A stretch of DNA of 64,000 nucleotides from a virus, in IMG/VR virus record IMGVR_UViG_3300031758_000027, positions 33,051-97,050 of that record; one strand, given 5' to 3'. The translations under genes were made by a program, and so were the position numbers. The notes under the pieces were generated by a model that was given only the letters and a program-made list of their open reading frames with translations, had not been told where the DNA came from and searched no databases. Of the stretch, positions 1 to 64,000 are shown piece after piece (the stretch's first letter is position 1; each line of letters starts with the position of its first letter).

Positions 1-2
1 TA

Positions 3-1454
3 TTTCCATTTCAAGAAGATTCATTAACAGAACTACGAGATAATAGATACAATGTTATTCTCAAGTCTCGTCAGTTGGGTATATCAACTCTTTCAGCAGG
101 ATTTGCTCTATGGAGCATGTTGTTTGCAGAAGATTTTAACGTACTTGTTATTGCAACAACACAAGAAGTAGCAAAAAACTTAGTTACTAAAGTACGTGTA
201 ATGCACGATAATTTACCAAGTTGGTTAAAAGGAACAGTTGAAGCTGACAATAAATTATCACTTAAATTTAAAAATGGTTCACAAATCAAAGCAGTATCAT
301 CTGCAACCACCGGTGCACGTTCAGAAGCATTATCACTGCTAATTGTGGATGAGGCAGCATTTATACGTAATATTGAAGAAATATGGATAGCATCACAAGC
401 AACACTATCAACGGGTGGTGGTGCAATTGTATTATCAACTCCAAATGGTGTTGGTAATTGGTTTCATCAAACATGGGCAGATGCGGAAGCTGGAATAAAT
501 GGATTTCATACAATTAAATTGCATTGGACCGTACATCCAGAACGAGACCAGGCCTGGCGTGATGAACAAACACAATTATTAGGGGAACGAGGTGCGGCAC
601 AAGAATGCGATTGTGACTTCGTCAGTTCTGGTCATACTGTAGTAGATGGTCCATTGTTGCTTGAATATGACATTAAAACAGAAGATCCGATTGAAAGACG
701 CGGATTTGATGGAAATTATTGGATATGGGAATATCCAGACTACGCAAAAGATTACACAGTAGTAGCTGACGTTGCACGAGGTGATGGGGGAGATTATTCT
801 ACATTTCAAATATTTGATGTTGAATCAGTACGACAAGTTGCAGAATATAAAGGTAAAATTGCACCAAATGATTTTGGTAATATGCTTGTAACGGTTGCAA
901 CAGAATGGAATAATGCTTTACTAGCAATTGAAAATGCTAATATTGGTTGGGCTGCAATTCAACCGGCATTAGATCGAGGTTATCAAAATCTACATTATAC
1001 ATATAAAGATGACGGATATACAGATGCATCGGTTCAATTGAAAAAAGGCTATGATATGAAAGATAAGAGCCAAATGGTTCCTGGAGTATCAACTACTAGT
1101 AGAACACGCCCATTAATGATATCAGCATTAGAAATGTATATGCGAGAACGAACTCCCGTAATACGAAGTAAACGTCTTATACAAGAATTACTAGTATTTG
1201 TTTGGTTGAACGGCAAAGCACAGGCACAACAAGGATATAATGACGACCTTGTAATGTCATTTGCTATTACACTTTGGTTACGTGATACCGCTTTAAAACT
1301 TCGTCAACAAGGAATTGATTTAAATAAACGTGCTTTATCTCAGTTTACAAAAACAAGTGAAGTTATATATACCGGCAAAAATACTCAACAAAACAACGGA
1401 TGGAATTGGAATCCAGGTGACGGAGATCAAGATTTAACTTGGTTGATACGTTAA
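3..1454 (+). CDS. 17: Terminase large subunit (gp17-like), 5' end cut by window
   Basis: ATP-driven DNA packaging motor and headful nuclease, acting at the portal vertex. The frame is open from base 3 with no start codon in the window, so the N-terminus is missing. The Walker A variant SRQLGIST lies at about bases 66-89, matching the SRQLGKTT form of T4 gp17. Walker B (LLIVDEAAF) lies near bases 335-362. A C-terminal RNase H-fold nuclease follows, with VVADVARGDGGD near 760-790, the acidic IENANIG stretch, and a late GYNDDLVMSF aspartate pair near 1240-1265. The length from Walker A onward fits T4 gp17. It is followed by the portal gene, as expected for packaging genes, with a promoter-like motif between them. 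A TTG at 75 could be taken as a start, but it falls inside Walker A and cannot be real. Confidence 0.95.
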   Translation, partial: FPFQEDSLTELRDNRYNVILKSRQLGISTLSAGFALWSMLFAEDFNVLVIATTQEVAKNLVTKVRVMHDNLPSWLKGTVEADNKLSLKFKNGSQIKAVSSATTGARSEALSLLIVDEAAFIRNIEEIWIASQATLSTGGGAIVLSTPNGVGNWFHQTWADAEAGINGFHTIKLHWTVHPERDQAWRDEQTQLLGERGAAQECDCDFVSSGHTVVDGPLLLEYDIKTEDPIERRGFDGNYWIWEYPDYAKDYTVVADVARGDGGDYSTFQIFDVESVRQVAEYKGKIAPNDFGNMLVTVATEWNNALLAIENANIGWAAIQPALDRGYQNLHYTYKDDGYTDASVQLKKGYDMKDKSQMVPGVSTTSRTRPLMISALEMYMRERTPVIRSKRLIQELLVFVWLNGKAQAQQGYNDDLVMSFAITLWLRDTALKLRQQGIDLNKRALSQFTKTSEVIYTGKNTQQNNGWNWNPGDGDQDLTWLIR

Positions 1455-1481
1455 AAACTTGCATGGTTCTAAACATGGTTA

Positions 1482-1495
1482 TATTTATATTAAAA
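1482..1495 (+). promoter_or_regulatory. Candidate late promoter motif before portal gene
   Basis: TATTTATATTAAAA sits 13 bases upstream of the portal start codon in the short gap after the terminase stop. It matches the recurrent TATTTATAnTAAA consensus seen across the window. Confidence 0.55.
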
Positions 1496-1502
1496 AAGAA
1501 AT

Positions 1503-3335
1503 ATGGCGTCATTAAGAAAACGTTTACAAAATCTTTTTAGTACTAACGTAGTTGTACGTGCGTATGGAAAAGACAAACTACGAGTAGTAGATACCAATCG
1601 TTTACAAGGTGTTGGAAATTTAGCTCAAAGCAAAGTCGCGGACCGATATATGCGTCTGCATGGTGCTAATAAACATCGTGTAGGAGGTATGGGTGGATAT
1701 GATTCTAACTATTATATGCATCAAAATCGTATGCAGCTTTATGCTGATTATGAAATGATGGATAAAGATCCAATTATATCTGCGGCATTAGATATTTATT
1801 CAGATGAATCTACATTAGCAGATCAGTTTGGAGAAATACTTACTATTAAAACTAACAACACTCGCATACAAAAAATTCTATACAATTTATTTTATGATGT
1901 TTTAAATGTAGAATTTAATCTGTGGACATGGATTCGAAACATGACCAAATATGGTGATTTCTTTTTAAAATTAGATATTGCTGAAGAAATAGGAATTATC
2001 AATGCACGTCCTTTTTCTAGTTATGAAATGGAGCGATGGGAAGAATATAATCAGGCTACTGGCGAATATGAAATAAAATTTAAAAATGTTGCTGCAGAAC
2101 AAATGACATATGATACATTTGAGATTGCACATTTCCGTATGTTATCCGATTCTAACTTTTTACCGTACGGTAGATCCATGTTAGAAGGAGCTCGTAAAGA
2201 ATTTCAAAAATTAATGATGATGGAAGATGCAATGTTAATACATCGTATCATGAGAGCTCCGGAAAAACGTATTTTTAAAATTGATATTGGTAATATTCCT
2301 CCTAATGAAGTTGATACTTTCATGGAACAAATTATCAATAAGATGAAAAAAATTCCACATATTGATCCACAAACTGGAAATTACAATTTAAGATTTAATC
2401 TTAATAACATGATGGAAGATTATTACTTACCAGTTCGTGGAGGTCAATCATCTACTACAATTGATACATTGCCCGGAATGACTTTTACGGGTATGGATGA
2501 TATTGAATATATCAAAGATAAAATGATGGCCGCTCTTAAAATTCCTAAACCATTTTTAGGTTATGGTGAGTCACAAGAAGGCAAAGTTAACTTAGCATCA
2601 ATTGATATTCGATTTGCTAGAACTATTGAACGCATACAAAAAATTGTAGTATCAGAATTAGTAAAAGTTGCTATTGTACATTTATATGCACAAGGCTTTG
2701 AAGGAGAAGATTTAGTTGGATTTGAGTTAGAATTAACAGCTCCTTCTATTATTTATGACCAACAAAAAGTTGCGTTAATGAATGAAAAAATTACATTAGC
2801 AAACGCAATGAAAGATAGCAAATTAGTTTCAGATCGATACATTTATGAGTTTATATTCAATATGTCCGAAGATCAATGGTTGCAAGAACGCAATGATGTC
2901 TTAGAAGATCTTAAACTTAGATTCCGTCAAAATCAAATTGAACAAGAAGGTAATGACCCTGCTGTAACGGGAGTATCATTTGGAACACCACACGATTTAG
3001 CAACGGTACATATGTCAAGCAAAGAAGTTGAAGAAAAAGATCAAGGAGGTCGTCCACCTGAAGGAATAAAATCAGGACAGCATCGTAATGAGTTTGGATG
3101 GGATCCTACAGGGACAAAACAAGTTAGGCAAACTTTTAATCCAGAACAAAGAAAAACAACGTATCAACCTGATCCAAATTTCAAATCAAAATTATCAGTA
3201 ACGCGTACAGAAAGCATTGTAAAAGGTATGAAGTCAGGTAAATCTGGAGTAAGTATTATTACAGAAACATTTAAGAAATCTACAGAAACAGATTTAGACG
3301 CAGGCACAATGCTAGATGAAAACAATATTTTATAA
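1503..3335 (+). CDS. 20: Portal protein (gp20-like)
   Basis: Dodecameric portal at the head vertex: DNA channel, docking site for the terminase and connector to the neck. The product is 610 residues against 524 in T4. The recognisable portal core has MMDKDPIISAALDIYSDE near residues 88-105, then the region around RSMLEGARKEF and the MRAPEKRIFKIDIG strand near residues 250-265. LPGMTFTGMDDIEYIKDKM follows near 325-345, with KIPKPFLGYGES shortly after. The C-terminal 100 residues are polar and probably disordered. ATG at 1503 follows a promoter-like motif. Assignment rests on these conserved stretches, the length and the position directly after terminase. Confidence 0.93.
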   Translation: MASLRKRLQNLFSTNVVVRAYGKDKLRVVDTNRLQGVGNLAQSKVADRYMRLHGANKHRVGGMGGYDSNYYMHQNRMQLYADYEMMDKDPIISAALDIYSDESTLADQFGEILTIKTNNTRIQKILYNLFYDVLNVEFNLWTWIRNMTKYGDFFLKLDIAEEIGIINARPFSSYEMERWEEYNQATGEYEIKFKNVAAEQMTYDTFEIAHFRMLSDSNFLPYGRSMLEGARKEFQKLMMMEDAMLIHRIMRAPEKRIFKIDIGNIPPNEVDTFMEQIINKMKKIPHIDPQTGNYNLRFNLNNMMEDYYLPVRGGQSSTTIDTLPGMTFTGMDDIEYIKDKMMAALKIPKPFLGYGESQEGKVNLASIDIRFARTIERIQKIVVSELVKVAIVHLYAQGFEGEDLVGFELELTAPSIIYDQQKVALMNEKITLANAMKDSKLVSDRYIYEFIFNMSEDQWLQERNDVLEDLKLRFRQNQIEQEGNDPAVTGVSFGTPHDLATVHMSSKEVEEKDQGGRPPEGIKSGQHRNEFGWDPTGTKQVRQTFNPEQRKTTYQPDPNFKSKLSVTRTESIVKGMKSGKSGVSIITETFKKSTETDLDAGTMLDENNIL

Positions 3336-3344
3336 TTACAACCA

Positions 3345-3357
3345 TATTTATATAAAA
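3345..3357 (+). promoter_or_regulatory. Candidate late promoter motif
   Basis: TATTTATATAAAA lies 25 bases before the ATG at 3378, in the 42-base gap after the portal stop. Confidence 0.45.
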
Positions 3358-3377
3358 ATTAAGGCGCCGAATAACAA

Positions 3378-4226
3378 ATGAAGAAATTAAAACATTCAAA
3401 ATATAAAAACACTGGTATTTTATTTGAAATGTTGGTTAGAAAATTAACTTCGGAAACATTATCATCTAATAAATCAGTAACAATTGATATTATTAAAAAA
3501 TATTTCGGACGTAATACTGAATTGTCAAAGGAATTGCAACTATACAATGCACTACTTAAAGAACAATTTCGAAGTGAAGCTCAGGCATTAGATTACATAC
3601 GTACGGTTAAAGCAGCACATGCAAAACTAAATCAATCTGTTTTAAAAAGACAAAGATATAACTTAGTTAAAGAAATATCAGATCGATTTATATTTGCAAA
3701 CATGTCAAAAATGCATATTAGCAATTACAAAGTATTGGCTTCTATCAACATGATTTTTGAACATGAAGAAACAGATAATCCAAAACAATTGTTAGAATGC
3801 AAACGTGCTATTATTGAAAACTCACTTATAGTTGAACGTGTTAAACCTACAAAAGATGCTGTTCTAGAAAAATTTGAATCACAACCAAAAGAAATGCGTT
3901 TGTTAACGTATAAACTACTTGTTGATAAATTTAATGAAAAATATTCTGGATTAGATGAATCACAAAAACAACTATTAAATAAATACATTACACACGTTAA
4001 TGACACAGCAACATTGCGAGAGTATGTACATACCATAATACCAAATATTAAACGCGAACTTGCAGAACTTGCAAAACCGGTAGATGACAAAGTTATTAAG
4101 ATAAAAGTACAAAAACTTTCTGAAATGTTGTGCAATGTTGAAAATTTAAAAACGATAAAAGAATCACACGTTTTATCGTTGCTAAGATATTATGATTTAA
4201 TTCGTGAATTGAAAGAAGTTAAATAA
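3378..4226 (+). CDS. Unrecognised head-region protein, 282 aa
   Basis: I do not recognise a family with certainty. The protein is basic and almost entirely helical in appearance, beginning with KKLKHSKYKNTGILFEMLVRKLTSE, with no cysteine pairs, membrane segment or catalytic motif. It lies between portal and protease genes. T4 has the small prohead core genes 67 and 68 at that position, so a role in prohead core formation or head assembly is a positional inference. Its own promoter-like motif lies 25 bases upstream. Its stop overlaps the start of the next gene (TAATG), so the two are probably translationally coupled. Confidence 0.75.
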   Translation: MKKLKHSKYKNTGILFEMLVRKLTSETLSSNKSVTIDIIKKYFGRNTELSKELQLYNALLKEQFRSEAQALDYIRTVKAAHAKLNQSVLKRQRYNLVKEISDRFIFANMSKMHISNYKVLASINMIFEHEETDNPKQLLECKRAIIENSLIVERVKPTKDAVLEKFESQPKEMRLLTYKLLVDKFNEKYSGLDESQKQLLNKYITHVNDTATLREYVHTIIPNIKRELAELAKPVDDKVIKIKVQKLSEMLCNVENLKTIKESHVLSLLRYYDLIRELKEVK

Positions 4227-4936
4227 TGAAATCATTTTTGCGTGAAATAGAAGATAAATTTGTTGAATTAGAAAATCATTGCGATGATTGTGGTCAACCA
4301 AAAGATCAATGCAAATGTGATGAAGAAATTGATGAACAAAATGTTACTGGTGCTATTGCCGGATATAATACACCGAATGCTTTTCGTAAAAAAGTAAAAC
4401 GAGTAGGATATGCATCTGGTGTAGAAGAATCAGTTAATACTCCTCCAAATTATTCTTTAAAGGATGATTATCATCACCAAAGACCAGAATCAGAAGAAGA
4501 AGAATATATGGCAAAATTTCCATTTTCAATGAATGAATCAGATTGGCAACATGATGAATATAAATATCCTTCTGTAGATAATACTAAAGGACATGGTACC
4601 GCTACTAAAAAACATAAAACATTGAAAGTGGGAAACCCACATACATTAAAAGTAGAAGAAGTTCTAGAACGTAAATATGAACAATTAATTGAGGGATATC
4701 GTGATTTTGTAACGGGTGATAAAGATACATCCCCAGAACAAAAAGTTAAAAAGACTATTCAAGAAATTGCTAAAAAACTTCATGAAATTGAAACTATGGT
4801 AAATTACAATACCAGATTAAAAACTGAAGCAGGAGTAACTAGCTCAGCATATGGACCTAGCACCACAAAGGCACTACAAAAAATTTCAGAAAAATTAATC
4901 AAAATATCAGAACGAGTAAGATCATTAGGGGAATAA
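4226..4936 (+). CDS. Unrecognised head-region protein with N-terminal Cys cluster, 236 aa
   Basis: The product is strongly acidic and helical. It opens with a compact four-cysteine cluster, CDDCGQPKDQCKC at residues 19-31, which looks like a zinc knuckle. A low-complexity polar middle follows, then a C-terminal coiled-coil-like region. The ATG overlaps the preceding stop, and gp21 protease starts one base after this stop. The position between portal and protease suggests a prohead core or scaffold accessory protein. I cannot name a family. A zinc-binding head protein here would be unlike T4 gp67 or gp68. Confidence 0.75.
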   Translation: MKSFLREIEDKFVELENHCDDCGQPKDQCKCDEEIDEQNVTGAIAGYNTPNAFRKKVKRVGYASGVEESVNTPPNYSLKDDYHHQRPESEEEEYMAKFPFSMNESDWQHDEYKYPSVDNTKGHGTATKKHKTLKVGNPHTLKVEEVLERKYEQLIEGYRDFVTGDKDTSPEQKVKKTIQEIAKKLHEIETMVNYNTRLKTEAGVTSSAYGPSTTKALQKISEKLIKISERVRSLGE

Positions 4937-4937
4937 T

Positions 4938-5564
4938 ATGTCAAAACAACTTATAGTAGAATATATGCCATTTCGACCTGTTGGTTCTTTAACGGAATCA
5001 AATGGTTCTGCATATGGAATACCGGGTGGTTTTGTAGTGCAAGGAGTTTTACAAAGAGCAGGAGCTAAAAACCAAAACGGACGAGTATATCCTAAACATA
5101 TATTGCAAAGAGAATGTCAACGTTATCAGCGTGAATATATTGATCAGCATAGAGCATTAGGCGAGTTAGATCATCCAGAATCATCTGTAGTTAACTTGAA
5201 CAATGTATCACATAACGTTTTAAAAATATGGTGGAATGGTGATGATTTACTTGGAACGGTTCAAGTATTAGATACACCTTCGGGAAAAATCCTTAAAGAA
5301 TTATTTCGTGCAGGAATTACTTTGGGAATATCATCACGTGGTTTGGGATCTGTAAAAGAACTACGTAATGAAGGCACTGTAGAAGTACAAGAAGATTTTG
5401 AATTAATTTGTTGGGACTTTGTATCAAATCCATCGACACATGGAGCTTTTATGCGACCAACACGAATGAATGAATCAGTAAATAAAACAACGACAAATAA
5501 ATACGCAAGAGTACATGATGCAATTACATCTATACTCTGTGAAGATGGAAAATGTAGGATATAA
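4938..5564 (+). CDS. 21: Prohead core protease (gp21-like)
   Basis: Serine protease that matures the prohead by cleaving scaffold and capsid proteins, herpes-assemblin-like fold (peptidase family U9/S80). The product is 208 residues, near the T4 length of 212. The catalytic histidine is in GELDHP (H79) and the catalytic serine is in GISSRG (S132 or S133), the two motifs that define the family. The N-terminal region carries the strand GRVYPKHIL typical of these proteases. The C-terminal tail after residue 178 is polar and may be removed by self-cleavage. It sits just before the scaffold and capsid genes that encode its substrates. Confidence 0.93.
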   Translation: MSKQLIVEYMPFRPVGSLTESNGSAYGIPGGFVVQGVLQRAGAKNQNGRVYPKHILQRECQRYQREYIDQHRALGELDHPESSVVNLNNVSHNVLKIWWNGDDLLGTVQVLDTPSGKILKELFRAGITLGISSRGLGSVKELRNEGTVEVQEDFELICWDFVSNPSTHGAFMRPTRMNESVNKTTTNKYARVHDAITSILCEDGKCRI

Positions 5565-5565
5565 T

Positions 5566-5943
5566 ATGAAAACGCCAAATTTAAAGTTTATATTGGAAAC
5601 AATATTAGAAGACAAACCACAACCAATGTCTAGAGAAGAAAAACAACAATTCGTACAAGAAGTTGCCAATTTTTCTGCTATGGGAGAATCAGTTTATGGT
5701 AAAGGTGACTTGGAAGAAATTGTTGAACGCGTTAAACGTATTGTAGAACGTGCAGAAAGAATAATGACTGAAAGTGATGATTGGGCATCTAATCAAGCAC
5801 ATAAAAAATATTTTAAACGAGTAAGTGAAGATTATAGAGATTTTGAAAATGCAGCTCGCGAAGTGAATGAAGCACAACACAGAATGGCATTGGCATATGA
5901 AAGTATCGGTCAAGGACTTAATAAATATTTTGATGTAAATTAA
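5566..5943 (+). CDS. Small helical head-region protein, 125 aa, unrecognised
   Basis: The ATG at 5566 is chosen because it follows the protease stop by one base. An in-frame upstream ATG at 5515 would overlap gp21 by 50 bases. The protein is charged and helical, starting MKTPNLKFILETILED. A heptad-like stretch rich in E, R and V (EEIVERVKRIVERAERIM) suggests a coiled coil. No enzyme motif is visible. Its setting between the protease and scaffold suggests a minor core component, by position only. Confidence 0.75.
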   Translation: MKTPNLKFILETILEDKPQPMSREEKQQFVQEVANFSAMGESVYGKGDLEEIVERVKRIVERAERIMTESDDWASNQAHKKYFKRVSEDYRDFENAAREVNEAQHRMALAYESIGQGLNKYFDVN

Positions 5944-5944
5944 T

Positions 5945-5973
5945 TTGGATAGAATACATAATTTACTTATATT
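5945..5973 (+). promoter_or_regulatory. Possible sigma70-type promoter
   Basis: TTGGAT at 5945-5950 and TATATT at 5968-5973 are separated by 17 bases, upstream of the ATG at 5984. The leader would be very short, so this is tentative. Confidence 0.3.
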
Positions 5974-5983
5974 AAGGTATAAA

Positions 5984-6490
5984 ATGAATAAACTTAAAAA
6001 ATTATATCGAGACTTTTTTGGTTTAACGGAACAATCAACTCCAACATCTAAACATCCGGTAGTTCCTGGATTAGATCCAAAAGATACGGTAAATTTAGCA
6101 AACTATAACAAAGAACTACAAAAGACTCAAGCTTTAATGAAAGGCATGACTTCTGAAGAAATAGATGAAGCTCAATTAGTTAATAACATAACCGATTATC
6201 GAGGTGGTGTTGAATATGTACTTAGAGATCCTGCAGAGGCAAAAGCTGTAGCACAAGAAATACGTGAATGGGCTGAGCGTAAAGGATTTACCGTAGTTAA
6301 ACATACTATATCTCCTACCGGTAAAGTTGGTTATTTTTATTTTAGATTAGGGCAAGATCCTGCAAGAGAATCGCAACGCATACAAGGATACATTGCACAA
6401 AAACCAGAAATCAAACATTTTCGATTCAATGTACGTGGTGAGAAAAAAATGCCACAACGTACAACACCACAAGCTCCAGAAAATATTTAA
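5984..6490 (+). CDS. Unrecognised head-region protein, 168 aa
   Basis: ATG at 5984 is preferred over an in-frame TTG at 5945 because an AAGG element lies a few bases before it. The N-terminus (MNKLKKLYRDFFGLTEQ) is basic and amphipathic. The middle from residue 70 to 150 alternates strand and helix around GGVEYVLRDPAEAKAVAQEI and GYFYFRLGQDP, like a small alpha/beta domain. I do not recognise it. It belongs to the 21-to-22 cluster of small head genes. Confidence 0.75.
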   Translation: MNKLKKLYRDFFGLTEQSTPTSKHPVVPGLDPKDTVNLANYNKELQKTQALMKGMTSEEIDEAQLVNNITDYRGGVEYVLRDPAEAKAVAQEIREWAERKGFTVVKHTISPTGKVGYFYFRLGQDPARESQRIQGYIAQKPEIKHFRFNVRGEKKMPQRTTPQAPENI

Positions 6491-6499
6491 ACACAATAT

Positions 6500-6745
6500 A
6501 TGAGTAAAAAACAAAAACAACATCAAATGATTGTTCCTGGCAATTCATTAGCAGTACATGTACCAGGAAGTAGTAGAGAAGATTTAGCAGCTGCACTTAA
6601 AACATGGAAACGCAAAGTAAAGCAATCAGGTGTATTAGAAACAATTAAAGCACACAAAGAATACATCAAGCCTAGCGTAGTTAAACGGCAAGAACATTCT
6701 AAAGCTTCTTATTTACAATACATACGAGATATGCATTCTAAATAA
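6500..6745 (+). CDS. rpsU: Phage-encoded ribosomal protein bS21 homologue
   Basis: Short, very basic protein of 81 residues. After an about 30-residue phage-specific N-terminus it reads like bacterial bS21: LKTWKRKVKQSGVL (33-46) corresponds to the ALRRFKRxxxxxGVL core, and YIKPSVVKR (55-63) followed by KASYLQYIRD resembles the C-terminal half, especially Bacteroidota-type bS21. bS21 sits on the 30S platform near the 3' end of 16S rRNA and assists initiation. Homologues are known in several phage groups, so the family is not new. It is the last gene before a terminator in the head operon. T4 gp67 occupies a similar place and size but is acidic, which argues against that reading. Confidence 0.75.
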   Translation: MSKKQKQHQMIVPGNSLAVHVPGSSREDLAAALKTWKRKVKQSGVLETIKAHKEYIKPSVVKRQEHSKASYLQYIRDMHSK

Positions 6746-6758
6746 AAAAAAATTAATT

Positions 6759-6791
6759 AAAGCCCTTTCTGTAAAAAGTTAGGGCTTTTTT
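6759..6791 (+). terminator. Rho-independent terminator after bS21 gene
   Basis: AAAGCCCT (6759-6766) pairs with AGGGCTTT (6781-6788) around a 14-base loop and runs into six T. It ends the head-gene operon before gene 22. Confidence 0.8.
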
Positions 6792-6810
6792 ACTGTTTTT
6801 TCAAACTGTG

Positions 6811-6929
6811 TCATATATATTAAAGAATACGCTATTCAATCTTTATATAGCGTCTATACCAAATAAAATATTCTATTAAGATTTCGAATAATCTTATTTC
6901 CAAAAAAAAAAATTTAGGGGAAAACAATT
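6811..6929 (+). promoter_or_regulatory. Leader region of the 22-23 operon
   Basis: The 120 bases before gene 22 hold a CATATATATTAAAG element (6812-6825), a near match to the late motif. Two perfect 7-base hairpins follow: ACGCTAT 6829-6835 with ATAGCGT 6847-6853, and TAAGATT 6877-6883 with AATCTTA 6890-6896. An AGGGG ribosome-binding site precedes the start. This is the longest leader in the window and precedes the most highly expressed genes. The hairpins may stabilise the mRNA. Confidence 0.45.
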
Positions 6930-7976
6930 ATGGCAAAATCAGATTTGCTAAAACAAGCAATCGCCGACGCAAATGCTGTTAAAGAAACTGCATTAGCAAA
7001 CGCAAAAATTGCTCTGCAAGAAGCTTTTGCTCCTCGTCTAGAAAGAATGTTAGCTACAAAACTAACAAATGAAATCGAAGGCGAAGAAGAAGAAATAGAT
7101 GCTGCAGCTGACACTATGGGTGTTGATGCTGATGCTGATATGGGAGCTGATATGGGAGCTGAAGGCGGAGAAGAAGACTTTACTTGGACTGATGATTCAT
7201 TGTCAGCAACAGTAGGCGGTCAAGATTATGATTTTCAAGTCGGAATGGCTGGTGGAGATGAAGAAGATCTAGGAGGTGAAGAACTTCCAGGCGAAGAAGC
7301 TCCAATTTCAGATGAAGACGCGAATGCAGAGTACAATGAAGGTTATGGTCATGATGATGAAGATCTAGAATTAGAATCTATCATCCGCGAATTGGAAGCA
7401 GGAATGCCTGAAGAAATGGAAGAGGAAGAAGATGATCTAATGCCAGAGGGAATGCATCATGATGATGACAAAGAATTAGAAGAAGGCGAAGATGAAGAGT
7501 TAGATGAATCAATCGACGAAATTATTGAAGCTATTCTTCGTGAAGATGACATGGATGCTGAAGAAGAAGTAGGAGTACCTGCAGGAACTGATGGCGAAGT
7601 TGAAACAATGAAAGAAGAGCTTGAAGAAGCTTATCGAACAGTTAAAAAACTTACTAGCATCATCAACGAAGTTAATCTTCTTAATGCAAAACTTCTTTAC
7701 ACAAACAAATTGTTCCGCAATTTTGAGTTGAATGAAGGTCAAAAAATGAAAGTAATTGAAAACTTTGATCGTGCAGGAAACACTAGAGAAGTAAAATTAG
7801 TATTTACAACGTTAGCTGAATCATTCAAACGTCCAGCAACTAAGAAAAGAGTAGTTAAAGAGTCGTATGCATCTAAACCAGTTGCAACCACAGCTCCTAA
7901 AAAAGAAACAACTCAAGTATTGTCTGAAGGATTTGAGTTAGCTAACAGATGGAAAAAATTAGCAGGATTGCTATAA
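6930..7976 (+). CDS. 22: Prohead scaffold / major core protein (gp22-like)
   Basis: Internal scaffold around which gp23 assembles, later degraded by gp21. The product is 348 residues (T4: 269). The N-terminal 50 residues are basic and helical. A long, extremely acidic region from about residue 50 to 215 follows, rich in E, D, G and A. A C-terminal helical segment with KMKVIENFDRAG near residues 270-285 precedes a basic tail. The acidic core, position directly before major capsid and strong AGGGG ribosome-binding site support the call. Primary sequence is poorly conserved in this family, so composition and synteny carry most of the weight. Confidence 0.85.
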   Translation: MAKSDLLKQAIADANAVKETALANAKIALQEAFAPRLERMLATKLTNEIEGEEEEIDAAADTMGVDADADMGADMGAEGGEEDFTWTDDSLSATVGGQDYDFQVGMAGGDEEDLGGEELPGEEAPISDEDANAEYNEGYGHDDEDLELESIIRELEAGMPEEMEEEEDDLMPEGMHHDDDKELEEGEDEELDESIDEIIEAILREDDMDAEEEVGVPAGTDGEVETMKEELEEAYRTVKKLTSIINEVNLLNAKLLYTNKLFRNFELNEGQKMKVIENFDRAGNTREVKLVFTTLAESFKRPATKKRVVKESYASKPVATTAPKKETTQVLSEGFELANRWKKLAGLL

Positions 7977-8003
7977 CATTAAAAAAGAAAAGGAAAAAAC
8001 AAA

Positions 8004-9668
8004 ATGAGTATTTCAAATTTATTGCAAACTAACGATTTTGTACAAAGAAATCAAGCAAAAGCGTTATCAGCAAAATGGGAAAAGACCGGACTATTGGAAG
8101 GTCTTAAGGGTGAAACCGAAAGAGCAGGTATGGCCCAATTGCTTGAAAACCAAGCACGTCAATTAGTAAAAGAAGCAACTTCTACAGGGACAACGGCTGG
8201 ATCAGAAGAATGGGCAGGTGTTGCACTTCCTTTGGTAAGAAGAATTTTTGCTGAATTTGCTGCAAAAGAATTCGTTTCAGTTCAGCCAATGAACTTGCCA
8301 TCAGGACTTATCTTCTATCTAGATTTTAAGTATGGTACAGCTCAGCCTGGATTTGATGATGATAATAATCTTCGTACAGGTGATCCATTTGGTAATCCTA
8401 ATGCATTAGATTCCATGTTTGGTGTTACTACTACCGGTTCTGATGCAGCTGGCGGTCTTTATGGTGCAGGTCGTTTTGGTTATTCAATTAATAACGTAAC
8501 TGGATCTGTAGGTTTTGCATCATTTACAATTGGAGCTGCTACATCAGCATCTCTTAATTTTGATAGTGCATTCTTGCCAAGTCAATACGCTTTAGTTACA
8601 ATGCCTATTCCTACTAATGCTGATTTATATGCAGTTCGTTCATTTACATTATTATCAGGTTCTGGAAACACTGAATTGATTCCTGTACAGGCATTTTCTA
8701 AAATTGATAGTAACTATACTGCATCGTTTATCGTAACTACTGCACAATCTTCTTCATTAGCTACATTAGTTAGTGCATCTGCAAATCCAAAGATCAATTA
8801 TAGTATTCAACCTACTGACATTACTAGAGGAGATTTTGAAGATAAAAATCCTTTCAAAGGATCCGGTCAATCTGGTATTAATGTTGGTACAGATATTGAT
8901 ATTCCGGAAATCAATCTTGAAATGCAATCAGAGCCAATCGTTGCTAAGACTCGTAAGTTGAAAGCAGTATGGACTCCTGAATTTGCTCAAGATCTTAATG
9001 CGTACCACTCAATTGATGCTGAAGCTGAATTGACTTCAATGCTTTCTGAGTATGTATCAATGGAAATTGATCTCGAAATTCTCGATATGTTGATTGCCGC
9101 AGCTCCGACAACTGAGTATTGGTCAGCATTAAATAATAATTTCTGGAACGGATCTGGATTTACACAATCAGGTGCTGGCGCTGCAACCGCGGTTGGTGAT
9201 GGATATTACAATACACAAGGTGGTTGGTTCCAAACTCTCGGTACTAAACTGCAAAAAGTATCAAATAAGATTCACCAAAAAACATTGCGTGGTGGTGCTA
9301 ACTTCCTAGTAACATCTCCTGCGGTTGCAACTATCCTTGAATCAATTCCTGGATTTGCTGCTGATACTGATGGAACAAAGATGGAATTTGCAGCAGGTGT
9401 ACAAAAAATTGGTTCAATTAATAATCGCTACACGGTTTATAAAAATCCATACATGTTAGAAAATGTAATCTTAATGGGCTTCAGAGGTTCGCAATTCCTT
9501 GAAACAGGTGCTGTATTCTCTCCATATATTCCATTGATTATGACTCCGCTTGTATATGATCCAGTTAACTTTACTCCACGTAAAGGTGTTATGACACGTT
9601 ACGCGAAGAAAGTAGTTCGTCCAGAATTCTACGGTAAAGTATACGTACACGGATTAAACACTCTTTAA
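8004..9668 (+). CDS. 23: Major capsid protein (gp23-like)
   Basis: Forms the icosahedral head shell, HK97 fold. The product is 554 residues (T4: 521). The conserved N-terminal block holds QLLENQARQLVKEATSTG, and cleavage by gp21 after E57 (VKE|A) would fit the usual short hydrophobic-X-Glu site. VALPLVRRIFAEFAAKEFVSVQPM at 73-96 is the E-loop/N-arm region. RKLKAVWTPEFAQDLNAYHSIDAEAEL near 315-340 and the C-terminal PRKGVMTRYAKKVVRPEFYG are typical of T4-like capsid proteins. An insertion rich in G, S and T at about 115-260 may be a surface domain. A terminator follows. Confidence 0.96.
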   Translation: MSISNLLQTNDFVQRNQAKALSAKWEKTGLLEGLKGETERAGMAQLLENQARQLVKEATSTGTTAGSEEWAGVALPLVRRIFAEFAAKEFVSVQPMNLPSGLIFYLDFKYGTAQPGFDDDNNLRTGDPFGNPNALDSMFGVTTTGSDAAGGLYGAGRFGYSINNVTGSVGFASFTIGAATSASLNFDSAFLPSQYALVTMPIPTNADLYAVRSFTLLSGSGNTELIPVQAFSKIDSNYTASFIVTTAQSSSLATLVSASANPKINYSIQPTDITRGDFEDKNPFKGSGQSGINVGTDIDIPEINLEMQSEPIVAKTRKLKAVWTPEFAQDLNAYHSIDAEAELTSMLSEYVSMEIDLEILDMLIAAAPTTEYWSALNNNFWNGSGFTQSGAGAATAVGDGYYNTQGGWFQTLGTKLQKVSNKIHQKTLRGGANFLVTSPAVATILESIPGFAADTDGTKMEFAAGVQKIGSINNRYTVYKNPYMLENVILMGFRGSQFLETGAVFSPYIPLIMTPLVYDPVNFTPRKGVMTRYAKKVVRPEFYGKVYVHGLNTL

Positions 9669-9718
9669 TAGTTAATTGAATAAATTGACTTAAAGAATTA
9701 AAGAATGATTAAGAAAGA

Positions 9719-9744
9719 GGGGTGGCTTCGGTCATCCCTTTTTT
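9719..9744 (+). terminator. Rho-independent terminator after major capsid gene
   Basis: An 8-base stem, GGGGTGGC (9719-9726) with GTCATCCC (9731-9738), is closed by a TTCG tetraloop and followed by six T. A late-promoter motif starts ten bases later, so the capsid operon is insulated from the next. Confidence 0.92.
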
Positions 9745-9753
9745 ACTGTATGA

Positions 9754-9767
9754 TATTTATATTAAAA
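9754..9767 (+). promoter_or_regulatory. Candidate late promoter motif after capsid terminator
   Basis: TATTTATATTAAAA, preceded by TGA, lies 14 bases before the ATG at 9776 and right after the capsid terminator. That is the placement expected of a new transcription unit. Confidence 0.6.
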
Positions 9768-9775
9768 GAACTAAT

Positions 9776-10051
9776 ATGGCAGTACCTAGAAACAAATATT
9801 CCATGCAAGCAATTATTCGCTATGATGGTCGCCTCGTAGATGTATTAGATAGAATTCGCGCAATTCGATTAGTACTAATGGTTCACATTGAACAAGATTT
9901 AGGACCTGATAAAGAATTAATCACACTTAAAGTTATGACACCATATCCGGCACGTCAAACATTTCAAGCAATTCGAAAAATGTGTTTAGGTAAAATTGAA
10001 ACACTTAAAGACATGACTCTTCGGGAATCAACACTTACAAAATTATTTTAA
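9776..10051 (+). CDS. Small unrecognised protein, 91 aa
   Basis: ATG at 9776 is chosen because an upstream in-frame start at 9722 would fall inside the terminator. The protein starts MAVPRNKYSMQAIIRYDGRL and has an alpha/beta pattern with alternating strands (AIIRYDG, RLVLMVHIEQD, LITLKVMTPYP) and helices. No catalytic motif stands out. It is the first gene of the post-capsid operon, ahead of phoH and the neck genes. Function unknown. Confidence 0.75.
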   Translation: MAVPRNKYSMQAIIRYDGRLVDVLDRIRAIRLVLMVHIEQDLGPDKELITLKVMTPYPARQTFQAIRKMCLGKIETLKDMTLRESTLTKLF

Positions 10052-10070
10052 TTGTTATTTTAAGGTTATT

Positions 10071-10736
10071 ATGGCAACAACGAACAAGGAGAAAACTCCA
10101 CCAAAAACTGATATTAAATATTCAATAACATTATCAGAAGAACAAAAACGAGCAAAAGAATTAATATTGCATACTCCATTTAATTTTATATTAGGAAAAG
10201 CTGGTTCTGGTAAAACATTGTTAGCAGTTCAAATTGCATTGGATATGTTTTTTAAACGCAGAATAAATAAAATTATAATAACTCGTCCTACAGTGTCTAA
10301 TGAAGATAACGGATTTTTACCTGGTTCATTAGCAGAAAAAATGGATCCATGGTTAGTTCCGCTTCGAAGCAATATGCGTAAAGTGTACAATAAACCAGAA
10401 CTTCTAGATAAAATGGAACGAGAAGAAAATATTGAATTAGTGTCATTAGCACATTTTCGAGGACGAACATTTGATAATGCAATTTGTATTGTGGATGAAT
10501 TTCAAAATTTAACTAAACAACAATTACAAATGGTTTTATCCAGATTAGGTAAAGATAGTATAATGATATTAACTGGAGACAGATATCAAATTGATTTGAA
10601 ATTCGGTAATGATTCAGCAGTTCACGAAGTACCTAAATTAAAACCATCTAAATGGGTTAATGAAATTATTTTAACAGATAATCATAGACATGAAGCTTTA
10701 GAAGAAATTTTAAACCTTCTAAATGAAAAATATTGA
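10071..10736 (+). CDS. phoH: PhoH-like ATPase
   Basis: P-loop ATPase of the PhoH family, 221 residues. Walker A GKAGSGKT lies at about residues 42-49, followed by the PhoH signature ITRPTVSNEDNGFLPGSLAEKM. Walker B is CIVDEFQN near 139-146, with MVLSRLGKDSIMILTGDRYQID after it. PhoH proteins are common in marine phages. Their biochemical role in infection is unsettled, with RNA helicase or RNA-processing roles proposed. In many T4-like phages phoH lies among metabolic or replication genes. Here it is in the late structural cluster between capsid and neck genes, so late expression is likely. Confidence 0.92.
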   Translation: MATTNKEKTPPKTDIKYSITLSEEQKRAKELILHTPFNFILGKAGSGKTLLAVQIALDMFFKRRINKIIITRPTVSNEDNGFLPGSLAEKMDPWLVPLRSNMRKVYNKPELLDKMEREENIELVSLAHFRGRTFDNAICIVDEFQNLTKQQLQMVLSRLGKDSIMILTGDRYQIDLKFGNDSAVHEVPKLKPSKWVNEIILTDNHRHEALEEILNLLNEKY

Positions 10737-10750
10737 TATTTATATATAAA
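10737..10750 (+). promoter_or_regulatory. Candidate late promoter motif before gp13-like gene
   Basis: TATTTATATATAAA overlaps the last codons of phoH's 3' flank and lies 17 bases before the GTG start at 10762. AAAGGAAA follows as ribosome-binding site. Confidence 0.5.
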
Positions 10751-10761
10751 AGGAAATCATC

Positions 10762-12006
10762 GTGGATTATAGTGCAAATAAACCAATTTGGCCAGGAAGT
10801 TCATCATTTACAACAGGTTCTACTCCTTTTGGTTTTTTTGATACAGATCCAATGTTTCAACAACATGCAGATCGATTTGCAAAGTTTGCAGCACAACATG
10901 TTGGATATCCTATCATGGATGTAGAACTTTTAGATATAAATTTTTATACGGCATTTGAAGCTGCAGTTTTAGAATATTCTAATCAAATTAATCAAGTTAA
11001 CATTGTAAATAATTTAATTAATACATTAGGAGTTCAAACTGGTTCTAGTTATTTAACTGCAAATAATGGATCATTTACTGGCACAAATATTGGACAGTCT
11101 TTAGGATATATAACTAAACTATCTAAAGCATATGGTACTGAAGCTGATTCGGGAGGTGATGTAAGATGGCGTAAAGCTGCAATTAACGTAACACCCGGAC
11201 AACAAACGTATAGCATTCGAAATGCAGTATCTGCATCATTAGCTGAAGATGGTATTTCATTATCTAATACAAGTTCTATAGAAATTCGCAGAGTAATGCA
11301 TACACCACCACCAGCGATTGTAAGATATTTCGATCCATTTGTTGGTACTGGATTAGGATCTCAACAACTTCTAGACGCATTTAATTTTGGAGGATTTTCT
11401 CCTTCTATTAGTTTCATGATGATGCCGATTCATGCAGATTTAATGAGATTGCAAGCTATTGAATTTAATGATCAGGTTCGTAAGTCACATTACTCATTTG
11501 AAATACATGGTGATGATATTAAATTTTGGCCAATTCCAACATCAGGTACAGGATCATCGGCATCATCAATATTTTATAGCAAAGTATGGATTGAATATTT
11601 GTTTGAAGAAGAAAAAAGCAAACAGGCTATTTTATTCGGCAATACAGCACTTTTAACGGGGGTTGTAAGTGACGCATCTAATATACCATATACAAATCAT
11701 AAATACAGTACAATTAATGATATGGGGCGTTCCTGGATATTTAAATACGGTGTTGCAACTGTAAAGGAAATGTTAGGTTATGTACGTGGTAAATATTCAT
11801 CAATTCCAATTCCTAATTCAGAAGTAACACTTAATGGATCGGATCTAGTATCACAAGGACAAACAGAAAAAGAAGCATTAATAACACAGTTAAGAGAATT
11901 TTTGGAAAAATTGACAAAAGAACAAATGTTAACACGTCAAAATTCTGAAGCAACTCAAATGACCGAAATTCTCGGCAAGGTTCCGTTAAAAATTTATGTT
12001 GGATAG
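10762..12006 (+). CDS. 13: Neck protein (gp13-like)
   Basis: Head-completion and neck protein linking the portal to the tail. Translation starts at GTG 10762, seven to ten bases after an AAAGGAAA ribosome-binding site, giving MDYSANKPIWPGSSSF. The product is 414 residues (T4 gp13: 309). The conserved N-terminal block YPIMDVELLDINFYTAFEAAVLEYSNQIN (about 51-80) and VTPGQQTYSI (about 147-156) are characteristic of T4-like neck proteins. A C-terminal helical segment holds LREFLEKLTKEQML. It is followed nine bases later by the gp14-like gene, as in T4. Confidence 0.8.
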   Translation: MDYSANKPIWPGSSSFTTGSTPFGFFDTDPMFQQHADRFAKFAAQHVGYPIMDVELLDINFYTAFEAAVLEYSNQINQVNIVNNLINTLGVQTGSSYLTANNGSFTGTNIGQSLGYITKLSKAYGTEADSGGDVRWRKAAINVTPGQQTYSIRNAVSASLAEDGISLSNTSSIEIRRVMHTPPPAIVRYFDPFVGTGLGSQQLLDAFNFGGFSPSISFMMMPIHADLMRLQAIEFNDQVRKSHYSFEIHGDDIKFWPIPTSGTGSSASSIFYSKVWIEYLFEEEKSKQAILFGNTALLTGVVSDASNIPYTNHKYSTINDMGRSWIFKYGVATVKEMLGYVRGKYSSIPIPNSEVTLNGSDLVSQGQTEKEALITQLREFLEKLTKEQMLTRQNSEATQMTEILGKVPLKIYVG

Positions 12007-12015
12007 GAGTAAAAT

Positions 12016-12534
12016 ATGGCACTATTTGGGGGAAAACGAGATGCTAGATTTTTAGCTTCTATTAACGCAGAATTATTAAATGCAATTGTTGATACTGAAA
12101 TAGAATTTTTCAAATTAATTGTAGAATCAACCAATTCTAATATTTACGGTGAATCTGAAACTAAATCATATTATGATTCTATTTTAATTCCATGTTTAAT
12201 AACTAAAGAAAGCAAGACTGCTAATATGGATGATTACGGTCATACATATACCAGAACAGCTCAATTTAGTATATCTCGAGATATTTTAGAACGTGCAGAT
12301 TTTTATCCAGAAGTAGGAGATATTATATTTTGGGATAATGAATACTATGAACTAGATAATGTAGATGCAAATCAATACTTCGTAGGTAAAAATCCAGATA
12401 CATGGCCTAACGGATCAGAACATGGTTATAGCGTGTCAGTAATTTGCGATGCACATGCAACTCGTCAAACACCACAAGCTATTAAAAATTTACGTAGAGG
12501 CGGAGACAATAACTTTGCATATAAAGGACAATAA
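12016..12534 (+). CDS. 14: Neck protein (gp14-like)
   Basis: Head-closure or neck protein of 172 residues (T4 gp14: 256). The segment DFYPEVGDIIFWDNEYYELDNVD near residues 95-118, followed by YFVGKN, parallels the EGDLIYF...FEINWVEPYDPFYQLG segment of T4 gp14. An internal stretch with the SISRDIL strand is also consistent. An AGGAG ribosome-binding site precedes the ATG. The gene sits between gp13-like and gp15-like genes, which supports the assignment. It is shorter than T4 gp14 and lacks a long C-terminal extension. Confidence 0.78.
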   Translation: MALFGGKRDARFLASINAELLNAIVDTEIEFFKLIVESTNSNIYGESETKSYYDSILIPCLITKESKTANMDDYGHTYTRTAQFSISRDILERADFYPEVGDIIFWDNEYYELDNVDANQYFVGKNPDTWPNGSEHGYSVSVICDAHATRQTPQAIKNLRRGGDNNFAYKGQ

Positions 12535-12536
12535 CA

Positions 12537-13763
12537 ATGCCTAGATTTAACAGAGAAAATATAGATCGTAAAACTAATAAACCGAATCCCGCTGCTACAG
12601 AAGGATTAAGTAACGATCTTTTGTTGAATCGTGCATATCAAACTAGAAGAGATGATGACGTAATACGATCCGCAAAACGTACACTTTATGACATCGATTT
12701 TGCTATTAAATGGTATATTGACAATGAAATACGTCCTCAAATTACATCTAATCAACAATTGATAACAGTTCCTGTAATTTTTGCAAATGGAGAAAAATGG
12801 GATAATGTACGTCGTTTAGGATATTTACGTGATGAAAAAGGAATGCTTCAATCACCACTTATCATGTTGAAACGAAATAGTTCAACGGAACGAGATAGTA
12901 CACGTACATTAGATGTTAATCGACAGATATCTGGAAATCAACATGTATATAAAAATAAATACAATTCTAGAAATCGATATGAAGACGAATTATTTCCGTT
13001 GCCAACTACACAACCACAACCTTCAGAAACTATATATGTTATTGATATTCCTAAATACGTAGATATTGAATATGAAATGATGTTGTGGTGCGATTTTACT
13101 ACACAGATGAATGAATTGTATGATCAAATACTTCCATATGGTAGATTTTTGTGGGGAAATGAAGGAAATCGTTTTGAAACGGCTATTGGACAAGCATCAT
13201 TTGAAACAGTAAATACGGTTGGAGAAGATCGTTTAGTACGAGCCACAATTCCATTGACAGTTAAAGGTACATTGCTGTCAGAACAAGAAGCCCGTATTTC
13301 AACCCTGAAAAAGATGTATTCTATTAAAAAAATAAGCTTTGATACGGTTATAGATTTAGATGGAGATATATTTAGTACGACAACCGTACCAGTAGCATTG
13401 CTTCAAGTATCTCAGCAAATATTTAGTGGAGCTACACTACAAGTTTCAACAGCCGGGGGTGGTACAGGAACAATTGATGCAGCTACAATGATGTATCTTA
13501 CCAATTTATCGGATAAAATTGCCACATATTTAAACGCAACTACGGTTACTGTAACAGCAAGTGCAGGATTAAATCCAGTAACAACTGCCGCAGCATCTAA
13601 AAATGAATTTAACATATACATTAATGGACAGTATATTGACAAAGTTGCATATACCTGGACACCTACATTGACAGCCCCACAAACTATTGTATTTGATACA
13701 GCAATACTAGGATATACCATAGATTCCACTGATACGATAATTATAAATGGAAGGTGGGCATAA
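12537..13763 (+). CDS. 15: Tail sheath stabiliser / tail completion protein (gp15-like) with C-terminal extension
   Basis: Tail terminator that caps the tube and sheath and joins the tail to the neck. The central region resembles T4 gp15: EIRPQITSNQQLITVPVIFANGEKW (about 63-87), then PLIMLKRNS, then VDIEYEMMLWCDFTTQMNELYDQILPYGRF near 178-207. The product is 408 residues against 272 in T4. The extra 130 residues at the C-terminus (from about 275) are rich in T, A and V and look like a beta-sandwich decoration domain. The stop overlaps the start of the next gene (TAATG). Confidence 0.75.
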   Translation: MPRFNRENIDRKTNKPNPAATEGLSNDLLLNRAYQTRRDDDVIRSAKRTLYDIDFAIKWYIDNEIRPQITSNQQLITVPVIFANGEKWDNVRRLGYLRDEKGMLQSPLIMLKRNSSTERDSTRTLDVNRQISGNQHVYKNKYNSRNRYEDELFPLPTTQPQPSETIYVIDIPKYVDIEYEMMLWCDFTTQMNELYDQILPYGRFLWGNEGNRFETAIGQASFETVNTVGEDRLVRATIPLTVKGTLLSEQEARISTLKKMYSIKKISFDTVIDLDGDIFSTTTVPVALLQVSQQIFSGATLQVSTAGGGTGTIDAATMMYLTNLSDKIATYLNATTVTVTASAGLNPVTTAAASKNEFNIYINGQYIDKVAYTWTPTLTAPQTIVFDTAILGYTIDSTDTIIINGRWA

Positions 13764-16700
13764 TGGCAAGACAGTTTAAACCAGGTCAATTACAAACAGG
13801 TTCTTTATATAATATTTCTTCTAGTTTTGCCCTAACTGCCTCTTACGCACAAATTGCTGTTACCGCATCATATGCAACTCAAGCATTGAGTTCTAGTTTT
13901 GCTACAACGGCAGCAACATCATCTTATTTTGTTGAGACTGATCCTATATTTGTAGCAAAATCTGGATCATTTGCAACAACAGGTTCAAACACGTTCATAG
14001 GAAATCAAACCATTAATGGTAATATTACGGTTAACGGAACAGCATCAGTTTCTTTATTATATACTACATATGAAACATCATCCGTAATATTTACATCCGG
14101 TTCAACTAAATTTGGTAATACCTCAGATGATACACATCAATTTACCGGATCTTTGTTTGTTAATGATGGTACATATACAATATTAGATACAAATACTAAA
14201 ATATTAAAAGATCAAAACAATACTAAATCAGTTGACTGGGCTAATAGACAGCTATTATATAATGATGGGGTAGCAGATATAGCTACAGTTGATTGGATCG
14301 GACATGGTTTAAGTATACCTGATTATGCCGGTTCTTCATACCTTATTGTAGATTGGGCATTTAATCAACTTTGGAGAACTCCTGATCCTGGTTCGGGTAC
14401 ACCTTATGTTAAAAGTTTAGATTGGTTTGAAGGTAAAACATATGATTTATTCGGAATAGGCGGTGGTGCACCAGCTGTGTCAATCGATTGGACTAATAGA
14501 CAGTTAATTAGTGTGTATTCATTAGTATCAATCGATTGGAACTCTGGTATTTTAAAAAATCCTTATTCTGGAACAAATACCGATAGTTTAAATTGGACTA
14601 GTAGACAGTTAATAGATACTGATGGAATTAGTATTTCCGCAGATTGGAATACAAAAGAATTAATTTCAACAGGTAATCGTGTTAGTATTGATTGGGAAAA
14701 TCGAGAATTAGTAGCTAGTAATGGTTTAGATCACGTATTAAATTGGAATTCTACAGCATCCGCATGGTTTTCTGGTTCAGTTGCCGGTACTGCTAGTTAT
14801 GCTAGATCGGCACTAAGTTCATCATATGCAATAACATCATCATACGCAACAACGGCATCATATGCTATATCTGCTAGTTATGCATTTAATGCAACTACAT
14901 CATCCTATGCACTAACTGCATCATATGTTAATCCACTACGACAAGAAGTACAAATAACCGGGTCAATAAATGCAACTGGTTCAAATACATTTACTGGTAC
15001 TAATACTTTTGTTGGTACTCAAATTGTAACTGGAAGTTTACTTACTACCGGATCTAACACGTTAATAGGTAATACAATCTTATCTGGTAGTTTGCAAGTA
15101 CAAGGACAATATCCACCTGCTGCTGGATCGGCATCTGTATCCATTGTTGGTAATGTAGACTTAAATGGATATTTACGTTTTGATCCAGTTAATTCTAATA
15201 TAAACTCTAATATATCAGCTTCCTATATTTACGTCTCTGGATCAACCCAAGATTTATACTTTAGCCAAAATGGGGCAGGTTATAATAATGTAACTCGTTT
15301 ACGTTGGTTAGAAGGTAATCTATATACAGGTTTATTACATGGTGGTATAATATCACAAGTAAACTCTACTACATATCAAATATCAAGTGGTAGTGGTATT
15401 GTAGTAAATCTTAATAGTTCATTTAACAATGACCCATACCCAGTAGTAGAGTATTTAAACTGGGAAAATTTAACTAGTAGTATTAGTGCTTTAAGTGGAT
15501 CATTTGATCAACAATTTGTAGCTATATCTTCATCAGCAGGTACTGCAGTAATTAAAGCACAAGGAACACCATATATTGATGGTGATTATAACAATTTTAT
15601 TCCAATTGGTATTGTTCTGCACCAAAATCGTTCTTCAATAAATGGAGTTCAAACTTTCCCAGGTGTAGCATATGGATGGAAACAAAGATCTTTTGATTTT
15701 ATTAAAGCATTTGGTCCGTTAAAAATATCTGGATATACGTTATCACCAAGTGGATCATCAACCGGAAGTTTATTTTTAGCCGGCGGTGTATCGTTTGTTG
15801 ACGGCCGAAACTATACAGTAGATCCAAATGCTCCAAGCTATATTACAGAAGCAACTGGTATTACTACTTCTAAGATTTTCCGATACTACCAATCAGGATC
15901 TAGTTGGGTTTATGATACTAATGGAGGAGTAGGATATCCAGTAATCGATCCTTCAAAATATTCACTAAACGGAACCTTAACAACAGTATCTACAAACCAT
16001 TGGACTATACAAAGAGTGTTTTATTTTCCTAATAGTGCAACAAAGGCGTTGTTTGTTTACTACGGAAATGATGAGTATGCAAATAAAGAAGATGCACTAG
16101 CCGCTATACCAACAGAAGCGTTCTCAGAAGCACCAAATACGGCAGCAAGCGCTCTCTTTATAGGAGTCATGTTGTTGAGGAAAAATGCTGATTTTACAGT
16201 ACCTGCATCCTACGAATTTAGGGAAGCTGGATTATTTAGAAGTTCTGGTAACATTATTGGTGGGGGTGTAGGTAATTCAACTTTAGATGCACTAACGGAT
16301 GTAACTCTAACTACTCCTACATACGGTGATCTATTAATGTATGATAGCACCTATTGGTTTAATACAAAAACATTAAGTGGTAGTTATTCCTTATCAGGAT
16401 CTCTAAATGCTAGTGAAGGTATAAATGCGCAGAGTTTAACAGCATCGTTTGTTAATGCATCTTCCATTACTGGTTCATTATATGGTACAGCATCTTGGGC
16501 AACTAATGCTACTACAGCATCATATACTTTAAGCTCTTCATATGCATCTCAAGCACTAAGTGCATCTTATGCACCAGATACAACATTCCCATACACAGGA
16601 TCGGCACAGATTACCGGATCACTAATAATAAATAACTTCTTAAGCACAGCAGTATGGGTAACTACAAATGCCGGAGCTACAACAATATACGCACTGCCAA

Positions 16701-16942
16701 CGGCATCATATGATGGAGCTTGGTTTGAGTACTCTGCTAGATCAGGAAGTAATGCACGTGCGGGACAAATAACATCTATATGGTCTGGATCACATGTAAA
16801 CTTTACAGAAACTACAACTACGGATTTTGGAACAACTACAGATTTAGCATTAGGTGTATTTGTAATTGGGGGAGATATGGCATTAACATCGTCTGCTGCA
16901 ACATCCGGATGGACAATTAAAACTATAATAAGAAGTTTCTAA
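13763..16942 (+). CDS. Repeat-rich tail fibre / structural adhesin, 1060 aa
   Basis: Large virion protein made of low-complexity repeats. ATG at 13763 overlaps the preceding stop. The N-terminal 50 residues and the stretches near 345-395 and 905-950 are S/T/A/Y repeats of the type SSFALTASYA, likely forming a trimeric fibre stalk. Residues about 155-340 carry about nine degenerate copies of a DW-centred motif (SIDWxxRQLI, VDWANRQLL, SADWNTKELI). A more globular, mixed beta region spans about 480-860. The cassette GSLYGTASWATNATTASY near 905 recurs in the next two genes. Fibre identity is inferred from composition and neighbours; I recognise no enzymatic domain. Confidence 0.8.
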   Translation: MARQFKPGQLQTGSLYNISSSFALTASYAQIAVTASYATQALSSSFATTAATSSYFVETDPIFVAKSGSFATTGSNTFIGNQTINGNITVNGTASVSLLYTTYETSSVIFTSGSTKFGNTSDDTHQFTGSLFVNDGTYTILDTNTKILKDQNNTKSVDWANRQLLYNDGVADIATVDWIGHGLSIPDYAGSSYLIVDWAFNQLWRTPDPGSGTPYVKSLDWFEGKTYDLFGIGGGAPAVSIDWTNRQLISVYSLVSIDWNSGILKNPYSGTNTDSLNWTSRQLIDTDGISISADWNTKELISTGNRVSIDWENRELVASNGLDHVLNWNSTASAWFSGSVAGTASYARSALSSSYAITSSYATTASYAISASYAFNATTSSYALTASYVNPLRQEVQITGSINATGSNTFTGTNTFVGTQIVTGSLLTTGSNTLIGNTILSGSLQVQGQYPPAAGSASVSIVGNVDLNGYLRFDPVNSNINSNISASYIYVSGSTQDLYFSQNGAGYNNVTRLRWLEGNLYTGLLHGGIISQVNSTTYQISSGSGIVVNLNSSFNNDPYPVVEYLNWENLTSSISALSGSFDQQFVAISSSAGTAVIKAQGTPYIDGDYNNFIPIGIVLHQNRSSINGVQTFPGVAYGWKQRSFDFIKAFGPLKISGYTLSPSGSSTGSLFLAGGVSFVDGRNYTVDPNAPSYITEATGITTSKIFRYYQSGSSWVYDTNGGVGYPVIDPSKYSLNGTLTTVSTNHWTIQRVFYFPNSATKALFVYYGNDEYANKEDALAAIPTEAFSEAPNTAASALFIGVMLLRKNADFTVPASYEFREAGLFRSSGNIIGGGVGNSTLDALTDVTLTTPTYGDLLMYDSTYWFNTKTLSGSYSLSGSLNASEGINAQSLTASFVNASSITGSLYGTASWATNATTASYTLSSSYASQALSASYAPDTTFPYTGSAQITGSLIINNFLSTAVWVTTNAGATTIYALPTASYDGAWFEYSARSGSNARAGQITSIWSGSHVNFTETTTTDFGTTTDLALGVFVIGGDMALTSSAATSGWTIKTIIRSF

Positions 16943-16947
16943 ATATA

Positions 16948-16961
16948 TATTTATTCTAAAC
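16948..16961 (+). promoter_or_regulatory. Degenerate late promoter motif
   Basis: TATTTATTCTAAAC, one mismatch in the octamer, sits 22 bases before the GTG at 16984 with AGGGAAAAG between as ribosome-binding site. Confidence 0.4.
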
Positions 16962-16983
16962 CAGGCTTGGATAGGGAAAAGAC

Positions 16984-19900
16984 GTGGCAAATGAATTTCG
17001 CATAAAAAACGGTTTCCGTTCTGAAGGAAACTCTGAGGTAACAGGATCACTTAACGTAAGTAACGGAGTAACAGGATCTTTTTCTGGATCATTTTTTGGT
17101 GATGGATCAGGACTTACAGGTATAACAACGTACGTTGATAATCTAGTAACAGTAGGTTTACCGGGTAGTGAGACAGATTACTTTTCAATAAAATCTGCAG
17201 TTGATAGTATAGTCGATGCAACGGCAACTAATACGTATACGGTGCAAGTATTTCCTGGTATCTATATAGAAGATACAATAACTGTACCTTCTTATGTTGC
17301 CGTAAAAGGAGATAGTTCAATTTCAACCGTAGTATCTGCATCTAATCCTAGTGCAAGTATTTTTATAATGAGTGATCAATCAATGATCATTGATATGCAA
17401 ATACAAGGATCTACAGCCCCGTCAGCTTCTGCTATTATTTATTCATCTCCTACAACACCTCAAACAAATGCAATTGCATATGTTGAAAATGTAAGATTTG
17501 GTACTAACTATACCAACGCTAAAGTTATTGGTACTGGAAGTAATGGTAACTGTATATTACAGTGTTCCAATGTCAAATATGGCGGATTTACCGAACTCAA
17601 TAAATCATTCGACGTAGGATTTCATGTAACAAGAACCGGCAGTGCTGGTATTGGTAGAATGCAGCTTCGTAATGTAACTTCTACTAACGGAGGTGTAGCA
17701 GGATCTGACAATAATCAAATATTTGCTTTATCCGATGCTCCTAATTGTGCATTTATTGTTAATGGATGTTTGCTAACAAGAGCAGCAGGATCAGCTCTAG
17801 GTACTGGATTTAAAGTATATAATGGAGGTAACCTACGTCTAACGGGTGTTAACTTTCAACGTTGGGATAAAGGTATTTGGGCACCTCAGACAGGATCTGG
17901 TCCATCCATAGATGCAATTGCACTTAACTTTGAAAACTGTACGACTGATGTTGCAATTGAACACTCTGGATCTACTGGTAAAGTACAAGGTACGGATAAC
18001 TTCTTAAAAACACAAATATCACTAAGCTCATCACTTTATGAAGTAGGACAAGATCCTAGAAGAATTACGGTAGGAACAAAAGGAGCTGACTTTACTAGCA
18101 TTAGTGCATCTGTTGCATATATCACAGACTCATCAGATACTAATCGATATGTAATTGAAGTTGGCCCGGGTCGATACACAGAAAAAGAAATTGATCTAAC
18201 CGGCAAACCGTACGTTAGTATTGTTGGTAGTAGTATTCAAACTACTCAAATATTCCCAAGCTCATCTAATCAGCACTTGATTAAGATGGGTATTAATAAT
18301 GAAGTATCATTTTTAACACTAACAAACGCACCTGCAGGATATTCTGCTTTATATATAGATGATATTGGAGATTTTGCACAAGCACATAAAGTTTCTTTTT
18401 ACGATTGCGATATGTGTGTTACAGTTATATCAAGAACGCAAGATACTAAATTTTATGGTGAGTATTTAGATTATAATGGAGTTTATAGTACGGGTAGTTT
18501 TGTAAGTTCATCAAATGGATATCAAGCATTAGCAAGTTTAGAAAATTACTATCAGTTTCCGATAGGAGCCACCGGGTTAATTGCAAATTATGCTGTAGGT
18601 GGTGTAGCAGAAATGGATATTTATGCAGCTGGTCTAATTGGTGAAGGAGATGCAACTTCGGTAGCTATTCAACTTGAAAATGGTGCAGACCTTCAGGGTT
18701 TAGGAATGGATATGCCAGGTTGGGGTTCTGCAGTATATATTCCAAACTTAGCAAACTCATCAAGCTTCAATATAGTAGGATCCATGATCCACGATTCAGT
18801 GAATTATGATTTTGAAATTCTACATCCTAGTGCATCTTGCAGATTCCAAGGTACTGCTGATCATAGTAAAATAACTAATGCAAGTCAAAACTTCTTTTGG
18901 ACATTTCTAGATGAAACGGATGGTGAATTAGACATTACAAGAAAATTATCAGTAACATTTGCAGATGGTACTCATACAGATGCATCGACACTAATTTTCG
19001 AAGGTAGTCCGATGGGGGTAATGTCTGGAGGTAACATAACAATTTCCGGAAGTTTAACTATTACGACAGCAGCTGGATATGGTTATTTACATAACATGGG
19101 TACGGAAGTATTTCAAAGAATTGATTGGGCCGATACCAATCTAACCTTATCACCAAATACCGATAACTACATATTCATTGATGAAACTGCAACACTAACA
19201 GCTAACGCAATACAACCTCCTAGTGCGCATAACATTATATTAGGCCGCGTTGTAACAAATGATACAGGAATCGAGTTAGTAGACAATAGTCCATATTTTG
19301 CAGCACATATGTCAAATGCATTATCTAAGTTTAATAGAAATGCATTAGGTCCGGTATTTGCTCAAGGGTGTATAGTATCGGAAGATATAACGCCTCGTCA
19401 ACTTGATGTAACAGCTGGTTTGTATTACTTTGGAGAAAACGAATATGATCCAACTGGCGGTAGTGCAATTGCATTTACACAATACTACCAATCAGGATCA
19501 GGAGCGTTTGGTTGGAATAAATCATCGCAAACACTAGTACCAAATAACGTATACAACTCCGGTAGTGCATTGGTTGCAATGTCTGCATCCTACTACACTA
19601 AGCATAGTTTGTATACAGTTGGCCGAGGACCGGATGAGGAATATTTTTTAGTAATCAATCCAAGTCAATATGCAACACTAGTTGAAGCAGAGAATGCCGG
19701 TCTACCGGCACCACCAACTTATTTTTCTGATGGCGTAGTTGCATTAGCTTCTATATACGTACAATCTGGTTCAGCAAACATTACACAAATACAAGATATA
19801 CGTCCAATTATTGGATTCCGAGCAGCGGGTGTAAATGCATCATCTGTGCATGGAAACTTGTTAGGATTAAATGCTGATGACCATCAGCAGTATTTGCTTG

Positions 19901-21360
19901 TCAATGGTACACGTGCAATGTCTGGTAATTTGAATATGGGTGGATATAACGTAACTAACGCTACTTCCATTTCATCAACATTTACTGGATCATTACAAGG
20001 TACGGCAAGTTGGGCTGTAAACGCAACAAATTCTACAACAGCTTCATACGTAGCAGCAGCAGGAAACAACAATGAGATTCAATATAATAAAGCAGGTTCA
20101 TTTGCAGCAACTGCAAGTTTTTCGTTCATACATACAAGTCAAAGTTTGCAACATGGCGAAACTACGGTAGCATCTGGTTTATATTCACATGCAGAAGGAT
20201 ATATTACAACAGCGGTTGGTAATTATTCACACACTGAAGGTAGTGTTACATCGACTGGTGGAACAAATGGATATTTAGCAACATCGGTAACTGCAGGCAC
20301 GGCATCATTATCTGCATCATATGGAGACATTGCATTTTATTTTGCAAATGGATCATATTTGTATCTAGATGATACATTATATGATTATTCATATGGTACA
20401 ACAGCTGTTGTTATAGATTCTGCATCGTTTGATGGTGCTTCAACGTTAATTTTTCTACAAGATCCTTCCATAACAACTACCACAGCAGTTGTTGGCGATC
20501 TAGATAATGCTCCGGTTAGTTGGATTGGAGACCAACCATATGCTGCTCAACACGCTCATGCAGAAGGTACAAATTCAACTGCATTAGGACAATATTCACA
20601 CGCTGAGGGTAATAGTGTATTTTCTATAGGATTATCATCGCATGCTGAAGGTAGGGGTTCATGTGCAGCTGGAAACTATTCTCATGCTGAAGGGCTTAAC
20701 ACTCGTGCACTTGGTACGTATTCACACGCCGAAGGACGTGACACTACTACAATTGGAGAGGCATCTCACGCCGAAGGATTTTCAACACGCACCATTGGAT
20801 TATATTCTCATGCTGAAGGTCAAAGTACAATTGCGCTAGGAGATTACTCGCATGCGGAAGGACTTGGAACAATTGCATCTGGGTCAGGACAACTAGTTAT
20901 TGGACAATACAATCAACATGGCAATACTACATCACTTTTTGTTATAGGTGCCGGCGCGAATGATTCTACAAGAGCTGATGTATTTAGAGTTAGTACAACC
21001 ACTGTTGATGTATTGGGTAATTTAAGTGTAACTTCTGGTATTACCGGTTCATTGCAAGGTACAGCTAGCTTTGCTACTTCTGCATCATATGCTGCAACCG
21101 CTTCATATGTTAACGGAATGGTTGTAAAATCTGGAGTTGCAAAAGGAAATAGTTTTTCTGGAACTCCGTTAATTTATACAGTAACATTTGCAACACAATT
21201 TCCAGGTACATATACAGTAACTGTAACAGGAGGAGATGCTAGATCATGGACCGTTCAAGATGTCGGCCCTGCTGGATTTAAAATTAATTCAAATAGCTCT
21301 GTTGCAATTACTAACGATGTATTTTGGCAAGCAATTCGTACGGGTGAATTTAACATGTAA
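16984..21360 (+). CDS. Tail fibre / adhesin with beta-helix domains and YadA-head repeats, 1458 aa
   Basis: GTG start at 16984 after AGGGAAAAG, reading MANEFRIKNGF. Domains in order: a GSFSGSFFGDGSGLTG cap near residues 30-48; a pectate-lyase-like beta-helix from about 58 to 340 (VQVFPGIYIEDTITV); a second beta-helix-like domain from about 360 to 640 (VIEVGPGRYTEKEI); a DDHQQYLLVNGTRAMSGNL fibre motif near 960-980, common in phage tail fibres; then ten copies of a 14-residue SHAEG repeat (about 1065-1300) like the YadA/Hep-Hag left-handed beta-roll. The C-terminus holds GSLQGTASFATSASYA and a small beta domain. It is a probable receptor-binding or depolymerising fibre. Confidence 0.85.
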   Translation: MANEFRIKNGFRSEGNSEVTGSLNVSNGVTGSFSGSFFGDGSGLTGITTYVDNLVTVGLPGSETDYFSIKSAVDSIVDATATNTYTVQVFPGIYIEDTITVPSYVAVKGDSSISTVVSASNPSASIFIMSDQSMIIDMQIQGSTAPSASAIIYSSPTTPQTNAIAYVENVRFGTNYTNAKVIGTGSNGNCILQCSNVKYGGFTELNKSFDVGFHVTRTGSAGIGRMQLRNVTSTNGGVAGSDNNQIFALSDAPNCAFIVNGCLLTRAAGSALGTGFKVYNGGNLRLTGVNFQRWDKGIWAPQTGSGPSIDAIALNFENCTTDVAIEHSGSTGKVQGTDNFLKTQISLSSSLYEVGQDPRRITVGTKGADFTSISASVAYITDSSDTNRYVIEVGPGRYTEKEIDLTGKPYVSIVGSSIQTTQIFPSSSNQHLIKMGINNEVSFLTLTNAPAGYSALYIDDIGDFAQAHKVSFYDCDMCVTVISRTQDTKFYGEYLDYNGVYSTGSFVSSSNGYQALASLENYYQFPIGATGLIANYAVGGVAEMDIYAAGLIGEGDATSVAIQLENGADLQGLGMDMPGWGSAVYIPNLANSSSFNIVGSMIHDSVNYDFEILHPSASCRFQGTADHSKITNASQNFFWTFLDETDGELDITRKLSVTFADGTHTDASTLIFEGSPMGVMSGGNITISGSLTITTAAGYGYLHNMGTEVFQRIDWADTNLTLSPNTDNYIFIDETATLTANAIQPPSAHNIILGRVVTNDTGIELVDNSPYFAAHMSNALSKFNRNALGPVFAQGCIVSEDITPRQLDVTAGLYYFGENEYDPTGGSAIAFTQYYQSGSGAFGWNKSSQTLVPNNVYNSGSALVAMSASYYTKHSLYTVGRGPDEEYFLVINPSQYATLVEAENAGLPAPPTYFSDGVVALASIYVQSGSANITQIQDIRPIIGFRAAGVNASSVHGNLLGLNADDHQQYLLVNGTRAMSGNLNMGGYNVTNATSISSTFTGSLQGTASWAVNATNSTTASYVAAAGNNNEIQYNKAGSFAATASFSFIHTSQSLQHGETTVASGLYSHAEGYITTAVGNYSHTEGSVTSTGGTNGYLATSVTAGTASLSASYGDIAFYFANGSYLYLDDTLYDYSYGTTAVVIDSASFDGASTLIFLQDPSITTTTAVVGDLDNAPVSWIGDQPYAAQHAHAEGTNSTALGQYSHAEGNSVFSIGLSSHAEGRGSCAAGNYSHAEGLNTRALGTYSHAEGRDTTTIGEASHAEGFSTRTIGLYSHAEGQSTIALGDYSHAEGLGTIASGSGQLVIGQYNQHGNTTSLFVIGAGANDSTRADVFRVSTTTVDVLGNLSVTSGITGSLQGTASFATSASYAATASYVNGMVVKSGVAKGNSFSGTPLIYTVTFATQFPGTYTVTVTGGDARSWTVQDVGPAGFKINSNSSVAITNDVFWQAIRTGEFNM
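20181..20862 (+). repeat. 42-base tandem repeats encoding SHAEG (YadA-head) units
   Basis: Ten SHAEG/SHTEG-type units are present. Those at about 20594, 20636, 20678, 20720, 20762, 20804 and 20846 are spaced exactly 42 bases (14 residues). Two earlier units lie at about 20181 and 20224 and one at about 20552. DNA identity between units is only partial, so this is a protein-level repeat. Confidence 0.85.
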
Positions 21361-21363
21361 AGA

Positions 21364-21377
21364 TATTTATAATATAT
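21364..21377 (+). promoter_or_regulatory. Late promoter motif abutting a start codon
   Basis: TATTTATAATATAT overlaps the ATG at 21376. Only four bases separate the octamer from the start codon, far closer than at other genes. Confidence 0.45.
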
Positions 21378-22098
21378 GCCTATATTTTATACAGACTCTG
21401 GTAGTATTACAAATTTAACCGTAGCATCTCTCGATGCAACGGGATCATTACAAGGTACGGCAAGTTTTGCTACAACAGCACAAAACTTATTAGGATCAGT
21501 AACCACCGCGTCAACTGCTTCATTTGTTACTGCATCTGGAGTATATGGGCCATATGGTGCAAACTCAGTAGTGTCAGCTTCATTTGCAGTATCAGCATCA
21601 TGGGCACCAGGAGGCGGCGGAGGCACTACATTTGCTGCCGGTAACATTAACAATAGAGTAATAACAGCGACCGGTACAACACCAGAGTTAAATGGCGAAT
21701 CTAATCTAACATTTGATGGTTCAACATTAGCAGTTACTGGTAATGTAACAGCAAACAGTTTTACGGGATCACTACAAGGAACAGCTTCATTTGCAGTATC
21801 AGCATCATGGGCACCAGGGGGTGGCGGAGTAACTATAAATAATAACACAGATAATTACTTAGTAACAGCAACTGGAACTGCAGCAACTTTGAATGGAGAA
21901 TCTAATGCAACTTTTGATGGATCTACATTAGCAGTAACCGGCAATGTTACAGCAAATTCATTTACCGGTTCACTACAAGGAACAGCTTCATTTGCGTTAA
22001 CAGCATCATATGCATTAAATTCAACACCTTCAGCAGGAACGGATTTTGGTAAAGTTATAGCTATAACACAAACAATGTATCCATTTTCTGGATTTTGA
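21376..22098 (+). CDS. Modular fibre-like protein with duplicated cassette, 240 aa
   Basis: Built mainly from two copies of an about 60-residue module running from ITATGTTPELNGESN to GSLQGTASFAVSASWAPGGGG. The copies cover about residues 90-153 and 155-215, preceded by an extra GSLQGTASFA unit near residue 25. The same cassette occurs in both upstream fibre genes. No enzyme motif is seen. The protein is short for a fibre and may be a fibre tip, a connector or a decoy recombination partner. ATG at 21376 has no ribosome-binding site and abuts the promoter-like motif, so it may be translated leaderless or by read-through coupling. Confidence 0.75.
   Translation: MPIFYTDSGSITNLTVASLDATGSLQGTASFATTAQNLLGSVTTASTASFVTASGVYGPYGANSVVSASFAVSASWAPGGGGGTTFAAGNINNRVITATGTTPELNGESNLTFDGSTLAVTGNVTANSFTGSLQGTASFAVSASWAPGGGGVTINNNTDNYLVTATGTAATLNGESNATFDGSTLAVTGNVTANSFTGSLQGTASFALTASYALNSTPSAGTDFGKVIAITQTMYPFSGF
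21571..22012 (+). repeat. Imperfect direct repeats within the short fibre gene
   Basis: A stretch of about 37 bases encoding ASFAVSASWAPG occurs nearly identically near 21580 and 21786. A longer imperfect copy of the whole module follows from about 21842 to 22012. A 25-base segment encoding GSLQGTAS near 21442 is also identical to one near 19988 in the previous gene. Confidence 0.75.
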
Positions 22099-22112
22099 TA
22101 TTTATAATAAAA
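22099..22112 (+). promoter_or_regulatory. Candidate late promoter motif
   Basis: TATTTATAATAAAA, preceded by TGA, lies 22 bases before ATG 22129 and begins directly after the stop of the short fibre gene. Confidence 0.55.
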
Positions 22113-22128
22113 TAAAAAAGAAAAAATT

Positions 22129-22581
22129 ATGCCAGCAAATACAAGTCCAATATTCGCATTAACACCAAATGTAGGTGAAGCAAAAATTACAACAACTGCA
22201 GCTAACGTTAGTTCTGCTGGAGGAGGTACGGTGGGTACAGATATATTTCTTGCATTTAGTGCCGGAGCAAACGGAAGTTTTGTACAACGTGTAAGATTTA
22301 TACCAGTAGCATCAGCTGCAGCAGTTAACTCTGTTGCAACTACACTTCGAGTATTTTTAAGCTCAGTGAACACAGGAACTACCACCGATTCAGATACCAA
22401 TCTATTAGCAGAAATTTCAGTACCAATTATTTCAACAGCAAACTCAACTAATGCAGTTTCATACTATGAAATACCATTAAACATAGCAATACCATCAAGT
22501 CATTATATATTAGTTTCTCAACATATTGCACAAACTACCAACCAACGATGGCAAGCAACAGTATTTGGTGGTGATTATTAA
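22129..22581 (+). CDS. Unrecognised virion-region protein, 150 aa
   Basis: Beta-rich, small-residue protein starting MPANTSPIFALTPNVGEAKITTTAAN. It has no repeats of the SYA or GSLQGTAS type, so it is not simply another fibre cassette. Strands such as FVQRVRFIPVASA and HYILVSQHIAQTTNQRWQATVFGGDY end in a compact C-terminus, suggesting a single globular beta domain. It precedes the three glycine-rich paralogues by 16 bases and probably works with them as a tip or capping protein. Function is positional inference. Confidence 0.7.
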   Translation: MPANTSPIFALTPNVGEAKITTTAANVSSAGGGTVGTDIFLAFSAGANGSFVQRVRFIPVASAAAVNSVATTLRVFLSSVNTGTTTDSDTNLLAEISVPIISTANSTNAVSYYEIPLNIAIPSSHYILVSQHIAQTTNQRWQATVFGGDY

Positions 22582-22597
22582 TTAGTAAGAAATAGTT

Positions 22598-23614
22598 ATG
22601 TTTTTCGGAAATTCACCATCAGACTTTGGATTTTTACCTCCTAGCTTTAAAGGTGATGTGCAAGTATTTACTCCAACAGGAATAGCTCCTACGCAAACTC
22701 AAAACTGGCAGACTTGGACTAAACCAAAAGGAACATCAATGGTATATATGATGTGTATCGGAGGTGGTGGAGGTGGTGGTGGAGGTTTTTCGGCTGCTAC
22801 TGGCAATGCTAGAGGAGGCGGCGGCGGTGGCGGAAGTGGTGCTATAACTACTTTATTACTCCCTGCTATTTTAATACCAGATTCATTAAAAATTTCAGTA
22901 GGTGCTGGTGGTCAAGGTGGAATATCTTCTAGCCCAGCACTTTCAGGTGGTCCATCGTATATATCATTAGGTTCATCATTAACAACGGGAATTTCAAATC
23001 CTAATTTAATATTACGAGCACTAGGAGGCACTAATGGAGGTACTGGTACGTCATTGCAAGGTGGCGGTGGCGGTGCTGCCGGTACCGTAACAACAATAGC
23101 CGTCCATGGACCTATAAGCAAACTAGGATTCTTCCCAGGTAATGGAAATGCGTTAAATGCAGGATTTGCGGGACAATCTGGAACTGCTGGAGGTGCACAA
23201 ACTGGGGCTAATGGTACGGCTATAACTGCCGTATTTAACGTATCACCGCTTAGCGGAGGTAGTGGCGGTGCGGGAGTTGGTACTACTGCAAACACCGGAT
23301 TTGCTGGGGGGAATATTTCTTTACAGGCAGTAGTGAGTTTTGATGATGGAAATTTTACCCCATCAGCTAATAAAATAACCGGCGGAACGGCAGGTAACGC
23401 GACCATTATTGGAGGAAATGGAAGCGCAGGAATAAAATCACTTAAACCATTTTTAAATACTGGAGGAAGTGGAGGTGGATCTGCTTCTAATCAAGTTGGA
23501 GGTGATGGCGGCATCGGTGGCTACGGCTGCGGCGGAGGTGGAGGTGGTGGCGGCACTACCGGAGGTAGGGGCGGCAATGGTGGTGATGGTTTAGTAATGA
23601 TAGTAAGCTGGTAA
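22598..23614 (+). CDS. Glycine-rich tail-tip / adhesin-like protein, copy 1
   Basis: First of three tandem paralogues, 338 residues. It begins MFFGNSPSDFGFLPPSFKGD, followed by a QNWQTWTKPKGTSMVYMMCIG strand pair, then long glycine runs. The C-terminal half is a polyglycine array ending GCGGGGGGGGTTGGRGGNGGDGLVMIVSW. Polyglycine stretches of this type occur in phage receptor-recognition tips such as Gp38-like adhesins, where they form packed polyglycine II helices. That comparison is structural analogy, not an alignment. High local GC comes from GGN codons. Confidence 0.72.
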   Translation: MFFGNSPSDFGFLPPSFKGDVQVFTPTGIAPTQTQNWQTWTKPKGTSMVYMMCIGGGGGGGGGFSAATGNARGGGGGGGSGAITTLLLPAILIPDSLKISVGAGGQGGISSSPALSGGPSYISLGSSLTTGISNPNLILRALGGTNGGTGTSLQGGGGGAAGTVTTIAVHGPISKLGFFPGNGNALNAGFAGQSGTAGGAQTGANGTAITAVFNVSPLSGGSGGAGVGTTANTGFAGGNISLQAVVSFDDGNFTPSANKITGGTAGNATIIGGNGSAGIKSLKPFLNTGGSGGGSASNQVGGDGGIGGYGCGGGGGGGGTTGGRGGNGGDGLVMIVSW

Positions 23615-23623
23615 GGTAAATAT

Positions 23624-24646
23624 ATGCAATTTGGGAAGTCACCATCAGATTTTGGATTCTTAACATCTCAATTTAACGGGGATGTTCAGATGTTTTTTTC
23701 AACAGGAGTAACATCTACAGCAACACAGAATTGGCAACAATGGATTAAACCAAAAGGTGTTACTATGGTTTATATGCTTTGTATCGGTGCCGGTGGCGGC
23801 GGTGGTGGCGGTAGAAGTGGTGCATCAAATACGACTCGAGGAGGTGGTGGTGGTGCTGGGGGCGCCGGAGTTACTACTTTAATGGTACCTGCGATTTTTC
23901 TTCCAAATGCATTAAAAATTTCAGTAGGTGCTGGTGGAGCTGGCGGCGATGCTAATAACGCCGGTAACTCTGGAAATTCTTCATATATATCGTTAGGTAC
24001 AGGTGTTGGTTCTGGACTAGTAATACCTAACTTAATATTACAAGCAAATCCAAGTACAGGGGGCGGTGCTGGTACAACTGCAGCCGCTGGCGGACTTGGA
24101 GGCGGCGGATCTGCTGTAACAATTGCTTCACTAGGGCCTATAGGAAAGGCAGGATTATTTTCTGCAACAATATTAGCTACAAATGCCGGATATGCAGGTC
24201 AAAATGGTGCCGCCGGCGGTGTCCATACCGGAGCAGTTGGCGCTAGTTTTGCTAATGCATGGGCTTCAATATCAACCACTCCTGGATCGGGCGGCGCCGG
24301 AATTAATACCCCAGCTCAGGCAGGATTTGCTGGTGGAAATATAAGTATATCTGGACCTACAGCTGTAGATTATGCCGGCGGAACAATTACACCTGCTACT
24401 AATCTTTTAGTTGGTGGAACAGCGGGTTCAGCCGGTGTCCCTGGAGGAAACGGTAGTCCTGGAATTAAATTATGGAGGCCATTCTTAAACACCGGTGGCA
24501 CTGGAGGAGGATCTTCTGATAATGCAGCCGGAGGCAATGGTGGTGATGGGGGATATGGTTGTGGTGGAGGTGGAGGCGGAGCTGGTACTACCGGAGGTCG
24601 TGGAGGTAACGGTGGTGATGGTTTAGTAGTAATTATTAGTTGGTAA
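23624..24646 (+). CDS. Glycine-rich tail-tip / adhesin-like protein, copy 2
   Basis: Second paralogue, 340 residues, starting nine bases after copy 1. The N-terminus (MQFGKSPSDFGFLTSQFNGD), the TQNWQQWIKPKGVTMVYMLCIG segment and the GCGGGGGGAGTTGGRGGNGGDGLVVIISW terminus are shared. The middle, about residues 90-290, has diverged in both sequence and loop lengths. Each copy keeps full length and its own start, so gene duplication with diversification fits better than decay. The likely job is host recognition or display of alternative tips. Confidence 0.72.
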   Translation: MQFGKSPSDFGFLTSQFNGDVQMFFSTGVTSTATQNWQQWIKPKGVTMVYMLCIGAGGGGGGGRSGASNTTRGGGGGAGGAGVTTLMVPAIFLPNALKISVGAGGAGGDANNAGNSGNSSYISLGTGVGSGLVIPNLILQANPSTGGGAGTTAAAGGLGGGGSAVTIASLGPIGKAGLFSATILATNAGYAGQNGAAGGVHTGAVGASFANAWASISTTPGSGGAGINTPAQAGFAGGNISISGPTAVDYAGGTITPATNLLVGGTAGSAGVPGGNGSPGIKLWRPFLNTGGTGGGSSDNAAGGNGGDGGYGCGGGGGGAGTTGGRGGNGGDGLVVIISW

Positions 24647-24650
24647 ATGT

Positions 24651-25631
24651 ATGTTTTTTGGAAACTCATCTTCAGATTTTGGTTTTTTACCGTCTCAATT
24701 CAAAGGAGACGTGCAAATGTTTTTTGCATCAGGCAGACCCACATCCGCAACACAGAATTGGCAGACTTGGACTAAACCACGTGGCATTACCATGATGTAT
24801 ATACTCTGCATTGGCAGTGGTGGTGGCGGTGGTGGTGGTCAATCAGCTGCTGGTAACAAAGGCGGTGGTGGTGGTGGATCATGCGGCGGTATTACTTCTA
24901 TCATAATTCCAACAGTTTTTATTCCGGATTCATTAAAAATTTATGTAGGCATCGGCGGTAATGGTGGAGATGCTGGTAATGGGGGTAGTAGCGGTACCTC
25001 AACCTTTGTGACATTAGGAGCAGGATTATCTGGGGGTACAACAGTACCTAGTGTAATAGTATCAGCAAATGGAGGAAACGCGGGCGGCGCTGGTAACGGA
25101 GGAACAGCTGGAGCAGCACCTGGAGCAACAGGTATAGCTAATAATGGTCCAATATCAAAGTTAGGATTTTTTTCAAATACCGGAACTGCCGGTAATGCTG
25201 GATATGCAGGACAAATAGGAACTGCTGGAGGAAGTTCAGGTACTCCAAATGCTGTTAATTTAACTGCACTATGGAATCTAAGTCCTTTAACTGGCGGTAC
25301 AGGTGGAGGCGGTGCTACAAATTCTACCAGCGGAACAGGTGGCGGAATAATCTTACCAGGAGCTGTTGATTCTGAAGGAAGTGGTATTTATCTTCCTAGC
25401 AACACTTTAGCTGGAGGCGCTGCCAACGGCGGTAATGGAAATCCCGGAATCAGATCACTTAAACCGTTTTTACATACCGGAGGTACCGGGGGAGGAAGTA
25501 TTGCATCTGGTACAGGTGGACAAGGAGGAAACGGAGGAATCGGTTGTGGTGGCGGTGGTGGTGGAGCTGGTACTACTGGTGGTAGAGGTGGAAATGGTGG
25601 TGATGGATTAGTATTAATTGTATGTTGGTAA
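24651..25631 (+). CDS. Glycine-rich tail-tip / adhesin-like protein, copy 3
   Basis: Third paralogue, 326 residues, starting four bases after copy 2. It shares the MFFGNSSSDFGFLPSQFKGD start, the QNWQTWTKPRGITMMYILCIG segment and the GCGGGGGGAGTTGGRGGNGGDGL terminus ending in VCW. It is the shortest because of deletions in the middle glycine region. Proline-rich reading frames on the opposite strand here are shadows of the GGN codons. As with its siblings, receptor binding is inferred from composition and from lying at the end of the fibre block. Confidence 0.72.
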   Translation: MFFGNSSSDFGFLPSQFKGDVQMFFASGRPTSATQNWQTWTKPRGITMMYILCIGSGGGGGGGQSAAGNKGGGGGGSCGGITSIIIPTVFIPDSLKIYVGIGGNGGDAGNGGSSGTSTFVTLGAGLSGGTTVPSVIVSANGGNAGGAGNGGTAGAAPGATGIANNGPISKLGFFSNTGTAGNAGYAGQIGTAGGSSGTPNAVNLTALWNLSPLTGGTGGGGATNSTSGTGGGIILPGAVDSEGSGIYLPSNTLAGGAANGGNGNPGIRSLKPFLHTGGTGGGSIASGTGGQGGNGGIGCGGGGGGAGTTGGRGGNGGDGLVLIVCW

Positions 25632-25681
25632 TATTTGGTTCTTAACAAAACATTTCTTATTATATCAAGAAAAGGTTACGT

Positions 25682-25951
25682 ATGACAAGAAAACTAGACA
25701 AAGAACACTTAGATGCAATACAAGATCTGCGAACACGCTTTGCAGAAAACGCCGGATGGTTAGGTAATGTATCAATTGAATTGAAACTTATTGAACGCCA
25801 ACGCGAACAAATAGAAGCACGTTATGATGAATTGATGTCGCAATTTGATCGACTTCGAGAAGAAGAGTCTCAATTAATTGAAACACTTAAAGAACGATAC
25901 GGCGACGGACAAATTGATATATCTTCTGGAACATTTACTCCTAGTGTGTAG
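25682..25951 (+). CDS. Small coiled-coil protein before sheath gene, 89 aa
   Basis: Highly charged helical protein. The heptad-rich stretch from about residue 25 to 75 (IELKLIERQREQIEARYDELM) is a probable coiled coil. The C-terminal 12 residues (IDISSGTFTPSV) look extended. It lies between the adhesin block and sheath gene 18, with an AAGG ribosome-binding site. I cannot name a family. A role in tail or virion assembly is positional inference. Confidence 0.75.
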   Translation: MTRKLDKEHLDAIQDLRTRFAENAGWLGNVSIELKLIERQREQIEARYDELMSQFDRLREEESQLIETLKERYGDGQIDISSGTFTPSV

Positions 25952-25970
25952 GTCAGCACATCGTTTTATA

Positions 25971-25984
25971 TATTTATACTAAAC
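25971..25984 (+). promoter_or_regulatory. Candidate late promoter motif before sheath gene
   Basis: TATTTATACTAAAC lies 25 bases before the sheath ATG, followed by the strong AAAGGAG ribosome-binding site. Confidence 0.55.
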
Positions 25985-26003
25985 AAATCAAAGGAGTAAT
26001 TTA

Positions 26004-28466
26004 ATGGCAGAAAGAATTGTATCAGCCGGGGTATTTACGAGAGAAGTAGATCAATCATTTTTACCACAAGCTATCGGTCAAATTGGTGCTGCAATTGTAG
26101 GTCCAACTGTAAAAGGACCGGCACTAATACCAACAAAAGTTTCATCTTTCTCTGAATTTCAACAAATATTTGGTTCATATACCTCAGATTCATATGTACC
26201 ATTTACAGTTGAAGAATATTTGAGAAATGGAAATGTAATTACCGTAACACGTCTTTTATATGAAGATGGATATGGATTAAGAAACGGCGGATTGGCCGTT
26301 ATTGCAAAATCAGGATCAGTACAAGCAGTAACGCACGTACTTCATCCAACTCAACCAGTATCATATGTAGATTCAACTACCAATGTATTTGAACAATCCG
26401 CAATAACAAATGGTCCTTCTGGAAGTTTTGTATTAACGTTGTCAGGATCATTCGGAACTACTACGGTACCTGGATTCAGTGCATTTTTATCTGGAAATGG
26501 TTCTAGCATATCAGCATCAATTGATTCCACTAAAAATAACTACGTAACTAAAATATTTGGTAATTCTCCAAAATCTTTAGATTATCCTGTGTATGTTCAA
26601 TATGAAAATTCTAGCGCTACAAGTCTCTTTAATAATTTAGGAGATGTTACTATTGAATTAGGAATATTGAATAACTATTATTTCTTAACTGATTATTCAA
26701 CTGCAGCAACCCCGTGGATTACTTCACAAAAAATTGGTACGGTTACTAAAAATTTATTTAAGTTTCATACATTATCACATGGTACTTCTGTGAGTCATGA
26801 AGTTAAAGTTGGTATTCGAGATGTAAGAACTGCATCAGAAGTTGCAGATCCAAATGGATATGGTACATTTACAGTAGAAGTACGACGAGTTAATACTGCA
26901 AATATTCCAAATTCACCATATGCATCACAAGATACAGATCAAACACCTGATATTGTTGAGACATATTTAAATTGTAACTTAGATCCAGATTCTCCTAATT
27001 ATATTGCACGTAGAATTGGTAATCGTTATCAAACTGTAACTGATGCTGGAAATATTGTTGTTAATGGCGATTATCCAAATCTTTCAAAATACATTCGTGT
27101 AGAAGTAACAGATGGTGTTGCAAATAAAACTAATGAAAAAACATTGATTCCATTTGGATTCCGTGCACCTAGTTCACCAATTCCATTAGTTTCTGGTTCA
27201 TTGAATTTAACTGCTGCAGCATATAATACTTCTCAAGTAGTATCTAACATATACAATGCAAATAACTATTTTGGATTTGATTTTACAAATACTACTAATT
27301 TAAATTATTTAGCACCAACACCATCATCAGGTTCTACAACGGGTAGCAATGCAGATTTCTATCTAGGAAATGTTAGTCAAGATACACAGGCAGCATTCCC
27401 TTCATTAACTGCACCGTATACCGGATCTATAGAAACTGCTTTAACAACTGGTACTAACTATTTTACTAGCAATGTAGCTACCACTACAAGAAAATTCATT
27501 GTTCCATTCCAAGGTGGTTTTGATGGATCTCGTCCAAACTTACCAAAATATTCAGGAACCAATATAGCAAATACTAATGTATTTGGATTTGATTGTAGTA
27601 CGGCTACTGCAACTGGTACTAAAGCATATAATAAAGCATTTACATTGTTATCTAATACAGATTATTATGATTTCAATATGCTTATAACTCCAGGTATATT
27701 GCAAAGCAAACATAGTGCAGTAACAACTCTTGCAAGAAATTTAGTAACTAATCGTCAAGATGCATTCTATGTAATGGATTCTAATGCATTGACAGATTCA
27801 ATTTCTACGGTTGTTAATGATATCACTACTTTGGATAACAATTATACGGCAACATATTGGCCATGGGTAAGAATTACAAATCCTGCAAACAATGTTCCAC
27901 TTTGGGTTCCACCAAGTGTTGTTGTTCCAGGGGCATTAGCATTTAATGATGCAGTTTCAGCTCCATGGTATGCACCAGCTGGTTTGAACAGAGGGGGATT
28001 GACTACAGTATCTGATACATATCAAAATTTATCACAAGCAGATCGAAATACATTGTATGAAGCTCGCATTAATCCTATTGCGAACTTCCCTAACGATGGA
28101 GTAGTGATTTGGGGTCAAAAGACCTTACAGGCTCGACCAAGTGCATTAGACCGAGTAAATGTGCGTCGTTTGTTGATTGCGGTTAAGAAGTTTATTGCAT
28201 CATCAACTCGTTATTTAGTATTTGATCAAAATACAACACAGACTCGTGATAGATTTGCTCAGATTGCTAATCCATATTTAGAATCAGTACGTGCACAGCA
28301 AGGTTTATATGCGTTTCGAGTAGTAATGGATGCAACAAATAATACACCAGATATTATTGATCAAAACATTCTTTACGGACAAATATTCCTTCAGCCAACT
28401 CGTACGGCAGAATTTATTATCCTAGATTTCAATATTCAACCAACGGGAGCAGCATTTCCAGAATAG
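26004..28466 (+). CDS. 18: Tail sheath protein (gp18-like)
   Basis: Contractile sheath subunit, 820 residues (T4: 659). The conserved N-terminus SAGVFTREVDQSFLPQAIGQIGAAIVGPTVKGPALIPTKV is the classic sheath start, with FQQIFGSYTSDSYVPFTVEEYLRNG after it. Conserved C-terminal blocks are VIWGQKTLQARPSALDRVNVRRLLIAVKKFI near 700-730 and the final LDFNIQPTGAAFPE. The middle (about 110-480) is a variable surface domain rich in S, T and N and larger than in T4. An AAAGGAG site precedes the ATG and a terminator follows. Confidence 0.96.
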   Translation: MAERIVSAGVFTREVDQSFLPQAIGQIGAAIVGPTVKGPALIPTKVSSFSEFQQIFGSYTSDSYVPFTVEEYLRNGNVITVTRLLYEDGYGLRNGGLAVIAKSGSVQAVTHVLHPTQPVSYVDSTTNVFEQSAITNGPSGSFVLTLSGSFGTTTVPGFSAFLSGNGSSISASIDSTKNNYVTKIFGNSPKSLDYPVYVQYENSSATSLFNNLGDVTIELGILNNYYFLTDYSTAATPWITSQKIGTVTKNLFKFHTLSHGTSVSHEVKVGIRDVRTASEVADPNGYGTFTVEVRRVNTANIPNSPYASQDTDQTPDIVETYLNCNLDPDSPNYIARRIGNRYQTVTDAGNIVVNGDYPNLSKYIRVEVTDGVANKTNEKTLIPFGFRAPSSPIPLVSGSLNLTAAAYNTSQVVSNIYNANNYFGFDFTNTTNLNYLAPTPSSGSTTGSNADFYLGNVSQDTQAAFPSLTAPYTGSIETALTTGTNYFTSNVATTTRKFIVPFQGGFDGSRPNLPKYSGTNIANTNVFGFDCSTATATGTKAYNKAFTLLSNTDYYDFNMLITPGILQSKHSAVTTLARNLVTNRQDAFYVMDSNALTDSISTVVNDITTLDNNYTATYWPWVRITNPANNVPLWVPPSVVVPGALAFNDAVSAPWYAPAGLNRGGLTTVSDTYQNLSQADRNTLYEARINPIANFPNDGVVIWGQKTLQARPSALDRVNVRRLLIAVKKFIASSTRYLVFDQNTTQTRDRFAQIANPYLESVRAQQGLYAFRVVMDATNNTPDIIDQNILYGQIFLQPTRTAEFIILDFNIQPTGAAFPE

Positions 28467-28489
28467 AAATCAAAATGATTTACAAGAAA

Positions 28490-28515
28490 GGTAGGACTTT
28501 GGTTCTACCTTTTTT
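28490..28515 (+). terminator. Rho-independent terminator after sheath gene
   Basis: An 8-base stem, GGTAGGAC (28490-28497) with GTTCTACC (28502-28509), has loop TTTG and six following T. Two G-T or A-T-adjacent wobble pairs are included. Confidence 0.9.
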
Positions 28516-28526
28516 ACTTTGCTTGA

Positions 28527-28540
28527 TATTTATAAGAAAA
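28527..28540 (+). promoter_or_regulatory. Candidate late promoter motif before tube gene
   Basis: TATTTATAAGAAAA, preceded by TGA, starts 12 bases after the sheath terminator and 29 bases before ATG 28556. Confidence 0.58.
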
Positions 28541-28555
28541 TAACAAAGGAATAAA

Positions 28556-29080
28556 ATGGCATTAATAGATCAAGTGAATCCGGCTCTAGCTGACTTTGGA
28601 GCTGAAGTTGATTTCTTTAATAAAGCGTATTCATGGGAACCCAAGAAAAAACATCAGTTTATTATGGTGATTCAGGGAATACCTGCATATCTAATTAAAA
28701 CTTCTGCAAAACCAGAAATAGATAATGGGGAAGTAACTTTAGATCATATCAACGTTCAGCGTTACGTTAAAGGAAAATCTAAATGGAATGCTTTAGATAT
28801 TACGTTGTATGATCCAATTGTCCCATCGGCTGCACAAGCAGTAATGGAATGGGTACGTTTGCATCATGAATCTGCAACCGGTAGAGATGGCTATTCTTCA
28901 TTTTATAAAAAAGAAATTCGTTTACGTCAACTTTCTCCATTGGGTGAAATTATTGAAGAGTGGATCTTGAATGGTGCGTATATTCAATCTGCTAAATTTG
29001 GAGATGTAGATTGGTCAGCTGAAGACCCTGTTGAAATTTCAATGACTCTTCGTTACGATTGGGCATTCTTAAATTTCTAA
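28556..29080 (+). CDS. 19: Tail tube protein (gp19-like)
   Basis: Inner tail tube subunit, 174 residues (T4: 163). YSWEPKKKHQFIMVIQGIPAYLIKT near residues 25-50, WNALDITLYDPIVPSAAQAVMEWV near 80-105 and the C-terminal DWSAEDPVEISMTLRYDWAFL are typical of T4-like tube proteins. An AAAGGAATAAA site precedes the ATG. The gene is flanked on both sides by terminators with promoter motifs, so it forms a single-gene unit. That fits the high copy number needed. Confidence 0.95.
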   Translation: MALIDQVNPALADFGAEVDFFNKAYSWEPKKKHQFIMVIQGIPAYLIKTSAKPEIDNGEVTLDHINVQRYVKGKSKWNALDITLYDPIVPSAAQAVMEWVRLHHESATGRDGYSSFYKKEIRLRQLSPLGEIIEEWILNGAYIQSAKFGDVDWSAEDPVEISMTLRYDWAFLNF

Positions 29081-29100
29081 TCAAAATACTAGTAACTAGA

Positions 29101-29126
29101 ATGGGAGTTTATGACTCCCATTTTTT
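29101..29126 (+). terminator. Rho-independent terminator after tube gene
   Basis: A perfect 8-base stem, ATGGGAGT (29101-29108) with ACTCCCAT (29114-29121), has loop TTATG and runs into T 29121-29126. Confidence 0.92.
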
Positions 29127-29136
29127 ATGTTCATGA

Positions 29137-29150
29137 TATTTATAATAAAG
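29137..29150 (+). promoter_or_regulatory. Candidate late promoter motif before tail chaperone gene
   Basis: TATTTATAATAAAG, preceded by TGA, lies ten bases after the tube terminator and 24 bases before ATG 29169's ribosome-binding site region (AAAGGA). Confidence 0.58.
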
Positions 29151-29168
29151 GTTATATAAAGGATTCAA

Positions 29169-29924
29169 ATGAGTAAATTGACAGATCGAGTTGACAATCA
29201 AAACATTATTAATTTAGCACGAAAACAATACGAAACCGAACAAAAAAGCAAATTGCCTTCGGTTATTGTTCCATTATCAAGCGGAGGAAAAATATATCCG
29301 CAATCATCCATTTTAAGTTCTGGCACCGTAGAAATGCGTTACATGACTGCATATGATGAAGATATTTTAACTAATGCATCTTACATACAAAACGGCGTAG
29401 TATTTGATAAATTGTTAGAATCTGTAATATTACCTCCAGTAAATGTATCAGAAATATCTATTGTAGACAAATTAGGATTAATTATCAATGCTAGAATATT
29501 AGCATATGGCTCAGATTATGAAGTAGTCGTAACAGATCCAAAAACAAACAATGATATTACTAGAACTGTAGATTTAAAAACTTTAAAACCAAGGACATTT
29601 TCTTTGCAACCAAATGAAGCAGGAGAATTTTCATTTAAAACAGATACTCACACTATATGGTTTCATTATCCAACAAAAGATTCTGTAGAAGATACTATAT
29701 CTGGATATTTAAAAAACATTATAACACAAGTAAATGATTCTCGTGATAAATCTGTTATTGAAAATTTTATTCGTTATGAATTTTTATCATTAGATTCAAA
29801 ACGTTTTCGAAAATATGTTTCGGATAACACACCTGGTTTAGATTTAACAGTTGAAATTGAAGGTGAAGATGGGAGCACCTTCACTACCGGGTTTCCGATC
29901 GGACCACAACTTTTTTGGTTTTAA
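29169..29924 (+). CDS. 26: Baseplate/tail assembly protein (gp26-like, T4_baseplate family), possible tail chaperone
   Basis: The product is 251 residues. The motifs SVIVPLSSGGKIYP, TVEMRYMTAYDEDILTNASYI and the C-terminal FPIGPQLFWF match the T4 gp26-type baseplate family. The gene lies exactly where other contractile and long-tailed phages encode the tail-assembly chaperone: after sheath and tube, before the tape measure. Its end overlaps a +1 reading frame that continues into the next small gene, and the last sense codon plus stop (TTT TAA) is a potential slip site. T4 nomenclature calls gp26 a hub subunit. The chaperone role is my inference from synteny. Confidence 0.8.
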   Translation: MSKLTDRVDNQNIINLARKQYETEQKSKLPSVIVPLSSGGKIYPQSSILSSGTVEMRYMTAYDEDILTNASYIQNGVVFDKLLESVILPPVNVSEISIVDKLGLIINARILAYGSDYEVVVTDPKTNNDITRTVDLKTLKPRTFSLQPNEAGEFSFKTDTHTIWFHYPTKDSVEDTISGYLKNIITQVNDSRDKSVIENFIRYEFLSLDSKRFRKYVSDNTPGLDLTVEIEGEDGSTFTTGFPIGPQLFWF

Positions 29925-29943
29925 TCCAAAAGATCGTGTAGCC

Positions 29944-30138
29944 ATGCACGACAATCTTTTTAATTTATTATGGCACGGTGAAGGTCGATGGCATTGGAAT
30001 GATATATATTATATGCCCGTACATATTCGTACGCACTGGACTCGTCGCATAAATAAAATCTTAAAAGAACGAGAAGAATATGCAGAATCTGTTCTACAAG
30101 CTCAACAAAATGCAAAACGCAAAAGTAACAGGCGTTAA
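29944..30138 (+). CDS. Small baseplate/tail assembly protein (gp51-like?), possibly made by frameshift from the upstream gene
   Basis: A 64-residue product if started at ATG 29944, reading MHDNLFNLLWHGEGRW. The same frame is open back to 29851, overlapping the upstream gene by 74 bases. The core WHWNDIYYMPVHIRTHWTRRINKIL resembles small proteins paired with gp26-type genes (MP-x-x-x-R-x-(F/W)-Y/W pattern). There is no ribosome-binding site before 29944. A fusion to the upstream protein would read LFWFNPKDRVAMHDNLF across the junction, which is natural-looking. It is either a separate gene or the second half of a frameshifted chaperone; I cannot decide from sequence alone. Confidence 0.65.
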   Translation: MHDNLFNLLWHGEGRWHWNDIYYMPVHIRTHWTRRINKILKEREEYAESVLQAQQNAKRKSNRR

Positions 30139-30152
30139 TATTTATAATAAAT
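30139..30152 (+). promoter_or_regulatory. Late promoter motif abutting tape-measure reading frame
   Basis: TATTTATAATAAAT runs into ATG 30151. If it acts as a -10 element, the transcript would begin at or after that ATG, favouring the start at 30211. Confidence 0.5.
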
Positions 30153-31914
30153 GATAAAGAACTCACAATATGATTTAATTCTGCGTTTAAAACAACAAGC
30201 TCGGCATGGTATGGCAGACACTCCAAATAATGATAATCCATATAATAATCCGTTAAATATCGATTGGAATACAGTAACTGACAGTGGCAAAGCTTTTTTA
30301 GATTTAATTAAAACTTTAACAACAGCTGTTGATAATTTTGGTTCTGCTTTTGATAAATTGAATAAAGGATTTGCAACCTCACTTGGTATACAAACAATTG
30401 CAAAACGTGTAAGTTCATTAGGCGATGCATATACAGAGGCTACAAAAGATGCATTAGCATTAGAAAATCGAAATAAACAATTAAATAAAGGTTTTGGTAT
30501 AACAACTGCAGCTGCAGCAAAACTATCAGAAAATTTACAAAAAGTAGCATCTACTTATAAATTTACTAGTCAACAAAGTATGCAGTATGCCGTTGGTATT
30601 AAAAAAATGCTACCAACGTTTAATCAAACAGCTAATACTAATACTGAATTTTATGCAAGTTTACAAAAAGTTCAAGATATAACAAGAACTAATTTAGGAT
30701 TATCTGAAGAACAAGCAAATTCATATACACAATATGCAGCTTCACAAAATGAAAGTGCTGATGCATCATTACGAGTAGCACAAGCTGTAGCAAAAGCATT
30801 TGGTGATGAATCGGGAGATTTAGGTTATTTTTCAATGATAACTACCGAAATAGCTGGATTATCTGAAGACATACAATTACAATATGGAAAGGTTCCTGGA
30901 AATTTAGAAACAGCTGTAATTAAAGCAAAAAAATTCGGACTTTCAATTGAACAAATTGCTAAAGCATCTAGTGACATGTTACAGATTGAAACTAGCATCG
31001 GACAAGAATTAGAATATCAATTACTAAGTGGTCGTCGATTAGTTGATAGTTCTGGTAAGAGTTTAACTAACACGTTCCGAGAGGCAGCATTGCGTGGTGA
31101 TATGAATGCACAAGCAGATGCAATGAATAAAATCTTAGAACAGGAAGGTGAAACTTTAGAAAACAATTTGTTTGCTCGTAAACAGATGGCTGAATTATTA
31201 GGAATGGATGAAAAATCATTATCATCTGCCCTACAGAAGAAAAAAATATTAGATAAAGCTGCAGCTTCTGGTATTACTATAGATTTAAATGGATCAAATG
31301 CATTAGAACAAGCTGCTGCAGCAGTAGAAGCTGGAGCTTTAAGTCCAGCAGATTTTGAATCACTTAAAAATGCAACTGATACTCGTTCAACAGAAGATTT
31401 ATTAAAACAAATTTTAGATGTTGAACAAGAAACATTATTTGCTACAGTATTAGGAAATCAACAACAAATAATTTCTGCAACTAAATCTGGTATTACAGGC
31501 GGCGCTAAAGAATTATTAAAAAACTTAGGCATATCCGATGAAATGATTAATGCTGTAGGCACCGCGCAAACAATAAAAAATGTATTAAAAGCAGGATCTG
31601 ATGCAAAAACAGGAATAAAAGGCGGAACCGGAAAAGGACTCCCAGGATCAGACCAAGTTAATCAATTAGATGGTAGCGATGTAGTAATACCACCAGGGTC
31701 TTCAAAAGCAATTTTAATGGGCCCTGATCAAATTAATTTACGTGATGATGATATGGTTATTGCTGGCACAAACTTAGGTGGTACTGGAGGTAATAATACA
31801 AACATGCAAACATTTGCAAACATGATAGTTGCTGCAATTAACAATCAAACAGCACAATTAAAACAAAACGATCGTTTATTTGGTGGCGGAATGAATGCAC
31901 CTTATTACGGATAA
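30151..31914 (+). CDS. Probable tape measure protein (gp29-like)
   Basis: Long helical protein of 587 residues, close to the 590 of T4 gp29. It is alanine- and glutamine-rich with repeated helices (LENRNKQLNKGFGITTAAAAKL, ASLRVAQAVAKAFGDESG) and no catalytic motif. A glycine-rich C-terminal segment with GGTGKGLPGSDQVNQLDGSDVVIPPGS follows. Position after the chaperone pair and before the tube cap is where a tape measure belongs. Two starts are possible: ATG 30151, four bases after a promoter-like octamer, or ATG 30211 (MADTPNNDNPYNNP, 567 residues). The second fits a transcript starting from that promoter. Confidence 0.72.
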   Translation: MIKNSQYDLILRLKQQARHGMADTPNNDNPYNNPLNIDWNTVTDSGKAFLDLIKTLTTAVDNFGSAFDKLNKGFATSLGIQTIAKRVSSLGDAYTEATKDALALENRNKQLNKGFGITTAAAAKLSENLQKVASTYKFTSQQSMQYAVGIKKMLPTFNQTANTNTEFYASLQKVQDITRTNLGLSEEQANSYTQYAASQNESADASLRVAQAVAKAFGDESGDLGYFSMITTEIAGLSEDIQLQYGKVPGNLETAVIKAKKFGLSIEQIAKASSDMLQIETSIGQELEYQLLSGRRLVDSSGKSLTNTFREAALRGDMNAQADAMNKILEQEGETLENNLFARKQMAELLGMDEKSLSSALQKKKILDKAAASGITIDLNGSNALEQAAAAVEAGALSPADFESLKNATDTRSTEDLLKQILDVEQETLFATVLGNQQQIISATKSGITGGAKELLKNLGISDEMINAVGTAQTIKNVLKAGSDAKTGIKGGTGKGLPGSDQVNQLDGSDVVIPPGSSKAILMGPDQINLRDDDMVIAGTNLGGTGGNNTNMQTFANMIVAAINNQTAQLKQNDRLFGGGMNAPYYG

Positions 31915-31925
31915 TGGAGTAAAAT

Positions 31926-33599
31926 ATGAGTAATCCAACATTAGGAAATCAATCACAATTTACGGCTCCATTTAATATATTACCGGATGTAATATATACA
32001 AATCCTACTGCAAACACCGCACAATTCAAAGCTCCATATCCGCCTATAGGTCCACCTAGAACATACGTCAATCCTACTAGAAATAATCCACAATTTATTT
32101 CTACATATACAGCATTTTCTGGATATTATACTGGAAATCCATATAATACCGTTAAAGATTTACCGAGAATTGCAGACAGAGCAATGCCGGTATATGATGG
32201 GAATAGTGAATTTTTTAAATCTTCATTCATTAGAAATAGTTCTAACGGAAAAGTATGGACTGCAATGACCCCAGAAGCATCAAATATTACTTTAAGTTCT
32301 ATAGGTGCAAGTGCATTGAGTTTAGCCGGCAGTGCTGTTGCTAGTTTAGTAGGAATACCACAACTTTCACAAGCAGTAAATTCATTTATAGGACCGCAGA
32401 CATCAACATACGCAACATTAACTGCCAATCAAACTAAACCTATTCCTGGAGTAAAATATGCCGATTTTAGAAATCGCAGAGTTATTGAAAATCCGGGAGC
32501 AGCAACGTTGTTAAGATTAGATGGCGCTGCTGCATTTACTAGAACTGGAAATGCACGTACCGGATTGTTTGCAGCTGCTAGTGCAAATCCGTTAGGCGGT
32601 GCGTATGCTGTATTTAATTTAGATGGTGCTAGTACTACTGGATATGGTTGGGGTAGTCATGATGCTACAACTGCTATACGAAATGATTTTACTTTGAAAA
32701 GTCATGTATCAAAACGTTGGAACAAAGATCTAAAAATATGGGAAAAGACAAAACGCTTCCCGGATCTAGGAATTCCGTTTCGAGGAGATCGTGTTAATGT
32801 TATAGATTTTGGTCAAAGAACTGAGGAGAATGCATATCGTTGGCATTCAATTCCTGGACCATTAGGACTTACACAAGATTTTATTAAATTTTATTTTACT
32901 GGACCAAAACTTCGTCCTGGATTATATCAACCAGATGTTCGAGAAACTACAAGTGAGCTAGATATTGATCGAAATACAACTGATGATATTATTGTATTCA
33001 GAGCTACGATTTCTAGTTTAAGTGATCAATTTAATGCACAATGGGCTGCACAAAACATGATTGGTCGAGCTGACCCTAATTATCAATACAAAGGTTTTGA
33101 ACGATCTTTAAGTTTAGATTTTACTGTGTATGCAACAGATCGAGATGAACTGCAACCTATATGGAGAAAATTAAATGCACTCGCAGGATATACAGCTCCA
33201 ATTTATAATTCTGATATAACAATGGCCGGCCCATGGATGCGAATAACAATTGGAGATTTATTTCGACAAACACCAGTAGTATTAACTGATTTAACTTATA
33301 CATTGCATGATCAAGATTCTACATGGGAAACTAATATTGAAGCCGATGTTACTAACATGCAAGTCCCACATCGTGTTGAAGTTAAATGTGGATTTAATAT
33401 CATTGGAAATGAAGTTCCGCAAAATAATGGTAAATTCTATACATTGGCAAAAAGATTTGATCCTAATACAGGTGAAAGCAAAACGGGAGATGATAACTGG
33501 TTAAGCGATTTTAAAGGAAATTCTGCAGCAACCGGTTCATTGAATGAAAGTTGGATCAAACGAGATAGAGATAAAGGAACAGTAAAGGTAACATCATGA
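31926..33599 (+). CDS. Baseplate tail-tube cap / hub protein (gp48/gp54-like)
   Basis: A 557-residue protein preceded by TGGAG. The N-terminal 60 residues contain NPT-x-N-x-x-QF repeats (TNPTANTAQF, VNPTRNNPQF). The C-terminal third has FERSLSLDFTVYATDRDELQPIWRKLNALAGY, followed by GPWMRITIGDLFRQTPVVLTDLTYTL. That is the pattern of tail-tube initiator and cap proteins (gp48/gp54 type) that nucleate tube polymerisation on the baseplate. It is larger than T4 gp48 (364) or gp54 (320). It may combine roles. The stop overlaps the next start (ATGA). Confidence 0.6.
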   Translation: MSNPTLGNQSQFTAPFNILPDVIYTNPTANTAQFKAPYPPIGPPRTYVNPTRNNPQFISTYTAFSGYYTGNPYNTVKDLPRIADRAMPVYDGNSEFFKSSFIRNSSNGKVWTAMTPEASNITLSSIGASALSLAGSAVASLVGIPQLSQAVNSFIGPQTSTYATLTANQTKPIPGVKYADFRNRRVIENPGAATLLRLDGAAAFTRTGNARTGLFAAASANPLGGAYAVFNLDGASTTGYGWGSHDATTAIRNDFTLKSHVSKRWNKDLKIWEKTKRFPDLGIPFRGDRVNVIDFGQRTEENAYRWHSIPGPLGLTQDFIKFYFTGPKLRPGLYQPDVRETTSELDIDRNTTDDIIVFRATISSLSDQFNAQWAAQNMIGRADPNYQYKGFERSLSLDFTVYATDRDELQPIWRKLNALAGYTAPIYNSDITMAGPWMRITIGDLFRQTPVVLTDLTYTLHDQDSTWETNIEADVTNMQVPHRVEVKCGFNIIGNEVPQNNGKFYTLAKRFDPNTGESKTGDDNWLSDFKGNSAATGSLNESWIKRDRDKGTVKVTS

Positions 33600-33892
33600 A
33601 TCGATATTCAACAACTAAAATCATTAAAACGGACTCTGGAAAACGTCGATTAGAAACAACGATATTACCTCCCGTAAATAATGGTTCTTTTATTTTAATT
33701 AGAACTACTAGTACAGAACGTTTAGATAAATTAGCACAACGTTTTTATGGAGATCCAACAGCCTGGCCAATTATTGCTGAAGCAAATGGTATTGGCAAAG
33801 GAACAATAGTAATACCTCCAAATACTAGACTACAAATTCCAACTATAAATGATATAGATAATTTTTTAAATAATATAAATTCTAGAAGATGA
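33596..33892 (+). CDS. 53: LysM-domain baseplate protein (gp53-like)
   Basis: A 98-residue protein with one LysM-like domain covering about residues 33-85: ERLDKLAQRFYGDPTAWPIIAEANG, then the IVIPPNTRLQIP strand. T4 gp53 is a baseplate wedge protein with a LysM-like domain, and compact LysM proteins commonly sit between tube-cap and hub genes in contractile phages. The domain is likely structural, binding neighbouring baseplate parts rather than peptidoglycan. It overlaps both neighbours by four bases, so the three baseplate genes are translationally coupled. Confidence 0.78.
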   Translation: MNRYSTTKIIKTDSGKRRLETTILPPVNNGSFILIRTTSTERLDKLAQRFYGDPTAWPIIAEANGIGKGTIVIPPNTRLQIPTINDIDNFLNNINSRR

Positions 33893-36261
33893 GTAATATA
33901 TTTTATTCAAACGTTGATGCAAATTTACAAAAAGAATTAAATGCTCGAGGTAAAGCGGGTAAAGGCGATCGTAGTAATGCAGCATTAGATTTCATGTTGG
34001 GTAAGATAGCCAATGTTACAATTACGGCATATACTGGAAATTCTAGTAAAACTCCAAAAAAAGAACCATTTTCTGTTTTAGGTGGAACTACAACTCGTCA
34101 AGGAAGATTTTTACCTAATGGTTCTGCTTCTGGATCTGGGTTTATTGATGGATTTTTAACTCCATCGGAATATACAAAAACATCATTTATATTCGATTCA
34201 AAAGAAAATAAAGTAGCTCCAAAATCAACAAAATTTATAGATGATTCTAGAAGAACAGGACCATATATTACGCAAGTAGATGTTTCAATCGGTGATCATT
34301 CAATGGGATTACTAAACAAAGCAACTGTTGCTTTATCTATACCAAATGTATTTCGAGATCTAGAAGATGTTGAAGATACTTGGTTTCGTCCTGGTAGATT
34401 TGTTAGTATAGAAATAGAACATCCAAGATCTGCTATTATTACTGCAAATGATTATAACATAAATCAAGAAACAACTACAAACGGTTTATTAACAAGTGGA
34501 TCACTACCTAATGAAAAAGCATTACAAGAACGTTATAAAGATACTGGATGGGATTTAGATGATTTAAAGCAAGAAATACGACGAATGAATAAATTTCGTT
34601 TTGAAGGTTTAATAACATCATTCGATTTTTCATATACAGACGCCGGAACTATTGATGCTACTATAAGTTTAACAGGTACTAGCAATGTATTTACAGATAT
34701 ATCAATGTTTATGCCTCCTGCAACAAAACAAACCGATGTTAAAAAACAACAAACAGATATTGGCATTAATCCTAATTACAATACAGAAAAACTGCAAGAA
34801 CAATCTAACACAAAAGATGATTTACCACCAAAGAGTGAATTTTTCAATGATTTAGAAAGTATAATAAAATCATCTATATCAAAGTTTAATCCAGATAATG
34901 CAGGTTCAGGAATTATACGTTTTGAAAATTTAGCCGGCGAACAAGCAGTAACCGATCATTTTATATTATACGGCCAACCATATAGACCAGATTTAAATGA
35001 TGCAGCAATCAAAAATTTTTTAGAACAAGAAAAAACATCTAGATCATCATTAACAGGATCAGCTGCAGTAACACAATCATTGCAATTAGCAACTCGTATT
35101 TCAGAAAATGATCAATCAGAAACTAATGTATCATTTTATCATAGATATATAACATTAGGTTCATTAATTTCATTTACGAATCAATTTATTACTTCTAAAG
35201 TTTCTGGATCGGTTGAGTTTCCTAGAATATTATGTGATGATTTAACTGCATTTAGTAATTATTTGCCTAATTTAACATCATGCATTCCTAATGAAATTTT
35301 ATTTTTGCCAGCAGATCCGAATCAAGAAAATGGAATGAATCATTATGGTGATTTAGCATATTATGGAGATATTAAAACTGTCGATGGATCTACATGGCCA
35401 GGAGTGCACTCTCAAACAACAAATAATACGGATCCTGTTATTTATCCATCTAGAATTTTTATTAATATAGAATTCATACAAAAAGTATTAAATGATTTAT
35501 CTGCAACAAATACTAGAAACTTTACATTAAAAAATTTCTTAGCAACAATTTCTGCAAGAATTGCATATGCATCTGGAGACTCTATAGATCTAAAATTAAG
35601 AACAGATCCAGATTTTTTAAATAAAATGTATTTTTCTGATACTAAATATATTAAAACTTCAAAAACAGGTCAAGTTACGCGTGTAGAACCATATTCGGTA
35701 CCAATGCTAGCAAATCATCCTAATGGTACCGTAGTTCGAGAATTTCAATTTAAAGCACGATTACCAGAATCAGTTAAAAATTTATCTTATGTATTAAACA
35801 GTGGAAATGAAGTTACTGAAGAACAGATTGCTCCATATATGAATTTTATGTATAATTCTAAAGATGAAGTTGCTATAAATAAAGCTATATCAAAATATAA
35901 AAATAATCATGAAAATGTATTAAAAACATTGAGTGAGACTAGAAAAAACTTAAGTTTATCACCAAATGAACCAGAATTTATTGGTGCATTAAATCGAGCT
36001 TTAAAAAGTTATATAAAATTTCCAACTGATGATATAACAAAATCACAACAAATTACAGCTCCATTATTTCCATTTGAAGTTGAATTTACTATTGATGGTA
36101 TAAATGGATTGCGTTATGGAGATGTTTTAACATTTGATGGATTACCGTTGCGATATCGTGTACATACGGTGTTTAGTATAATTAGTATTACACATAATGT
36201 TACTACAGATGGGGATTGGACAACTAATGTTAGATGTATAATGAGGCCTAGTATAGAATAA
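33889..36261 (+). CDS. Probable baseplate hub protein (gp27/gpD-like), 790 aa
   Basis: Start overlaps the LysM gene. The N-terminal half has ITQVDVSIGDHSMGLLNKATVALSIPN near residues 120-146 and WFRPGRFVSIEIEHP near 161-175, typical of hub domains that form the baseplate ring fold. KFRFEGLITSFDFSYTDAGTIDATISLTG near 232-260 continues it. The C-terminus (GLRYGDVLTFDGLPLRYRVHTVFSIISITHN...DWTTNVRC) resembles the final strands of hub proteins. Polar insertions separate these. No lysozyme or needle domain is visible. T4 hub identity is inferred from order and these segments, not full alignment. Confidence 0.6.
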   Translation: MSNIFYSNVDANLQKELNARGKAGKGDRSNAALDFMLGKIANVTITAYTGNSSKTPKKEPFSVLGGTTTRQGRFLPNGSASGSGFIDGFLTPSEYTKTSFIFDSKENKVAPKSTKFIDDSRRTGPYITQVDVSIGDHSMGLLNKATVALSIPNVFRDLEDVEDTWFRPGRFVSIEIEHPRSAIITANDYNINQETTTNGLLTSGSLPNEKALQERYKDTGWDLDDLKQEIRRMNKFRFEGLITSFDFSYTDAGTIDATISLTGTSNVFTDISMFMPPATKQTDVKKQQTDIGINPNYNTEKLQEQSNTKDDLPPKSEFFNDLESIIKSSISKFNPDNAGSGIIRFENLAGEQAVTDHFILYGQPYRPDLNDAAIKNFLEQEKTSRSSLTGSAAVTQSLQLATRISENDQSETNVSFYHRYITLGSLISFTNQFITSKVSGSVEFPRILCDDLTAFSNYLPNLTSCIPNEILFLPADPNQENGMNHYGDLAYYGDIKTVDGSTWPGVHSQTTNNTDPVIYPSRIFINIEFIQKVLNDLSATNTRNFTLKNFLATISARIAYASGDSIDLKLRTDPDFLNKMYFSDTKYIKTSKTGQVTRVEPYSVPMLANHPNGTVVREFQFKARLPESVKNLSYVLNSGNEVTEEQIAPYMNFMYNSKDEVAINKAISKYKNNHENVLKTLSETRKNLSLSPNEPEFIGALNRALKSYIKFPTDDITKSQQITAPLFPFEVEFTIDGINGLRYGDVLTFDGLPLRYRVHTVFSIISITHNVTTDGDWTTNVRCIMRPSIE

Positions 36262-36263
36262 GT

Positions 36264-36875
36264 ATGAGAATCAAGTCGTATTATATGCCAGATGAAATTA
36301 CTACCAATTTACATACAAATGGTAAGGAGTGGCAAACTGAAGATGGAACAGAATATCGCGGAGCGTATCATAAATATATAACTAAAGAAGTATATACTGG
36401 TGCTACGTGGAATGCAAAAACATCTAAAAAATTAGTACCATATGTTGAAGATACTCGAGATACAACATATATCAAACTTAAAACTAGATTAAAAACTAAA
36501 TACATAACTCCGCAAGTAATACCACCAACCGTAACAGTGCAAGATAGATCTGCTGGATTTATAACTAGATATTTTATTAAAAAAGTTAATGAACAATTAA
36601 TCATAGAAGTAAATAAATTGCAATATGATGCTTGGAAATCTCAAGTTATAGATCCTAATGTATATCAAGCAATTGAAATCAAATGGAGCATTGCAGGAAA
36701 CATTGATGATACAAAATCATCACGCGGAATTAATGTACCTGGAGTTCAATCACAAAATTTAGCACAAATTCGTTTTGCAGAACAACAGATGCCAGGAATT
36801 GGTGCCGTACTAACAAATCCATTGCAATATTATACTGATACTGATTTTAAAACACCAGCAGATATTAATGCATAA
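36264..36875 (+). CDS. Unrecognised baseplate-region protein, 203 aa
   Basis: Starts two bases after the hub stop. The first half is rich in Y, T and K, with EYRGAYHKYITKEVYTGATWNAKTSKKLVPY, a pattern seen in small virion structural proteins. The second half has RSAGFITRYFIKKVNEQLIIEVNKLQYDAWK and a polar tail. There is no membrane segment or catalytic motif. It ends the structural block; a hairpin and promoter-like sequence follow before the polymerase gene. Baseplate or tail membership is positional. Confidence 0.72.
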   Translation: MRIKSYYMPDEITTNLHTNGKEWQTEDGTEYRGAYHKYITKEVYTGATWNAKTSKKLVPYVEDTRDTTYIKLKTRLKTKYITPQVIPPTVTVQDRSAGFITRYFIKKVNEQLIIEVNKLQYDAWKSQVIDPNVYQAIEIKWSIAGNIDDTKSSRGINVPGVQSQNLAQIRFAEQQMPGIGAVLTNPLQYYTDTDFKTPADINA

Positions 36876-36883
36876 ACTTGTTT

Positions 36884-36912
36884 ATATGAAATTTTTTTCA
36901 TATATTTAAAGT
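36884..36912 (+). promoter_or_regulatory. Hairpin and promoter-like sequence before the family A polymerase gene
   Basis: A perfect 8-base stem, ATATGAAA (36884-36891) with TTTCATAT (36896-36903), has a TTTT loop, directly followed by ATTTAAAG and the ATG at 36913. It could be a weak terminator or an mRNA element. The TTTCATATATT segment recurs at 61140. Confidence 0.4.
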
Positions 36913-38235
36913 ATGATACTGGATCACGCAGAAGAAATCGATGCATTGCTACAATGTATTGCTGATAAGCGTACGCTGATTGTTCCGGTACTGGCCAGTC
37001 CGATACTGCACCCCGTAACAAATACAGTTATTGCATTGTATGTATATACAGAAGATGATGTAGAGCGTCTAGTTCCATTTCGTCATACTGAACAACTAAG
37101 GGGCTTTCCAGAACATTTGTCCCGGTTTTTGCAATTGGAGAATATCTTTGTTCATGACAAAAAGACCTGGCTTCAAATCGGAGGAAATGGGGCTGTATGG
37201 GATATTAAAACATTGTGGTGGTATACTTACGGAGAAGCTTATGATGAATCTCATTATCCTACTGCAGCACATACATTTTATTGGCGGCGGCATTCTGCAT
37301 TGCCACACGTTAATAGCATAGTTCCTTTGCAACAACATTTAGCAATGTGTCAAAAAATTCGTCATTATGCCTGGCCTATGTGTATGAATGCAGAACTATC
37401 AGATTCATATCAAAGATTCAATGCAACATATCCAGACGTATTTGCTGCAATAGAAAGCAACGGATTACAAGTTACAGAAGATTTTAGAATGCCTGATCTA
37501 ATAACAGATGGATTTGTGTATTCACAATACAATTATCATACCGTAACGGGTCGACCTAGTAACGCATACAGAGGTTTTAATTTTGCGGCCATGAACAAAG
37601 AAGATGGTACTAGATCTGCATTTTGTAGTAGATTTCCTAACGGCGCACTTGTTGAAATGGATTTTGATTCATATCACGTTAGATTGATTGCACGGATAAT
37701 TGGATACAAGTTACCAACAACATCTATACATGATTATTTAGGACAATATTATTTCGGTGCATCAGAATTAACTGATGAACAACGCAATGAAAGCAAATCC
37801 ATAACATTTCGTTTGCTGTATGGAGGAATAGATTCAGAATTTTTAACTATTCCATTCTTTCGAGAAGTAAATGATTATGTATATAAACTATGGGCTAAAT
37901 GGAAGGCTTCGGGTTGCATTGAAACACCAATAACACGTAGAAAAATATGCAAAGATGTTGTGCAAAACATGACAGCAAATAAATTGTTTAATTACTATTT
38001 ACAAGCCGTTGAGACAGAAGTATCAGTGCAAAAATTAAAACGATTGCAAACATATTTACAAGACTTTGCAAGTTGCATAATTTTATATACATATGACTCA
38101 ATATTAATTGATGTAGAATATTCGGAAGCCACACGAATATTGCCGGAGATAAAACAGCTGTTAGAAGATGGAGATTTTCCGGTAAAAGTAAAAGTGGGCA
38201 ATATTTATGATAAAATGAAAACTATATCTTTATGA
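36913..38235 (+). CDS. Short family A (Pol I-like) DNA polymerase with degenerate exonuclease region
   Basis: A 440-residue protein. Residues 208-250 hold the family A pattern TVTGRPSN...NFAAMN...GTRSAF. Motif A is DFDSYHVRL (250-258), with His at the usual steric-gate Glu position. Motif B, R291-x3-K295-x3-F299-x3-YG (303-304), is perfect. Motif C is TYDSILID (393-400), keeping the catalytic Asp 395 but with Ser in place of Glu. The first 150 residues look like a decayed 3'-5' exonuclease: the DxE of Exo I is absent. It is additional to the family B polymerase at 51990-54497. Its stop overlaps the start of a nuclease-like gene (ATGA). Repair, fill-in or template-switching synthesis are possible roles. 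Confidence 0.85.
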   Translation: MILDHAEEIDALLQCIADKRTLIVPVLASPILHPVTNTVIALYVYTEDDVERLVPFRHTEQLRGFPEHLSRFLQLENIFVHDKKTWLQIGGNGAVWDIKTLWWYTYGEAYDESHYPTAAHTFYWRRHSALPHVNSIVPLQQHLAMCQKIRHYAWPMCMNAELSDSYQRFNATYPDVFAAIESNGLQVTEDFRMPDLITDGFVYSQYNYHTVTGRPSNAYRGFNFAAMNKEDGTRSAFCSRFPNGALVEMDFDSYHVRLIARIIGYKLPTTSIHDYLGQYYFGASELTDEQRNESKSITFRLLYGGIDSEFLTIPFFREVNDYVYKLWAKWKASGCIETPITRRKICKDVVQNMTANKLFNYYLQAVETEVSVQKLKRLQTYLQDFASCIILYTYDSILIDVEYSEATRILPEIKQLLEDGDFPVKVKVGNIYDKMKTISL

Positions 38236-39488
38236 CCATAGATTCAATACTAGTAGAATGGAGTTACAGATTACCGAAAGGTTATCCTACTAGACCTAAA
38301 GATTATGAAATGTTATATCATGTTATTTTGGAAATGACTGATTTAACGCCATTAGAAGCAAGAGTCGTAGTTAATAAAGCTCAAGGTATAATAACAGAGC
38401 AAGTAGAATTTTCTCAATTAAATTTATCTGATGATTTAACACAACAAATATTAGATCGCTACGAAGATTTGTCCCCGGAAGAAAAAATAGAATTTGATAA
38501 AAATTATCGTCAGCATACTATTGATTCATTTATGTCTACCGGTTATAAAGCATTTACTAAATTTTATGATATATTACCTACCGGCAAATCTGCTGCTGGA
38601 ATGGGTAAAGGTGAAATACAAATATTATTAGCAGTAAAAGATTCACAACCTGGTGGAACGGCATCTCATGATATTATTATGCCTGGCGGAGAATGGGAAG
38701 TTAAAGAAATTGGTAAGCTACCTAGATTAACTAAATCAGGTGAAATGGGTAAAGCTCCCGAAGGAAAAACTTTTCGACCAGCAAAAGCAGGAATGCCAAT
38801 TGATGGTGATTTATTAACATATACCACAAATTTTTTCAATGATATTATAAAACCATTAACTGCAATGGGAGATTCATTTGAAGAATTAAAAGATTTAGTA
38901 GATCCACATTCATGGAAACAACTAAATGATTTGATTCAAGTATTAGAAAAAATATTTGTTCCATTAATGGATAACGTTTCTAGCAATGAATTAAGTTATA
39001 AAAGCGGATGGTCACAACTATATAAAGGGTGGCAACTACTGCATGAAATTTTATGGAAATCTGATTTAGATACTGATATACGAGATACTCGTTTAACAAT
39101 AAAAACTGGAAATCAAACAATATCATATTGGATAACATCTGATGATTTTGATAAAATACAACGAGGTTCTGGCGATGAAACTGAAGTTTCTATTAAAATA
39201 GGTCAACAAATTAGTAATGAAACTAATAATGCTGCAATTTGGTTTAATAAATTAAAACATAATGATTTAGTACTAGATCCAAACATTATGATTAAATTAT
39301 TAAATACAACAAAAAATAAATTCTTTGAAGAAATTTTAGGACTTATTGCATATGATGTAAATAATCCTGGAATTCCAATTGTAACTATAGCATCAGAATG
39401 GTCAATTATAGGATTATCTCAAGGAATGTGGGTATTTGGATTAAAATCTGCATATCCTAAATATGAATTTATACAACTTCAATCTTAA
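38232..39488 (+). CDS. PD-(D/E)XK nuclease-like protein coupled to the polymerase gene
   Basis: A 418-residue protein whose ATG overlaps the polymerase stop. Near the N-terminal third is a plausible PD-(D/E)XK core: Glu128 in GKGEIQILL, Asp147 in SHDIIM, then Glu156-x-Lys158 in WEVKEIG, with correct spacing and hydrophobic strands. A helical middle (about 200-290) and a C-terminal alpha/beta region with YWITSDDFDKIQRG follow. I do not recognise a named family. The shared transcript and overlap suggest the nuclease and polymerase act on the same DNA. The motif is seen; nuclease activity is inferred. Confidence 0.65.
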   Translation: MTIDSILVEWSYRLPKGYPTRPKDYEMLYHVILEMTDLTPLEARVVVNKAQGIITEQVEFSQLNLSDDLTQQILDRYEDLSPEEKIEFDKNYRQHTIDSFMSTGYKAFTKFYDILPTGKSAAGMGKGEIQILLAVKDSQPGGTASHDIIMPGGEWEVKEIGKLPRLTKSGEMGKAPEGKTFRPAKAGMPIDGDLLTYTTNFFNDIIKPLTAMGDSFEELKDLVDPHSWKQLNDLIQVLEKIFVPLMDNVSSNELSYKSGWSQLYKGWQLLHEILWKSDLDTDIRDTRLTIKTGNQTISYWITSDDFDKIQRGSGDETEVSIKIGQQISNETNNAAIWFNKLKHNDLVLDPNIMIKLLNTTKNKFFEEILGLIAYDVNNPGIPIVTIASEWSIIGLSQGMWVFGLKSAYPKYEFIQLQS

Positions 39489-39497
39489 GGACATGAT

Positions 39498-39884
39498 TTG
39501 AAAACACAATTACTTTGCACATTTGCACATCGAGGCGATTTAAATATAATCACCGAATACATACAAACAAATTACGAAATTCCAGAACACCGAATATTTG
39601 TGTTTTCTAATGCCGACGTAACTGATAATTTATATTGCACTTACAATGCATTTGATTCCGGCCGCAGAGGGCAAAACACAATAAGTATACATCGCAAAAA
39701 AGAAACCAATACATTGTATACAGTTAATGCTCTTAATGAAGTGATACGTGCAGTAAATAATGGAGTTTTAGATAAAACATATCAATTGGATTGGTCTAGA
39801 TATCAAAATTCATTCATACTTACGGATGATGCTGGATATCGAATTATCAATTTAATGTTCTTTAAGAAAGTTACTTGGAGTTGA
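39498..39884 (+). CDS. Unrecognised protein, 128 aa
   Basis: Starts at TTG 39498, seven bases after AAGGA. No in-frame ATG is nearby. The protein is alpha/beta, opening MKTQLLCTFAHRGDLNIITEYIQTNYEIPEHRIFVFSNAD. The first strand, helix and second strand resemble a small Rossmann-like or nucleotide-binding fold, but no signature motif is present. It follows the polymerase/nuclease pair by nine bases and may belong to the same unit. Function unknown. Confidence 0.68.
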   Translation: MKTQLLCTFAHRGDLNIITEYIQTNYEIPEHRIFVFSNADVTDNLYCTYNAFDSGRRGQNTISIHRKKETNTLYTVNALNEVIRAVNNGVLDKTYQLDWSRYQNSFILTDDAGYRIINLMFFKKVTWS

Positions 39885-39898
39885 TATTTATATTATAT
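39885..39898 (+). promoter_or_regulatory. Candidate late promoter motif
   Basis: TATTTATATTATAT, preceded by TGA, lies immediately after the stop at 39884 and 13 bases before ATG 39906. Confidence 0.5.
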
Positions 39899-39905
39899 AA
39901 GGAAC

Positions 39906-40226
39906 ATGATGAAAAAATTAAAAGATTTATTAGCTGAAAATATGCATCGATTTGGTACTAAAAACATCAATGAGCTTGATACATATGTAGCCAATGCAAC
40001 TGGTCCATTAAATCAAAAAGAGATTGAAATATACGATCATATTTTAAATGCTTTAGAAACTTGTATACCAAATACTCCGGCAGATGTTATTGATGATTTT
40101 ACGGATGAATACAATAAAAATTTTTATTTAAAAGAATTCAAACAAATTATACAAACCATACAAAAACTTGCTGATCATATTGAACAAGATATGTCTAATC
40201 AGGATTCGCTGTACAGTGAATCTTGA
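39906..40226 (+). CDS. Small protein with LAENMxRFxTKN N-terminal tag, 106 aa
   Basis: Begins MMKKLKDLLAENMHRFGTKNINELD and continues as an acidic helical protein (EIEIYDHILNALETCI, FKQIIQTIQKLADHIEQD). The first 25 residues match the start of the next gene (LAENM-R-RF-TKN-NE), while the remainders are unrelated. This looks like a shared targeting or processing tag. It has a late promoter motif, so it is probably a virion or packaged protein. The family is not recognised. Confidence 0.72.
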   Translation: MMKKLKDLLAENMHRFGTKNINELDTYVANATGPLNQKEIEIYDHILNALETCIPNTPADVIDDFTDEYNKNFYLKEFKQIIQTIQKLADHIEQDMSNQDSLYSES

Positions 40227-40254
40227 ATCAAGCTAGATAATTAAAAATACTATT

Positions 40255-40755
40255 ATGATGAAAAAAAATATCTTAGCAGAAAATATGCGTAGATTCAAAA
40301 CTAAGAATCTTAACGAAGCTGATTTAAGTGATCTAGAAAATAAATTAGGATTTGACAGCGGAGCTAATCGAGATCCACGTACTGGTAACTTAATGGTAGA
40401 TCCTAAAAATTTAAAGATCATGATAAACAGAGCTGATTATGATACTAATATATCTGGTATCGTTAGCATGACATTTCAAGGTTCTCAATTAGCCGATAAA
40501 AATACATTCCAAGATATCATTGATGATATCAAACAAGATATTGAAAGTCAAAACGACCCAACCGGAGCATATGATCAAACTCGTTTAGTATCAGATATTG
40601 AATTTGATTGTGAATTGAAAGCCGGCTCGGATAAAATTAATTTTACAGCTGTATTTGAAGAAGATGGTGATTTGAAAAGTGTAGACATTCAAGATGAAGC
40701 TATTGCACAGAAATATGGTATAACTGTCGAAACAATATACGACTTTTTATTTTAA
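40255..40755 (+). CDS. Small protein with LAENMxRFxTKN N-terminal tag, 166 aa
   Basis: Begins MMKKNILAENMRRFKTKNLNEADL, the same tag as the upstream 106-residue protein. The rest is acidic and beta-rich, with SGIVSMTFQGSQLADKNTFQDIIDDI, IEFDCELKAGSDKINFTAVFEEDG and a C-terminal helix. There is no catalytic motif. The gene is 28 bases after its neighbour and probably co-transcribed. If the tag directs proteins into the prohead, this would be an injected or core protein. That is inference. Confidence 0.72.
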   Translation: MMKKNILAENMRRFKTKNLNEADLSDLENKLGFDSGANRDPRTGNLMVDPKNLKIMINRADYDTNISGIVSMTFQGSQLADKNTFQDIIDDIKQDIESQNDPTGAYDQTRLVSDIEFDCELKAGSDKINFTAVFEEDGDLKSVDIQDEAIAQKYGITVETIYDFLF

Positions 40756-40775
40756 AAAAAACTTAACTAATTATT

Positions 40776-40803
40776 TTGATTTAACGATTTAATTACTTAT
40801 ATT
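40776..40803 (+). promoter_or_regulatory. Possible sigma70-type promoter for gene 32
   Basis: TTGATT (40776-40781) and TATATT (40798-40803) are 16 bases apart, in the 95-base gap upstream of gp32. No late motif lies here, as expected for an early or middle replication gene. Confidence 0.42.
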
Positions 40804-40850
40804 GTAATTAATATTTTATATTTTATTAACCAATTAAAAGGAGTTAACTA

Positions 40851-41624
40851 ATGGCTTTAAATTTAGATGCTATTAAAGCAAAGCTGAATCAGTTGAACAA
40901 AGCTGATGACAAAAAACAAAATTTGTGGAAACCTGAAGCAGGTAAGACACGTATCCGCATTGTACCGTATGTACATCGCAAAGACAATCCATTTCTAGAA
41001 TTGTATTTTCATTACGACATTGGTAAAAAATCCATGTTGTCACCAATTACATTTGGAAATGCTGATCCAATCGTAGAGTTTTCAGACAAACTAAAAAAGA
41101 CTGGCGATAAAGATGAATGGATCATGGGTCGTAAAATCGAACCTAAAATGAGAACTTATGTTCCGGTTATTATTCGTGGTAAAGAAGCAGAAGGAGTTAA
41201 ATTCTGGGGTTTTGGAAAAACAATTTACACAGAACTTCTTTCAATTATTTCTGATCCTGATTATGGTGATATTACGGATTTGATGAATGGTCGTGATATT
41301 GATGTAGAATTTGTTCCCGCAGAAGGAGGAGCATATCCTAAGACTACGATTCGTGTTAAGCCAAATACACAACCAGCAACTGAAGACAAAGCAATTGCTG
41401 AAAAAATCATGAATCAACCAGAAATTACTGATTTATTTCCTGAGCCAACTTATGAAGAATTGGAATATGCATTGCAAGAATGGATGAATCCAGAAAATGC
41501 TGATTCTGATGTAGCTGCAGATGAAGAAGAAGTAAAAGCAGAACCAGCACCAGCAAAGGCATCAAAGCCAGTAGCAGGTAAAGTTGACGATGTTGCTTCA
41601 GCATTCAATGATCTTTTCAATTAA
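40851..41624 (+). CDS. 32: Single-stranded DNA-binding protein (gp32-like)
   Basis: Coats ssDNA during replication and recombination and contacts gp43, UvsX and gp41. The product is 257 residues (T4: 301). The N-terminal cooperativity region (LDAIKAKLNQLNK) is followed by the OB-fold core: WKPEAGKTRIRIVPY near 26-40, ELYFHYDIGKKSMLSPITFG and VKFWGFGKTIYTELLSII near 115-132. An acidic C-terminal tail is followed by a short basic patch and ASAFNDLFN. The Cys/His zinc site of T4 gp32 is missing: the protein has no cysteine in the core. A strong AAAAGGAG ribosome-binding site precedes the ATG. UvsX follows. Confidence 0.9.
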   Translation: MALNLDAIKAKLNQLNKADDKKQNLWKPEAGKTRIRIVPYVHRKDNPFLELYFHYDIGKKSMLSPITFGNADPIVEFSDKLKKTGDKDEWIMGRKIEPKMRTYVPVIIRGKEAEGVKFWGFGKTIYTELLSIISDPDYGDITDLMNGRDIDVEFVPAEGGAYPKTTIRVKPNTQPATEDKAIAEKIMNQPEITDLFPEPTYEELEYALQEWMNPENADSDVAADEEEVKAEPAPAKASKPVAGKVDDVASAFNDLFN

Positions 41625-41634
41625 GGAGTTATAG

Positions 41635-42798
41635 ATGGCAAAGAGTAAAAGCAAACTAGAACTGGAAGATTCGTTAGCAAATACATTAGCAGAAAGTATC
41701 AACAAGCAATTTAAAGGACAAGCTCTTAAAACAGCTTTCTTTCTAGAAGGCGATGCAGATTCACCAAGCAATGTATCAGAATGGATTTCATCTGGTTGCG
41801 ATATGCTCGATTTGGCAATTTCAAACCGACCGAACGGAGGATTCCCAGTAGGTCGGATAACTGAAGTTACCGGATTAGAAGCATCCGGAAAATCATTGCT
41901 TGTATCACACGTAGCTGCTGAAACACAAAAGAAAGGCGGGTTAGCAGTTTATATTGATACAGAAGCGGCATCAAGTGCTGAATTTATGTCGGCAATTGGA
42001 ATTGATTTAAAATCAATGCTTTATGTTCCATTGGAAACAGTTGAAGAAATATTCGAAACCATTGAAACAATTGTTGAACAAGTACGTAAGTCAGACAAAG
42101 ATCGTTTAGTTACAATCATTGTAGATTCAATAATGGGTGCATCAACAAAAATTGAAATGGCGGCTGAATATGACAAAGATGGTTATGCTACAAGTAAATC
42201 AATCATTCTATCCAAAGCAATGCGTAAAGTAACCAATTGGATTGCACGTGAGAGAATTTGTTTGATTATGACTAATCAGCTTCGTACCAAATTAGGTGTA
42301 TCATTTGGAGATGCATGGACTACATCGGGTGGTAAAGCAATTCCATTTCACGCATCGGTTAGATTGCGTCTTAAAAATACCGGAATGATCAAAGCAAAAA
42401 TTGATGGCGTTGATCAAGTAGTCGGAAGCAAGACAGAAGTGCAAGTTGTTAAGAATCGTATGGGACCACCACATCGCAAAATTAATTACGATATCTATTA
42501 TGATTCAGGTATTGATAATTACGGCGGTTGGTTGGAAACTATGAAGAAATATAGTTTAGTTAAACAATCTGGAGCACATTATACATTGGATGATGTTGAT
42601 ATTGAAACCGGAGAAACATTTGGCGAAATTAAATTTCAATCAAAGACTTTTGTTGAAAAGATAATTAATCAACTAGAAATAAAAAATCGATTGTATCAAA
42701 GAATTTGCGATGCTTACATTTTTAAATATCAAGCAGGTATTGATGGGGGTATTGACGATGTAATAATCGATGAATCAGTTATAGATGAAGAAGGCTAA
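41635..42798 (+). CDS. uvsX: UvsX / RecA-like recombinase
   Basis: Strand-exchange ATPase for recombination-dependent replication and repair. The product is 387 residues. Walker A is GLEASGKS near residues 79-86, and Walker B is VTIIVDSIMG near 160-168. The L2-like region TNQLRTKLGVSFGDAWTTSGGKAIPFHASVRLRL near 220-255 is typical of RecA/UvsX. The C-terminal 60 residues are acidic. AAGGAG lies upstream. The gene follows gp32 by ten bases, and its stop overlaps the start of rnh (TAATG), a coupling that keeps DNA-repair functions together. Confidence 0.93.
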   Translation: MAKSKSKLELEDSLANTLAESINKQFKGQALKTAFFLEGDADSPSNVSEWISSGCDMLDLAISNRPNGGFPVGRITEVTGLEASGKSLLVSHVAAETQKKGGLAVYIDTEAASSAEFMSAIGIDLKSMLYVPLETVEEIFETIETIVEQVRKSDKDRLVTIIVDSIMGASTKIEMAAEYDKDGYATSKSIILSKAMRKVTNWIARERICLIMTNQLRTKLGVSFGDAWTTSGGKAIPFHASVRLRLKNTGMIKAKIDGVDQVVGSKTEVQVVKNRMGPPHRKINYDIYYDSGIDNYGGWLETMKKYSLVKQSGAHYTLDDVDIETGETFGEIKFQSKTFVEKIINQLEIKNRLYQRICDAYIFKYQAGIDGGIDDVIIDESVIDEEG

Positions 42799-43862
42799 TG
42801 AATAAGTATCAACAGCTATTCAAAAAGTTACAAGAAGAAAAAGTAAACGGTCCGTCAGATGTCAATGATCATATCATGGTATTTGACGGATTGAATACTT
42901 TTATCAGAGCTTTTGGAGCAACTCCGTCCACAAATGAAGATGGAGATCACATTGGAGGAATTACAGGATTCCTTTTTTCTATTGGTAAAGCAGTACGAGA
43001 TTTTCGTCCTAGTAGATGCGTTATTGTGTTTGATGGCAGAGGTGGTAGTGCTCGTCGTAGAAAAATACATGGCGATTACAAAGCAAATCGAGCCAATAAA
43101 ACTAGATTGCGTAGACATGATCATCAACAATTTGCTTCTATTGAAGATGAACAAGAAGCAATGCGCTGGCAATTTAGTAGATTGGTATCATATCTAGATA
43201 ATTTACCAGTTACCTTTTTAGCAATCGATGGAATTGAAGCAGACGATACAATTGCTTATATTGCACAAATGTATAAAGACATTAGCAAAAAAATAACTAT
43301 AGTATCTACGGATCGAGATTTTTATCAATTGGTTGATAACAAGTTGCAAGTTTGGTCACCTATCAAAAAGAAAATGTATGATGAAGCTGCAATTTTAGAA
43401 GAGTTTGGGGTACATCCCAATAACTATGTAGTTTATAGAACATTTACTGGTGATGCTTCGGATAATATTTCCGGGGTAGATGGTATTGGACCTAAAACCA
43501 TATTAAAGACATTTCCAGAATTAGCAGATCCTACGGAATTTACTTTGGATGATTTGCAACAAAAATGCAATGATAAACGCATTCTTAAGGAAGGTAAAAT
43601 GTATCAAAAAGTTTTAGATAACTACGATACCGTTGAAACTAATTATCGATTAATGAATATCAAATTGTTGAATATTCCTGCGCAGAATTGTAGCACAATC
43701 CGAGGAATTATGAATCAATCTATTCCTATGCTTAATCGACAAGAATTTCAACGCTTGTTTATGGAAGATAAAATGTGGAATGCAATGAAGAATCTTCCAG
43801 ACTGGTTGACAAATACTTGGCTATCTTTAAGTGCCTTCGCTCAACAAACACATAAAAAATAA
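42798..43862 (+). CDS. rnh: RNase H / 5'-3' exonuclease of FEN family (T4 rnh-like)
   Basis: Removes RNA primers and adjacent DNA from Okazaki fragments. The product is 354 residues (T4: 305). Metal-binding acidic motifs are in order: VFDGLNTFIRA (30s), VIVFDGRGGSARRRKIHGDYKANR near 74-98, IDGIEADDTIAYIA near 141-154 and STDRDFYQL near 168-176. A helix-hairpin-helix GDASDNISGVDGIGPKTILK follows near 218-237. The ATG overlaps the UvsX stop. A second, remote FEN function is not seen elsewhere, so this is the primer-removal enzyme. Confidence 0.93.
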   Translation: MNKYQQLFKKLQEEKVNGPSDVNDHIMVFDGLNTFIRAFGATPSTNEDGDHIGGITGFLFSIGKAVRDFRPSRCVIVFDGRGGSARRRKIHGDYKANRANKTRLRRHDHQQFASIEDEQEAMRWQFSRLVSYLDNLPVTFLAIDGIEADDTIAYIAQMYKDISKKITIVSTDRDFYQLVDNKLQVWSPIKKKMYDEAAILEEFGVHPNNYVVYRTFTGDASDNISGVDGIGPKTILKTFPELADPTEFTLDDLQQKCNDKRILKEGKMYQKVLDNYDTVETNYRLMNIKLLNIPAQNCSTIRGIMNQSIPMLNRQEFQRLFMEDKMWNAMKNLPDWLTNTWLSLSAFAQQTHKK

Positions 43863-43863
43863 T

Positions 43864-43892
43864 TTGGATAAAACATTTCTTTTTAATATTAT
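43864..43892 (+). promoter_or_regulatory. Possible sigma70-type promoter for gene 41
   Basis: TTGGAT (43864-43869) and TATTAT (43887-43892) are 17 bases apart. The predicted start falls almost on the ATG at 43899, which would give a leaderless mRNA, so confidence is low. Confidence 0.3.
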
Positions 43893-43898
43893 TGTTAC

Positions 43899-45266
43899 AT
43901 GACAGATAAATTAAGTGAATATGGATGGGGCTTTCAAGTAAAAGTTATTGCCGCTATGTTTACTGACAGAATGTTTTTACAACAAATTGCAGACATCATC
44001 CGGCCTGACTATTTTGAATCAGATGCCAATTGTTGGTTGTTAGAAACAGTATTAGAACATTTTCGACAATACAAAGCACCGCCTACAAAAGATGTATTGA
44101 AAGTAAAATTAACAGAATTAAGTGATTCTGGCCCAGAAGCTATTTTGAAAGCTGCAATATTAGAACAGCTCAAAGACGTATTTCGATACATGGAGTCAGA
44201 TGATTTGACATTTGTTAAAGATGAAATATTAAACTTTTGCAAAAATCAAGAAATCAAACGAGCTATTATGGATTCGGTAAATTTACTTCAACGAGGTAAT
44301 TACGATGAAATAAAAAGCAAAATTGATACGGCTATGAAAGCTGGTGCTGATACCAATATTGGGTTAGAATATAAATCTAATATATCAGCACGATATGCAG
44401 AAGCATCACGACACACTATAACTACGGGTTGGGATGTTATTGATGACTTAATGGATGGTGGATTAGCGCCAGGCGAATTGGGTGTAGTAATGGCACCTGC
44501 AGGTATCGGTAAATCTTGGATGCTTATTAATATAGGTGCTAATGCAGTAAGAGCCGGCCATTGTGTTATACATTATACATTGGAGCTCAATGAAAACTAT
44601 GTAGGACAACGCTATGATTCGGTATTAACAGGAATTAATGCACAGACATTGAAGCATCATCAAGATACCGTTGAAGAAAAAATGAAAACTCTGTCAGGAG
44701 ATTTGATTGTAAAGTATTTCCCAACTAAATCGGTTGGAGTAATGGGACTTAAAGCTCATTTAGAAAAAACAATTATGCTAGGAAATAAACCTGCATTAGT
44801 AATTGTGGATTACGGTGATTTGTTGAAAATCAATGCAAAAAAGGACAAACACGAAGCATTAGAAGAACTTTACGAGGAGTTACGAGGAATGGCAGGGGAA
44901 TATGATATTCCAGTATGGACTGCGTCTCAAGCAGGAAGAAGCGCCTTAGAAGAAGATGTTATTGAAGCAGATAAGATTGCATCATCATATGGAAAAGTGA
45001 TGGTTGCTGACTTTTTAATGTCATTGTCCCGTAAAGTAGAAGATAAAATGTCAGGTACCGGTAGAGGTCACGTTATTAAGAATCGTTTTGGTCCAGATGG
45101 TATTACATTACCAAGTAAAATCAATACCAATAACGGACAATTTCAATTCTTTGAACCGCAGACTACACAGGGTAAACAAACTACTCAAACAATGAAATCT
45201 GGTGAAAACATTATGAAGAAAAATTTAGCACAAAAGTTCAAAGATTTAGGTGGAACTTTAGGGTAA
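43899..45266 (+). CDS. 41: Replicative DNA helicase (gp41 / DnaB-like)
   Basis: Hexameric 5'-3' helicase at the replication fork. The product is 455 residues (T4: 475). A helical N-terminal domain (1-150) is followed by TTGWDVIDDLMDGGLAPGELGVVMAPAGIGKSWML, with Walker A near residues 198-206. Walker B-like PALVIVDYGDLLK lies near 300-312, and WTASQAGRSALEEDVIEADKIASSYGKVM near 345-373 is the DnaB H3/H4 region. The C-terminal 40 residues are polar. There is no intein. A primase gene is not in this window. Confidence 0.93.
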   Translation: MTDKLSEYGWGFQVKVIAAMFTDRMFLQQIADIIRPDYFESDANCWLLETVLEHFRQYKAPPTKDVLKVKLTELSDSGPEAILKAAILEQLKDVFRYMESDDLTFVKDEILNFCKNQEIKRAIMDSVNLLQRGNYDEIKSKIDTAMKAGADTNIGLEYKSNISARYAEASRHTITTGWDVIDDLMDGGLAPGELGVVMAPAGIGKSWMLINIGANAVRAGHCVIHYTLELNENYVGQRYDSVLTGINAQTLKHHQDTVEEKMKTLSGDLIVKYFPTKSVGVMGLKAHLEKTIMLGNKPALVIVDYGDLLKINAKKDKHEALEELYEELRGMAGEYDIPVWTASQAGRSALEEDVIEADKIASSYGKVMVADFLMSLSRKVEDKMSGTGRGHVIKNRFGPDGITLPSKINTNNGQFQFFEPQTTQGKQTTQTMKSGENIMKKNLAQKFKDLGGTLG

Positions 45267-45271
45267 ACCGA

Positions 45272-45285
45272 TATTTATATTAGAT
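45272..45285 (+). promoter_or_regulatory. Late promoter motif located upstream of a terminator
   Basis: TATTTATATTAGAT follows the helicase stop. It is unusual because a terminator begins three bases later, so any transcript would be only about 30 bases. Confidence 0.4.
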
Positions 45286-45287
45286 TG

Positions 45288-45317
45288 GGTTCGGGTAGAA
45301 ATATCCGACCTTTTTTT
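45288..45317 (+). terminator. Rho-independent terminator after helicase gene
   Basis: TCGGGTA (45291-45297) pairs with TATCCGA (45302-45308) around a GAAA tetraloop. Two flanking G-C pairs lie across a bulged T (GG 45288-45289 with CC 45309-45310), then seven T. Confidence 0.85.
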
Positions 45318-45362
45318 ATCTAAAAACAATTTATATTTTTATTAACAAGGAGATTACAAACA

Positions 45363-47219
45363 ATGGAGATTTCAAACAAAATTTTGAGTGAAATTACGGT
45401 GTATATGAAATACGCCAAATACATTCCCGAACTCAATCGTCGAGAAACATGGGAAGAATTAGTTACAAGAAACATGAATATGCACATCAAAAAATATCCA
45501 AAATTAGAATCGGAAATTAAAGATGCATACAAATTCGTGTATGATAAAAAAGTATTACCTTCAATGCGCAGTTTGCAATTTGGCGGAAAACCAATTGAAA
45601 TCTCCCCTAACCGAATTTATAACTGTGCTTATTTGCCAATTGACGATTTTCGAGCGTTTGGTGAAGCAATGTTTTTGCTACTAGGAGGTACAGGTGTTGG
45701 ATATTCCGTTCAAACACATCATGTAGAAAAATTGCCAGAAATTCGCAAACCAAATCCAAAACGTACTCGCAGATATCTTATAGCAGATTCAATTGAAGGA
45801 TGGGCAGATGCAGTAAAGGCACTAGTTAAATCTTATTTTGAGGGTGGATCTACTTTTACGTTTGACTTTTCGGATATTCGTGCTAAAGGTGCAAGATTAG
45901 TTACTTCGGGAGGAAAAGCACCAGGCCCACAACCATTGAAAGAATGTTTAATCAAGTTACAAGGAATTTTAGATGCAAAAGAAGATGGAGAAAAATTATC
46001 AGCAATTGAAGTGCATGATATGGTATGTCATATCGCAGATGCAGTATTGGCAGGTGGCATTCGCAGAGCAGCTCTTATTAGTTTGTTCAGTGCCGATGAT
46101 GAGGATATGATTGCATGTAAGTCTGGTGCATGGTGGGAACATAATCCACAACGCGGACGTGCAAACAATTCAGCAACATTAATGCGTCATAAATTGACAA
46201 AAGAATTCTTTATGGATTTGTGGAAACGAGTTGAATTGTCAGGAGCAGGCGAACCAGGTATTTATTTAACAAATGATAAAGATTGGGGGACTAATCCATG
46301 TTGCGAAATTGCTCTTCGTCCATTCCAATTCTGTAACTTGTGTGAAGTAAATGCATCAGATATTGAATCACAGGAAGATTTAGAAGCACGTGTTAAAGCA
46401 GCAGCATTTATTGGAACGCTTCAAGCAGGATACACTGACTTTCATTACCTTCGTCCAATTTGGAAACGTACAACTGAAAAAGATGCTCTTATTGGGGTAT
46501 CAATGACAGGTATTGGTTCTGGAGTTGTATTAGGTTATGATATGAAAGCAGCAGCAAAGGCAGTTAAAGAAGAAAATGAACGAGTAGCTGCATTGATCGG
46601 AATTAATCGCTCAGCTCGTACAACCACAGTAAAACCTGCAGGTACTACATCATTGGCATTAGGAACTTCATCGGGTATTCATGCATGGCACAATGATTAT
46701 TATATCCGTAGAATCCGTGTTGGAAAAAATGAAGCAATTTATTCTTATTTGGCAATTAATCACCCAGAACTAATTGAAGATGAATATTTTCGTCCACATG
46801 ATACTGCAGTAATTTCTATTCCGCAAAAGGCGCCAGATGGAGCTATCATGAGAACGGAATCACCTTTTCAATTATTGGATCGTATCAAAAAGGTGCACTT
46901 AGAATGGGTTAAACCAGGTCATAGAAGCGGAAATAATACTCACAATGTATCTGCAACAGTTTCACTTAAAGCAGATGAGTGGGAATTGGCAGGAGAATGG
47001 ATGTGGAACAATAGAGATCATTATAACGGCTTATCTGTATTACCATATGACGGTGGTACCTATACTCAAGCACCATTTGAAGATTGCAGCAAAGAAACAT
47101 ATGAAACAATGATGAAATCTCTGCACAACATTGATTTGAGTCAAGTAATTGAATTAGATGACAATACAGATCTGTCAGGTGAATTAGCTTGTGCCGGCGG
47201 AGCGTGTGAGATAAAATAA
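45363..47219 (+). CDS. nrdJ: Adenosylcobalamin-dependent (class II) ribonucleotide reductase
   Basis: Converts ribonucleotides to deoxyribonucleotides for phage DNA synthesis using B12 rather than an oxygen-requiring NrdB radical. The product is 618 residues. PSMRSLQFGG and the NRIYNCAYL cysteine lie near 55-80. FLLLGGTGVGYSVQ lies near 100-113. The radical-site segment NPCCEIALRPFQFCNLCEVN lies near 311-330. TVKPAGTTSLALGTSSGIHAWH lies near 422-443. The terminal redox pair is C610 and C615. It is shorter than bacterial NrdJ. AAGGAG lies upstream, and no cobalamin riboswitch is visible in the 96-base leader. T4 uses class I NrdA/NrdB instead. Confidence 0.9.
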   Translation: MEISNKILSEITVYMKYAKYIPELNRRETWEELVTRNMNMHIKKYPKLESEIKDAYKFVYDKKVLPSMRSLQFGGKPIEISPNRIYNCAYLPIDDFRAFGEAMFLLLGGTGVGYSVQTHHVEKLPEIRKPNPKRTRRYLIADSIEGWADAVKALVKSYFEGGSTFTFDFSDIRAKGARLVTSGGKAPGPQPLKECLIKLQGILDAKEDGEKLSAIEVHDMVCHIADAVLAGGIRRAALISLFSADDEDMIACKSGAWWEHNPQRGRANNSATLMRHKLTKEFFMDLWKRVELSGAGEPGIYLTNDKDWGTNPCCEIALRPFQFCNLCEVNASDIESQEDLEARVKAAAFIGTLQAGYTDFHYLRPIWKRTTEKDALIGVSMTGIGSGVVLGYDMKAAAKAVKEENERVAALIGINRSARTTTVKPAGTTSLALGTSSGIHAWHNDYYIRRIRVGKNEAIYSYLAINHPELIEDEYFRPHDTAVISIPQKAPDGAIMRTESPFQLLDRIKKVHLEWVKPGHRSGNNTHNVSATVSLKADEWELAGEWMWNNRDHYNGLSVLPYDGGTYTQAPFEDCSKETYETMMKSLHNIDLSQVIELDDNTDLSGELACAGGACEIK

Positions 47220-47434
47220 TGATGGTACCTACTCAATATGATTGGATATATCAGCTGTATGTGAGGGAGTTTGGAAACAAGCTCCTTCCTACAGACTTTT
47301 ATTATGAAAATGGATATCGAGTAATGACTGAATCATATCATAAAAGAAGAGGCTCATGTTGTGGCAATGGTTGTAGACACTGTCCTTTTGATCCAGCGCA
47401 TAAAAAAGGCGAAAAAACTTTGAAAGCCCAATAA
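47219..47434 (+). CDS. Small cysteine-rich protein (CCGNGCRHCP type, DUF5522-like)
   Basis: A 71-residue protein. The signature YHKRRGSCCGNGCRHCPFDP near residues 41-60 has four clustered cysteines, a probable metal or Fe-S/zinc site. Small proteins with this motif (DUF5522-like) are common in Bacteroidota genomes, so it is a hint about the host. Its ATG overlaps the stop of nrdJ (TAATG), so the two are coupled. A link to reductase function, such as metal or redox support, is speculative. Confidence 0.75.
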   Translation: MMVPTQYDWIYQLYVREFGNKLLPTDFYYENGYRVMTESYHKRRGSCCGNGCRHCPFDPAHKKGEKTLKAQ

Positions 47435-47465
47435 ATTATTCTATATTATAATTAAGAATTAAGTT

Positions 47466-48167
47466 ATGACAACAAAACAAAGAACAAATTTAGAGTTAGT
47501 GCATCCTGGTTTTGCTAACGGTGTTTCTATGCAATTAGCAGTTAAGCAAACATTAGAAGGTCCTGATGCTAGACTAACTGCAGAAGAAAAACAAGAAATT
47601 ATTGATAAAGCTGCATATCATTACGGACAATTTTTAACAGCATTAGGAGTAACATGGGAAACGGATCCAAATTCAGCTGATACTCCACGTAGAGTAGCAA
47701 AGGCATATGTAAATGATTTATGGGCCGGCCGATATAATCCAATGTCAGACATTACAGCATTTCCTAGTGACGGATATGATGGTATTGTATTTGAAGGAGG
47801 TATTCCATTAACTTCAATGTGTAGTCATCATCATCAGACAATTATGGGTAATGTACATGTTGCATATATTCCAGGTGAGAATAGCAATGTTATTGGTTTG
47901 AGTAAATTGAATCGTGTAGTAGAACACTTTGGCAGACGAGGTGCAATTCAAGAACAATTGACAGTAGCAATACATCACGCAATAGATGAATTAATTGAAA
48001 ACAATAAAGGTGTTGCAATCATGATTGAAGCAACGCATAATTGTGTGCAATGCAGAGGTGTTAAGCATGGCGGAGCTTCAATGAAGACAGCAAAGCTATC
48101 CGGAGCATTCTTAGAAGATGGTAATGCAAGATCAGAATTTTATCAATTTGTAAAAGGTTATAATTAA
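47466..48167 (+). CDS. folE: GTP cyclohydrolase I
   Basis: Converts GTP to dihydroneopterin triphosphate, the first step towards folate and 7-deazaguanine bases. The product is 233 residues. The zinc and catalytic site are SMCSHHHQ (Cys119 and the following His) and NCVQCRGVKHGGASM near 193-207. GENSNVIGLSKLNRVVEHFGRR is the family signature. It is coupled to queD (TAATG overlap) and close to queE, so its product most likely feeds preQ0-type synthesis rather than folate. Confidence 0.95.
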   Translation: MTTKQRTNLELVHPGFANGVSMQLAVKQTLEGPDARLTAEEKQEIIDKAAYHYGQFLTALGVTWETDPNSADTPRRVAKAYVNDLWAGRYNPMSDITAFPSDGYDGIVFEGGIPLTSMCSHHHQTIMGNVHVAYIPGENSNVIGLSKLNRVVEHFGRRGAIQEQLTVAIHHAIDELIENNKGVAIMIEATHNCVQCRGVKHGGASMKTAKLSGAFLEDGNARSEFYQFVKGYN

Positions 48168-48643
48168 TGGCACGTTACATTTCAACAAAACTATTTGAAA
48201 ACTATTCAGTAGCAATACGTCAATGGAAAGCTCAACATTCTCATTGTCAACTGCTACATGGATATGCACTTAAATTTAAAGTATGGTTTGCATCTAACGA
48301 ACCAGATATTGAGAATCAACTTGATGATATGAATTGGATTGTTGATTATGGAGGTTTCAAGACACCACCAAAAGGCAATGGTCTTAAAGATTGGATGGAT
48401 CATATGTGGGATCATACTACACTTATTCAAGCAGATGATCCTTATAGAGATATGTTTGAAATGCTTCAAGTATCTGGATTAGCAAAAGTACATTTTCTAG
48501 AAAAGATGGGTGCTGAATCGTGTGCTAAACTAGTATATGATAAATTCAATGAAGTTTTAGCAAATACAGATGCTGGCAGATGTCGATGTATCAAAGTAGA
48601 ATGTTTTGAAAACGATAATAATTCAAGTATATATGAAGAATAA
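48167..48643 (+). CDS. queD: 6-carboxytetrahydropterin synthase (QueD-like) with altered zinc site
   Basis: Second step of 7-deazaguanine synthesis, T-fold protein of 158 residues. Near the N-terminus AQHSHCQLLHGYA (22-34) matches the CxxxHGH region: Cys27 and His31 are kept but the third position is Tyr33. The zinc His of the FSAAH strand is Ile17 here (YSVAI). The IVDYGGFK segment, WDHTTLIQADDP and KVECFEN are as in QueD. Two of three zinc ligands therefore appear replaced, by eye. Context with folE and queE makes QueD the best name. Altered or assisted activity is possible. Confidence 0.82.
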   Translation: MARYISTKLFENYSVAIRQWKAQHSHCQLLHGYALKFKVWFASNEPDIENQLDDMNWIVDYGGFKTPPKGNGLKDWMDHMWDHTTLIQADDPYRDMFEMLQVSGLAKVHFLEKMGAESCAKLVYDKFNEVLANTDAGRCRCIKVECFENDNNSSIYEE

Positions 48644-48998
48644 TAATGAGACATATCTATCGCTTTTTGAATATTTAGGTAAAGGATCTGGAGGTACCAA
48701 TATTGGTCGAGAAGTAACAGCAGAAGCTATTAAACGAGGCGTTGAGATTAAATGGAGAATGTTACCGAAAGAAGCTCAGAAACCGGAATATACTCAAGTG
48801 CAATTGTATCCTATATCATTTTTAGATGATTATTTTGCTAATATGTCGGAAATGGATTTAACTCCAATTGTAAGGCGTTCTGAATTAATTAAATTGCAGG
48901 AACGATTGCAATTGCTTGAGTCTTTATTTCAAAACGTAATTAACAACTTGAATATATCAACAAATAAAATAGAAGATGACGATGACCTCCCATTCTAA
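48633..48998 (+). CDS. Unrecognised protein between queD and queE, 121 aa
   Basis: ATG 48633 is preferred. An in-frame ATG at 48606 would overlap queD further. The protein reads MKNNNETYLSLFEYLGKGSGGTNIGREVTAEA, then VQLYPISFLDDYFANMSEMDLTPIVRRSELIKLQERLQLLESLF. It ends in a helical segment and an acidic DDDDLPF tail. An acidic tail ending in Phe is reminiscent of proteins that touch ssDNA-binding or clamp partners. It overlaps both neighbours, so it is expressed with the deazaguanine genes. Function unknown. Confidence 0.65.
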   Translation: MKNNNETYLSLFEYLGKGSGGTNIGREVTAEAIKRGVEIKWRMLPKEAQKPEYTQVQLYPISFLDDYFANMSEMDLTPIVRRSELIKLQERLQLLESLFQNVINNLNISTNKIEDDDDLPF

Positions 48999-49764
48999 AA
49001 GAATTACAGATTACACGAAAATACTTCCAATAGTAGAATTATATCGTTGTGTACAATCAGAAGGATCTCGATTTGGCAGACCTACAATTGCAGTTAGAAC
49101 TACAGGCTGCACTCATCGTTGTTGGTTTGGCGAAGGAGGTTGGTGTGACTCTTGGTACACTAGCATTCACCCAGAAAAAGGCACATTTACATTTAATGAT
49201 ATCATTGATATTTATGATAAAAATCCACATATCAAAGAAATGATGTTAACGGGTGGATCTCCCACAATGCATCCTGCATTAGTTAACGAACTAACACATT
49301 TTGCACATGAAAGAGATATTCTCATTACTATTGAAACTGAAGGCTCGCATTTTATTGAGACTGATTATCCTATTGGGCTTATCTCTCTTAGCCCTAAGTT
49401 TAGCAATAGCGTTCCCAGGGTGGGTGTTGCTACGCCGCAAGGCACGATTACGGATGAAAAGATGGTTGCGCAACATAACAAGTTTAGGCTGAATTATTCA
49501 GCAATGAATGCAATGATAACCACTCATTCTGATTATCATTTTAAACCAGTATGGGATGGCACTGAAGAGAATCTTAAAGAAATTGAAGAAGCACGCGAAT
49601 TTTTAGAAATTCCTAAAGAAAAGACGTATATTATGCCCGCCGGCGATACTCGAGAAGAATTAATCAAAATGTATCCGATAGTATTTGAAATGTGTGCCGA
49701 ACGAGGATATAACATGACAGGAAGAGATCACATAATAGCTTTCAATACGCAGCGCGGGGTGTAA
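48976..49764 (+). CDS. queE: 7-carboxy-7-deazaguanine synthase (radical SAM QueE)
   Basis: Forms the 7-deazaguanine ring by radical SAM chemistry. The product is 262 residues. LYRCVQSEGSRFGRPTIAVRTTGC has the QueE N-terminal pattern (SEG...G...F.R..GC). The cluster cysteines are C45, C49 and C57 (CTHRC then WFGEGGWCD), a CX3CX7C spacing rather than the usual CX3CX2C, implying a short insertion in the cluster loop. EMMLTGGSPTMHP and ITIETEGSHF are the SAM-binding and substrate strands. It overlaps the preceding gene by 23 bases. Downstream QueC is not seen in this window. Confidence 0.9.
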   Translation: MTMTSHSKRITDYTKILPIVELYRCVQSEGSRFGRPTIAVRTTGCTHRCWFGEGGWCDSWYTSIHPEKGTFTFNDIIDIYDKNPHIKEMMLTGGSPTMHPALVNELTHFAHERDILITIETEGSHFIETDYPIGLISLSPKFSNSVPRVGVATPQGTITDEKMVAQHNKFRLNYSAMNAMITTHSDYHFKPVWDGTEENLKEIEEAREFLEIPKEKTYIMPAGDTREELIKMYPIVFEMCAERGYNMTGRDHIIAFNTQRGV

Positions 49765-49801
49765 ACTGCATTAGACACTGAAAAAGAAATATAATACTGC
49801 A

Positions 49802-49815
49802 TATTTATAATAAAG
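49802..49815 (+). promoter_or_regulatory. Candidate late promoter motif before HNH gene
   Basis: TATTTATAATAAAG lies 13 bases before ATG 49823, in the gap after queE. It stands apart from the structural genes. Confidence 0.5.
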
Positions 49816-49822
49816 GATTGTT

Positions 49823-50512
49823 ATGACATATGTACGTACAGAAAAAATAGGAACTAAATATAAATTTATACATGGCAGAACATGTGATGTATGTAATTCA
49901 TATTACGAAACAATTTCCGGAAATAAAAAAACATTAACAGCTAAAAATAATTGGTGTAGTGCGAAATGCAGAAAAATGTATTTTAAACAAACATCATATA
50001 AAACTTTGGAATGTAAATTTTGTAACAATATGATAACTGTATATAATTCAAATACGTCAAAATTTTGTAGTCATATATGTTATTCACAGTATATGAAATT
50101 GCATCCTGCAGAATTTGGTTTAGATAAAAAAGCGATTAATATGCATATATATTCAAATACACCAGAATCAATTGCAAAAGGGATACAAACAAAAAAAGAA
50201 AAAGGTTTAATTCAACGGTGGGTAGATGAACGAAACATTGAATGGAAAAAGTATTGGAAGGTTTGCAATTATCATACTAGAAAAATGCGTAAAGTGATGT
50301 TAGAAACATGGGATGGGTATGATTACATTGATGGCGAATATATAAAAGATAATTTAACATTACATTTTAGTGATAAAAATTATCCTAGTTTAGATCATAT
50401 CAAACCACGTAGTAAATGTTTTGAAGAAGGAATGACAGTTAGAGAATGTTGCGATCCATCAAATTTAGCTTGGACAAAACGAATAAATAATAGTAGAAAA
50501 TATAATAAATAA
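49823..50512 (+). CDS. HNH endonuclease with zinc-finger N-terminus
   Basis: A 229-residue protein. Two cysteine-rich zinc-binding modules lie in the first 95 residues (CDVCNSYY, WCSAKCRKMYF, LECKFCNN, FCSHICYSQY). The C-terminal HNH core is YPSLDHIKPRSKCFEEG then CDPSNLAWTKRINNSRK, near residues 190-229. It is probably a free-standing homing endonuclease or DNA nickase, as is common in T4-like genomes. No intron is visible in the flanking genes. It has its own late-type motif and interrupts the run from queE to thioredoxin, consistent with a mobile insertion. Confidence 0.85.
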   Translation: MTYVRTEKIGTKYKFIHGRTCDVCNSYYETISGNKKTLTAKNNWCSAKCRKMYFKQTSYKTLECKFCNNMITVYNSNTSKFCSHICYSQYMKLHPAEFGLDKKAINMHIYSNTPESIAKGIQTKKEKGLIQRWVDERNIEWKKYWKVCNYHTRKMRKVMLETWDGYDYIDGEYIKDNLTLHFSDKNYPSLDHIKPRSKCFEEGMTVRECCDPSNLAWTKRINNSRKYNK

Positions 50513-50513
50513 T

Positions 50514-50657
50514 ATGAAATCACATTCAACTTGGTTTAAAAGAACCCTTAATCCTATATTAAGAAAAATATTTAAAGTAGAAATTTGTTCTATTTCCTTT
50601 GAAGAAAAGATAATTGGTTATGGAATCAGAAAAATGCTTACTAAAAGAGGTGTGTGA
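50514..50657 (+). CDS. Very small protein, 47 aa
   Basis: Starts one base after the HNH stop (TAATATG). It reads MKSHSTWFKRTLNPILRKIFK then VEICSISFEEKIIGYGIRKMLTKRGV. It is basic at the start, with one short hydrophobic stretch. Its stop TGA is followed after one base by the ATG at 50659, preceded by AGAGG inside this frame. The tight spacing on both sides argues that it is translated. The family is unknown. Confidence 0.5.
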   Translation: MKSHSTWFKRTLNPILRKIFKVEICSISFEEKIIGYGIRKMLTKRGV

Positions 50658-50658
50658 T

Positions 50659-50970
50659 ATGGAAAACGAAACTAAAAGAGTTAAACTTGAAAGAACTGAA
50701 GGCACCCCAGTTGACTTATCTAATTGGTATGCCAATCAGAAAAAACGAGAATTAGCAGAACAGGAAAGAAAACAAAAAGAAAGAGAACAAGAAGAAGAAC
50801 GAATCAGTAAGATTGAATGTCCTGTTTGTAAATCTACTGATAAGATACACCATATTAAAAGACAAAGTAATGGTATTTATGGACCTGGACATTCAAGTTG
50901 GATTACAGATAATTACTTAGTTTGTAGAAATTGTGGGATCCATTATAATGATATTAATAAATTGAAATAA
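50659..50970 (+). CDS. Charged protein with C-terminal zinc ribbon, 103 aa
   Basis: ATG 50659 is chosen over an in-frame ATG at 50620, because AGAGG lies nine bases upstream and the previous small frame ends next to it. It reads MENETKRVKLERTEGTPVDLSNWY. A very charged helix (about residues 33-56, KKRELAEQERKQKEREQEEER) leads to a four-cysteine ribbon, CPVCKSTD near 60 and CRNCGIHY near 92. The family is not recognised. A nucleic acid or protein-binding adaptor is plausible from the ribbon. Confidence 0.65.
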   Translation: MENETKRVKLERTEGTPVDLSNWYANQKKRELAEQERKQKEREQEEERISKIECPVCKSTDKIHHIKRQSNGIYGPGHSSWITDNYLVCRNCGIHYNDINKLK

Positions 50971-50972
50971 AT

Positions 50973-51155
50973 ATGAGCGTTGATGATATAAAAAACCTAA
51001 GATTGGGTGAAGTAGTTAAAGTTAAAATAGATGAATCACACTCGATTAAAGGTATTGTACAAGGAATTGACTTATGGGAGAAAAGAATCAGAGTATCTAA
51101 GGATGAATATACTTGTGATTGGTTCCCTCCCAGATTAATCAGCAAATTAAAATAA
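50973..51155 (+). CDS. Small SH3-like protein, 60 aa
   Basis: Reads MSVDDIKNLRLGEVVKVKIDESHSIKGIVQGIDLWEKRIRV and ends WFPPRLISKLK. The spacing of strands (GEVVKVKI, IKGIVQGI, KRIRVS) resembles a compact beta barrel of the SH3 or KOW type. It is two bases from its upstream neighbour and belongs to the small-gene run after HNH. No function can be assigned. Confidence 0.6.
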   Translation: MSVDDIKNLRLGEVVKVKIDESHSIKGIVQGIDLWEKRIRVSKDEYTCDWFPPRLISKLK

Positions 51156-51156
51156 T

Positions 51157-51216
51157 ATGTATACAGTAACAACAACATTTGGAAATTACCAAATTAATTA
51201 CGTTATAACAAGATGA
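51157..51216 (+). CDS. Possible 19-aa leader peptide overlapping thioredoxin start
   Basis: ATG 51157 opens a 19-codon frame (MYTVTTTFGNYQINYVITR) whose TGA overlaps the ATG of thioredoxin (ATGA). No ribosome-binding site stands before thioredoxin itself, so coupled translation is possible. A chance frame is equally possible. Confidence 0.3.
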   Translation: MYTVTTTFGNYQINYVITR

Positions 51217-51461
51217 AACAACTACTTTATTTTACTGCCGAATGGTGCGGTCCTTGCAAAATGATTAAACCTGTAATGCAATCATTACAATCTCAAATGT
51301 CAATTACATTTATTGATGCAGATTCTAGTGCAGAAACTTGCAAAACATGGAATGTGCGTAATGTACCAACCGTATTGTTAATTAAAAATGGAATAGAAAT
51401 AGGTCGATTAGTAGGATCTAATATAACGCGAGAAACAGTTATAAATTTGTATAATAAATAA
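51213..51461 (+). CDS. trx: Thioredoxin
   Basis: An 82-residue compact thioredoxin with active site WCGPC at residues 11-15 and the cis-proline segment NVPTVLLIKNG near 49-60. It is shorter than the usual 105-110 residues, closer to a T4-type glutaredoxin/thioredoxin in size but with a true thioredoxin active site. The likely partner is the class II ribonucleotide reductase, whose terminal C610/C615 pair needs a reductant. It is followed by groES. Confidence 0.92.
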   Translation: MKQLLYFTAEWCGPCKMIKPVMQSLQSQMSITFIDADSSAETCKTWNVRNVPTVLLIKNGIEIGRLVGSNITRETVINLYNK

Positions 51462-51472
51462 AAGGAAAAGTT

Positions 51473-51772
51473 ATGAATTGGAAACCAATTGGAGATCAAG
51501 TACTCCTTAAAGAATTAGAAAAACAAGAAAAAACAAAGAGTGGTATCATCATGATGGCAGGTATGGATGAATATGTTGAATGTGATGTGATGGAGGTAGG
51601 CGATGGATTGTTTACACAAACCGGTAACAAAATACCAATGACAGTAAAAGCCGGAGATCGAGTTAAAATATATTCTGGAAATTTAGGATCCCAGAAGAAA
51701 GTACAATTGGGAGATGCTGAATTTATATTGGTTCGCGAACATGAGATTGCTATGGTAAACACAAAACCATGA
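51473..51772 (+). CDS. groES: GroES-like co-chaperonin
   Basis: A 99-residue protein. WKPIGDQVLLKELEKQEKTKSGIIMMAGMDEY carries the GroES N-terminal strand and mobile-loop region. DVMEVGDG, VKAGDRVKIYSG and EFILVREHEIAMV match the rest of the fold. It would cap host GroEL to fold gp23, the role T4 gp31 plays. Here the protein is much more like bacterial GroES than gp31 is. AAAGGAAAAG precedes the ATG. Confidence 0.85.
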   Translation: MNWKPIGDQVLLKELEKQEKTKSGIIMMAGMDEYVECDVMEVGDGLFTQTGNKIPMTVKAGDRVKIYSGNLGSQKKVQLGDAEFILVREHEIAMVNTKP

Positions 51773-52005
51773 TTGAAGCATTAGGATGGGTCTGCACGGC
51801 ATTGGTATTGATTGGTTTCATTGTCAATGCCCGCGGACATTTTCTTCCTGCTTTGATTTGGTGGATAGTAGGAGATATTGGTTGGATTGTATATGATATT
51901 TACATAAATAATATTAGTCATATGGTCCTGGGATTAGTTATAATAGCAATAAACACATACGGTATCATCAGATACTATAAAAATAAAAAATGTATCAAGC
52001 AATAG
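51769..52005 (+). CDS. Small membrane protein, three predicted segments, 78 aa
   Basis: ATG overlaps the groES stop (ATGA). Three hydrophobic segments lie at about residues 5-21, 27-46 and 51-68: LGWVCTALVLIGFIV, LPALIWWIVGDIGWIVYDIY and HMVLGLVIIAINTYGIIRYY. A basic tail follows. The pattern resembles small PnuC-like or lipid-linked inner membrane proteins, but no signature confirms either. It overlaps the start of the DNA polymerase gene. Function unknown. Confidence 0.7.
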   Translation: MIEALGWVCTALVLIGFIVNARGHFLPALIWWIVGDIGWIVYDIYINNISHMVLGLVIIAINTYGIIRYYKNKKCIKQ

Positions 52006-54497
52006 GTTACGACAAGAAAAACGGCATTATGCACGTTTGGGATGATGAATTAGGACATCAAAAGTTTCCATTTCAACCATATGGATATTTACCAAATACA
52101 CAAGGACAATATCAATCATTAGACGGCACTAGATTAGATCGTGTTGCTGGTAATCACAGAGATAATCCTAAATCATATGAATCTGATTTAAATGAAGAAG
52201 TTAGAACTCTAATTGATTTGTATTATGAATCAGATGAGCCTTCAAAAGGACATAGAGATTTCTTTTTTGACATTGAAACAGCAAAAGATGAAAATGGTTA
52301 TAGTACAATTGATGATGTACGTACATCAATTACTTCAATTGCATACTATGATAAAGTCGGCAAAGATCGTCGAGTATTAATTTTAGATGAATTAGGCCGC
52401 ATAAAAGACCGTGAAATACAAGGTGACGGCTATACTTTAGAGATATTTCGAGATGAAAGAGACTTATTAACTAGATTTATTAATATATTCGCAGAAATAC
52501 AACCTACAGTAATTACAGGCTGGAATACTGATGGATATGATATTCCGTATTTGATAGGTCGTTGCAAAAAAGTATTAGGTGCACAATCCATTAAAAAATT
52601 ATCTCCCGCAGGAGTAGTTGAACAAAGCAAATCCGGTAAGTGGAAAATTTTAGGTGTATCTAGTTTAGATTATTTAAAATTATATAAAAACTTTACATAT
52701 ACAGAACTTCCTAATTATCGATTAGATACAGTAGCACAATTTGAATTAGGTCGAGGCAAAGTTGAATACGAAGGTGATTTAGATACACTATTTACACAAG
52801 ATATTCACAAGTTTGCTTATTACAATATGACTGACGTTGATCTGGTTTATGAATTAGACGACAAGTTGCAAATGTTGAATTTAGCACGTTCAATTTGTCA
52901 CAAAGGTCACGTTCCATATGAAGATGTATATTATGCATCTAAATATCTAGATGGTGCTGCAATTGTAGATTTAAAGCGAAACGGATTAGTTGCGCCTAAC
53001 AAACAGTTCCGATTCATTGAAGAAGAAACAATAGCTGATGCATTAGCAGGAGCATATGTAAAAGCACCGGTACCTGGATTATATAAATGGATCTATGACT
53101 TGGACTTAACATCATTGTATCCTAGTATCATCATGACATTGAATATATCTCCAGAAACAAAAATTGGAGTTGTATCAAATTGGAATCAGGAATGTATGAT
53201 GCGAGACGAAGCAACTCAGGTCACGATGAATGGAAAAACAATTCCAGATATTAGATCTTGGTTAGTTGAAAATAATTACAGTATTGCAAGTAACGGTACA
53301 GTCTATAGAAATGATCAACGCGGATTTCTTCCAACGATTCTTGAAAAATGGTTTGATGAACGTGTAATATTCAAAGACAAACGAGATACATTTGCAGTAG
53401 GTACTGAGGAGTATAAATTCTATGATGCATTGCAGTTAACGCAAAAAGTATTGCTCAATTCATTTTATGGAGTATTAGGATTAAAAACATTTCGTTTTCA
53501 TGATCTAGATAATGCAGGTGCTATTACAGCAGTAGGGCAAAGCATAATTAAATTTTCTGGTCGTGTTATTAATAATCAATATCAACGAGAATTAGGCACG
53601 GATCATTTTGTTAATGCATCTGGAGATAAAGCAGAGTTTGCATTTTACACGGATACAGATTCAACCTTTTGTAGCAGCGAACCTTTAATCAAACATAGAT
53701 TTCCAGGATGCGATGTTGAAGATGAACAATTCATGATTGAACAAACAAATGCAATTGCATCTGAGATTCAAGGCACTGTTAATACAATGTATAATCAATA
53801 TGCAAAAGTATTTCATAATACCGAAAAACATAGATTCCAAATTAAGCAGGAATACATTGCAAAATCTGGTTTATGGATTGCAAAGAAACGATATGCACAA
53901 TGGGTTATTTTCAAAGAAGGAAAACCTACAGATAAATTGGATATAAAAGGATTAGATGTTGTAAGATCAAGTTTTCCGGCTGACTTTAAAAAGATCATGA
54001 AAGAAACATTGTGGTTTATTCTTAAAGGCAAAGACAAGCAAACAACTTCTACATTGATACATGATTTCAAAAGTAATATTAAAAAATCAGAAGTATTGAA
54101 TATTATGAAGAATTCAAGTGTTAAAGAATTGTCAAAATATATCAAAGGCCGAAAACCATTTTCTGGATATATCAAAGGATCCACTGCACACGTTAAAGCT
54201 GCAATCAATTTCAATGATATGTTAACACAATTAAATACAGATGTGTTACCTATATCAGATGGAGAAAAAATTAAATGGGGTTACTTGCTTAACAATCCAT
54301 ATGGCTTTGAAACTATAGCATTACGAGGTTATCAAGACCCACCAGAGATTGTAGCCTTTGCAGAACAGTATATTGATCATAACAAAATGTTTTCAAGTGA
54401 GTTAAGCAATAAGTTTGATGATTTTTATTCTGCAATGGGATGGGGCGCATTACCGGAGAATAATAATGCAAATCGATTCTTTTCATTTGGAAAATAG
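51990..54497 (+). CDS. 43: Replicative DNA polymerase, family B (gp43-like)
   Basis: Main replicase with proofreading, 835 residues (T4: 898). Exo I is FFFDIETAKD (91-100), Exo II is TGWNTDGYDIPYLIGR near 172-187, and Exo III is YNMTDVDLVYELD near 274-286. Motif A, DLDLTSLYPSI, lies near 370-380. Motif B, KVLLNSFYGVLG, lies near 485-496. Motif C, YTDTDS, lies near 553-558. KKRYAQWV near 631 follows. All catalytic acids are present, and there is no intein or split. The start at 51990 overlaps the membrane-protein gene by 16 bases. Confidence 0.96.
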   Translation: MYQAIGYDKKNGIMHVWDDELGHQKFPFQPYGYLPNTQGQYQSLDGTRLDRVAGNHRDNPKSYESDLNEEVRTLIDLYYESDEPSKGHRDFFFDIETAKDENGYSTIDDVRTSITSIAYYDKVGKDRRVLILDELGRIKDREIQGDGYTLEIFRDERDLLTRFINIFAEIQPTVITGWNTDGYDIPYLIGRCKKVLGAQSIKKLSPAGVVEQSKSGKWKILGVSSLDYLKLYKNFTYTELPNYRLDTVAQFELGRGKVEYEGDLDTLFTQDIHKFAYYNMTDVDLVYELDDKLQMLNLARSICHKGHVPYEDVYYASKYLDGAAIVDLKRNGLVAPNKQFRFIEEETIADALAGAYVKAPVPGLYKWIYDLDLTSLYPSIIMTLNISPETKIGVVSNWNQECMMRDEATQVTMNGKTIPDIRSWLVENNYSIASNGTVYRNDQRGFLPTILEKWFDERVIFKDKRDTFAVGTEEYKFYDALQLTQKVLLNSFYGVLGLKTFRFHDLDNAGAITAVGQSIIKFSGRVINNQYQRELGTDHFVNASGDKAEFAFYTDTDSTFCSSEPLIKHRFPGCDVEDEQFMIEQTNAIASEIQGTVNTMYNQYAKVFHNTEKHRFQIKQEYIAKSGLWIAKKRYAQWVIFKEGKPTDKLDIKGLDVVRSSFPADFKKIMKETLWFILKGKDKQTTSTLIHDFKSNIKKSEVLNIMKNSSVKELSKYIKGRKPFSGYIKGSTAHVKAAINFNDMLTQLNTDVLPISDGEKIKWGYLLNNPYGFETIALRGYQDPPEIVAFAEQYIDHNKMFSSELSNKFDDFYSAMGWGALPENNNANRFFSFGK

Positions 54498-54520
54498 CAA
54501 TTATTTTATTATAATATGGT

Positions 54521-54946
54521 ATGATTGGTTATAGAACTCATTGGTATGGTAAAGAAGTAGAAGGTCGCTTTACCGATATTGAAACTTTATTTATTGCTGA
54601 TGTAAAGGCATTAGATAAAATTGTAGCAAATAAAATAGCACATGTTTATTTTTGTTCCGGAGCTACACAGCAGTTAATTGAACAAGAGCGATGGGATATG
54701 GTATTCAGAATGATTTCTGATACTAGTTTTGTAACATTAGAAGTTACTCCTGGTATGTTAGAAAAGATACCACCAATGATTAGAATTCGAGCTCACATCT
54801 TATTAATGTTGGATTGTAAAGATGCTGGATTGCTAAAGAAAACAGATAGTATTAAAGTTGTGTATGCAGATTATTCATTGTATTGTACCACAGTGCATAA
54901 TATGCAACAAGTAACTCCAGATGATTATAAATTCGATAGACAATGA
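54521..54946 (+). CDS. Unrecognised protein, 141 aa
   Basis: Starts MIGYRTHWYGKEVEGRFTDIETLFIADVKALDKIV, alpha/beta, with strands IAHVYFCSGA and IKVVYADYSLYC. There is no signature motif. A TATAAT-like sequence lies just upstream, and its stop overlaps the cytidylyltransferase start (ATGA). It is probably part of the unit leading to the glycosyltransferase and DpdA-like genes. Function unknown. Confidence 0.7.
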   Translation: MIGYRTHWYGKEVEGRFTDIETLFIADVKALDKIVANKIAHVYFCSGATQQLIEQERWDMVFRMISDTSFVTLEVTPGMLEKIPPMIRIRAHILLMLDCKDAGLLKKTDSIKVVYADYSLYCTTVHNMQQVTPDDYKFDRQ

Positions 54947-55359
54947 AAATAGGAGTAATTGCTGGTAACTTTGATGTAATACATCCAGGTTATATTAAGA
55001 TGTTTAATGAATGTAAAAAACATTGTACTAGGTTGATTGTATTGTTACATGAAGATCCTAGTATCGAACGTCCAGAAAAAATGAAACCTATCTTATCAGT
55101 AGCCGAACGTAAAGAAATGTTGCTTTCATTAGAAATGATTGATGAAGTTATAACGTATTCTACGGAAAAAATACTTTATGAATTTATTAAAGGTATTGAT
55201 CCGGATATTCGTTTCCTAGGAGATGATTACATTGGAAAAGATTTTACCGGTAAAGATTTAGGTACTCTTATTCATTACATTGATAGATCACATGGTTGGT
55301 CTACAACTAAATATAAACAATTAATTGCAGATGAAGTACAGCGTAGTAGTAACATTTAG
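54943..55359 (+). CDS. Cytidylyltransferase-like nucleotidyltransferase (TagD/RfaE type)
   Basis: A 138-residue protein of the HxGH nucleotidyltransferase superfamily. GNFDVIHPGYIKMFNECKK near 8-26 holds the HxGH site in the form HPGY, so the second His is Tyr. KPILSVAERKEML near 47-59 and RSHGWSTTKYKQLI near 118-131 parallel the RTxxISTT signature of glycerol-3-phosphate cytidylyltransferases. It would activate a small phosphorylated alcohol or sugar as a CDP/NDP donor. The glycosyltransferase two genes downstream could use such a donor; that link is inference. Confidence 0.75.
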   Translation: MKIGVIAGNFDVIHPGYIKMFNECKKHCTRLIVLLHEDPSIERPEKMKPILSVAERKEMLLSLEMIDEVITYSTEKILYEFIKGIDPDIRFLGDDYIGKDFTGKDLGTLIHYIDRSHGWSTTKYKQLIADEVQRSSNI

Positions 55360-55681
55360 TATTGAAGGGTTTCATTGTTGGCCCGCTGCTAAAGATGTGT
55401 TCCCGGAAGTAGCATTCTTATCGGATAGACATCGACACATGTTTGGATTTCGATGTTATGCACATGTAACGCATACGGATCGAGACAAAGAATTTATTTT
55501 ATTAAATCGAGAGATAAAACGAAATCTTCATATGTATTTCGAAAAAGATGCATATAATGTACTAGAATTTGGTGCAATGTCATGCGAAGCTATTGGAGAA
55601 TTTTTATTAGATCAATTTCCAGAATTATACAAAGTAGAAGTTTGGGAAGATTGGGAAAATGGAGCGATAATTGAAAGATAA
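55331..55681 (+). CDS. QueD/PTPS T-fold-like protein, 116 aa
   Basis: ATG 55331 is preferred over TTG 55325. FSIEGFHCW (His15), RHRHMFGF (His34, His36), a DRDKEF segment, SCEAIGEFLLDQF and EVWEDWENGAII follow the order FSAAH / HGHSF / DF / TSE / KET of QueD. The zinc triad seems kept, but the catalytic Cys before HGH is not. It overlaps the cytidylyltransferase and precedes the glycosyltransferase by one base. Proteins with this HRHxF pattern are widespread and usually unnamed. Role in pterin or deazaguanine chemistry is inferred from fold-like motifs and context. Confidence 0.6.
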   Translation: MKYSVVVTFSIEGFHCWPAAKDVFPEVAFLSDRHRHMFGFRCYAHVTHTDRDKEFILLNREIKRNLHMYFEKDAYNVLEFGAMSCEAIGEFLLDQFPELYKVEVWEDWENGAIIER

Positions 55682-55682
55682 G

Positions 55683-56711
55683 ATGAGAATATTTTTAGTT
55701 GACATAGAATCAGTACCAACTCGTTATACCTGCGAATGGAAGACTCATGTACCAAAATTATTAGAAGAAGCTGGATTTGAAGTAATTGTTGTAGAGGGAG
55801 ATTTGAATATTCCAGAAGCAACCACTCCAGGTGCATTCTTAAATTTTGGTGGTACTAACATGTATAAAGCAAAGCAAGTTCATTCTTTAAGTTACATGTT
55901 TACCCGAGGACATATTCAGCCAGGAGATCATATTATTTTTACAGATGCATGGCATCCGGGTATTATCAATGTAAAATACATGAGCGAACTCCTAAATATT
56001 CCCGTTGTAACGCACGGACTATGGCACGCGGGGTCATATGATCCAAATGATTTTTTAGGTCGTCTCGTAGGAGGAAAATCGTGGATACGACACGCAGAAC
56101 AATCATTTATATCTGCATTTGATTTCAATTGGTTAGCAACACAAGCTCACTTTGATTTAATGAGTAAAACATATGATATATCATTCAATTTAACATTTCA
56201 TCGTACGGGCTGGCCAATGGAATATACCAAAAATATAATTCAACCAAAAGCTTGGGCAGAAAAAGAAAACATCATAGTGTTTCCGCACCGTATAGCTCCT
56301 GAGAAACGATTAGACTTATTTCAAGAATTAGCAGCTCGTCCAGAATTAGCACATTATCAATTCTGTGTAGCAATGGAAATGAATTTAACTAAACCAGAAT
56401 ATCATGAATTGCTTCGACGAGCTAAGTTTGCAGTATCATTTGCAGATCAAGAAACATTAGGTATATCAATGTATGAATCAGCTTGTGCAGGAGCATGTCC
56501 GATTGTGCCAGATAGATTATCATACACTGAAATGTATTCGCCGATGTTTAAACGTGCGAATAGTATAGATGATGTGGTTCAAGCAATATTAGAATATGAA
56601 AATGCTGATATAACAACTAATATTAATCAACTGGTTACAGCATTACATAAAAACTTTTTTTCAGCAACAAAATTAATTAATAAACTAAAGGAATACAATG
56701 AGCGAAGCTAA
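55683..56711 (+). CDS. GT-B glycosyltransferase (GT4-like), overlapping the DpdA-like gene
   Basis: ATG 55683 starts MRIFLVDIESVPTRYTCEW. The product is 342 residues. The C-terminal donor domain has FPHRIAPEKRLDLFQELAAR near 220-240 and QETLGISMYESACAGACPIVP near 260-280 with the E-x7-E motif of GT4 enzymes. The N-terminal domain with THGLWHAGSYDP would bind the acceptor. Its last 14 bases overlap the DpdA-like gene, implying coupled translation. It could glycosylate DNA bases, as T4 glucosyltransferases do, or a virion or host glycan; the overlap favours a base. Confidence 0.8.
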   Translation: MRIFLVDIESVPTRYTCEWKTHVPKLLEEAGFEVIVVEGDLNIPEATTPGAFLNFGGTNMYKAKQVHSLSYMFTRGHIQPGDHIIFTDAWHPGIINVKYMSELLNIPVVTHGLWHAGSYDPNDFLGRLVGGKSWIRHAEQSFISAFDFNWLATQAHFDLMSKTYDISFNLTFHRTGWPMEYTKNIIQPKAWAEKENIIVFPHRIAPEKRLDLFQELAARPELAHYQFCVAMEMNLTKPEYHELLRRAKFAVSFADQETLGISMYESACAGACPIVPDRLSYTEMYSPMFKRANSIDDVVQAILEYENADITTNINQLVTALHKNFFSATKLINKLKEYNERS

Positions 56712-57960
56712 AAGATTCATATACTTTCCATCATTATCTGCAGGATCTATGGTTTCTGCATTTAAGAAAGATATGAAATTTTCAAATGGTGACCCTGTAA
56801 AGTTTTTTGACTCTCGTTATCCAGAAGATTGGAGACATCCATACTTTTTGATTACGGCAGGACATCATTACAAAAAAATGGATTTTCGAGATCAACTAGG
56901 ATTAGAAAAAGATGTATTAGTATTTGGAGATTCTGGAGGATATCAGATTGCAACTGGTGCTTTGCCGTATAGTAATGAACTTCGTGAAAAGATTTTTCAT
57001 TGGTTAGAAGCAAACAGCGATGTTGCAGCAAATTTAGATATACCACCTAAAACTAAATATAGAAATCAATTTGCAACATGTGCAGATATTAGTTATGATA
57101 ACTTTGCTTGGTTTGAAAAACATCAAAGCGGTAAGACTAAGTTTTTGAATATGTTGCAAGGATCGAATGCTGAGGAATATACATGGTGGTATCATAAATT
57201 CAAGCATTTTGATTTTCAAGGATGGGCGATTGGTGGTCCACAAAAATTAGTTGATTTCATGTTTGCATTATCATTAATGCTTAAAGAAGGAGAATTTGAA
57301 AAAACTCGTAATGAATATCTTCACTTGTTAGGAATTAGTAAAATTTCCGATTTCTTTATTTTAGCAACAATGCAAAAATTAATGAATAAACATTACGGAG
57401 GAAGAATTACAGTAACAACGGATTCATCATCACCAGGACAATATCCAGTATTTGGAACGTATCTTCATTCAACAAATTTCAAGACACAAACATTCTCTGA
57501 ATTGTATTTTCCAAAGAATGCTGAGTATCGACGTAAGTCACATATCAAACAAGGCAAAACGGGTGATGTAACTGGAATTGATTTGACACAACATGTACCT
57601 TGTCAATTAGGATGTCCAGCTTGTGCTGATTTTACATATGAATATCTCGGCGGTAAGACGGATGCTGGATTAGATAGATATTCACAAGAAGCTATGCCTA
57701 GAATGGTTGTTCATAATACCCATTTGTATGTGAATGCTGCAAAAGAAATAAATCAATTAGTTGATAGTCACGTTGAATTGTTAGAAACAGTAGTTCCTAA
57801 AGATTTATATGATGTGATTTTATCATTGCATGAAATGTTTGCAGATCCAGATGCAGCACCACAAGTATACGAAAAGTATATTAAAACATATAAAAAATTC
57901 GGAGGTGATTCAATTTCAACTACCGATGCAGAAAACTTTAATAAATTCTTTAAATTTTAA
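56698..57960 (+). CDS. dpdA: TGT-like DNA transglycosylase (DpdA family)
   Basis: Related to tRNA-guanine transglycosylase; phage DpdA proteins swap guanine in DNA for a 7-deazaguanine. The product is 420 residues. VFGDSGGYQIATG (75-87) carries the general-base Asp78. MLQGSNAEE (152-160) and GWAIGGPQK (175-183) are TGT-barrel motifs. TTDSSSPGQ places the likely nucleophile at Asp242. The zinc site is Cys302, Cys306 and Cys309 with His339 in VVHNTHLYV. It is in the same genome as folE, queD and queE, and no tRNA gene or tRNA target is seen. DNA modification is therefore the best reading; activity on tRNA cannot be excluded. Confidence 0.85.
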   Translation: MSEAKRFIYFPSLSAGSMVSAFKKDMKFSNGDPVKFFDSRYPEDWRHPYFLITAGHHYKKMDFRDQLGLEKDVLVFGDSGGYQIATGALPYSNELREKIFHWLEANSDVAANLDIPPKTKYRNQFATCADISYDNFAWFEKHQSGKTKFLNMLQGSNAEEYTWWYHKFKHFDFQGWAIGGPQKLVDFMFALSLMLKEGEFEKTRNEYLHLLGISKISDFFILATMQKLMNKHYGGRITVTTDSSSPGQYPVFGTYLHSTNFKTQTFSELYFPKNAEYRRKSHIKQGKTGDVTGIDLTQHVPCQLGCPACADFTYEYLGGKTDAGLDRYSQEAMPRMVVHNTHLYVNAAKEINQLVDSHVELLETVVPKDLYDVILSLHEMFADPDAAPQVYEKYIKTYKKFGGDSISTTDAENFNKFFKF

Positions 57961-57971
57961 TCAGGATAAAA

Positions 57972-58682
57972 ATGGAAAAAAGCAAATTACAATCATTAAT
58001 TAATCGTTATTATCTTGCTGGTAATTGCGAGGCAGTTAAACTAAAAGAAAATGCCGAAGGAATCGGATGTGAATTAATTGATATTGATCAAACCGTTGTA
58101 GGTAAAATTCAATGGAAAACGACTCCTTTCATGAAAGGCGAATTAGGAATCAATCATACAGGCGCCTTAATTAAAATGTTATCAGCACTAGGTGAAAATA
58201 TTGAAATTGATGTTAAAGATTCTGCAGGTAAAAACTATGCAATGAAAATCAGCGAAGGAAAAACTGAAGCAACCTTTATGTTAGCTGATACCACTGTCAT
58301 TCCAGCAGTACCTGCAATCAATGCAGAGCCTGATTATCAAATTCAAATTCCAGTTAATGATGAGTTTATTACTAAATTTATCAAAGCAAAAAATGCTTTG
58401 CCTGATGCTAAAAACTTTGCAGTTCAAGTTAAAGGTGGTGTAATTCGTTTTATTATTAATTATAGTACCGTAAATGCAGACAACATCACATTTGAAGTAG
58501 GCAATACTCCAGGTGCAGATATGGATCCAGTTTGTTTCTCTGCAGATAAATTGAAAGAAGTACTTGTAGCAAATCGAGGAGATGCTGGTCAGTTGCATGT
58601 ATCACCAGATGGATTAGCTCGTATAGATTTTGTTGGAAATGATTTTGATTCAACATATTGGTTAGTAATGTTACAGAATTAA
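57972..58682 (+). CDS. 45: Sliding clamp (gp45-like)
   Basis: Trimeric processivity clamp for gp43 and, in T4, activator of late transcription. The product is 236 residues (T4: 228). It starts MEKSKLQSLINRYYLAGNCEAVKL, and GRTMAQ-like internal strands are replaced by GALIKMLSALGENIEID. The C-terminal half holds FITKFIKAKNALPDAKNFAVQ and ends FDSTYWLVMLQN. Assignment rests on length, overall strand pattern and the order clamp, dut, 44, 62. Late-promoter use here may likewise depend on the clamp. Confidence 0.85.
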   Translation: MEKSKLQSLINRYYLAGNCEAVKLKENAEGIGCELIDIDQTVVGKIQWKTTPFMKGELGINHTGALIKMLSALGENIEIDVKDSAGKNYAMKISEGKTEATFMLADTTVIPAVPAINAEPDYQIQIPVNDEFITKFIKAKNALPDAKNFAVQVKGGVIRFIINYSTVNADNITFEVGNTPGADMDPVCFSADKLKEVLVANRGDAGQLHVSPDGLARIDFVGNDFDSTYWLVMLQN

Positions 58683-58687
58683 TTGTT

Positions 58688-59113
58688 ATGATAGTACCAG
58701 TAAAAAACACATCCAATAATCCGATCCCGCAGTATAAGACTCCGGGATCCGCAGGTTTAGATATTTGTTGCAACGAGGACATATTTTTGGATTCGGGTAC
58801 TAGAATTCTAGTTAACACCGGATTATATGTAGAAATTCCGCAAGGATATGAAATACAAATTAGACCAAGAAGCGGATTGGCATTGAAACATGGAATCACT
58901 GTATTGAATTCTCCAGGCACTATTGATTGTGATTATAGAGGAGAAATAGGAGTTATTTTAATTAATCATGGTCCTAGAGCTGTTGAATTTGAAAAAGGAG
59001 ATCGAATAGCTCAAATGGTTCTTTGCAAAGTAGAACATATAGAATGGTTGCCTACCGGAGCATTATCCGGAACTAAACGAGGTGACAAAGGATTTGGATC
59101 AACAGGTATTTAA
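58688..59113 (+). CDS. dut: dUTPase
   Basis: Hydrolyses dUTP to dUMP and diphosphate, keeping uracil out of phage DNA. ATG 58688 is preferred over an upstream in-frame codon at 58658 inside gp45. The product is 141 residues. All five trimeric dUTPase motifs are present: PGSAGLDI, then GYEIQIRPRSGLALKHGI, then NSPGTIDCDYRGEI, then FEKGDRIAQMVL, then RGDKGFGSTG at the end. It lies between clamp and clamp-loader genes, an uncommon place. Confidence 0.95.
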   Translation: MIVPVKNTSNNPIPQYKTPGSAGLDICCNEDIFLDSGTRILVNTGLYVEIPQGYEIQIRPRSGLALKHGITVLNSPGTIDCDYRGEIGVILINHGPRAVEFEKGDRIAQMVLCKVEHIEWLPTGALSGTKRGDKGFGSTGI

Positions 59114-59115
59114 GT

Positions 59116-60042
59116 ATGTACGGAAACACAGAAAATACACTCTGGGTAGAATCGTTTCGCCCAGATACATTAGAAGGATATATAGGAAATGAACATATCA
59201 TTGAAAAAGTTGGCATATTTATTGCTAATGGCGACGTTCCTCACTTGTTATTTTATGGCACAGCTGGAACTGGGAAGACCACGTTGGCAAAAATCATTGC
59301 CTCTAGTGTGGACGCCGATGTTATGTATATAAATGCATCGGATGAAAACTCGGTGGATGCTGTTAGAGATAAAATTAAAAGATATGCATCTACAGTTGGA
59401 TTTCGTCGTTGGAAAATCATTATTTTAGATGAAGCAGATTACTTGACACCTAATGCTCAAGCCGCACTTCGCAATTTAATGGAGACTTATAGCAAAACAA
59501 CACGATTCATTTTAACATGTAATTATGTTGAAAAGATTATTGACCCAATTCAATCTCGTTGTCAGACATTTGCAATAACTCCACCCAATAAAACGGATGT
59601 AGCAAAGCGATTAGTGCAAGTACTTGAAGAAAATGAAATACGATATGACATCAAAGACGTAGCAGCAATCATTAATGCATCTTATCCAGATATTCGTCGT
59701 GCAATTAATGCAGCACAAGCATCCGTAGTTAACGGAGTATTGCAATTAGACAAAACAAGTAGCATACAAGCCAATTACATGACGGAAATTTTGGATGTTC
59801 TGCGTAATAGCAAAGATAAAAAGGCAGCATTTACTAAAATTCGTCAAATTATTGCGGATAGCAAAGTGCGAGATTTTACGCCATTGTATACATTTCTATA
59901 TGATAACTTAGATGAATTTGCTCACGGCCATATTGCACCGGTAATATTGATTATTGCAGAGTCGCAATTTAAAGATGCTAGTGTAGTAGACAAAGAAATC
60001 AATGCAATGGCAATGTTTGTAAATATTTTAGGAGAAATATGA
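59116..60042 (+). CDS. 44: Clamp loader large subunit (gp44-like)
   Basis: AAA+ ATPase that opens and loads gp45. The product is 308 residues (T4: 319). LWVESFRPDTLEGYIGNE is the typical start. Walker A is YGTAGTGKTTLAK near 48-60, and Walker B is IIILDEADYLTPNAQAALRNLME near 100-122. Sensor 1 and the arginine finger lie in FILTCNYVEKIIDPIQSRCQTF. Two small unknown genes separate it from gp62, whereas T4 has them adjacent. Confidence 0.95.
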   Translation: MYGNTENTLWVESFRPDTLEGYIGNEHIIEKVGIFIANGDVPHLLFYGTAGTGKTTLAKIIASSVDADVMYINASDENSVDAVRDKIKRYASTVGFRRWKIIILDEADYLTPNAQAALRNLMETYSKTTRFILTCNYVEKIIDPIQSRCQTFAITPPNKTDVAKRLVQVLEENEIRYDIKDVAAIINASYPDIRRAINAAQASVVNGVLQLDKTSSIQANYMTEILDVLRNSKDKKAAFTKIRQIIADSKVRDFTPLYTFLYDNLDEFAHGHIAPVILIIAESQFKDASVVDKEINAMAMFVNILGEI

Positions 60043-60260
60043 GTAATAAATTAAATGTAAATATCGGTCCTAATGATATGCAACCGATACAATGCAAAGA
60101 ATGTGACGGATTGTATTTTCGTCAGGTAATGGCAATTAACAAAGTGTCAAAGTTTCTAACAGGCGGAGACAAAGATACAATGGTACCAGTACCGGTATTT
60201 AGATGCGATGATTGTGGTGCTATTCCGGAAGAGTTTCAACCAATTAAATTGAAAAAATAA
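60039..60260 (+). CDS. Zinc-ribbon protein between clamp-loader genes, 73 aa
   Basis: ATG overlaps the gp44 stop. It has two CxxC pairs, QCKECDGLYF near 18-28 and RCDDCGAIPEEFQ near 54-66, forming a probable zinc ribbon around a basic middle. I do not recognise a named family. Placement inside the clamp-loader operon suggests a replication or late-transcription accessory. Its stop overlaps the next start. Confidence 0.72.
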   Translation: MSNKLNVNIGPNDMQPIQCKECDGLYFRQVMAINKVSKFLTGGDKDTMVPVPVFRCDDCGAIPEEFQPIKLKK

Positions 60261-60472
60261 TGTCGGTGCCATATCATAAAGCTGATGTAACATTAGTTTT
60301 CAAAACATCAGCTCGTAGCAATGCAAAAATAAAAATGAAAACATTGAGAAACAAAAGCATTGATGATGTGTTAGAACGTAAAATACCAGGCATACCAGAT
60401 GCAGCAGTTATTTTAGAAATTGGTATGGGTGAATTATTTGAAGAAAAATACAAGCAGAAATATAAACTATAA
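60260..60472 (+). CDS. Small unrecognised protein, 70 aa
   Basis: Reads MSVPYHKADVTLVFKTSARSNAKIKMKTLRNKSIDDVLERKIPG and ends in an acidic-basic helix, GMGELFEEKYKQKYKL. The alpha/beta pattern has no motif. The overlap with the zinc-ribbon gene and two bases to gp62 show it is part of the same unit. Function unknown. Confidence 0.68.
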   Translation: MSVPYHKADVTLVFKTSARSNAKIKMKTLRNKSIDDVLERKIPGIPDAAVILEIGMGELFEEKYKQKYKL

Positions 60473-60474
60473 AC

Positions 60475-60927
60475 ATGGCAGAAGAAAAAAAGGGTGCAAC
60501 AATTTTTGATTTTATTGATGGAGTCACACACAAAAAGAAAGAATGGCGTAAATGGTCTGAAACAGATCAGGCAAAGTTTTCTCCATTTATTGTGAATCGA
60601 TGGCTATCAATGCGGCAGGATCTGATAGAACTTGTTAATGAGTTACAAACATATACAATAGGATTGTTACGACCTAGAGAAACATATCGCCTTTATCATG
60701 AAATACTACCAACAAGCAAAGGTTTTGCAAAGTATGTTAAAGGTAAAAAAGACGATAAATATTCAGACAAATTGATTGATCAGATTGCAGAACATTATCA
60801 AGTAAGCAAATCCGAAGCAATCGACTACGCCGAATTATTAAATCAAGAACAATGCACCCGTCTTCTGTCATTATACGGTTATGCTGAACGTGAAATAAAA
60901 ACAATGATCAAAGGAGTTAAGAAATGA
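60475..60927 (+). CDS. 62: Clamp loader small subunit (gp62-like)
   Basis: Partner of gp44 in the clamp loader. The product is 150 residues (T4: 187). TIFDFIDGVTHKKKEWRKWSETDQAKFSPFIVNRWLSM near residues 9-46 is the N-terminal block seen in gp62 of marine T4-like phages. YHEILPTSKGFAKYVKGKK and AEHYQVSKSEAIDYAELL near 104-121 parallel the C-terminal block of T4 gp62 (RYQVNTNDAINYKSIL). It overlaps the next gene (ATGA). Confidence 0.82.
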   Translation: MAEEKKGATIFDFIDGVTHKKKEWRKWSETDQAKFSPFIVNRWLSMRQDLIELVNELQTYTIGLLRPRETYRLYHEILPTSKGFAKYVKGKKDDKYSDKLIDQIAEHYQVSKSEAIDYAELLNQEQCTRLLSLYGYAEREIKTMIKGVKK

Positions 60928-61139
60928 GCGTAAACACACAATCACACTACAGAGGTAAAGATAGCTTGTATAAATTTGCAGAAGAGTGGTCACTTAATAG
61001 CTATGAATTTGATATCATTAAACGCATTGTAAGATGCCGACATAAAGGTACATTTGAACAAGATCTTAACAAAACAAAAGATTTAATTGATATTTATCTG
61101 CAAGAACAACGGCAACATTATTTGGATCTTACAAAATAA
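60924..61139 (+). CDS. DUF3310-like protein
   Basis: A 71-residue protein. SHYRGKDSLYKFAEEWSLNSYEFDIIKRIVRCRHKGTFEQDLNKTKDLIDIYL matches the DUF3310 pattern HY..kD...f.ee..l......i.kyi.R...k....dL.ka...l. These are common in phages and sometimes called nucleotide kinase-like, without proven activity. It ends the clamp-loader unit. Confidence 0.78.
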   Translation: MSVNTQSHYRGKDSLYKFAEEWSLNSYEFDIIKRIVRCRHKGTFEQDLNKTKDLIDIYLQEQRQHYLDLTK

Positions 61140-61162
61140 TTTCATATATTATATGTATGAAA
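61140..61162 (+). promoter_or_regulatory. Hairpin covering the start codon of the RecB-type nuclease
   Basis: TTTCATA (61140-61146) can pair with TATGAAA (61156-61162), with a nine-base loop. The second arm contains the ATG at 61157. It could limit translation. Confidence 0.35.
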
Positions 61163-62125
61163 TCTGGAAACTATATTAATCCTATCTATACGTTATCATT
61201 ACGTGATGCTACATCAGTTCCTCGTAAGATATCTTATTCACAATGGTCCATGTTTGAACGTTGTCCGTTGTCATGGAAACTTGCATATATTGATGGATTA
61301 GCTCCATTTCAATCTAGCATAGAAACTTGCTTTGGTACGGCTTTTCACGAAACATTGCAACATTATTTAACCGTAATGTATACAGATTCAGTTAAACGTG
61401 CAGATGCATTGGATTTCCGTAGCATTCTAACAAACAAGCTTCGAGAAGAATACAAACGACGTGTTGATGAATCTAACGGAGAACATTTTTCCAATCCGTT
61501 GCAAATGGCAGAATATTTAGAAGATGGTGTTGCTATATTAGATTGGTTCAAGAAACGTCGCAAACAATACTTCTCGACAAAGGATTGGGAATTGGTTGGA
61601 ATTGAATTAGAACTTTGCGAACCGGCATCAGAGACAAATTCTTCGGTATATTGGTACGGCTTTATTGATTTAGTTTTGCGTCATGTACCTACCAATACAA
61701 TTCATATATACGATATCAAAACAAGCCGAAGTGGTTGGAATAAATATCAAAAGTCAGATTCTTTGAAAATGGCACAACTAGTTGCCTATAAGAATTATTT
61801 TTCACGTCAGTTTGGCGTCCCTAAAGAAAACATTGTAGTTGAGTTTTTCATAGTTAAACGCAAACTTGTTGAAGAATCAATGTTTCCTCAGAAACGCATC
61901 CAATTGTTACGACCTGCAGCAGGCACAGTAACTCAACGCAAAGTACAAAAACATATTGACAATTTTATTGATCATTGCTTTGATGCAGACGGCAACAAGT
62001 TAGCAGATAGACAATATGAAGCTGTTGCTGGCAAAGGTGATAAGAATTGCAAGTATTGTCCATTTAAAACTGATTATGTAAATTGTCCCCGAGAAAATAG
62101 GATTCGTACGGATAAATCATTATAA
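61157..62125 (+). CDS. RecB/Cas4-type PD-(D/E)XK nuclease with Fe-S cysteines
   Basis: A 322-residue protein. ISYSQWSMFERCPLSWKLAY near 24-43 and FGTAFHETLQHYL near 59-72 are the PDDEXK_1 N-terminal elements, including the first cluster cysteine and the helical His. The nuclease core is YGFIDLVLRH near 168-177 and IYDIKTSRSG near 186-195. The C-terminal KNCKYCPFKTDYVNCPREN holds three cysteines for a probable 4Fe-4S cluster. Such proteins act in DNA end processing or recombination. It is unrelated to the nuclease-like protein at 38232-39488. Confidence 0.88.
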   Translation: MKSGNYINPIYTLSLRDATSVPRKISYSQWSMFERCPLSWKLAYIDGLAPFQSSIETCFGTAFHETLQHYLTVMYTDSVKRADALDFRSILTNKLREEYKRRVDESNGEHFSNPLQMAEYLEDGVAILDWFKKRRKQYFSTKDWELVGIELELCEPASETNSSVYWYGFIDLVLRHVPTNTIHIYDIKTSRSGWNKYQKSDSLKMAQLVAYKNYFSRQFGVPKENIVVEFFIVKRKLVEESMFPQKRIQLLRPAAGTVTQRKVQKHIDNFIDHCFDADGNKLADRQYEAVAGKGDKNCKYCPFKTDYVNCPRENRIRTDKSL

Positions 62126-62132
62126 TAGTAGT

Positions 62133-62348
62133 ATGATAGCATATAAACATAAACATACTTTTGTATACGGATTTGAAATACAAAAACGTGCTCCATATGT
62201 TGGATGGCAGAAGTGTGAATATACATTGCTAACAAATCATGATGATCCTAACGGTAAAGAAAATAGAGCCTTGTTAGAAGGTATGCTTCGAATTGCATAC
62301 GGTCATATGCCAAAAGGTGTCAAATTCTTATACGAGAAAACAATATGA
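62133..62348 (+). CDS. Small unrecognised protein, 71 aa
   Basis: Reads MIAYKHKHTFVYGFEIQKRAPYVGWQKCEYTLLTNHDD and ends GMLRIAYGHMPKGVKFLYEKTI. One beta-rich half and one helix are apparent, with no motif. It is seven bases after the nuclease stop, and its last bases overlap the SLOG gene (ATGA). Function unknown. Confidence 0.65.
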   Translation: MIAYKHKHTFVYGFEIQKRAPYVGWQKCEYTLLTNHDDPNGKENRALLEGMLRIAYGHMPKGVKFLYEKTI

Positions 62349-62749
62349 CAAAAGTAGCAGTAATTGGAAATACTGGTTGGCAGAATAAACGCAAAGTGCA
62401 AGAAACTTTGCAAATGTTGAAACGCAAGTTTCCAGAAGAGTTAACGGTCATAGGTGCCGGAGGAAATGAAGGTGCTAACAGCATGGTTAGAAAATATGCA
62501 TTAGAATTTGGTATGCAGTATCGAGAATTCAATCCGTCATTTTCTGGATATAATTTATACTCAGCAATGCCAGAAACATATTACGGCAAACCATATCATT
62601 TCAGCCAACTTCATCATCGCATGAAACTCATTGCACAGCATTGCGATTACATGATGATTATGACCAATGAAACTGCATTAGATCCAGTTTTAAAGACAGC
62701 ATACAATACCGTAAAGAAACTAGAAAAACCGGTAGTAATATTAGGTTAA
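62345..62749 (+). CDS. SLOG-domain protein (DUF2493/YspA-like)
   Basis: A 134-residue Rossmann-like protein. VAVIGNTGWQNKRKV near 4-18, TVIGAGGNEGANSMVRKYALEFGM near 34-57 with the GxGGNxGA loop, and a late strand-helix DYMMIMTNETALD follow the YspA/SLOG pattern. SLOG proteins bind or sense nucleotides and some act in NAD- or cyclic-nucleotide-linked defence or counter-defence. Role here unknown. It closes the small-gene run before the late motif and glycosyltransferase. Confidence 0.75.
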   Translation: MTKVAVIGNTGWQNKRKVQETLQMLKRKFPEELTVIGAGGNEGANSMVRKYALEFGMQYREFNPSFSGYNLYSAMPETYYGKPYHFSQLHHRMKLIAQHCDYMMIMTNETALDPVLKTAYNTVKKLEKPVVILG

Positions 62750-62752
62750 TCA

Positions 62753-62766
62753 TATTTATAATAAAG
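62753..62766 (+). promoter_or_regulatory. Candidate late promoter motif before terminal glycosyltransferase
   Basis: TATTTATAATAAAG lies 22 bases before ATG 62783, after the SLOG stop, with AAGGA as ribosome-binding site. Confidence 0.55.
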
Positions 62767-62782
62767 TTATAAGGAATAATAA

Positions 62783-64000
62783 ATGGAGTTACCAAAATTA
62801 AGAAAAATTGATCCTAACCGTCCTGCAAAAAAGAAAATTCTATTATTAGCAGATGATTTCCGTCTTCCATCTGGAATTGGAACAGTTAGCAAAGAAATTA
62901 TTTTAAACACCGTTAAGGAATTTGATTGGGTGCAATTAGGTGCAGCAATCAATCATCCAGATGCCGGCAAAGCATTTGATTTGTCTCAAGAAATTGCTCG
63001 AGAAACTGGCATACAAGATGCGTCAGTTAAATTGATTCCATGGAATGGATATGGAGACAGAAACATCTTGTTTGCAATTTTGAATCAAGAACGTCCCGAT
63101 GCAATTCTTCACTTTACAGATCCTCGTTACTGGACTTGGTTGTATCAACTAGAACATGAAATTAAAACAACGTTTGGTGTTCCAATTACGTATTATTCTA
63201 TTTGGGATGATTTGCCGTATCCAATGTGGAACGCCCCTTTTTACGGCAGTTGTGATATGATTATGGGCATTAGTAAGCAATCTGATAATATTCACAGAGA
63301 AGTGCTTAAACAGAACGGATTTGGGGTTGTAGATTATGATGATGGAGATTCAGCTCCTGCAGATCTTAAATGGAATCAAGTAGTTACCGGATTTGTGCCG
63401 CACGGATTGAATCACAACATGTTTAAGCCGTTACCAAAAACCGATGAAACATACAAGCAAATGTATGAACGCATTAAAACACGTAACGGCGTAGATTTTG
63501 TAGTATTTTGGAACAATCGAAATATTAGAAGGAAGCAACCAGGTGATTTAGTTATTGCATTCAAACATTTTGTAGATCAGTTACCAGCAGAACAACAGAG
63601 TCGTGTTGCATTATTAATGCATACTCAAGCAATTGATGAAAATGGAACGGATCTTCGTGCAGTAGCAAAGGCATTAGCACCAAATTGTAAAATATTGTTT
63701 TCAGAACAAAAATTATCTTCACAAGATCTTAATGCAATGTACAATGTAGCTGATGTTGTAGTTAATATTGGTAGCAACGAAGGATGGGGATTAAGTTCAA
63801 CCGAAGCGATGCTATCAGGTACTCCAATAATTAACAATGTAACTGGTGGATTGCAAGATCAATGTGGTTTTCAAGATGAAAATGGAGAATGGATTCGTTT
63901 CAATGGTGAATTTGCAACAAATCATACCGGTAAGTTTAAGAAACATGGAAGTTGGGCAAAACCAGTATTTCCAACCAATAGATCATTACAAGGATCACAA
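62783..64000 (+). CDS. GT-B glycosyltransferase (GT4-like), 3' end cut by window
   Basis: ATG 62783 follows AAGGAATAAT. The frame is open to the window end, giving 406 codons, and it continues beyond. It starts MELPKLRKIDPNRPAKKKILLLADDFRLPSGIGTVSKEI; the SGIGTVS loop is typical of GT4 N-terminal acceptor domains. VVFWNNRNIRRKQPGDLVIAF near 239-259 and NVADVVVNIGSNEGWGLSSTEAMLSGTPII with an E-x7-E motif near 320-345 form the donor domain. With a late-type promoter, glycan or virion decoration late in infection is plausible. A nucleobase target is also possible given the deazaguanine genes. Confidence 0.85.
   Translation, partial: MELPKLRKIDPNRPAKKKILLLADDFRLPSGIGTVSKEIILNTVKEFDWVQLGAAINHPDAGKAFDLSQEIARETGIQDASVKLIPWNGYGDRNILFAILNQERPDAILHFTDPRYWTWLYQLEHEIKTTFGVPITYYSIWDDLPYPMWNAPFYGSCDMIMGISKQSDNIHREVLKQNGFGVVDYDDGDSAPADLKWNQVVTGFVPHGLNHNMFKPLPKTDETYKQMYERIKTRNGVDFVVFWNNRNIRRKQPGDLVIAFKHFVDQLPAEQQSRVALLMHTQAIDENGTDLRAVAKALAPNCKILFSEQKLSSQDLNAMYNVADVVVNIGSNEGWGLSSTEAMLSGTPIINNVTGGLQDQCGFQDENGEWIRFNGEFATNHTGKFKKHGSWAKPVFPTNRSLQGSQ

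Follow-up and report, generated by a model that had tools for sequence, protein, structure and literature searches.

A divPolA1-type DNA polymerase gene and an adjoining tagged, nuclease-like gene whose C-terminal part is exchanged among related phages

The window analysed here, a stretch of 64,000 nucleotides of DNA from an uncultured, T4-related phage, contains two overlapping genes on the + strand, one of 440 codons (36913..38235) and one of 418 codons (38232..39488), which share the four bases ATGA. The initial annotation, which had placed both reading frames correctly, took them for a coupled pair made up of a second, family A DNA polymerase and a PD-(D/E)XK-like nuclease. We wanted to know what the two proteins are and whether they work together. 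The explanation that we favour, and consider moderately probable, is that they are neighbours with separate jobs: the polymerase would be an accessory gap-filler, and its partner an interchangeable nuclease cargo that is loaded into the capsid.

The 440-aa protein is a compact family A polymerase, as the initial annotation had supposed, and has the Klenow/Bst fold. Searches matched it to Pfam DNA_pol_A (E 1.6e-9; 37.6 bits, with a cut-off of 34.3) and to a DNA polymerase family of PHROG (E 5.5e-14), and in the PDB the profile of its alignment (A4) hits Klenow chains (E 1.3e-10). Its AlphaFold2 model (pLDDT 90.3) superimposes on Bst polymerase over residues 1-434 (Z 27.5, rmsd 3.5), with 406 residues aligned between the 440 of this protein and the 579 of the Bst chain. 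This alignment, which starts at residue 1, supports the proposal that the N-terminus has an exonuclease fold. Strand 21-27 of the window's protein contains no acidic residues, and Glu or Asp occupies column 24, in the first exonuclease strand, in 25 of 58 polymerase relatives.

The 58 sequences of alignment A4, which include that of the window, all share D250 and H255 of motif A, K295, F299, Y303 and G304 of motif B, and D395 of motif C (YDS, 394-396), so that both catalytic Asp are retained. The glutamate of the steric gate is thus replaced by histidine (H255) throughout, and the glutamate of motif C is absent, with residue 396 being Ser in 28 sequences and Ala in 30; both peculiarities had been suspected from the window alone. 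Motif B had been called perfect, which holds for the four invariant residues but not for R291, since this position is Tyr in 33/58 sequences. The fixed active-site changes make nucleotide selectivity directly testable.

This polymerase belongs to a kind that has already been described, divPolA1 (Yutin et al., 2024; PMC11348598), a name that in the literature occurs in that paper and its preprint. The accessible parts of the paper report divPolA1 in 14 phages and name Immutovirus immuto as a member; the immuto polymerase is homologous to that of the window (tblastn E 6e-52; 30.2% identity, with 90% of the query covered). They describe divPolA1, like the window's protein, as a short family A polymerase with a conserved palm, encoded upstream of replication genes and beside a regular polymerase, and they report an inactive exonuclease and a truncated thumb; neither a His steric gate nor a tagged nuclease is mentioned in them. 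Far more relatives are present in IMG/VR than these 14 phages: a single scan gave 439 stretches confirmed by tblastn, the best 80 of which were examined. The polymerase of Mel-JY01, a phage on which a literature search returned nothing, was found by tblastn (25.5%, E 6e-36) and lies beyond the reach of Pfam DNA_pol_A. No relative was found in IMG/VR with the LR756508 polymerase as the query, or in bacterial and archaeal genomes with alignment A1. A literature search for a second DNA polymerase combining both families was likewise negative.

The window also encodes a complete family B DNA polymerase gp43 (51990..54497, + strand; phrog_262, E 3e-178), as had been noted. Ten of 11 records contain a family B polymerase, and the eleventh has a full-length family A polymerase. 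The Immutovirus group differs in this respect, besides the approximately 30% identity between the divPolA1 polymerases: Immutovirus and four related contigs encode a second, full-length family A polymerase, and neither a family B polymerase (PF00136, W01; phrog_262 in 0/6 records, two of which are copies of immuto) nor DNA polymerase III alpha (0/5 records) was found there. The possibility that divPolA1 is the sole replicase of Immutovirus was rejected, as the full-length family A polymerase is a 778-aa open frame in the same phage. In the window the pair adjoins genes encoding gp32-like, UvsX-like and FEN-like proteins (40851..43862, + strand; Pfam/PHROG matches); gp32, UvsX, FEN and gp41 follow downstream, and Immutovirus keeps the same order. 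A role of the polymerase as a primase replacement was also rejected: a DnaG-type primase is present in 10/11 records, the exception being an 86.6-kb fragment (G005), so primer synthesis by divPolA1 is not needed. We propose that divPolA1 is a compact and probably proofreading-less polymerase that accompanies whatever replicase a phage relies on. Most likely it would fill gaps in the manner of a split Pol I, for example where the phage FEN has removed primers or in recombination repair.

Would the downstream gene then be a functional companion of this polymerase? The idea that DNA trimmed or nicked by the nuclease is filled in by the polymerase encoded in the overlapping gene, during repair, end processing or recombination, is in keeping with the overlap of the reading frames and with the proximity of gp32, UvsX and FEN. 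A gene-neighbour survey showed moreover that the adjacency is conserved: among the best 80 relatives, the partner lies downstream of the polymerase in all 76 testable loci, i.e., those in which the sequence continues for more than 100 nt beyond the polymerase gene. Against this, the nuclease part of the partner changes while the polymerase stays the same. When complete reading frames were compared (88 polymerases, 81 partners and 80 next genes, with L081 and L093-L096 left out), the median identities over the 71 loci having all three were 70.9% for the polymerase, 63.5% for the N-terminal tag of the partner, 14.3% for its C-terminal part and 82.0% for the next gene. Behind polymerases that are up to 99.5% identical, the C-terminal parts of the partners share 13% identity. 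Three contigs appear under two identifiers (L002/L085, L045/L086 and L069/L084), which slightly inflates the pair counts in this survey and in the class counts and tree described below.

The exchange can be seen directly in closely related contigs. L016 is 99.4% identical to L015, L014 and L012 over 9,072 bp, until the match ends abruptly after the first 103 nt of the partner gene; compared with L015, this break falls at about codon 34, the rest of the gene is unmatched, and the match resumes at the start of the next gene (95.9%). In the window this next gene, which bounds the exchanged stretch, is a conserved 128-aa gene of unknown function (39498..39884, + strand). The C-terminal parts fall into five classes, and on the polymerase tree (77 rows) at least 16 class changes are required, where four would suffice if each class had arisen once; because shuffled labels give a mean of 30.6 changes, there is some association between class and lineage. 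The IMG/VR scans gave 168, 439 and 312 relatives, of which the best 80 were kept each time, so that distant members are under-sampled. We conclude that the C-terminal part of the partner is swapped wholesale between related phages. That near-identical phages differ by replacement of an entire nuclease-like part behind a conserved leader is less expected than the polymerase, which was already known.

Other relatives point in the same direction. In Immutovirus, the tagged nuclease gene is located near the terminase, and on the record 116 kb lie between it and the polymerase gene; in IMG/VR genes of this type lie between gp079-like and terminase-like genes in 21/21 loci, six of which (L210-L215) are near-copies with identical match values. 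The polymerase of Mel-JY01 is present, but no match to the tag was found, and in LR756508 the C-terminus of the tagged gene behind the polymerase is acidic, and no nuclease motif was seen in it. Taken with the exchange of the nuclease part behind an unchanged polymerase, these arrangements make the functional cut-and-fill couple proposed initially quite unlikely.

An exchange between near-identical flanks might also be expected of a homing-type selfish endonuclease adapted to the interval between the polymerase gene and gp32, and in six loci HNH-like and GIY-YIG-like genes do occupy the same polymerase stop. Against this, the partner is present in all 76 testable loci and an empty site was not seen among them, its tag is conserved, its location differs in Immutovirus, and the events are allele swaps rather than gains and losses. 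We therefore consider homing very improbable.

The partner protein carries the motif E128 ... D147 ... E156-x-K158 (38613..38705, + strand; alignment and model), in which the initial annotation had recognised the order of a PD-(D/E)XK core. E128, D147 and K158 are identical in 41/41 aligned sequences, even though some of these are only about 20% identical to that of the window; at position 156, 33 of them have Glu and eight have Ser. Expressions for the core motif, each written from a single member, matched 43/44, 22/22, 5/11, 3/3 and 1/1 sequences. The predicted structure places a helix at 128-134 and strands at 139-143, 146-150 and 153-160, so that the partner shares with the PD-(D/E)XK superfamily both the order E - D - (E/S)xK and the predicted helix-strand-strand-strand arrangement. 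It could not be assigned to a nuclease family: Pfam, NCBIfam and PADLOC gave top matches that were below the curated cut-offs or near chance (for example DUF3850 in L220, E 0.0003; AbiEii in L070, E 0.0053; and, with the small protein encoded at 39906, BrxB, E 0.0026). Foldseek found no match in the PDB at E <= 0.001, and the best VIA-align match, to helical proteins, had a Z of 5.0. In BFVD, Foldseek matched A0A6J5PPA7 of an uncultured Caudovirales phage (E 6.8e-16; 412 aa, 452 alignment columns, 21% identity, TM-score 0.47), which is annotated only as an uncharacterized protein. The Ser in place of the Glu of ExK in 8/41 sequences and the acidic cargo of LR756508 could mean that the C-terminal part is now a DNA-binding or anti-defence internal protein without nuclease activity, as T4 IPI is an anti-restriction protein in the parts of the literature that were accessible. 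Conservation of the three core residues in all 41 sequences, in otherwise highly diverged proteins, argues against such a loss, which we regard as unlikely.

The better-conserved tag corresponds to residues 1-52 of the window's protein (ILxEWxYRLPKGYP...; 38232..38387, + strand) and is conserved over about 45-55 aa. That it recurs on many different proteins within one phage was discarded, because it gave one match each in 10/11 records and none in Mel-JY01. Just after it, the window's protein has a candidate prohead-protease site, I54-T55-E56 followed by Gln (38391..38399, + strand), and the motif [LIV]xE, which resembles T4-type prohead-protease sites, follows the tag in 52/52 distinct sequences. 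The narrower forms [LI]xE and [LI]xE[AQSGN] occur in 48/52 and 44/52, respectively. For the last of these, the number expected is 0.9 from later parts of the same proteins (maximum 7 in 20,000 draws), and shuffling the junctions gives 4.2 (maximum 12 in 5,000), bearing in mind that the junction window and the leader pattern were chosen after the sequences had been seen and that sequences of kin are not independent draws. The tag contains an early L/I/V-x-E of its own, which precedes an invariant Trp, and the Immutovirus-type tags match the junction less well, having mostly V-x-E before E or K. A gp21-type prohead protease is encoded in the window (4938..5564, + strand; Peptidase_S77, E 2.2e-32) and in 10/11 records.

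The small variable proteins encoded next to the pair bear leaders as well. Those at 39906..40226 and 40255..40755 (both + strand) begin with the capsid-targeting-like leaders MMKKLKDLLAE-N and MMKKNILAE-N. The motif [LI]xE ends at residues 7-15 in 35 of 39 proteins of such islands and in 7 of 46 other genes of the window; the 39 were separated by crude ungapped identity, with four HNH-like reading frames set aside, so that a few of them are shifted copies of one another. According to the accessible T4 literature, IPI, IPII, IPIII and Alt have a conserved N-terminal leader, which is removed by gp21, and a diverse mature part; the set of internal proteins varies among relatives, and IPI protects against a restriction nuclease. 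The combination of conserved leader, diverse mature part and phage-encoded prohead protease is the same here. The likeness to the T4 leader (IPII and IPIII begin with MKTYQEFIAE-A) was judged by eye, and the neighbouring genes come nearer to it than does the tag, which differs from the neighbours' leader, MIKLKNILAEN, and is about 55 aa long against 10-19 residues in T4. A further difference is that IPI counters a nuclease, while a cargo with a PD-(D/E)XK-like core would itself be the nuclease. Literature searches for packaged or ejected nucleases listed no natural T4-like example.

A conserved segment of about 45-55 aa could instead be a docking element through which an unpackaged, intracellular nuclease, directed at host or rival DNA, binds a phage protein such as the terminase, the clamp or a core protein. 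The gene of the Immutovirus group lies beside terminase genes, and diversification would suit a conflict with hosts or other phages. The junction motif, the variable leader-bearing neighbours and the gp21-type protease fit packaging better, and we find docking rather doubtful. By analogy with the T4 internal proteins, the partner is probably interchangeable cargo loaded into the capsid, a reading that also gains from the position of the Immutovirus-type gene beside the terminase gene cluster in 21/21 loci. The tag would probably bring the nuclease into the prohead core, where the gp21-type protease would remove it after the [LIV]xE site; the freed nuclease would travel inside the head and be delivered along with the DNA, and recombination between related phages would swap different nucleases in behind the tag.

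Should the leader prove to be a capsid-targeting propeptide, these phages would release swappable nucleases from their virions. Such delivery would be a form of conflict, with hosts or between phages, that can be tested, and the leader itself would be a natural cargo tag. More tentatively, T4-like phages might possess a set of swappable restriction-like nucleases that a shared propeptide loads into the head, that the prohead protease releases, and that, delivered together with the genome, strike at the DNA of the host, of defence islands or of rival phages at the very start of infection; we think this possible, although on the doubtful side. If true, the locus would be an offensive counterpart of the diverse anti-restriction internal proteins of T4. 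The phage's own DNA would then be spared by its cargo, perhaps through base modification, as queuosine-pathway genes are found in the same genome as the tagged nuclease. The Pfam TGT family had no match in record G000, and its matches in G001 and G007 were weak and fell short of the cut-off.

The window (G000:C1:33051-97050, part of a 97-kb viral record) is a portion of a T4-like phage genome. It contains T4-like structural genes for a portal, a major head protein, a tail sheath and a gp21-type protease, and replication genes comprising relatives of gp32, UvsX, FEN and gp41 together with a family B polymerase, a clamp and a clamp loader. Three genes in a row at 22598-25631, encoding proteins of 338, 340 and 326 residues with similar starts, apparently form a tandem triplication. 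The overlapping genes proposed in the initial annotation were both found, at 36913-38235 (the polymerase) and 38232-39488 (its downstream partner), and share the four bases ATGA.

The annotation had proposed a survey of neighbouring genes for conserved pairing. Of the best 80 loci (one of them, L001, matches the window exactly), 76 continue beyond the polymerase gene by over 100 nt, and a homologue of the partner is located downstream in all 76. The two genes overlap by four bases in 66 of these loci, lie within 10 nt of each other in three, and are separated by an inserted gene in seven. Judging by their motifs, six of the seven inserts resemble homing endonucleases. They are located at the polymerase stop codon and are either HNH-like (L025 7194-7748; L044 9323-9874; L056 6468-7019) or GIY-YIG-like (L062 9317-9958; L070 9317-9955; L077 9317-9961); L062 and L070 also differ in the end of the polymerase, which has been replaced. 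A different 212-residue ORF, having the leader MKRFFKKQLKRFNTKN and no family match above chance, lies between the polymerase and nuclease genes of L059 (3962-4600). Further HNH-like ORFs are present in the variable island upstream of the gp32-like gene in L027, L069, L070 and L077.

The presence of a second, family A polymerase was borne out: the protein matches Pfam DNA_pol_A (E 1.6e-9), its profile matches Klenow (E 1.3e-10), and its structure model (pLDDT 90.3) aligns with Bst polymerase over 406 residues between residues 1 and 434 (Z 27.5). We aligned 58 sequences: 28 belong to the window's group, counting the window's protein, and 30 are Immutovirus-like (related to Flavobacterium phage immuto). 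D250, D252, H255, K295, F299, Y303, G304, Q364, E367, Y394 and D395 are invariant among them. As predicted, His replaces the steric-gate Glu, which we take to be E710 in Pol I numbering: H255 falls on it in the Klenow alignment. Residue 396 falls on the motif C Glu; the proposed Ser is correct for the window's protein but is found in only 28 of the 58 sequences, the other 30 having Ala. Likewise, the supposedly perfect motif B keeps K295, F299, Y303 and G304 throughout, but the R291 position is Tyr in 33 of 58. Two further acidic residues that do not vary, D252 and E367, might compensate for the lost Glu.

The polymerase is almost certainly divPolA1, an already described kind. Passages of Yutin et al. 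2024 (PMC11348598) name it in 14 phages, including immuto, each of which also encodes a regular polymerase, from family A, B or C. Ten of 11 records examined encode a family B polymerase, and 10 of 11 a DnaG-type primase. Immutovirus and four related contigs have a full-length family A polymerase instead, and none of the six records of this group searched matched phrog_262; thus, divPolA1 stays while the replicase differs. Because the FEN gene sits two genes after gp32, a gap-filling, split-Pol-I role would be the simplest reading.

Pfam and NCBIfam searches placed the partner in no family, and no PHROG matched it at E ≤ 0.001. In 41 representatives (from 78 sequences of at least 330 residues, clustered at 93%), E128, D147 and K158 are invariant, and the model (pLDDT 82.2) places a helix at 128-134 and strands at 139-143, 146-150 and 153-160, the order that would be expected for the PD-(D/E)XK superfamily. 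The annotated PD-(D/E)XK likeness agrees with the fixed residues and secondary structure, but structure comparison found no solved-structure match for the model. We consider it highly probable that the partner is a nuclease.

In the 71 loci where every gene is complete, the polymerases have a median pairwise identity of 70.9%; the corresponding medians are 63.5% for partner residues 1-52 (the tag), 14.3% for the rest of the partner (the C-terminus) and 82.0% for the next gene. Loci L016 and L015 have polymerases 99.5% and next genes 98.4% identical, whereas their tags are 61.5% and their C-termini 13.3% identical; their DNA matches over 9,072 bp at 99.4%, ending 103 nt into the partner gene, and matching resumes at the start of the next gene (95.9%). 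A single chimeric assembly is unlikely, since L014 and L012, contigs of other samples, show the same break as L015. The C-termini form five classes (44, 22, 11, 3 and 1 of 81). On the polymerase tree (77 rows), at least 16 class changes are required, versus a mean of 30.6 and a minimum of 24 in 200 label shuffles, so the classes track lineages in part, yet have been exchanged repeatedly. The next-gene, gp32 and UvsX trees give 20 (75 rows), 17 (68) and 14 (50) changes, respectively, shuffles being confined to the polymerase tree. Some class-2 alleles, L026 and L071 among them, have an extra segment of ~100 residues (partner residues ~60-170) between the tag junction and the nuclease core. The next gene (39498-39884), between the exchanged gene and gp32, encodes a 128-residue protein without family match above chance; look-alikes are located at L096 14833-15222 (LR756508) and L094 1346-1801 (Immutovirus gp002).

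The tag also occurs elsewhere. Immutovirus gp078 has a related tag and the core motif, and its 21 IMG/VR relatives keep the first 41-49 residues, beyond which six do not match gp078; in all 21 loci, it is flanked by a gp079-like gene on one side and by gp077- and terminase-like genes on the other. In LR756508, a 484-kb uncultured phage, the same tag follows divPolA1 (L096 13385-14461) and precedes a strongly acidic C-terminus rather than a nuclease motif.

The tag junction (residues 52-63) bears a putative capsid-cargo signature: it contains [LIV]xE in 52, [LI]xE in 48 and [LI]xE[AQSGN] in 44 of 52 distinct window-group sequences. The numbers expected from 12-residue stretches past residue 75 of the same proteins are 6.3, 4.4 and 0.9 (maxima in 20,000 draws 18, 14 and 7), and shuffling residues 52-75 gives 4.2 for [LI]xE[AQSGN] (maximum 12 in 5,000). 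All 25 junctions less than 60% alike contain [LIV]xE. Among the Immutovirus-type sequences listed, most tags end in V-x-E followed by E or K, a weaker match. The genes between the 128-residue gene and gp32 are variable too. We distinguished 39 such proteins across 68 loci, and [LI]xE ends at residues 7-15 in 35 of these 39 versus 7 of 46 other window genes. Their leaders often have the form MIKLKNILAENMRRFGTKNLNE; Immutovirus gp003, gp076 and gp077 have a common leader of their own kind. Because windows and patterns were picked with the sequences already in view, and sequences that are related do not count as independent draws, these counts show strong enrichment rather than proof.

We take L/I-x-E to be the form of the T4 gp21 cleavage motif. 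The 'LIE-9' in the text of PMC9026906 agrees with this, and T4 IPII and IPIII begin MKTYQEFIAE-A. A gp21-type protease is encoded in 10 of 11 records (window 4938-5564). According to parts of PMC9026906, T4 head proteins have propeptides of 10-19 residues removed by gp21, and IPIII is targeted by its first 10 residues alone, with processing governed by residues 8 and 10; propeptides longer than 100 residues are known from giant phages (PMC5694885, in part). Sections of PMC3012670 describe great diversity among the internal proteins of T-even phages, with the targeting sequence alone conserved, and report a foreign nuclease encapsidated by means of it.

The initial annotation regarded the two genes as a coupled cut-and-fill pair. 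This was not upheld: because the nuclease part is swapped while the polymerase stays, is sited elsewhere in Immutovirus and neighbours leader-bearing variable genes, the overlap looks like position, not partnership. We slightly favour delivery of the nuclease with the capsid. A delivered nuclease might be used against the DNA of the host, against defence loci or against rival phages; there is reportedly a precedent for a phage endonuclease acting in interference (PMC11620839). The same genome encodes a FolE-like GTP cyclohydrolase, QueE and QueD, and a 420-residue ORF (56698-57960) is weakly similar to tRNA-guanine transglycosylases (TIGR00432 E 0.0099; one phage match is annotated with a TGT domain). 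These genes hint at a possible 7-deazaguanine modification of phage DNA, which could spare its owner from the delivered nuclease.

Follow-up and report, generated by a model that had tools for sequence, protein, structure and literature searches.

Glycosylated DNA is known from hydroxymethylated pyrimidines. In phage T4, hydroxymethylcytosine is made as a nucleotide. Its glucosylation in DNA is post-replicative (PMC13216743). Another group of phages has deazaguanine systems, among them Vibrio phage nt-1, the DNA of which carries dPreQ0 (Hutinet et al. 2019, PMC6884629). Systems of the nt-1 DpdA2 kind combine FolE, QueD and QueE with a transglycosylase of the tRNA-guanine transglycosylase (TGT) type, which has the DSGG and D.P motifs and a nucleophilic Asp. 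In bacteria, DpdA-type genes are found in the genomic dpd islands (Thiaville et al. 2016, as described in PMC12707154). No published report of a glycosylated deazaguanine in phage DNA was found in the literature covered, whose scope did not extend to the mass-spectrometry survey of Cui et al. 2023 and a 2024 MMBR review.

Herein, a viral locus is considered in which a glycosyltransferase (GT) gene overlaps a gene of a DpdA-like protein. Based on comparison of the sequences, it seems probable that the GT glycosylates a deazaguanine placed in phage DNA by the DpdA-like enzyme.

Organization of the Locus

The window, i.e., the whole stretch of DNA analysed (64,000 nucleotides), corresponds to bases 33,051–97,050 of the 97,050-base IMG/VR record IMGVR_UViG_3300031758_000027, which is a 97 kb fragment. 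The following genes, given with their positions in the window, are discussed below:

47466–48167, + strand: FolE, GTP cyclohydrolase I (PF01227, E 2.5e-44)
48167–48643, + strand: QueD, 6-carboxytetrahydropterin synthase (PF01242, E 2e-11; phrog_2389, E 7e-32)
48976–49764, + strand: QueE-like radical SAM protein, 7-carboxy-7-deazaguanine synthase (phrog_2076, E 3e-50; TIGR03365, E 1.3e-14)
54521–54946, + strand: conserved protein of unknown function, 141 aa (hhalign against the c27 family)
54943–55359, + strand: TagD/HldE-C-like nucleotidyltransferase, HPGY for HxGH (PF01467, E 5.8e-14; PDB 1coz, E 3e-10), below called cytidylyltransferase-like
55331–55681, + strand: QueD-like T-fold paralogue, 116 aa (Foldseek, E. 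coli QueD; phrog_17812, E 1.2e-24)
55683–56711, + strand: GT4-type glycosyltransferase, 342 aa (PF00534; GT-B model, pLDDT 92.8; invariant GT4 motifs)
56698–57960, + strand: putative DpdA-like DNA guanine transglycosylase, 420 aa, divergent DpdA2-type (TGT profile matches; catalytic Asp motifs)

The last five genes form a run in this order, and dN/dS values of 0.07–0.27 indicate purifying selection on all of them. The first-pass annotation had described the GT gene as ending 14 bases inside the DpdA-like gene, and this overlap is exact (ATG at 55683 and stop to 56711 for the former, ATG at 56698 and end at 57960 for the latter). The tight run of the T-fold and cytidylyltransferase-like genes upstream, also described there, was confirmed by the coordinates: a single base separates the end of the T-fold gene (55681) from the GT start codon, and the ATG of the T-fold gene at 55331 lies inside the cytidylyltransferase-like gene, giving an overlap of 29 bases, while the latter overlaps the upstream ORF by 4 bases. 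FolE, QueD and QueE (starting at 47466, 48167 and 48976) are located about 5–8 kb upstream of the run. Sliding clamp, dUTPase and clamp loader genes come next after the DpdA-like gene; together with polB, the sliding clamp and clamp loader are the replication genes that surround the module.

A Bacteroidota host is suggested for the window phage by the identity of its FolE (65%) and QueE (63%) to those of Cellulophaga phage phiST. Searches of Pfam, NCBIfam and PHROGs were by themselves of little use for the T-fold protein, the DpdA-like protein and the product of ORF 54521–54946. The last is a probable homologue of the c27 family (hhalign probability 89%, E 2e-6; example at L003:7233–7718, where L numbers denote the compared loci), members of which adjoin DpdA or T-fold genes in distant phages; thus, proteins of this kind stand next to the module both in the window clade and far from it. 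In four loci, a homing-endonuclease-like gene (c39) is inserted between the T-fold and GT genes (L019:9397–9981, L030:4318–4902, L056:9397–9981 and L076:9397–9981).

Glycosyltransferase

The match of the GT to PF00534 is marginal (27.5 bits against the curated cut-off of 26.4). Its sequence profile gave no match in the PDB, and the fold was assigned through structure prediction. The model, built from a 33-sequence alignment, has a GT-B fold related to retaining GT4 enzymes, with BshA as the best Foldseek match in the PDB (E 3.9e-11) and glycogen synthase, MshA, TarM, the tetrahydrobiopterin glucosyltransferase BGluT and SenB among the further ones. R203 and K208, the basic donor-phosphate residues, and E257-x7-E265 of the EX7E motif are invariant in the 33 sequences. 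By sequence and predicted structure, the product of 55683–56711 is a GT4-type glycosyltransferase with putative sugar-transferring function.

This protein represents a distinct family. Against predicted viral structures, the model matched that from phage ACP17 (E 5e-33, TM 0.92) and one other closely related structure (E 3e-20), after which there is a gap down to E 3e-10. No PHROGs profile matches the ACP17 or PA5oct members. A scan with the GT alignment yielded at least 596 related IMG/VR stretches, and 79 distinct viral loci were obtained in the scan with the window GT. For one and the same pair of phages, identity is 53–55% for the GT and 23–25% for DpdA, and the GT partners with several TGT types; such better conservation with varied partners would be expected if the GT recognises the base.

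The structural matches also bear on the chief rival of DNA glycosylation, namely, that the GT glycosylates free 7-deazaguanine or a pterin intermediate and DpdA then inserts the ready-made glycosylated base. Indeed, the nearest GT4 folds include those of enzymes with small soluble acceptors (BGluT with tetrahydrobiopterin, BshA, MshA and SenB), and the GT itself is acidic (net charge of about −8) with no evident DNA-binding charge. However, the folds resemble one another only as GT4 folds in general do, the pockets of TGT-type enzymes are adapted to small bases, and the known glucosylation of phage DNA, that of T4, follows replication, as noted above. We regard glycosylation before insertion as rather unlikely and prefer its occurrence on the deazaguanine already inserted into DNA.

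DpdA-Like Transglycosylase

The DpdA-like protein has no Pfam match. When its profile was compared with the PDB, all 25 matches at E up to 1 were tRNA-guanine transglycosylases (best E 0.18); weak one by one, these matches appear specific taken together. D78 in DSGG, D114 and D242 are invariant and aligned with those of nt-1 DpdA2. The DSGG and D.P motifs and the nucleophilic Asp are likewise invariant, and the QG, GG and LG motifs are also kept. The GT partners from phages ACP17 and X1 have 37% (E 5e-50) and 35% (E 2e-41) identity to nt-1 DpdA2, respectively. The window protein itself matches it weakly, with a pairwise E of 0.014, and the profiles of its family gave E 0.0006–0.03 in a search set of three sequences. 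It is because of this weak match that the protein is called DpdA2-like here: it is a putative DNA transglycosylase, very divergent from that of nt-1.

T-Fold Protein and Nature of the Base

For the T-fold protein, there is no Pfam match, and its sequence profile gave only chance matches in the PDB. The AlphaFold2 model (pLDDT 91.8) is similar to E. coli QueD (4ntk, Foldseek E 3e-7, probability 1.0). The zinc ligands H15, H34 and H36 are invariant and the substrate-side Glu is kept, and in 19 T-fold sequences no catalytic Cys is conserved ahead of the His pair. The separate QueD at 48167 retains its catalytic Cys (C27). On the simplest reading of the sequence and the model, the T-fold protein is a Cys-less QueD paralogue, a candidate processing enzyme that would act on 7-carboxy-7-deazaguanine (CDG). 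The T-fold gene also occurs without GT, beside FolE, QueD and QueE and a short TGT-like protein of 260–285 aa, as in phiST. In all nine sequences of the QueD group to which 48167–48643 belongs, that of phiST included, the catalytic Cys is kept and HGY takes the place of the expected HGH, with its zinc ligand.

QueC was not found above the cut-off in any of 14 records, including the window record (the 97 kb fragment), and there were only weak partial matches. Because of this absence of QueC, the base is probably CDG or its derivative. A phage CDG decarboxylase, named DpdL, was reportedly predicted by Cui et al. in 2023. In Xanthomonas phage X1, a PP-loop protein of the PAPS-reductase type, which is not QueC by Pfam, is encoded between FolE and GT (L005:7332–7865).

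Association of the Glycosyltransferase with Deazaguanine Genes

The neighbourhood of the GT was studied in all 70 GT-seeded loci in which each flank measures 5 kb or more, reduced to 20 by dereplication to below 70% identity; DpdA, T-fold, FolE, QueD or QueE within 5 kb of the GT was counted as a deazaguanine gene. Such a gene occurs in all 70 loci (DpdA in 68/70, T-fold in 60/70) as well as in all 20 dereplicated ones (DpdA in 19). A DpdA-like protein is also encoded in each of the 19 GenBank phage records that have a GT relative, having been found by BLAST in 16 of them and by profile or annotation in ACP17 (two records) and X1. The GT adjoins T-fold and/or DpdA genes in PA5oct, ACP17, Phosso and X1; in Phosso, T-fold, FolE and QueE flank the GT, and a distance of about 170 kb separates it from the DpdA-like gene. 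The neighbourhood recurs, far beyond chance, where the identity of the GTs is only about 40%.

The first-pass annotation had placed the GT in a deazaguanine operon, and the comparison bears this out: neither the 70 loci above, nor the 19 GenBank records, nor the 11 bacterial loci considered below showed a GT that lacks deazaguanine genes and stands beside fibre genes. Judging from these sequences, the GT almost certainly belongs to the deazaguanine module. Fusions among the GT, DpdA and T-fold genes were not found in any of the loci. Phages 9g, CAjan, nt-1, immuto and phiST, all having deazaguanine systems of other types, and phage MA9V-3 gave no match to the GT.

A second GT4 gene is located at 62783–64000 and runs off the end of the window. 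In relatives, a GT pair and a GT2 gene are found about 6 kb downstream, as they also are in Flavobacterium phage immuto. This second region is likely a separate glycan pathway. Phage immuto shares the second GT (48% identity) at the corresponding position, behind a PD-(D/E)XK nuclease gene. Its deazaguanine genes include QueD, QueE, FolE, a short DpdA, a formyltransferase and a gene annotated as QueF, and no match to the window-type GT or T-fold families was found there. Since immuto keeps the second GT without the first, the first follows one deazaguanine type and not the other glycan genes of the phage. A scan with the second GT, meant as a control, returned close relatives only and was not distance-matched.

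Sugar transfer of another kind thus occurs in the same phages, and the cluster of the second GT is kept in immuto with a different deazaguanine type and without the first GT. Both facts would suit a GT that decorates a virion protein or a surface glycan of the host, its place in the deazaguanine operon being accidental. Against this stand the absence of GT without deazaguanine genes in the flanked loci and GenBank records (0/70 and 0/19) and the transfer of the GT together with DpdA into bacterial chromosomes, where no virion genes were recognised beside them. In our opinion, such a target is very improbable, as it is nearly refuted by the association alone.

A distant homologue of the GT (25% identity, E 7e-38 to the GT profile) was found in Xanthomonas PhiXhv phages. 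Its gene is 3' of those of a Gat-QueC fusion (PF06508, E 2e-49, with GATase_7) and a PIG-L deacetylase and 5' of that of a Gfo/Idh/MocA oxidoreductase. The four genes stand in a row in Xanthomonas phage PhiXhv-12 (L305:5744–9830), which suggests an amino-sugar on archaeosine-type DNA. There is no PIG-L deacetylase in the window record; one was found in another record (G001), away from the GT.

Supply of the Sugar Donor

It had also been supposed in the first-pass annotation that the cytidylyltransferase provides an activated sugar or alditol. This part was not supported, as the gene is sporadic, has HPGY in place of HxGH and is common outside the GT set. Of 46 close relatives, 38 have it and eight do not; it is found within 5 kb of the GT in just one of the 20 dereplicated loci and is missing in nearly all distant relatives. 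In the family alignment, HPGY occurs throughout the window clade and HAGH in distant relatives. The gene was also met near T-fold or other deazaguanine genes without GT (L197, L233 and L238), and 126 phage records encode it versus 19 for the GT.

The formation of CDP-sugar or CDP-alditol for the GT by this protein would be an addition compatible with DNA glycosylation. The TagD-like sequence, the overlapping genes, the presence in most close relatives and, near the cassette of some phages, paired Gfo/Idh/MocA and Zn-ADH genes together with sugar-nucleotide genes speak in its favour, but the altered motif of the whole window clade, the absence of the gene at most of the distant GT loci and its wide occurrence without GT make such a function unlikely.

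In other lineages, Gfo/Idh/MocA and Zn-dependent alcohol dehydrogenase genes (35 and 36 matches) form a tandem beside FolE/QueD or DpdA (L033:1965–3812, L064:6118–7916 and about 33 more loci); the best PDB match of the MocA protein is DgpA (E 3e-4). In eight loci, QueD and QueE are separated by genes of a sugar C-methyltransferase, cupin, SDR and epimerase, and this island of sugar-nucleotide style is seen in large phages (for example, L062:14405–19123). As the donor genes differ among lineages, donor supply varies by lineage, and in the window phage the donor may be a nucleotide sugar of the host.

Alphaproteobacterial Loci

The GT and a DpdA-like gene were also found together in eleven alphaproteobacterial loci (L155–L165), two of which (L158 and L161) have a T-fold gene beside the GT. 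The carriers include Shimia ponticola, Sulfitobacter and Devosia. All eleven loci also encode a short Vut_1/YhhQ-type membrane protein; the two of these proteins tested gave E 3e-5 and 7e-5, just under the Pfam cut-off. In the four bacterial genomes tested, the Vut_1 copy of the locus is additional to a stronger Vut_1 gene, a normal TGT is present, and QueC gave partial matches only. FolE, QueD and QueE were not seen within about 10 kb of the bacterial loci.

Tyrosine integrases accompany many of these loci, and PADLOC recognised only a PD-T4-4-like gene (in L155) among the neighbours tested. The loci are rare: the GT was found in one of 385 Alphaproteobacteria genomes sampled, which was the genome of the query itself. 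Since a Vut_1-type transporter is present in 11/11 loci and QueC matches are partial in 4/4 genomes, these gene sets fit a salvage system in which the base would be imported, then inserted and glycosylated.

Proposed Pathway

The cassette may be regarded as a two-stage pathway of DNA hypermodification. In the first stage, as their families suggest, FolE, QueD and QueE would form CDG, which the Cys-less QueD paralogue would process further, possibly by decarboxylation to 7-deazaguanine, and the DpdA2-like transglycosylase would exchange guanine in phage DNA for the resulting base. In the second stage, the GT4 enzyme would use a nucleotide sugar to glycosylate the deazaguanine now present in the DNA, and the sugar so added would shield the DNA from nucleases. 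The donor may be an NDP-sugar of the host or, in some lineages, a sugar made by the phage. In Alphaproteobacteria, the GT and DpdA pair would be fed by deazaguanine imported via the adjacent YhhQ/VUT-type transporter.

Chemistry is the main weakness of the DNA-glycosylation reading. CDG and 7-deazaguanine have no obvious hydroxyl group; if no further enzyme supplied a handle, the sugar would therefore have to be attached in an unusual way (N-, C- or ester-linked). Furthermore, enzymes with GT4 folds use many small molecules as substrates, pterins among them (BGluT), and the gene association alone does not distinguish among DNA, free base, tRNA and a pathway intermediate as the target of the GT.

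Glycosylated queuosine exists in animal tRNA, and the bacterial carriers possess a normal TGT. It is therefore conceivable that the GT acts on another item or product of the pathway, such as a deazaguanine-containing tRNA or a cofactor, with DNA left unglycosylated. However, a separate DpdA-type enzyme is encoded at almost all GT loci, the module is placed among the replication genes polB, sliding clamp and clamp loader, and the partner in ACP17 and X1 is DpdA2, whose nt-1 homologue is linked to DNA modification (PMC6884629). We find a tRNA or cofactor target quite improbable and retain DNA glycosylation as the preferred reading.

Significance and Comparison with Known Systems

More tentatively, sugar-decorated 7-deazaguanine may constitute a widespread and unreported class of DNA bases, in which one GT4 family works with several kinds of DNA transglycosylases in phages of several host groups and has moved, together with DpdA and an importer, into alphaproteobacterial integrative islands, there marking the DNA of the bacterium or of the element. 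If glycosylated deazapurine does exist, it would be a further route to glycosylated DNA and would explain this GT family, which is present in at least 596 viral stretches although its members from ACP17 and PA5oct match no PHROGs profile. Its existence is directly testable because cultured carriers are available: Acidovorax phage ACP17, Pseudomonas phages PA5oct, Paride and MIJ3, Xanthomonas phage X1 and Sinorhizobium phage Phosso. Knowledge of DNA chemistry in the Pseudomonas carriers would bear on which bacterial defences can cut them, and the alphaproteobacterial islands with transporter, GT and DpdA would represent a novel type of DNA marking that is fed by salvage.

The locus shares with nt-1 DpdA2 systems the FolE-QueD-QueE set and the TGT-type transglycosylase with its motifs, and differs from them by the absence of QueC (14/14 records), the extra Cys-less QueD paralogue and the presence of GT4. 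In common with the T4 DNA glucosyltransferases, which form glucosylated hydroxymethylcytosine, it has a phage GT proposed to add a protective sugar to a modified base. The base, however, is a deazapurine introduced by base exchange, and the GT is of a different family, no T4 enzyme being among its best 50 PDB or viral structural matches. The alphaproteobacterial loci resemble the bacterial dpd islands in being genomic islands with a DpdA-type gene and are composed of a Vut_1-type transporter, GT, DpdA and integrases, with the PD-T4-4-like gene in L155 as the only defence match among the tested neighbours.

MshA and BshA of mycothiol and bacillithiol biosynthesis, the nearest structural matches, have the same retaining GT-B fold of the GT4 type and work with the PIG-L deacetylases MshB and BshB, just as the PhiXhv homologue of the GT adjoins a PIG-L deacetylase. 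In contrast, the window GT has about 13% identity to them and no PIG-L gene in its record, and where MshA and BshA take malate or inositol phosphate as the acceptor, that of the window GT is presumably the base.
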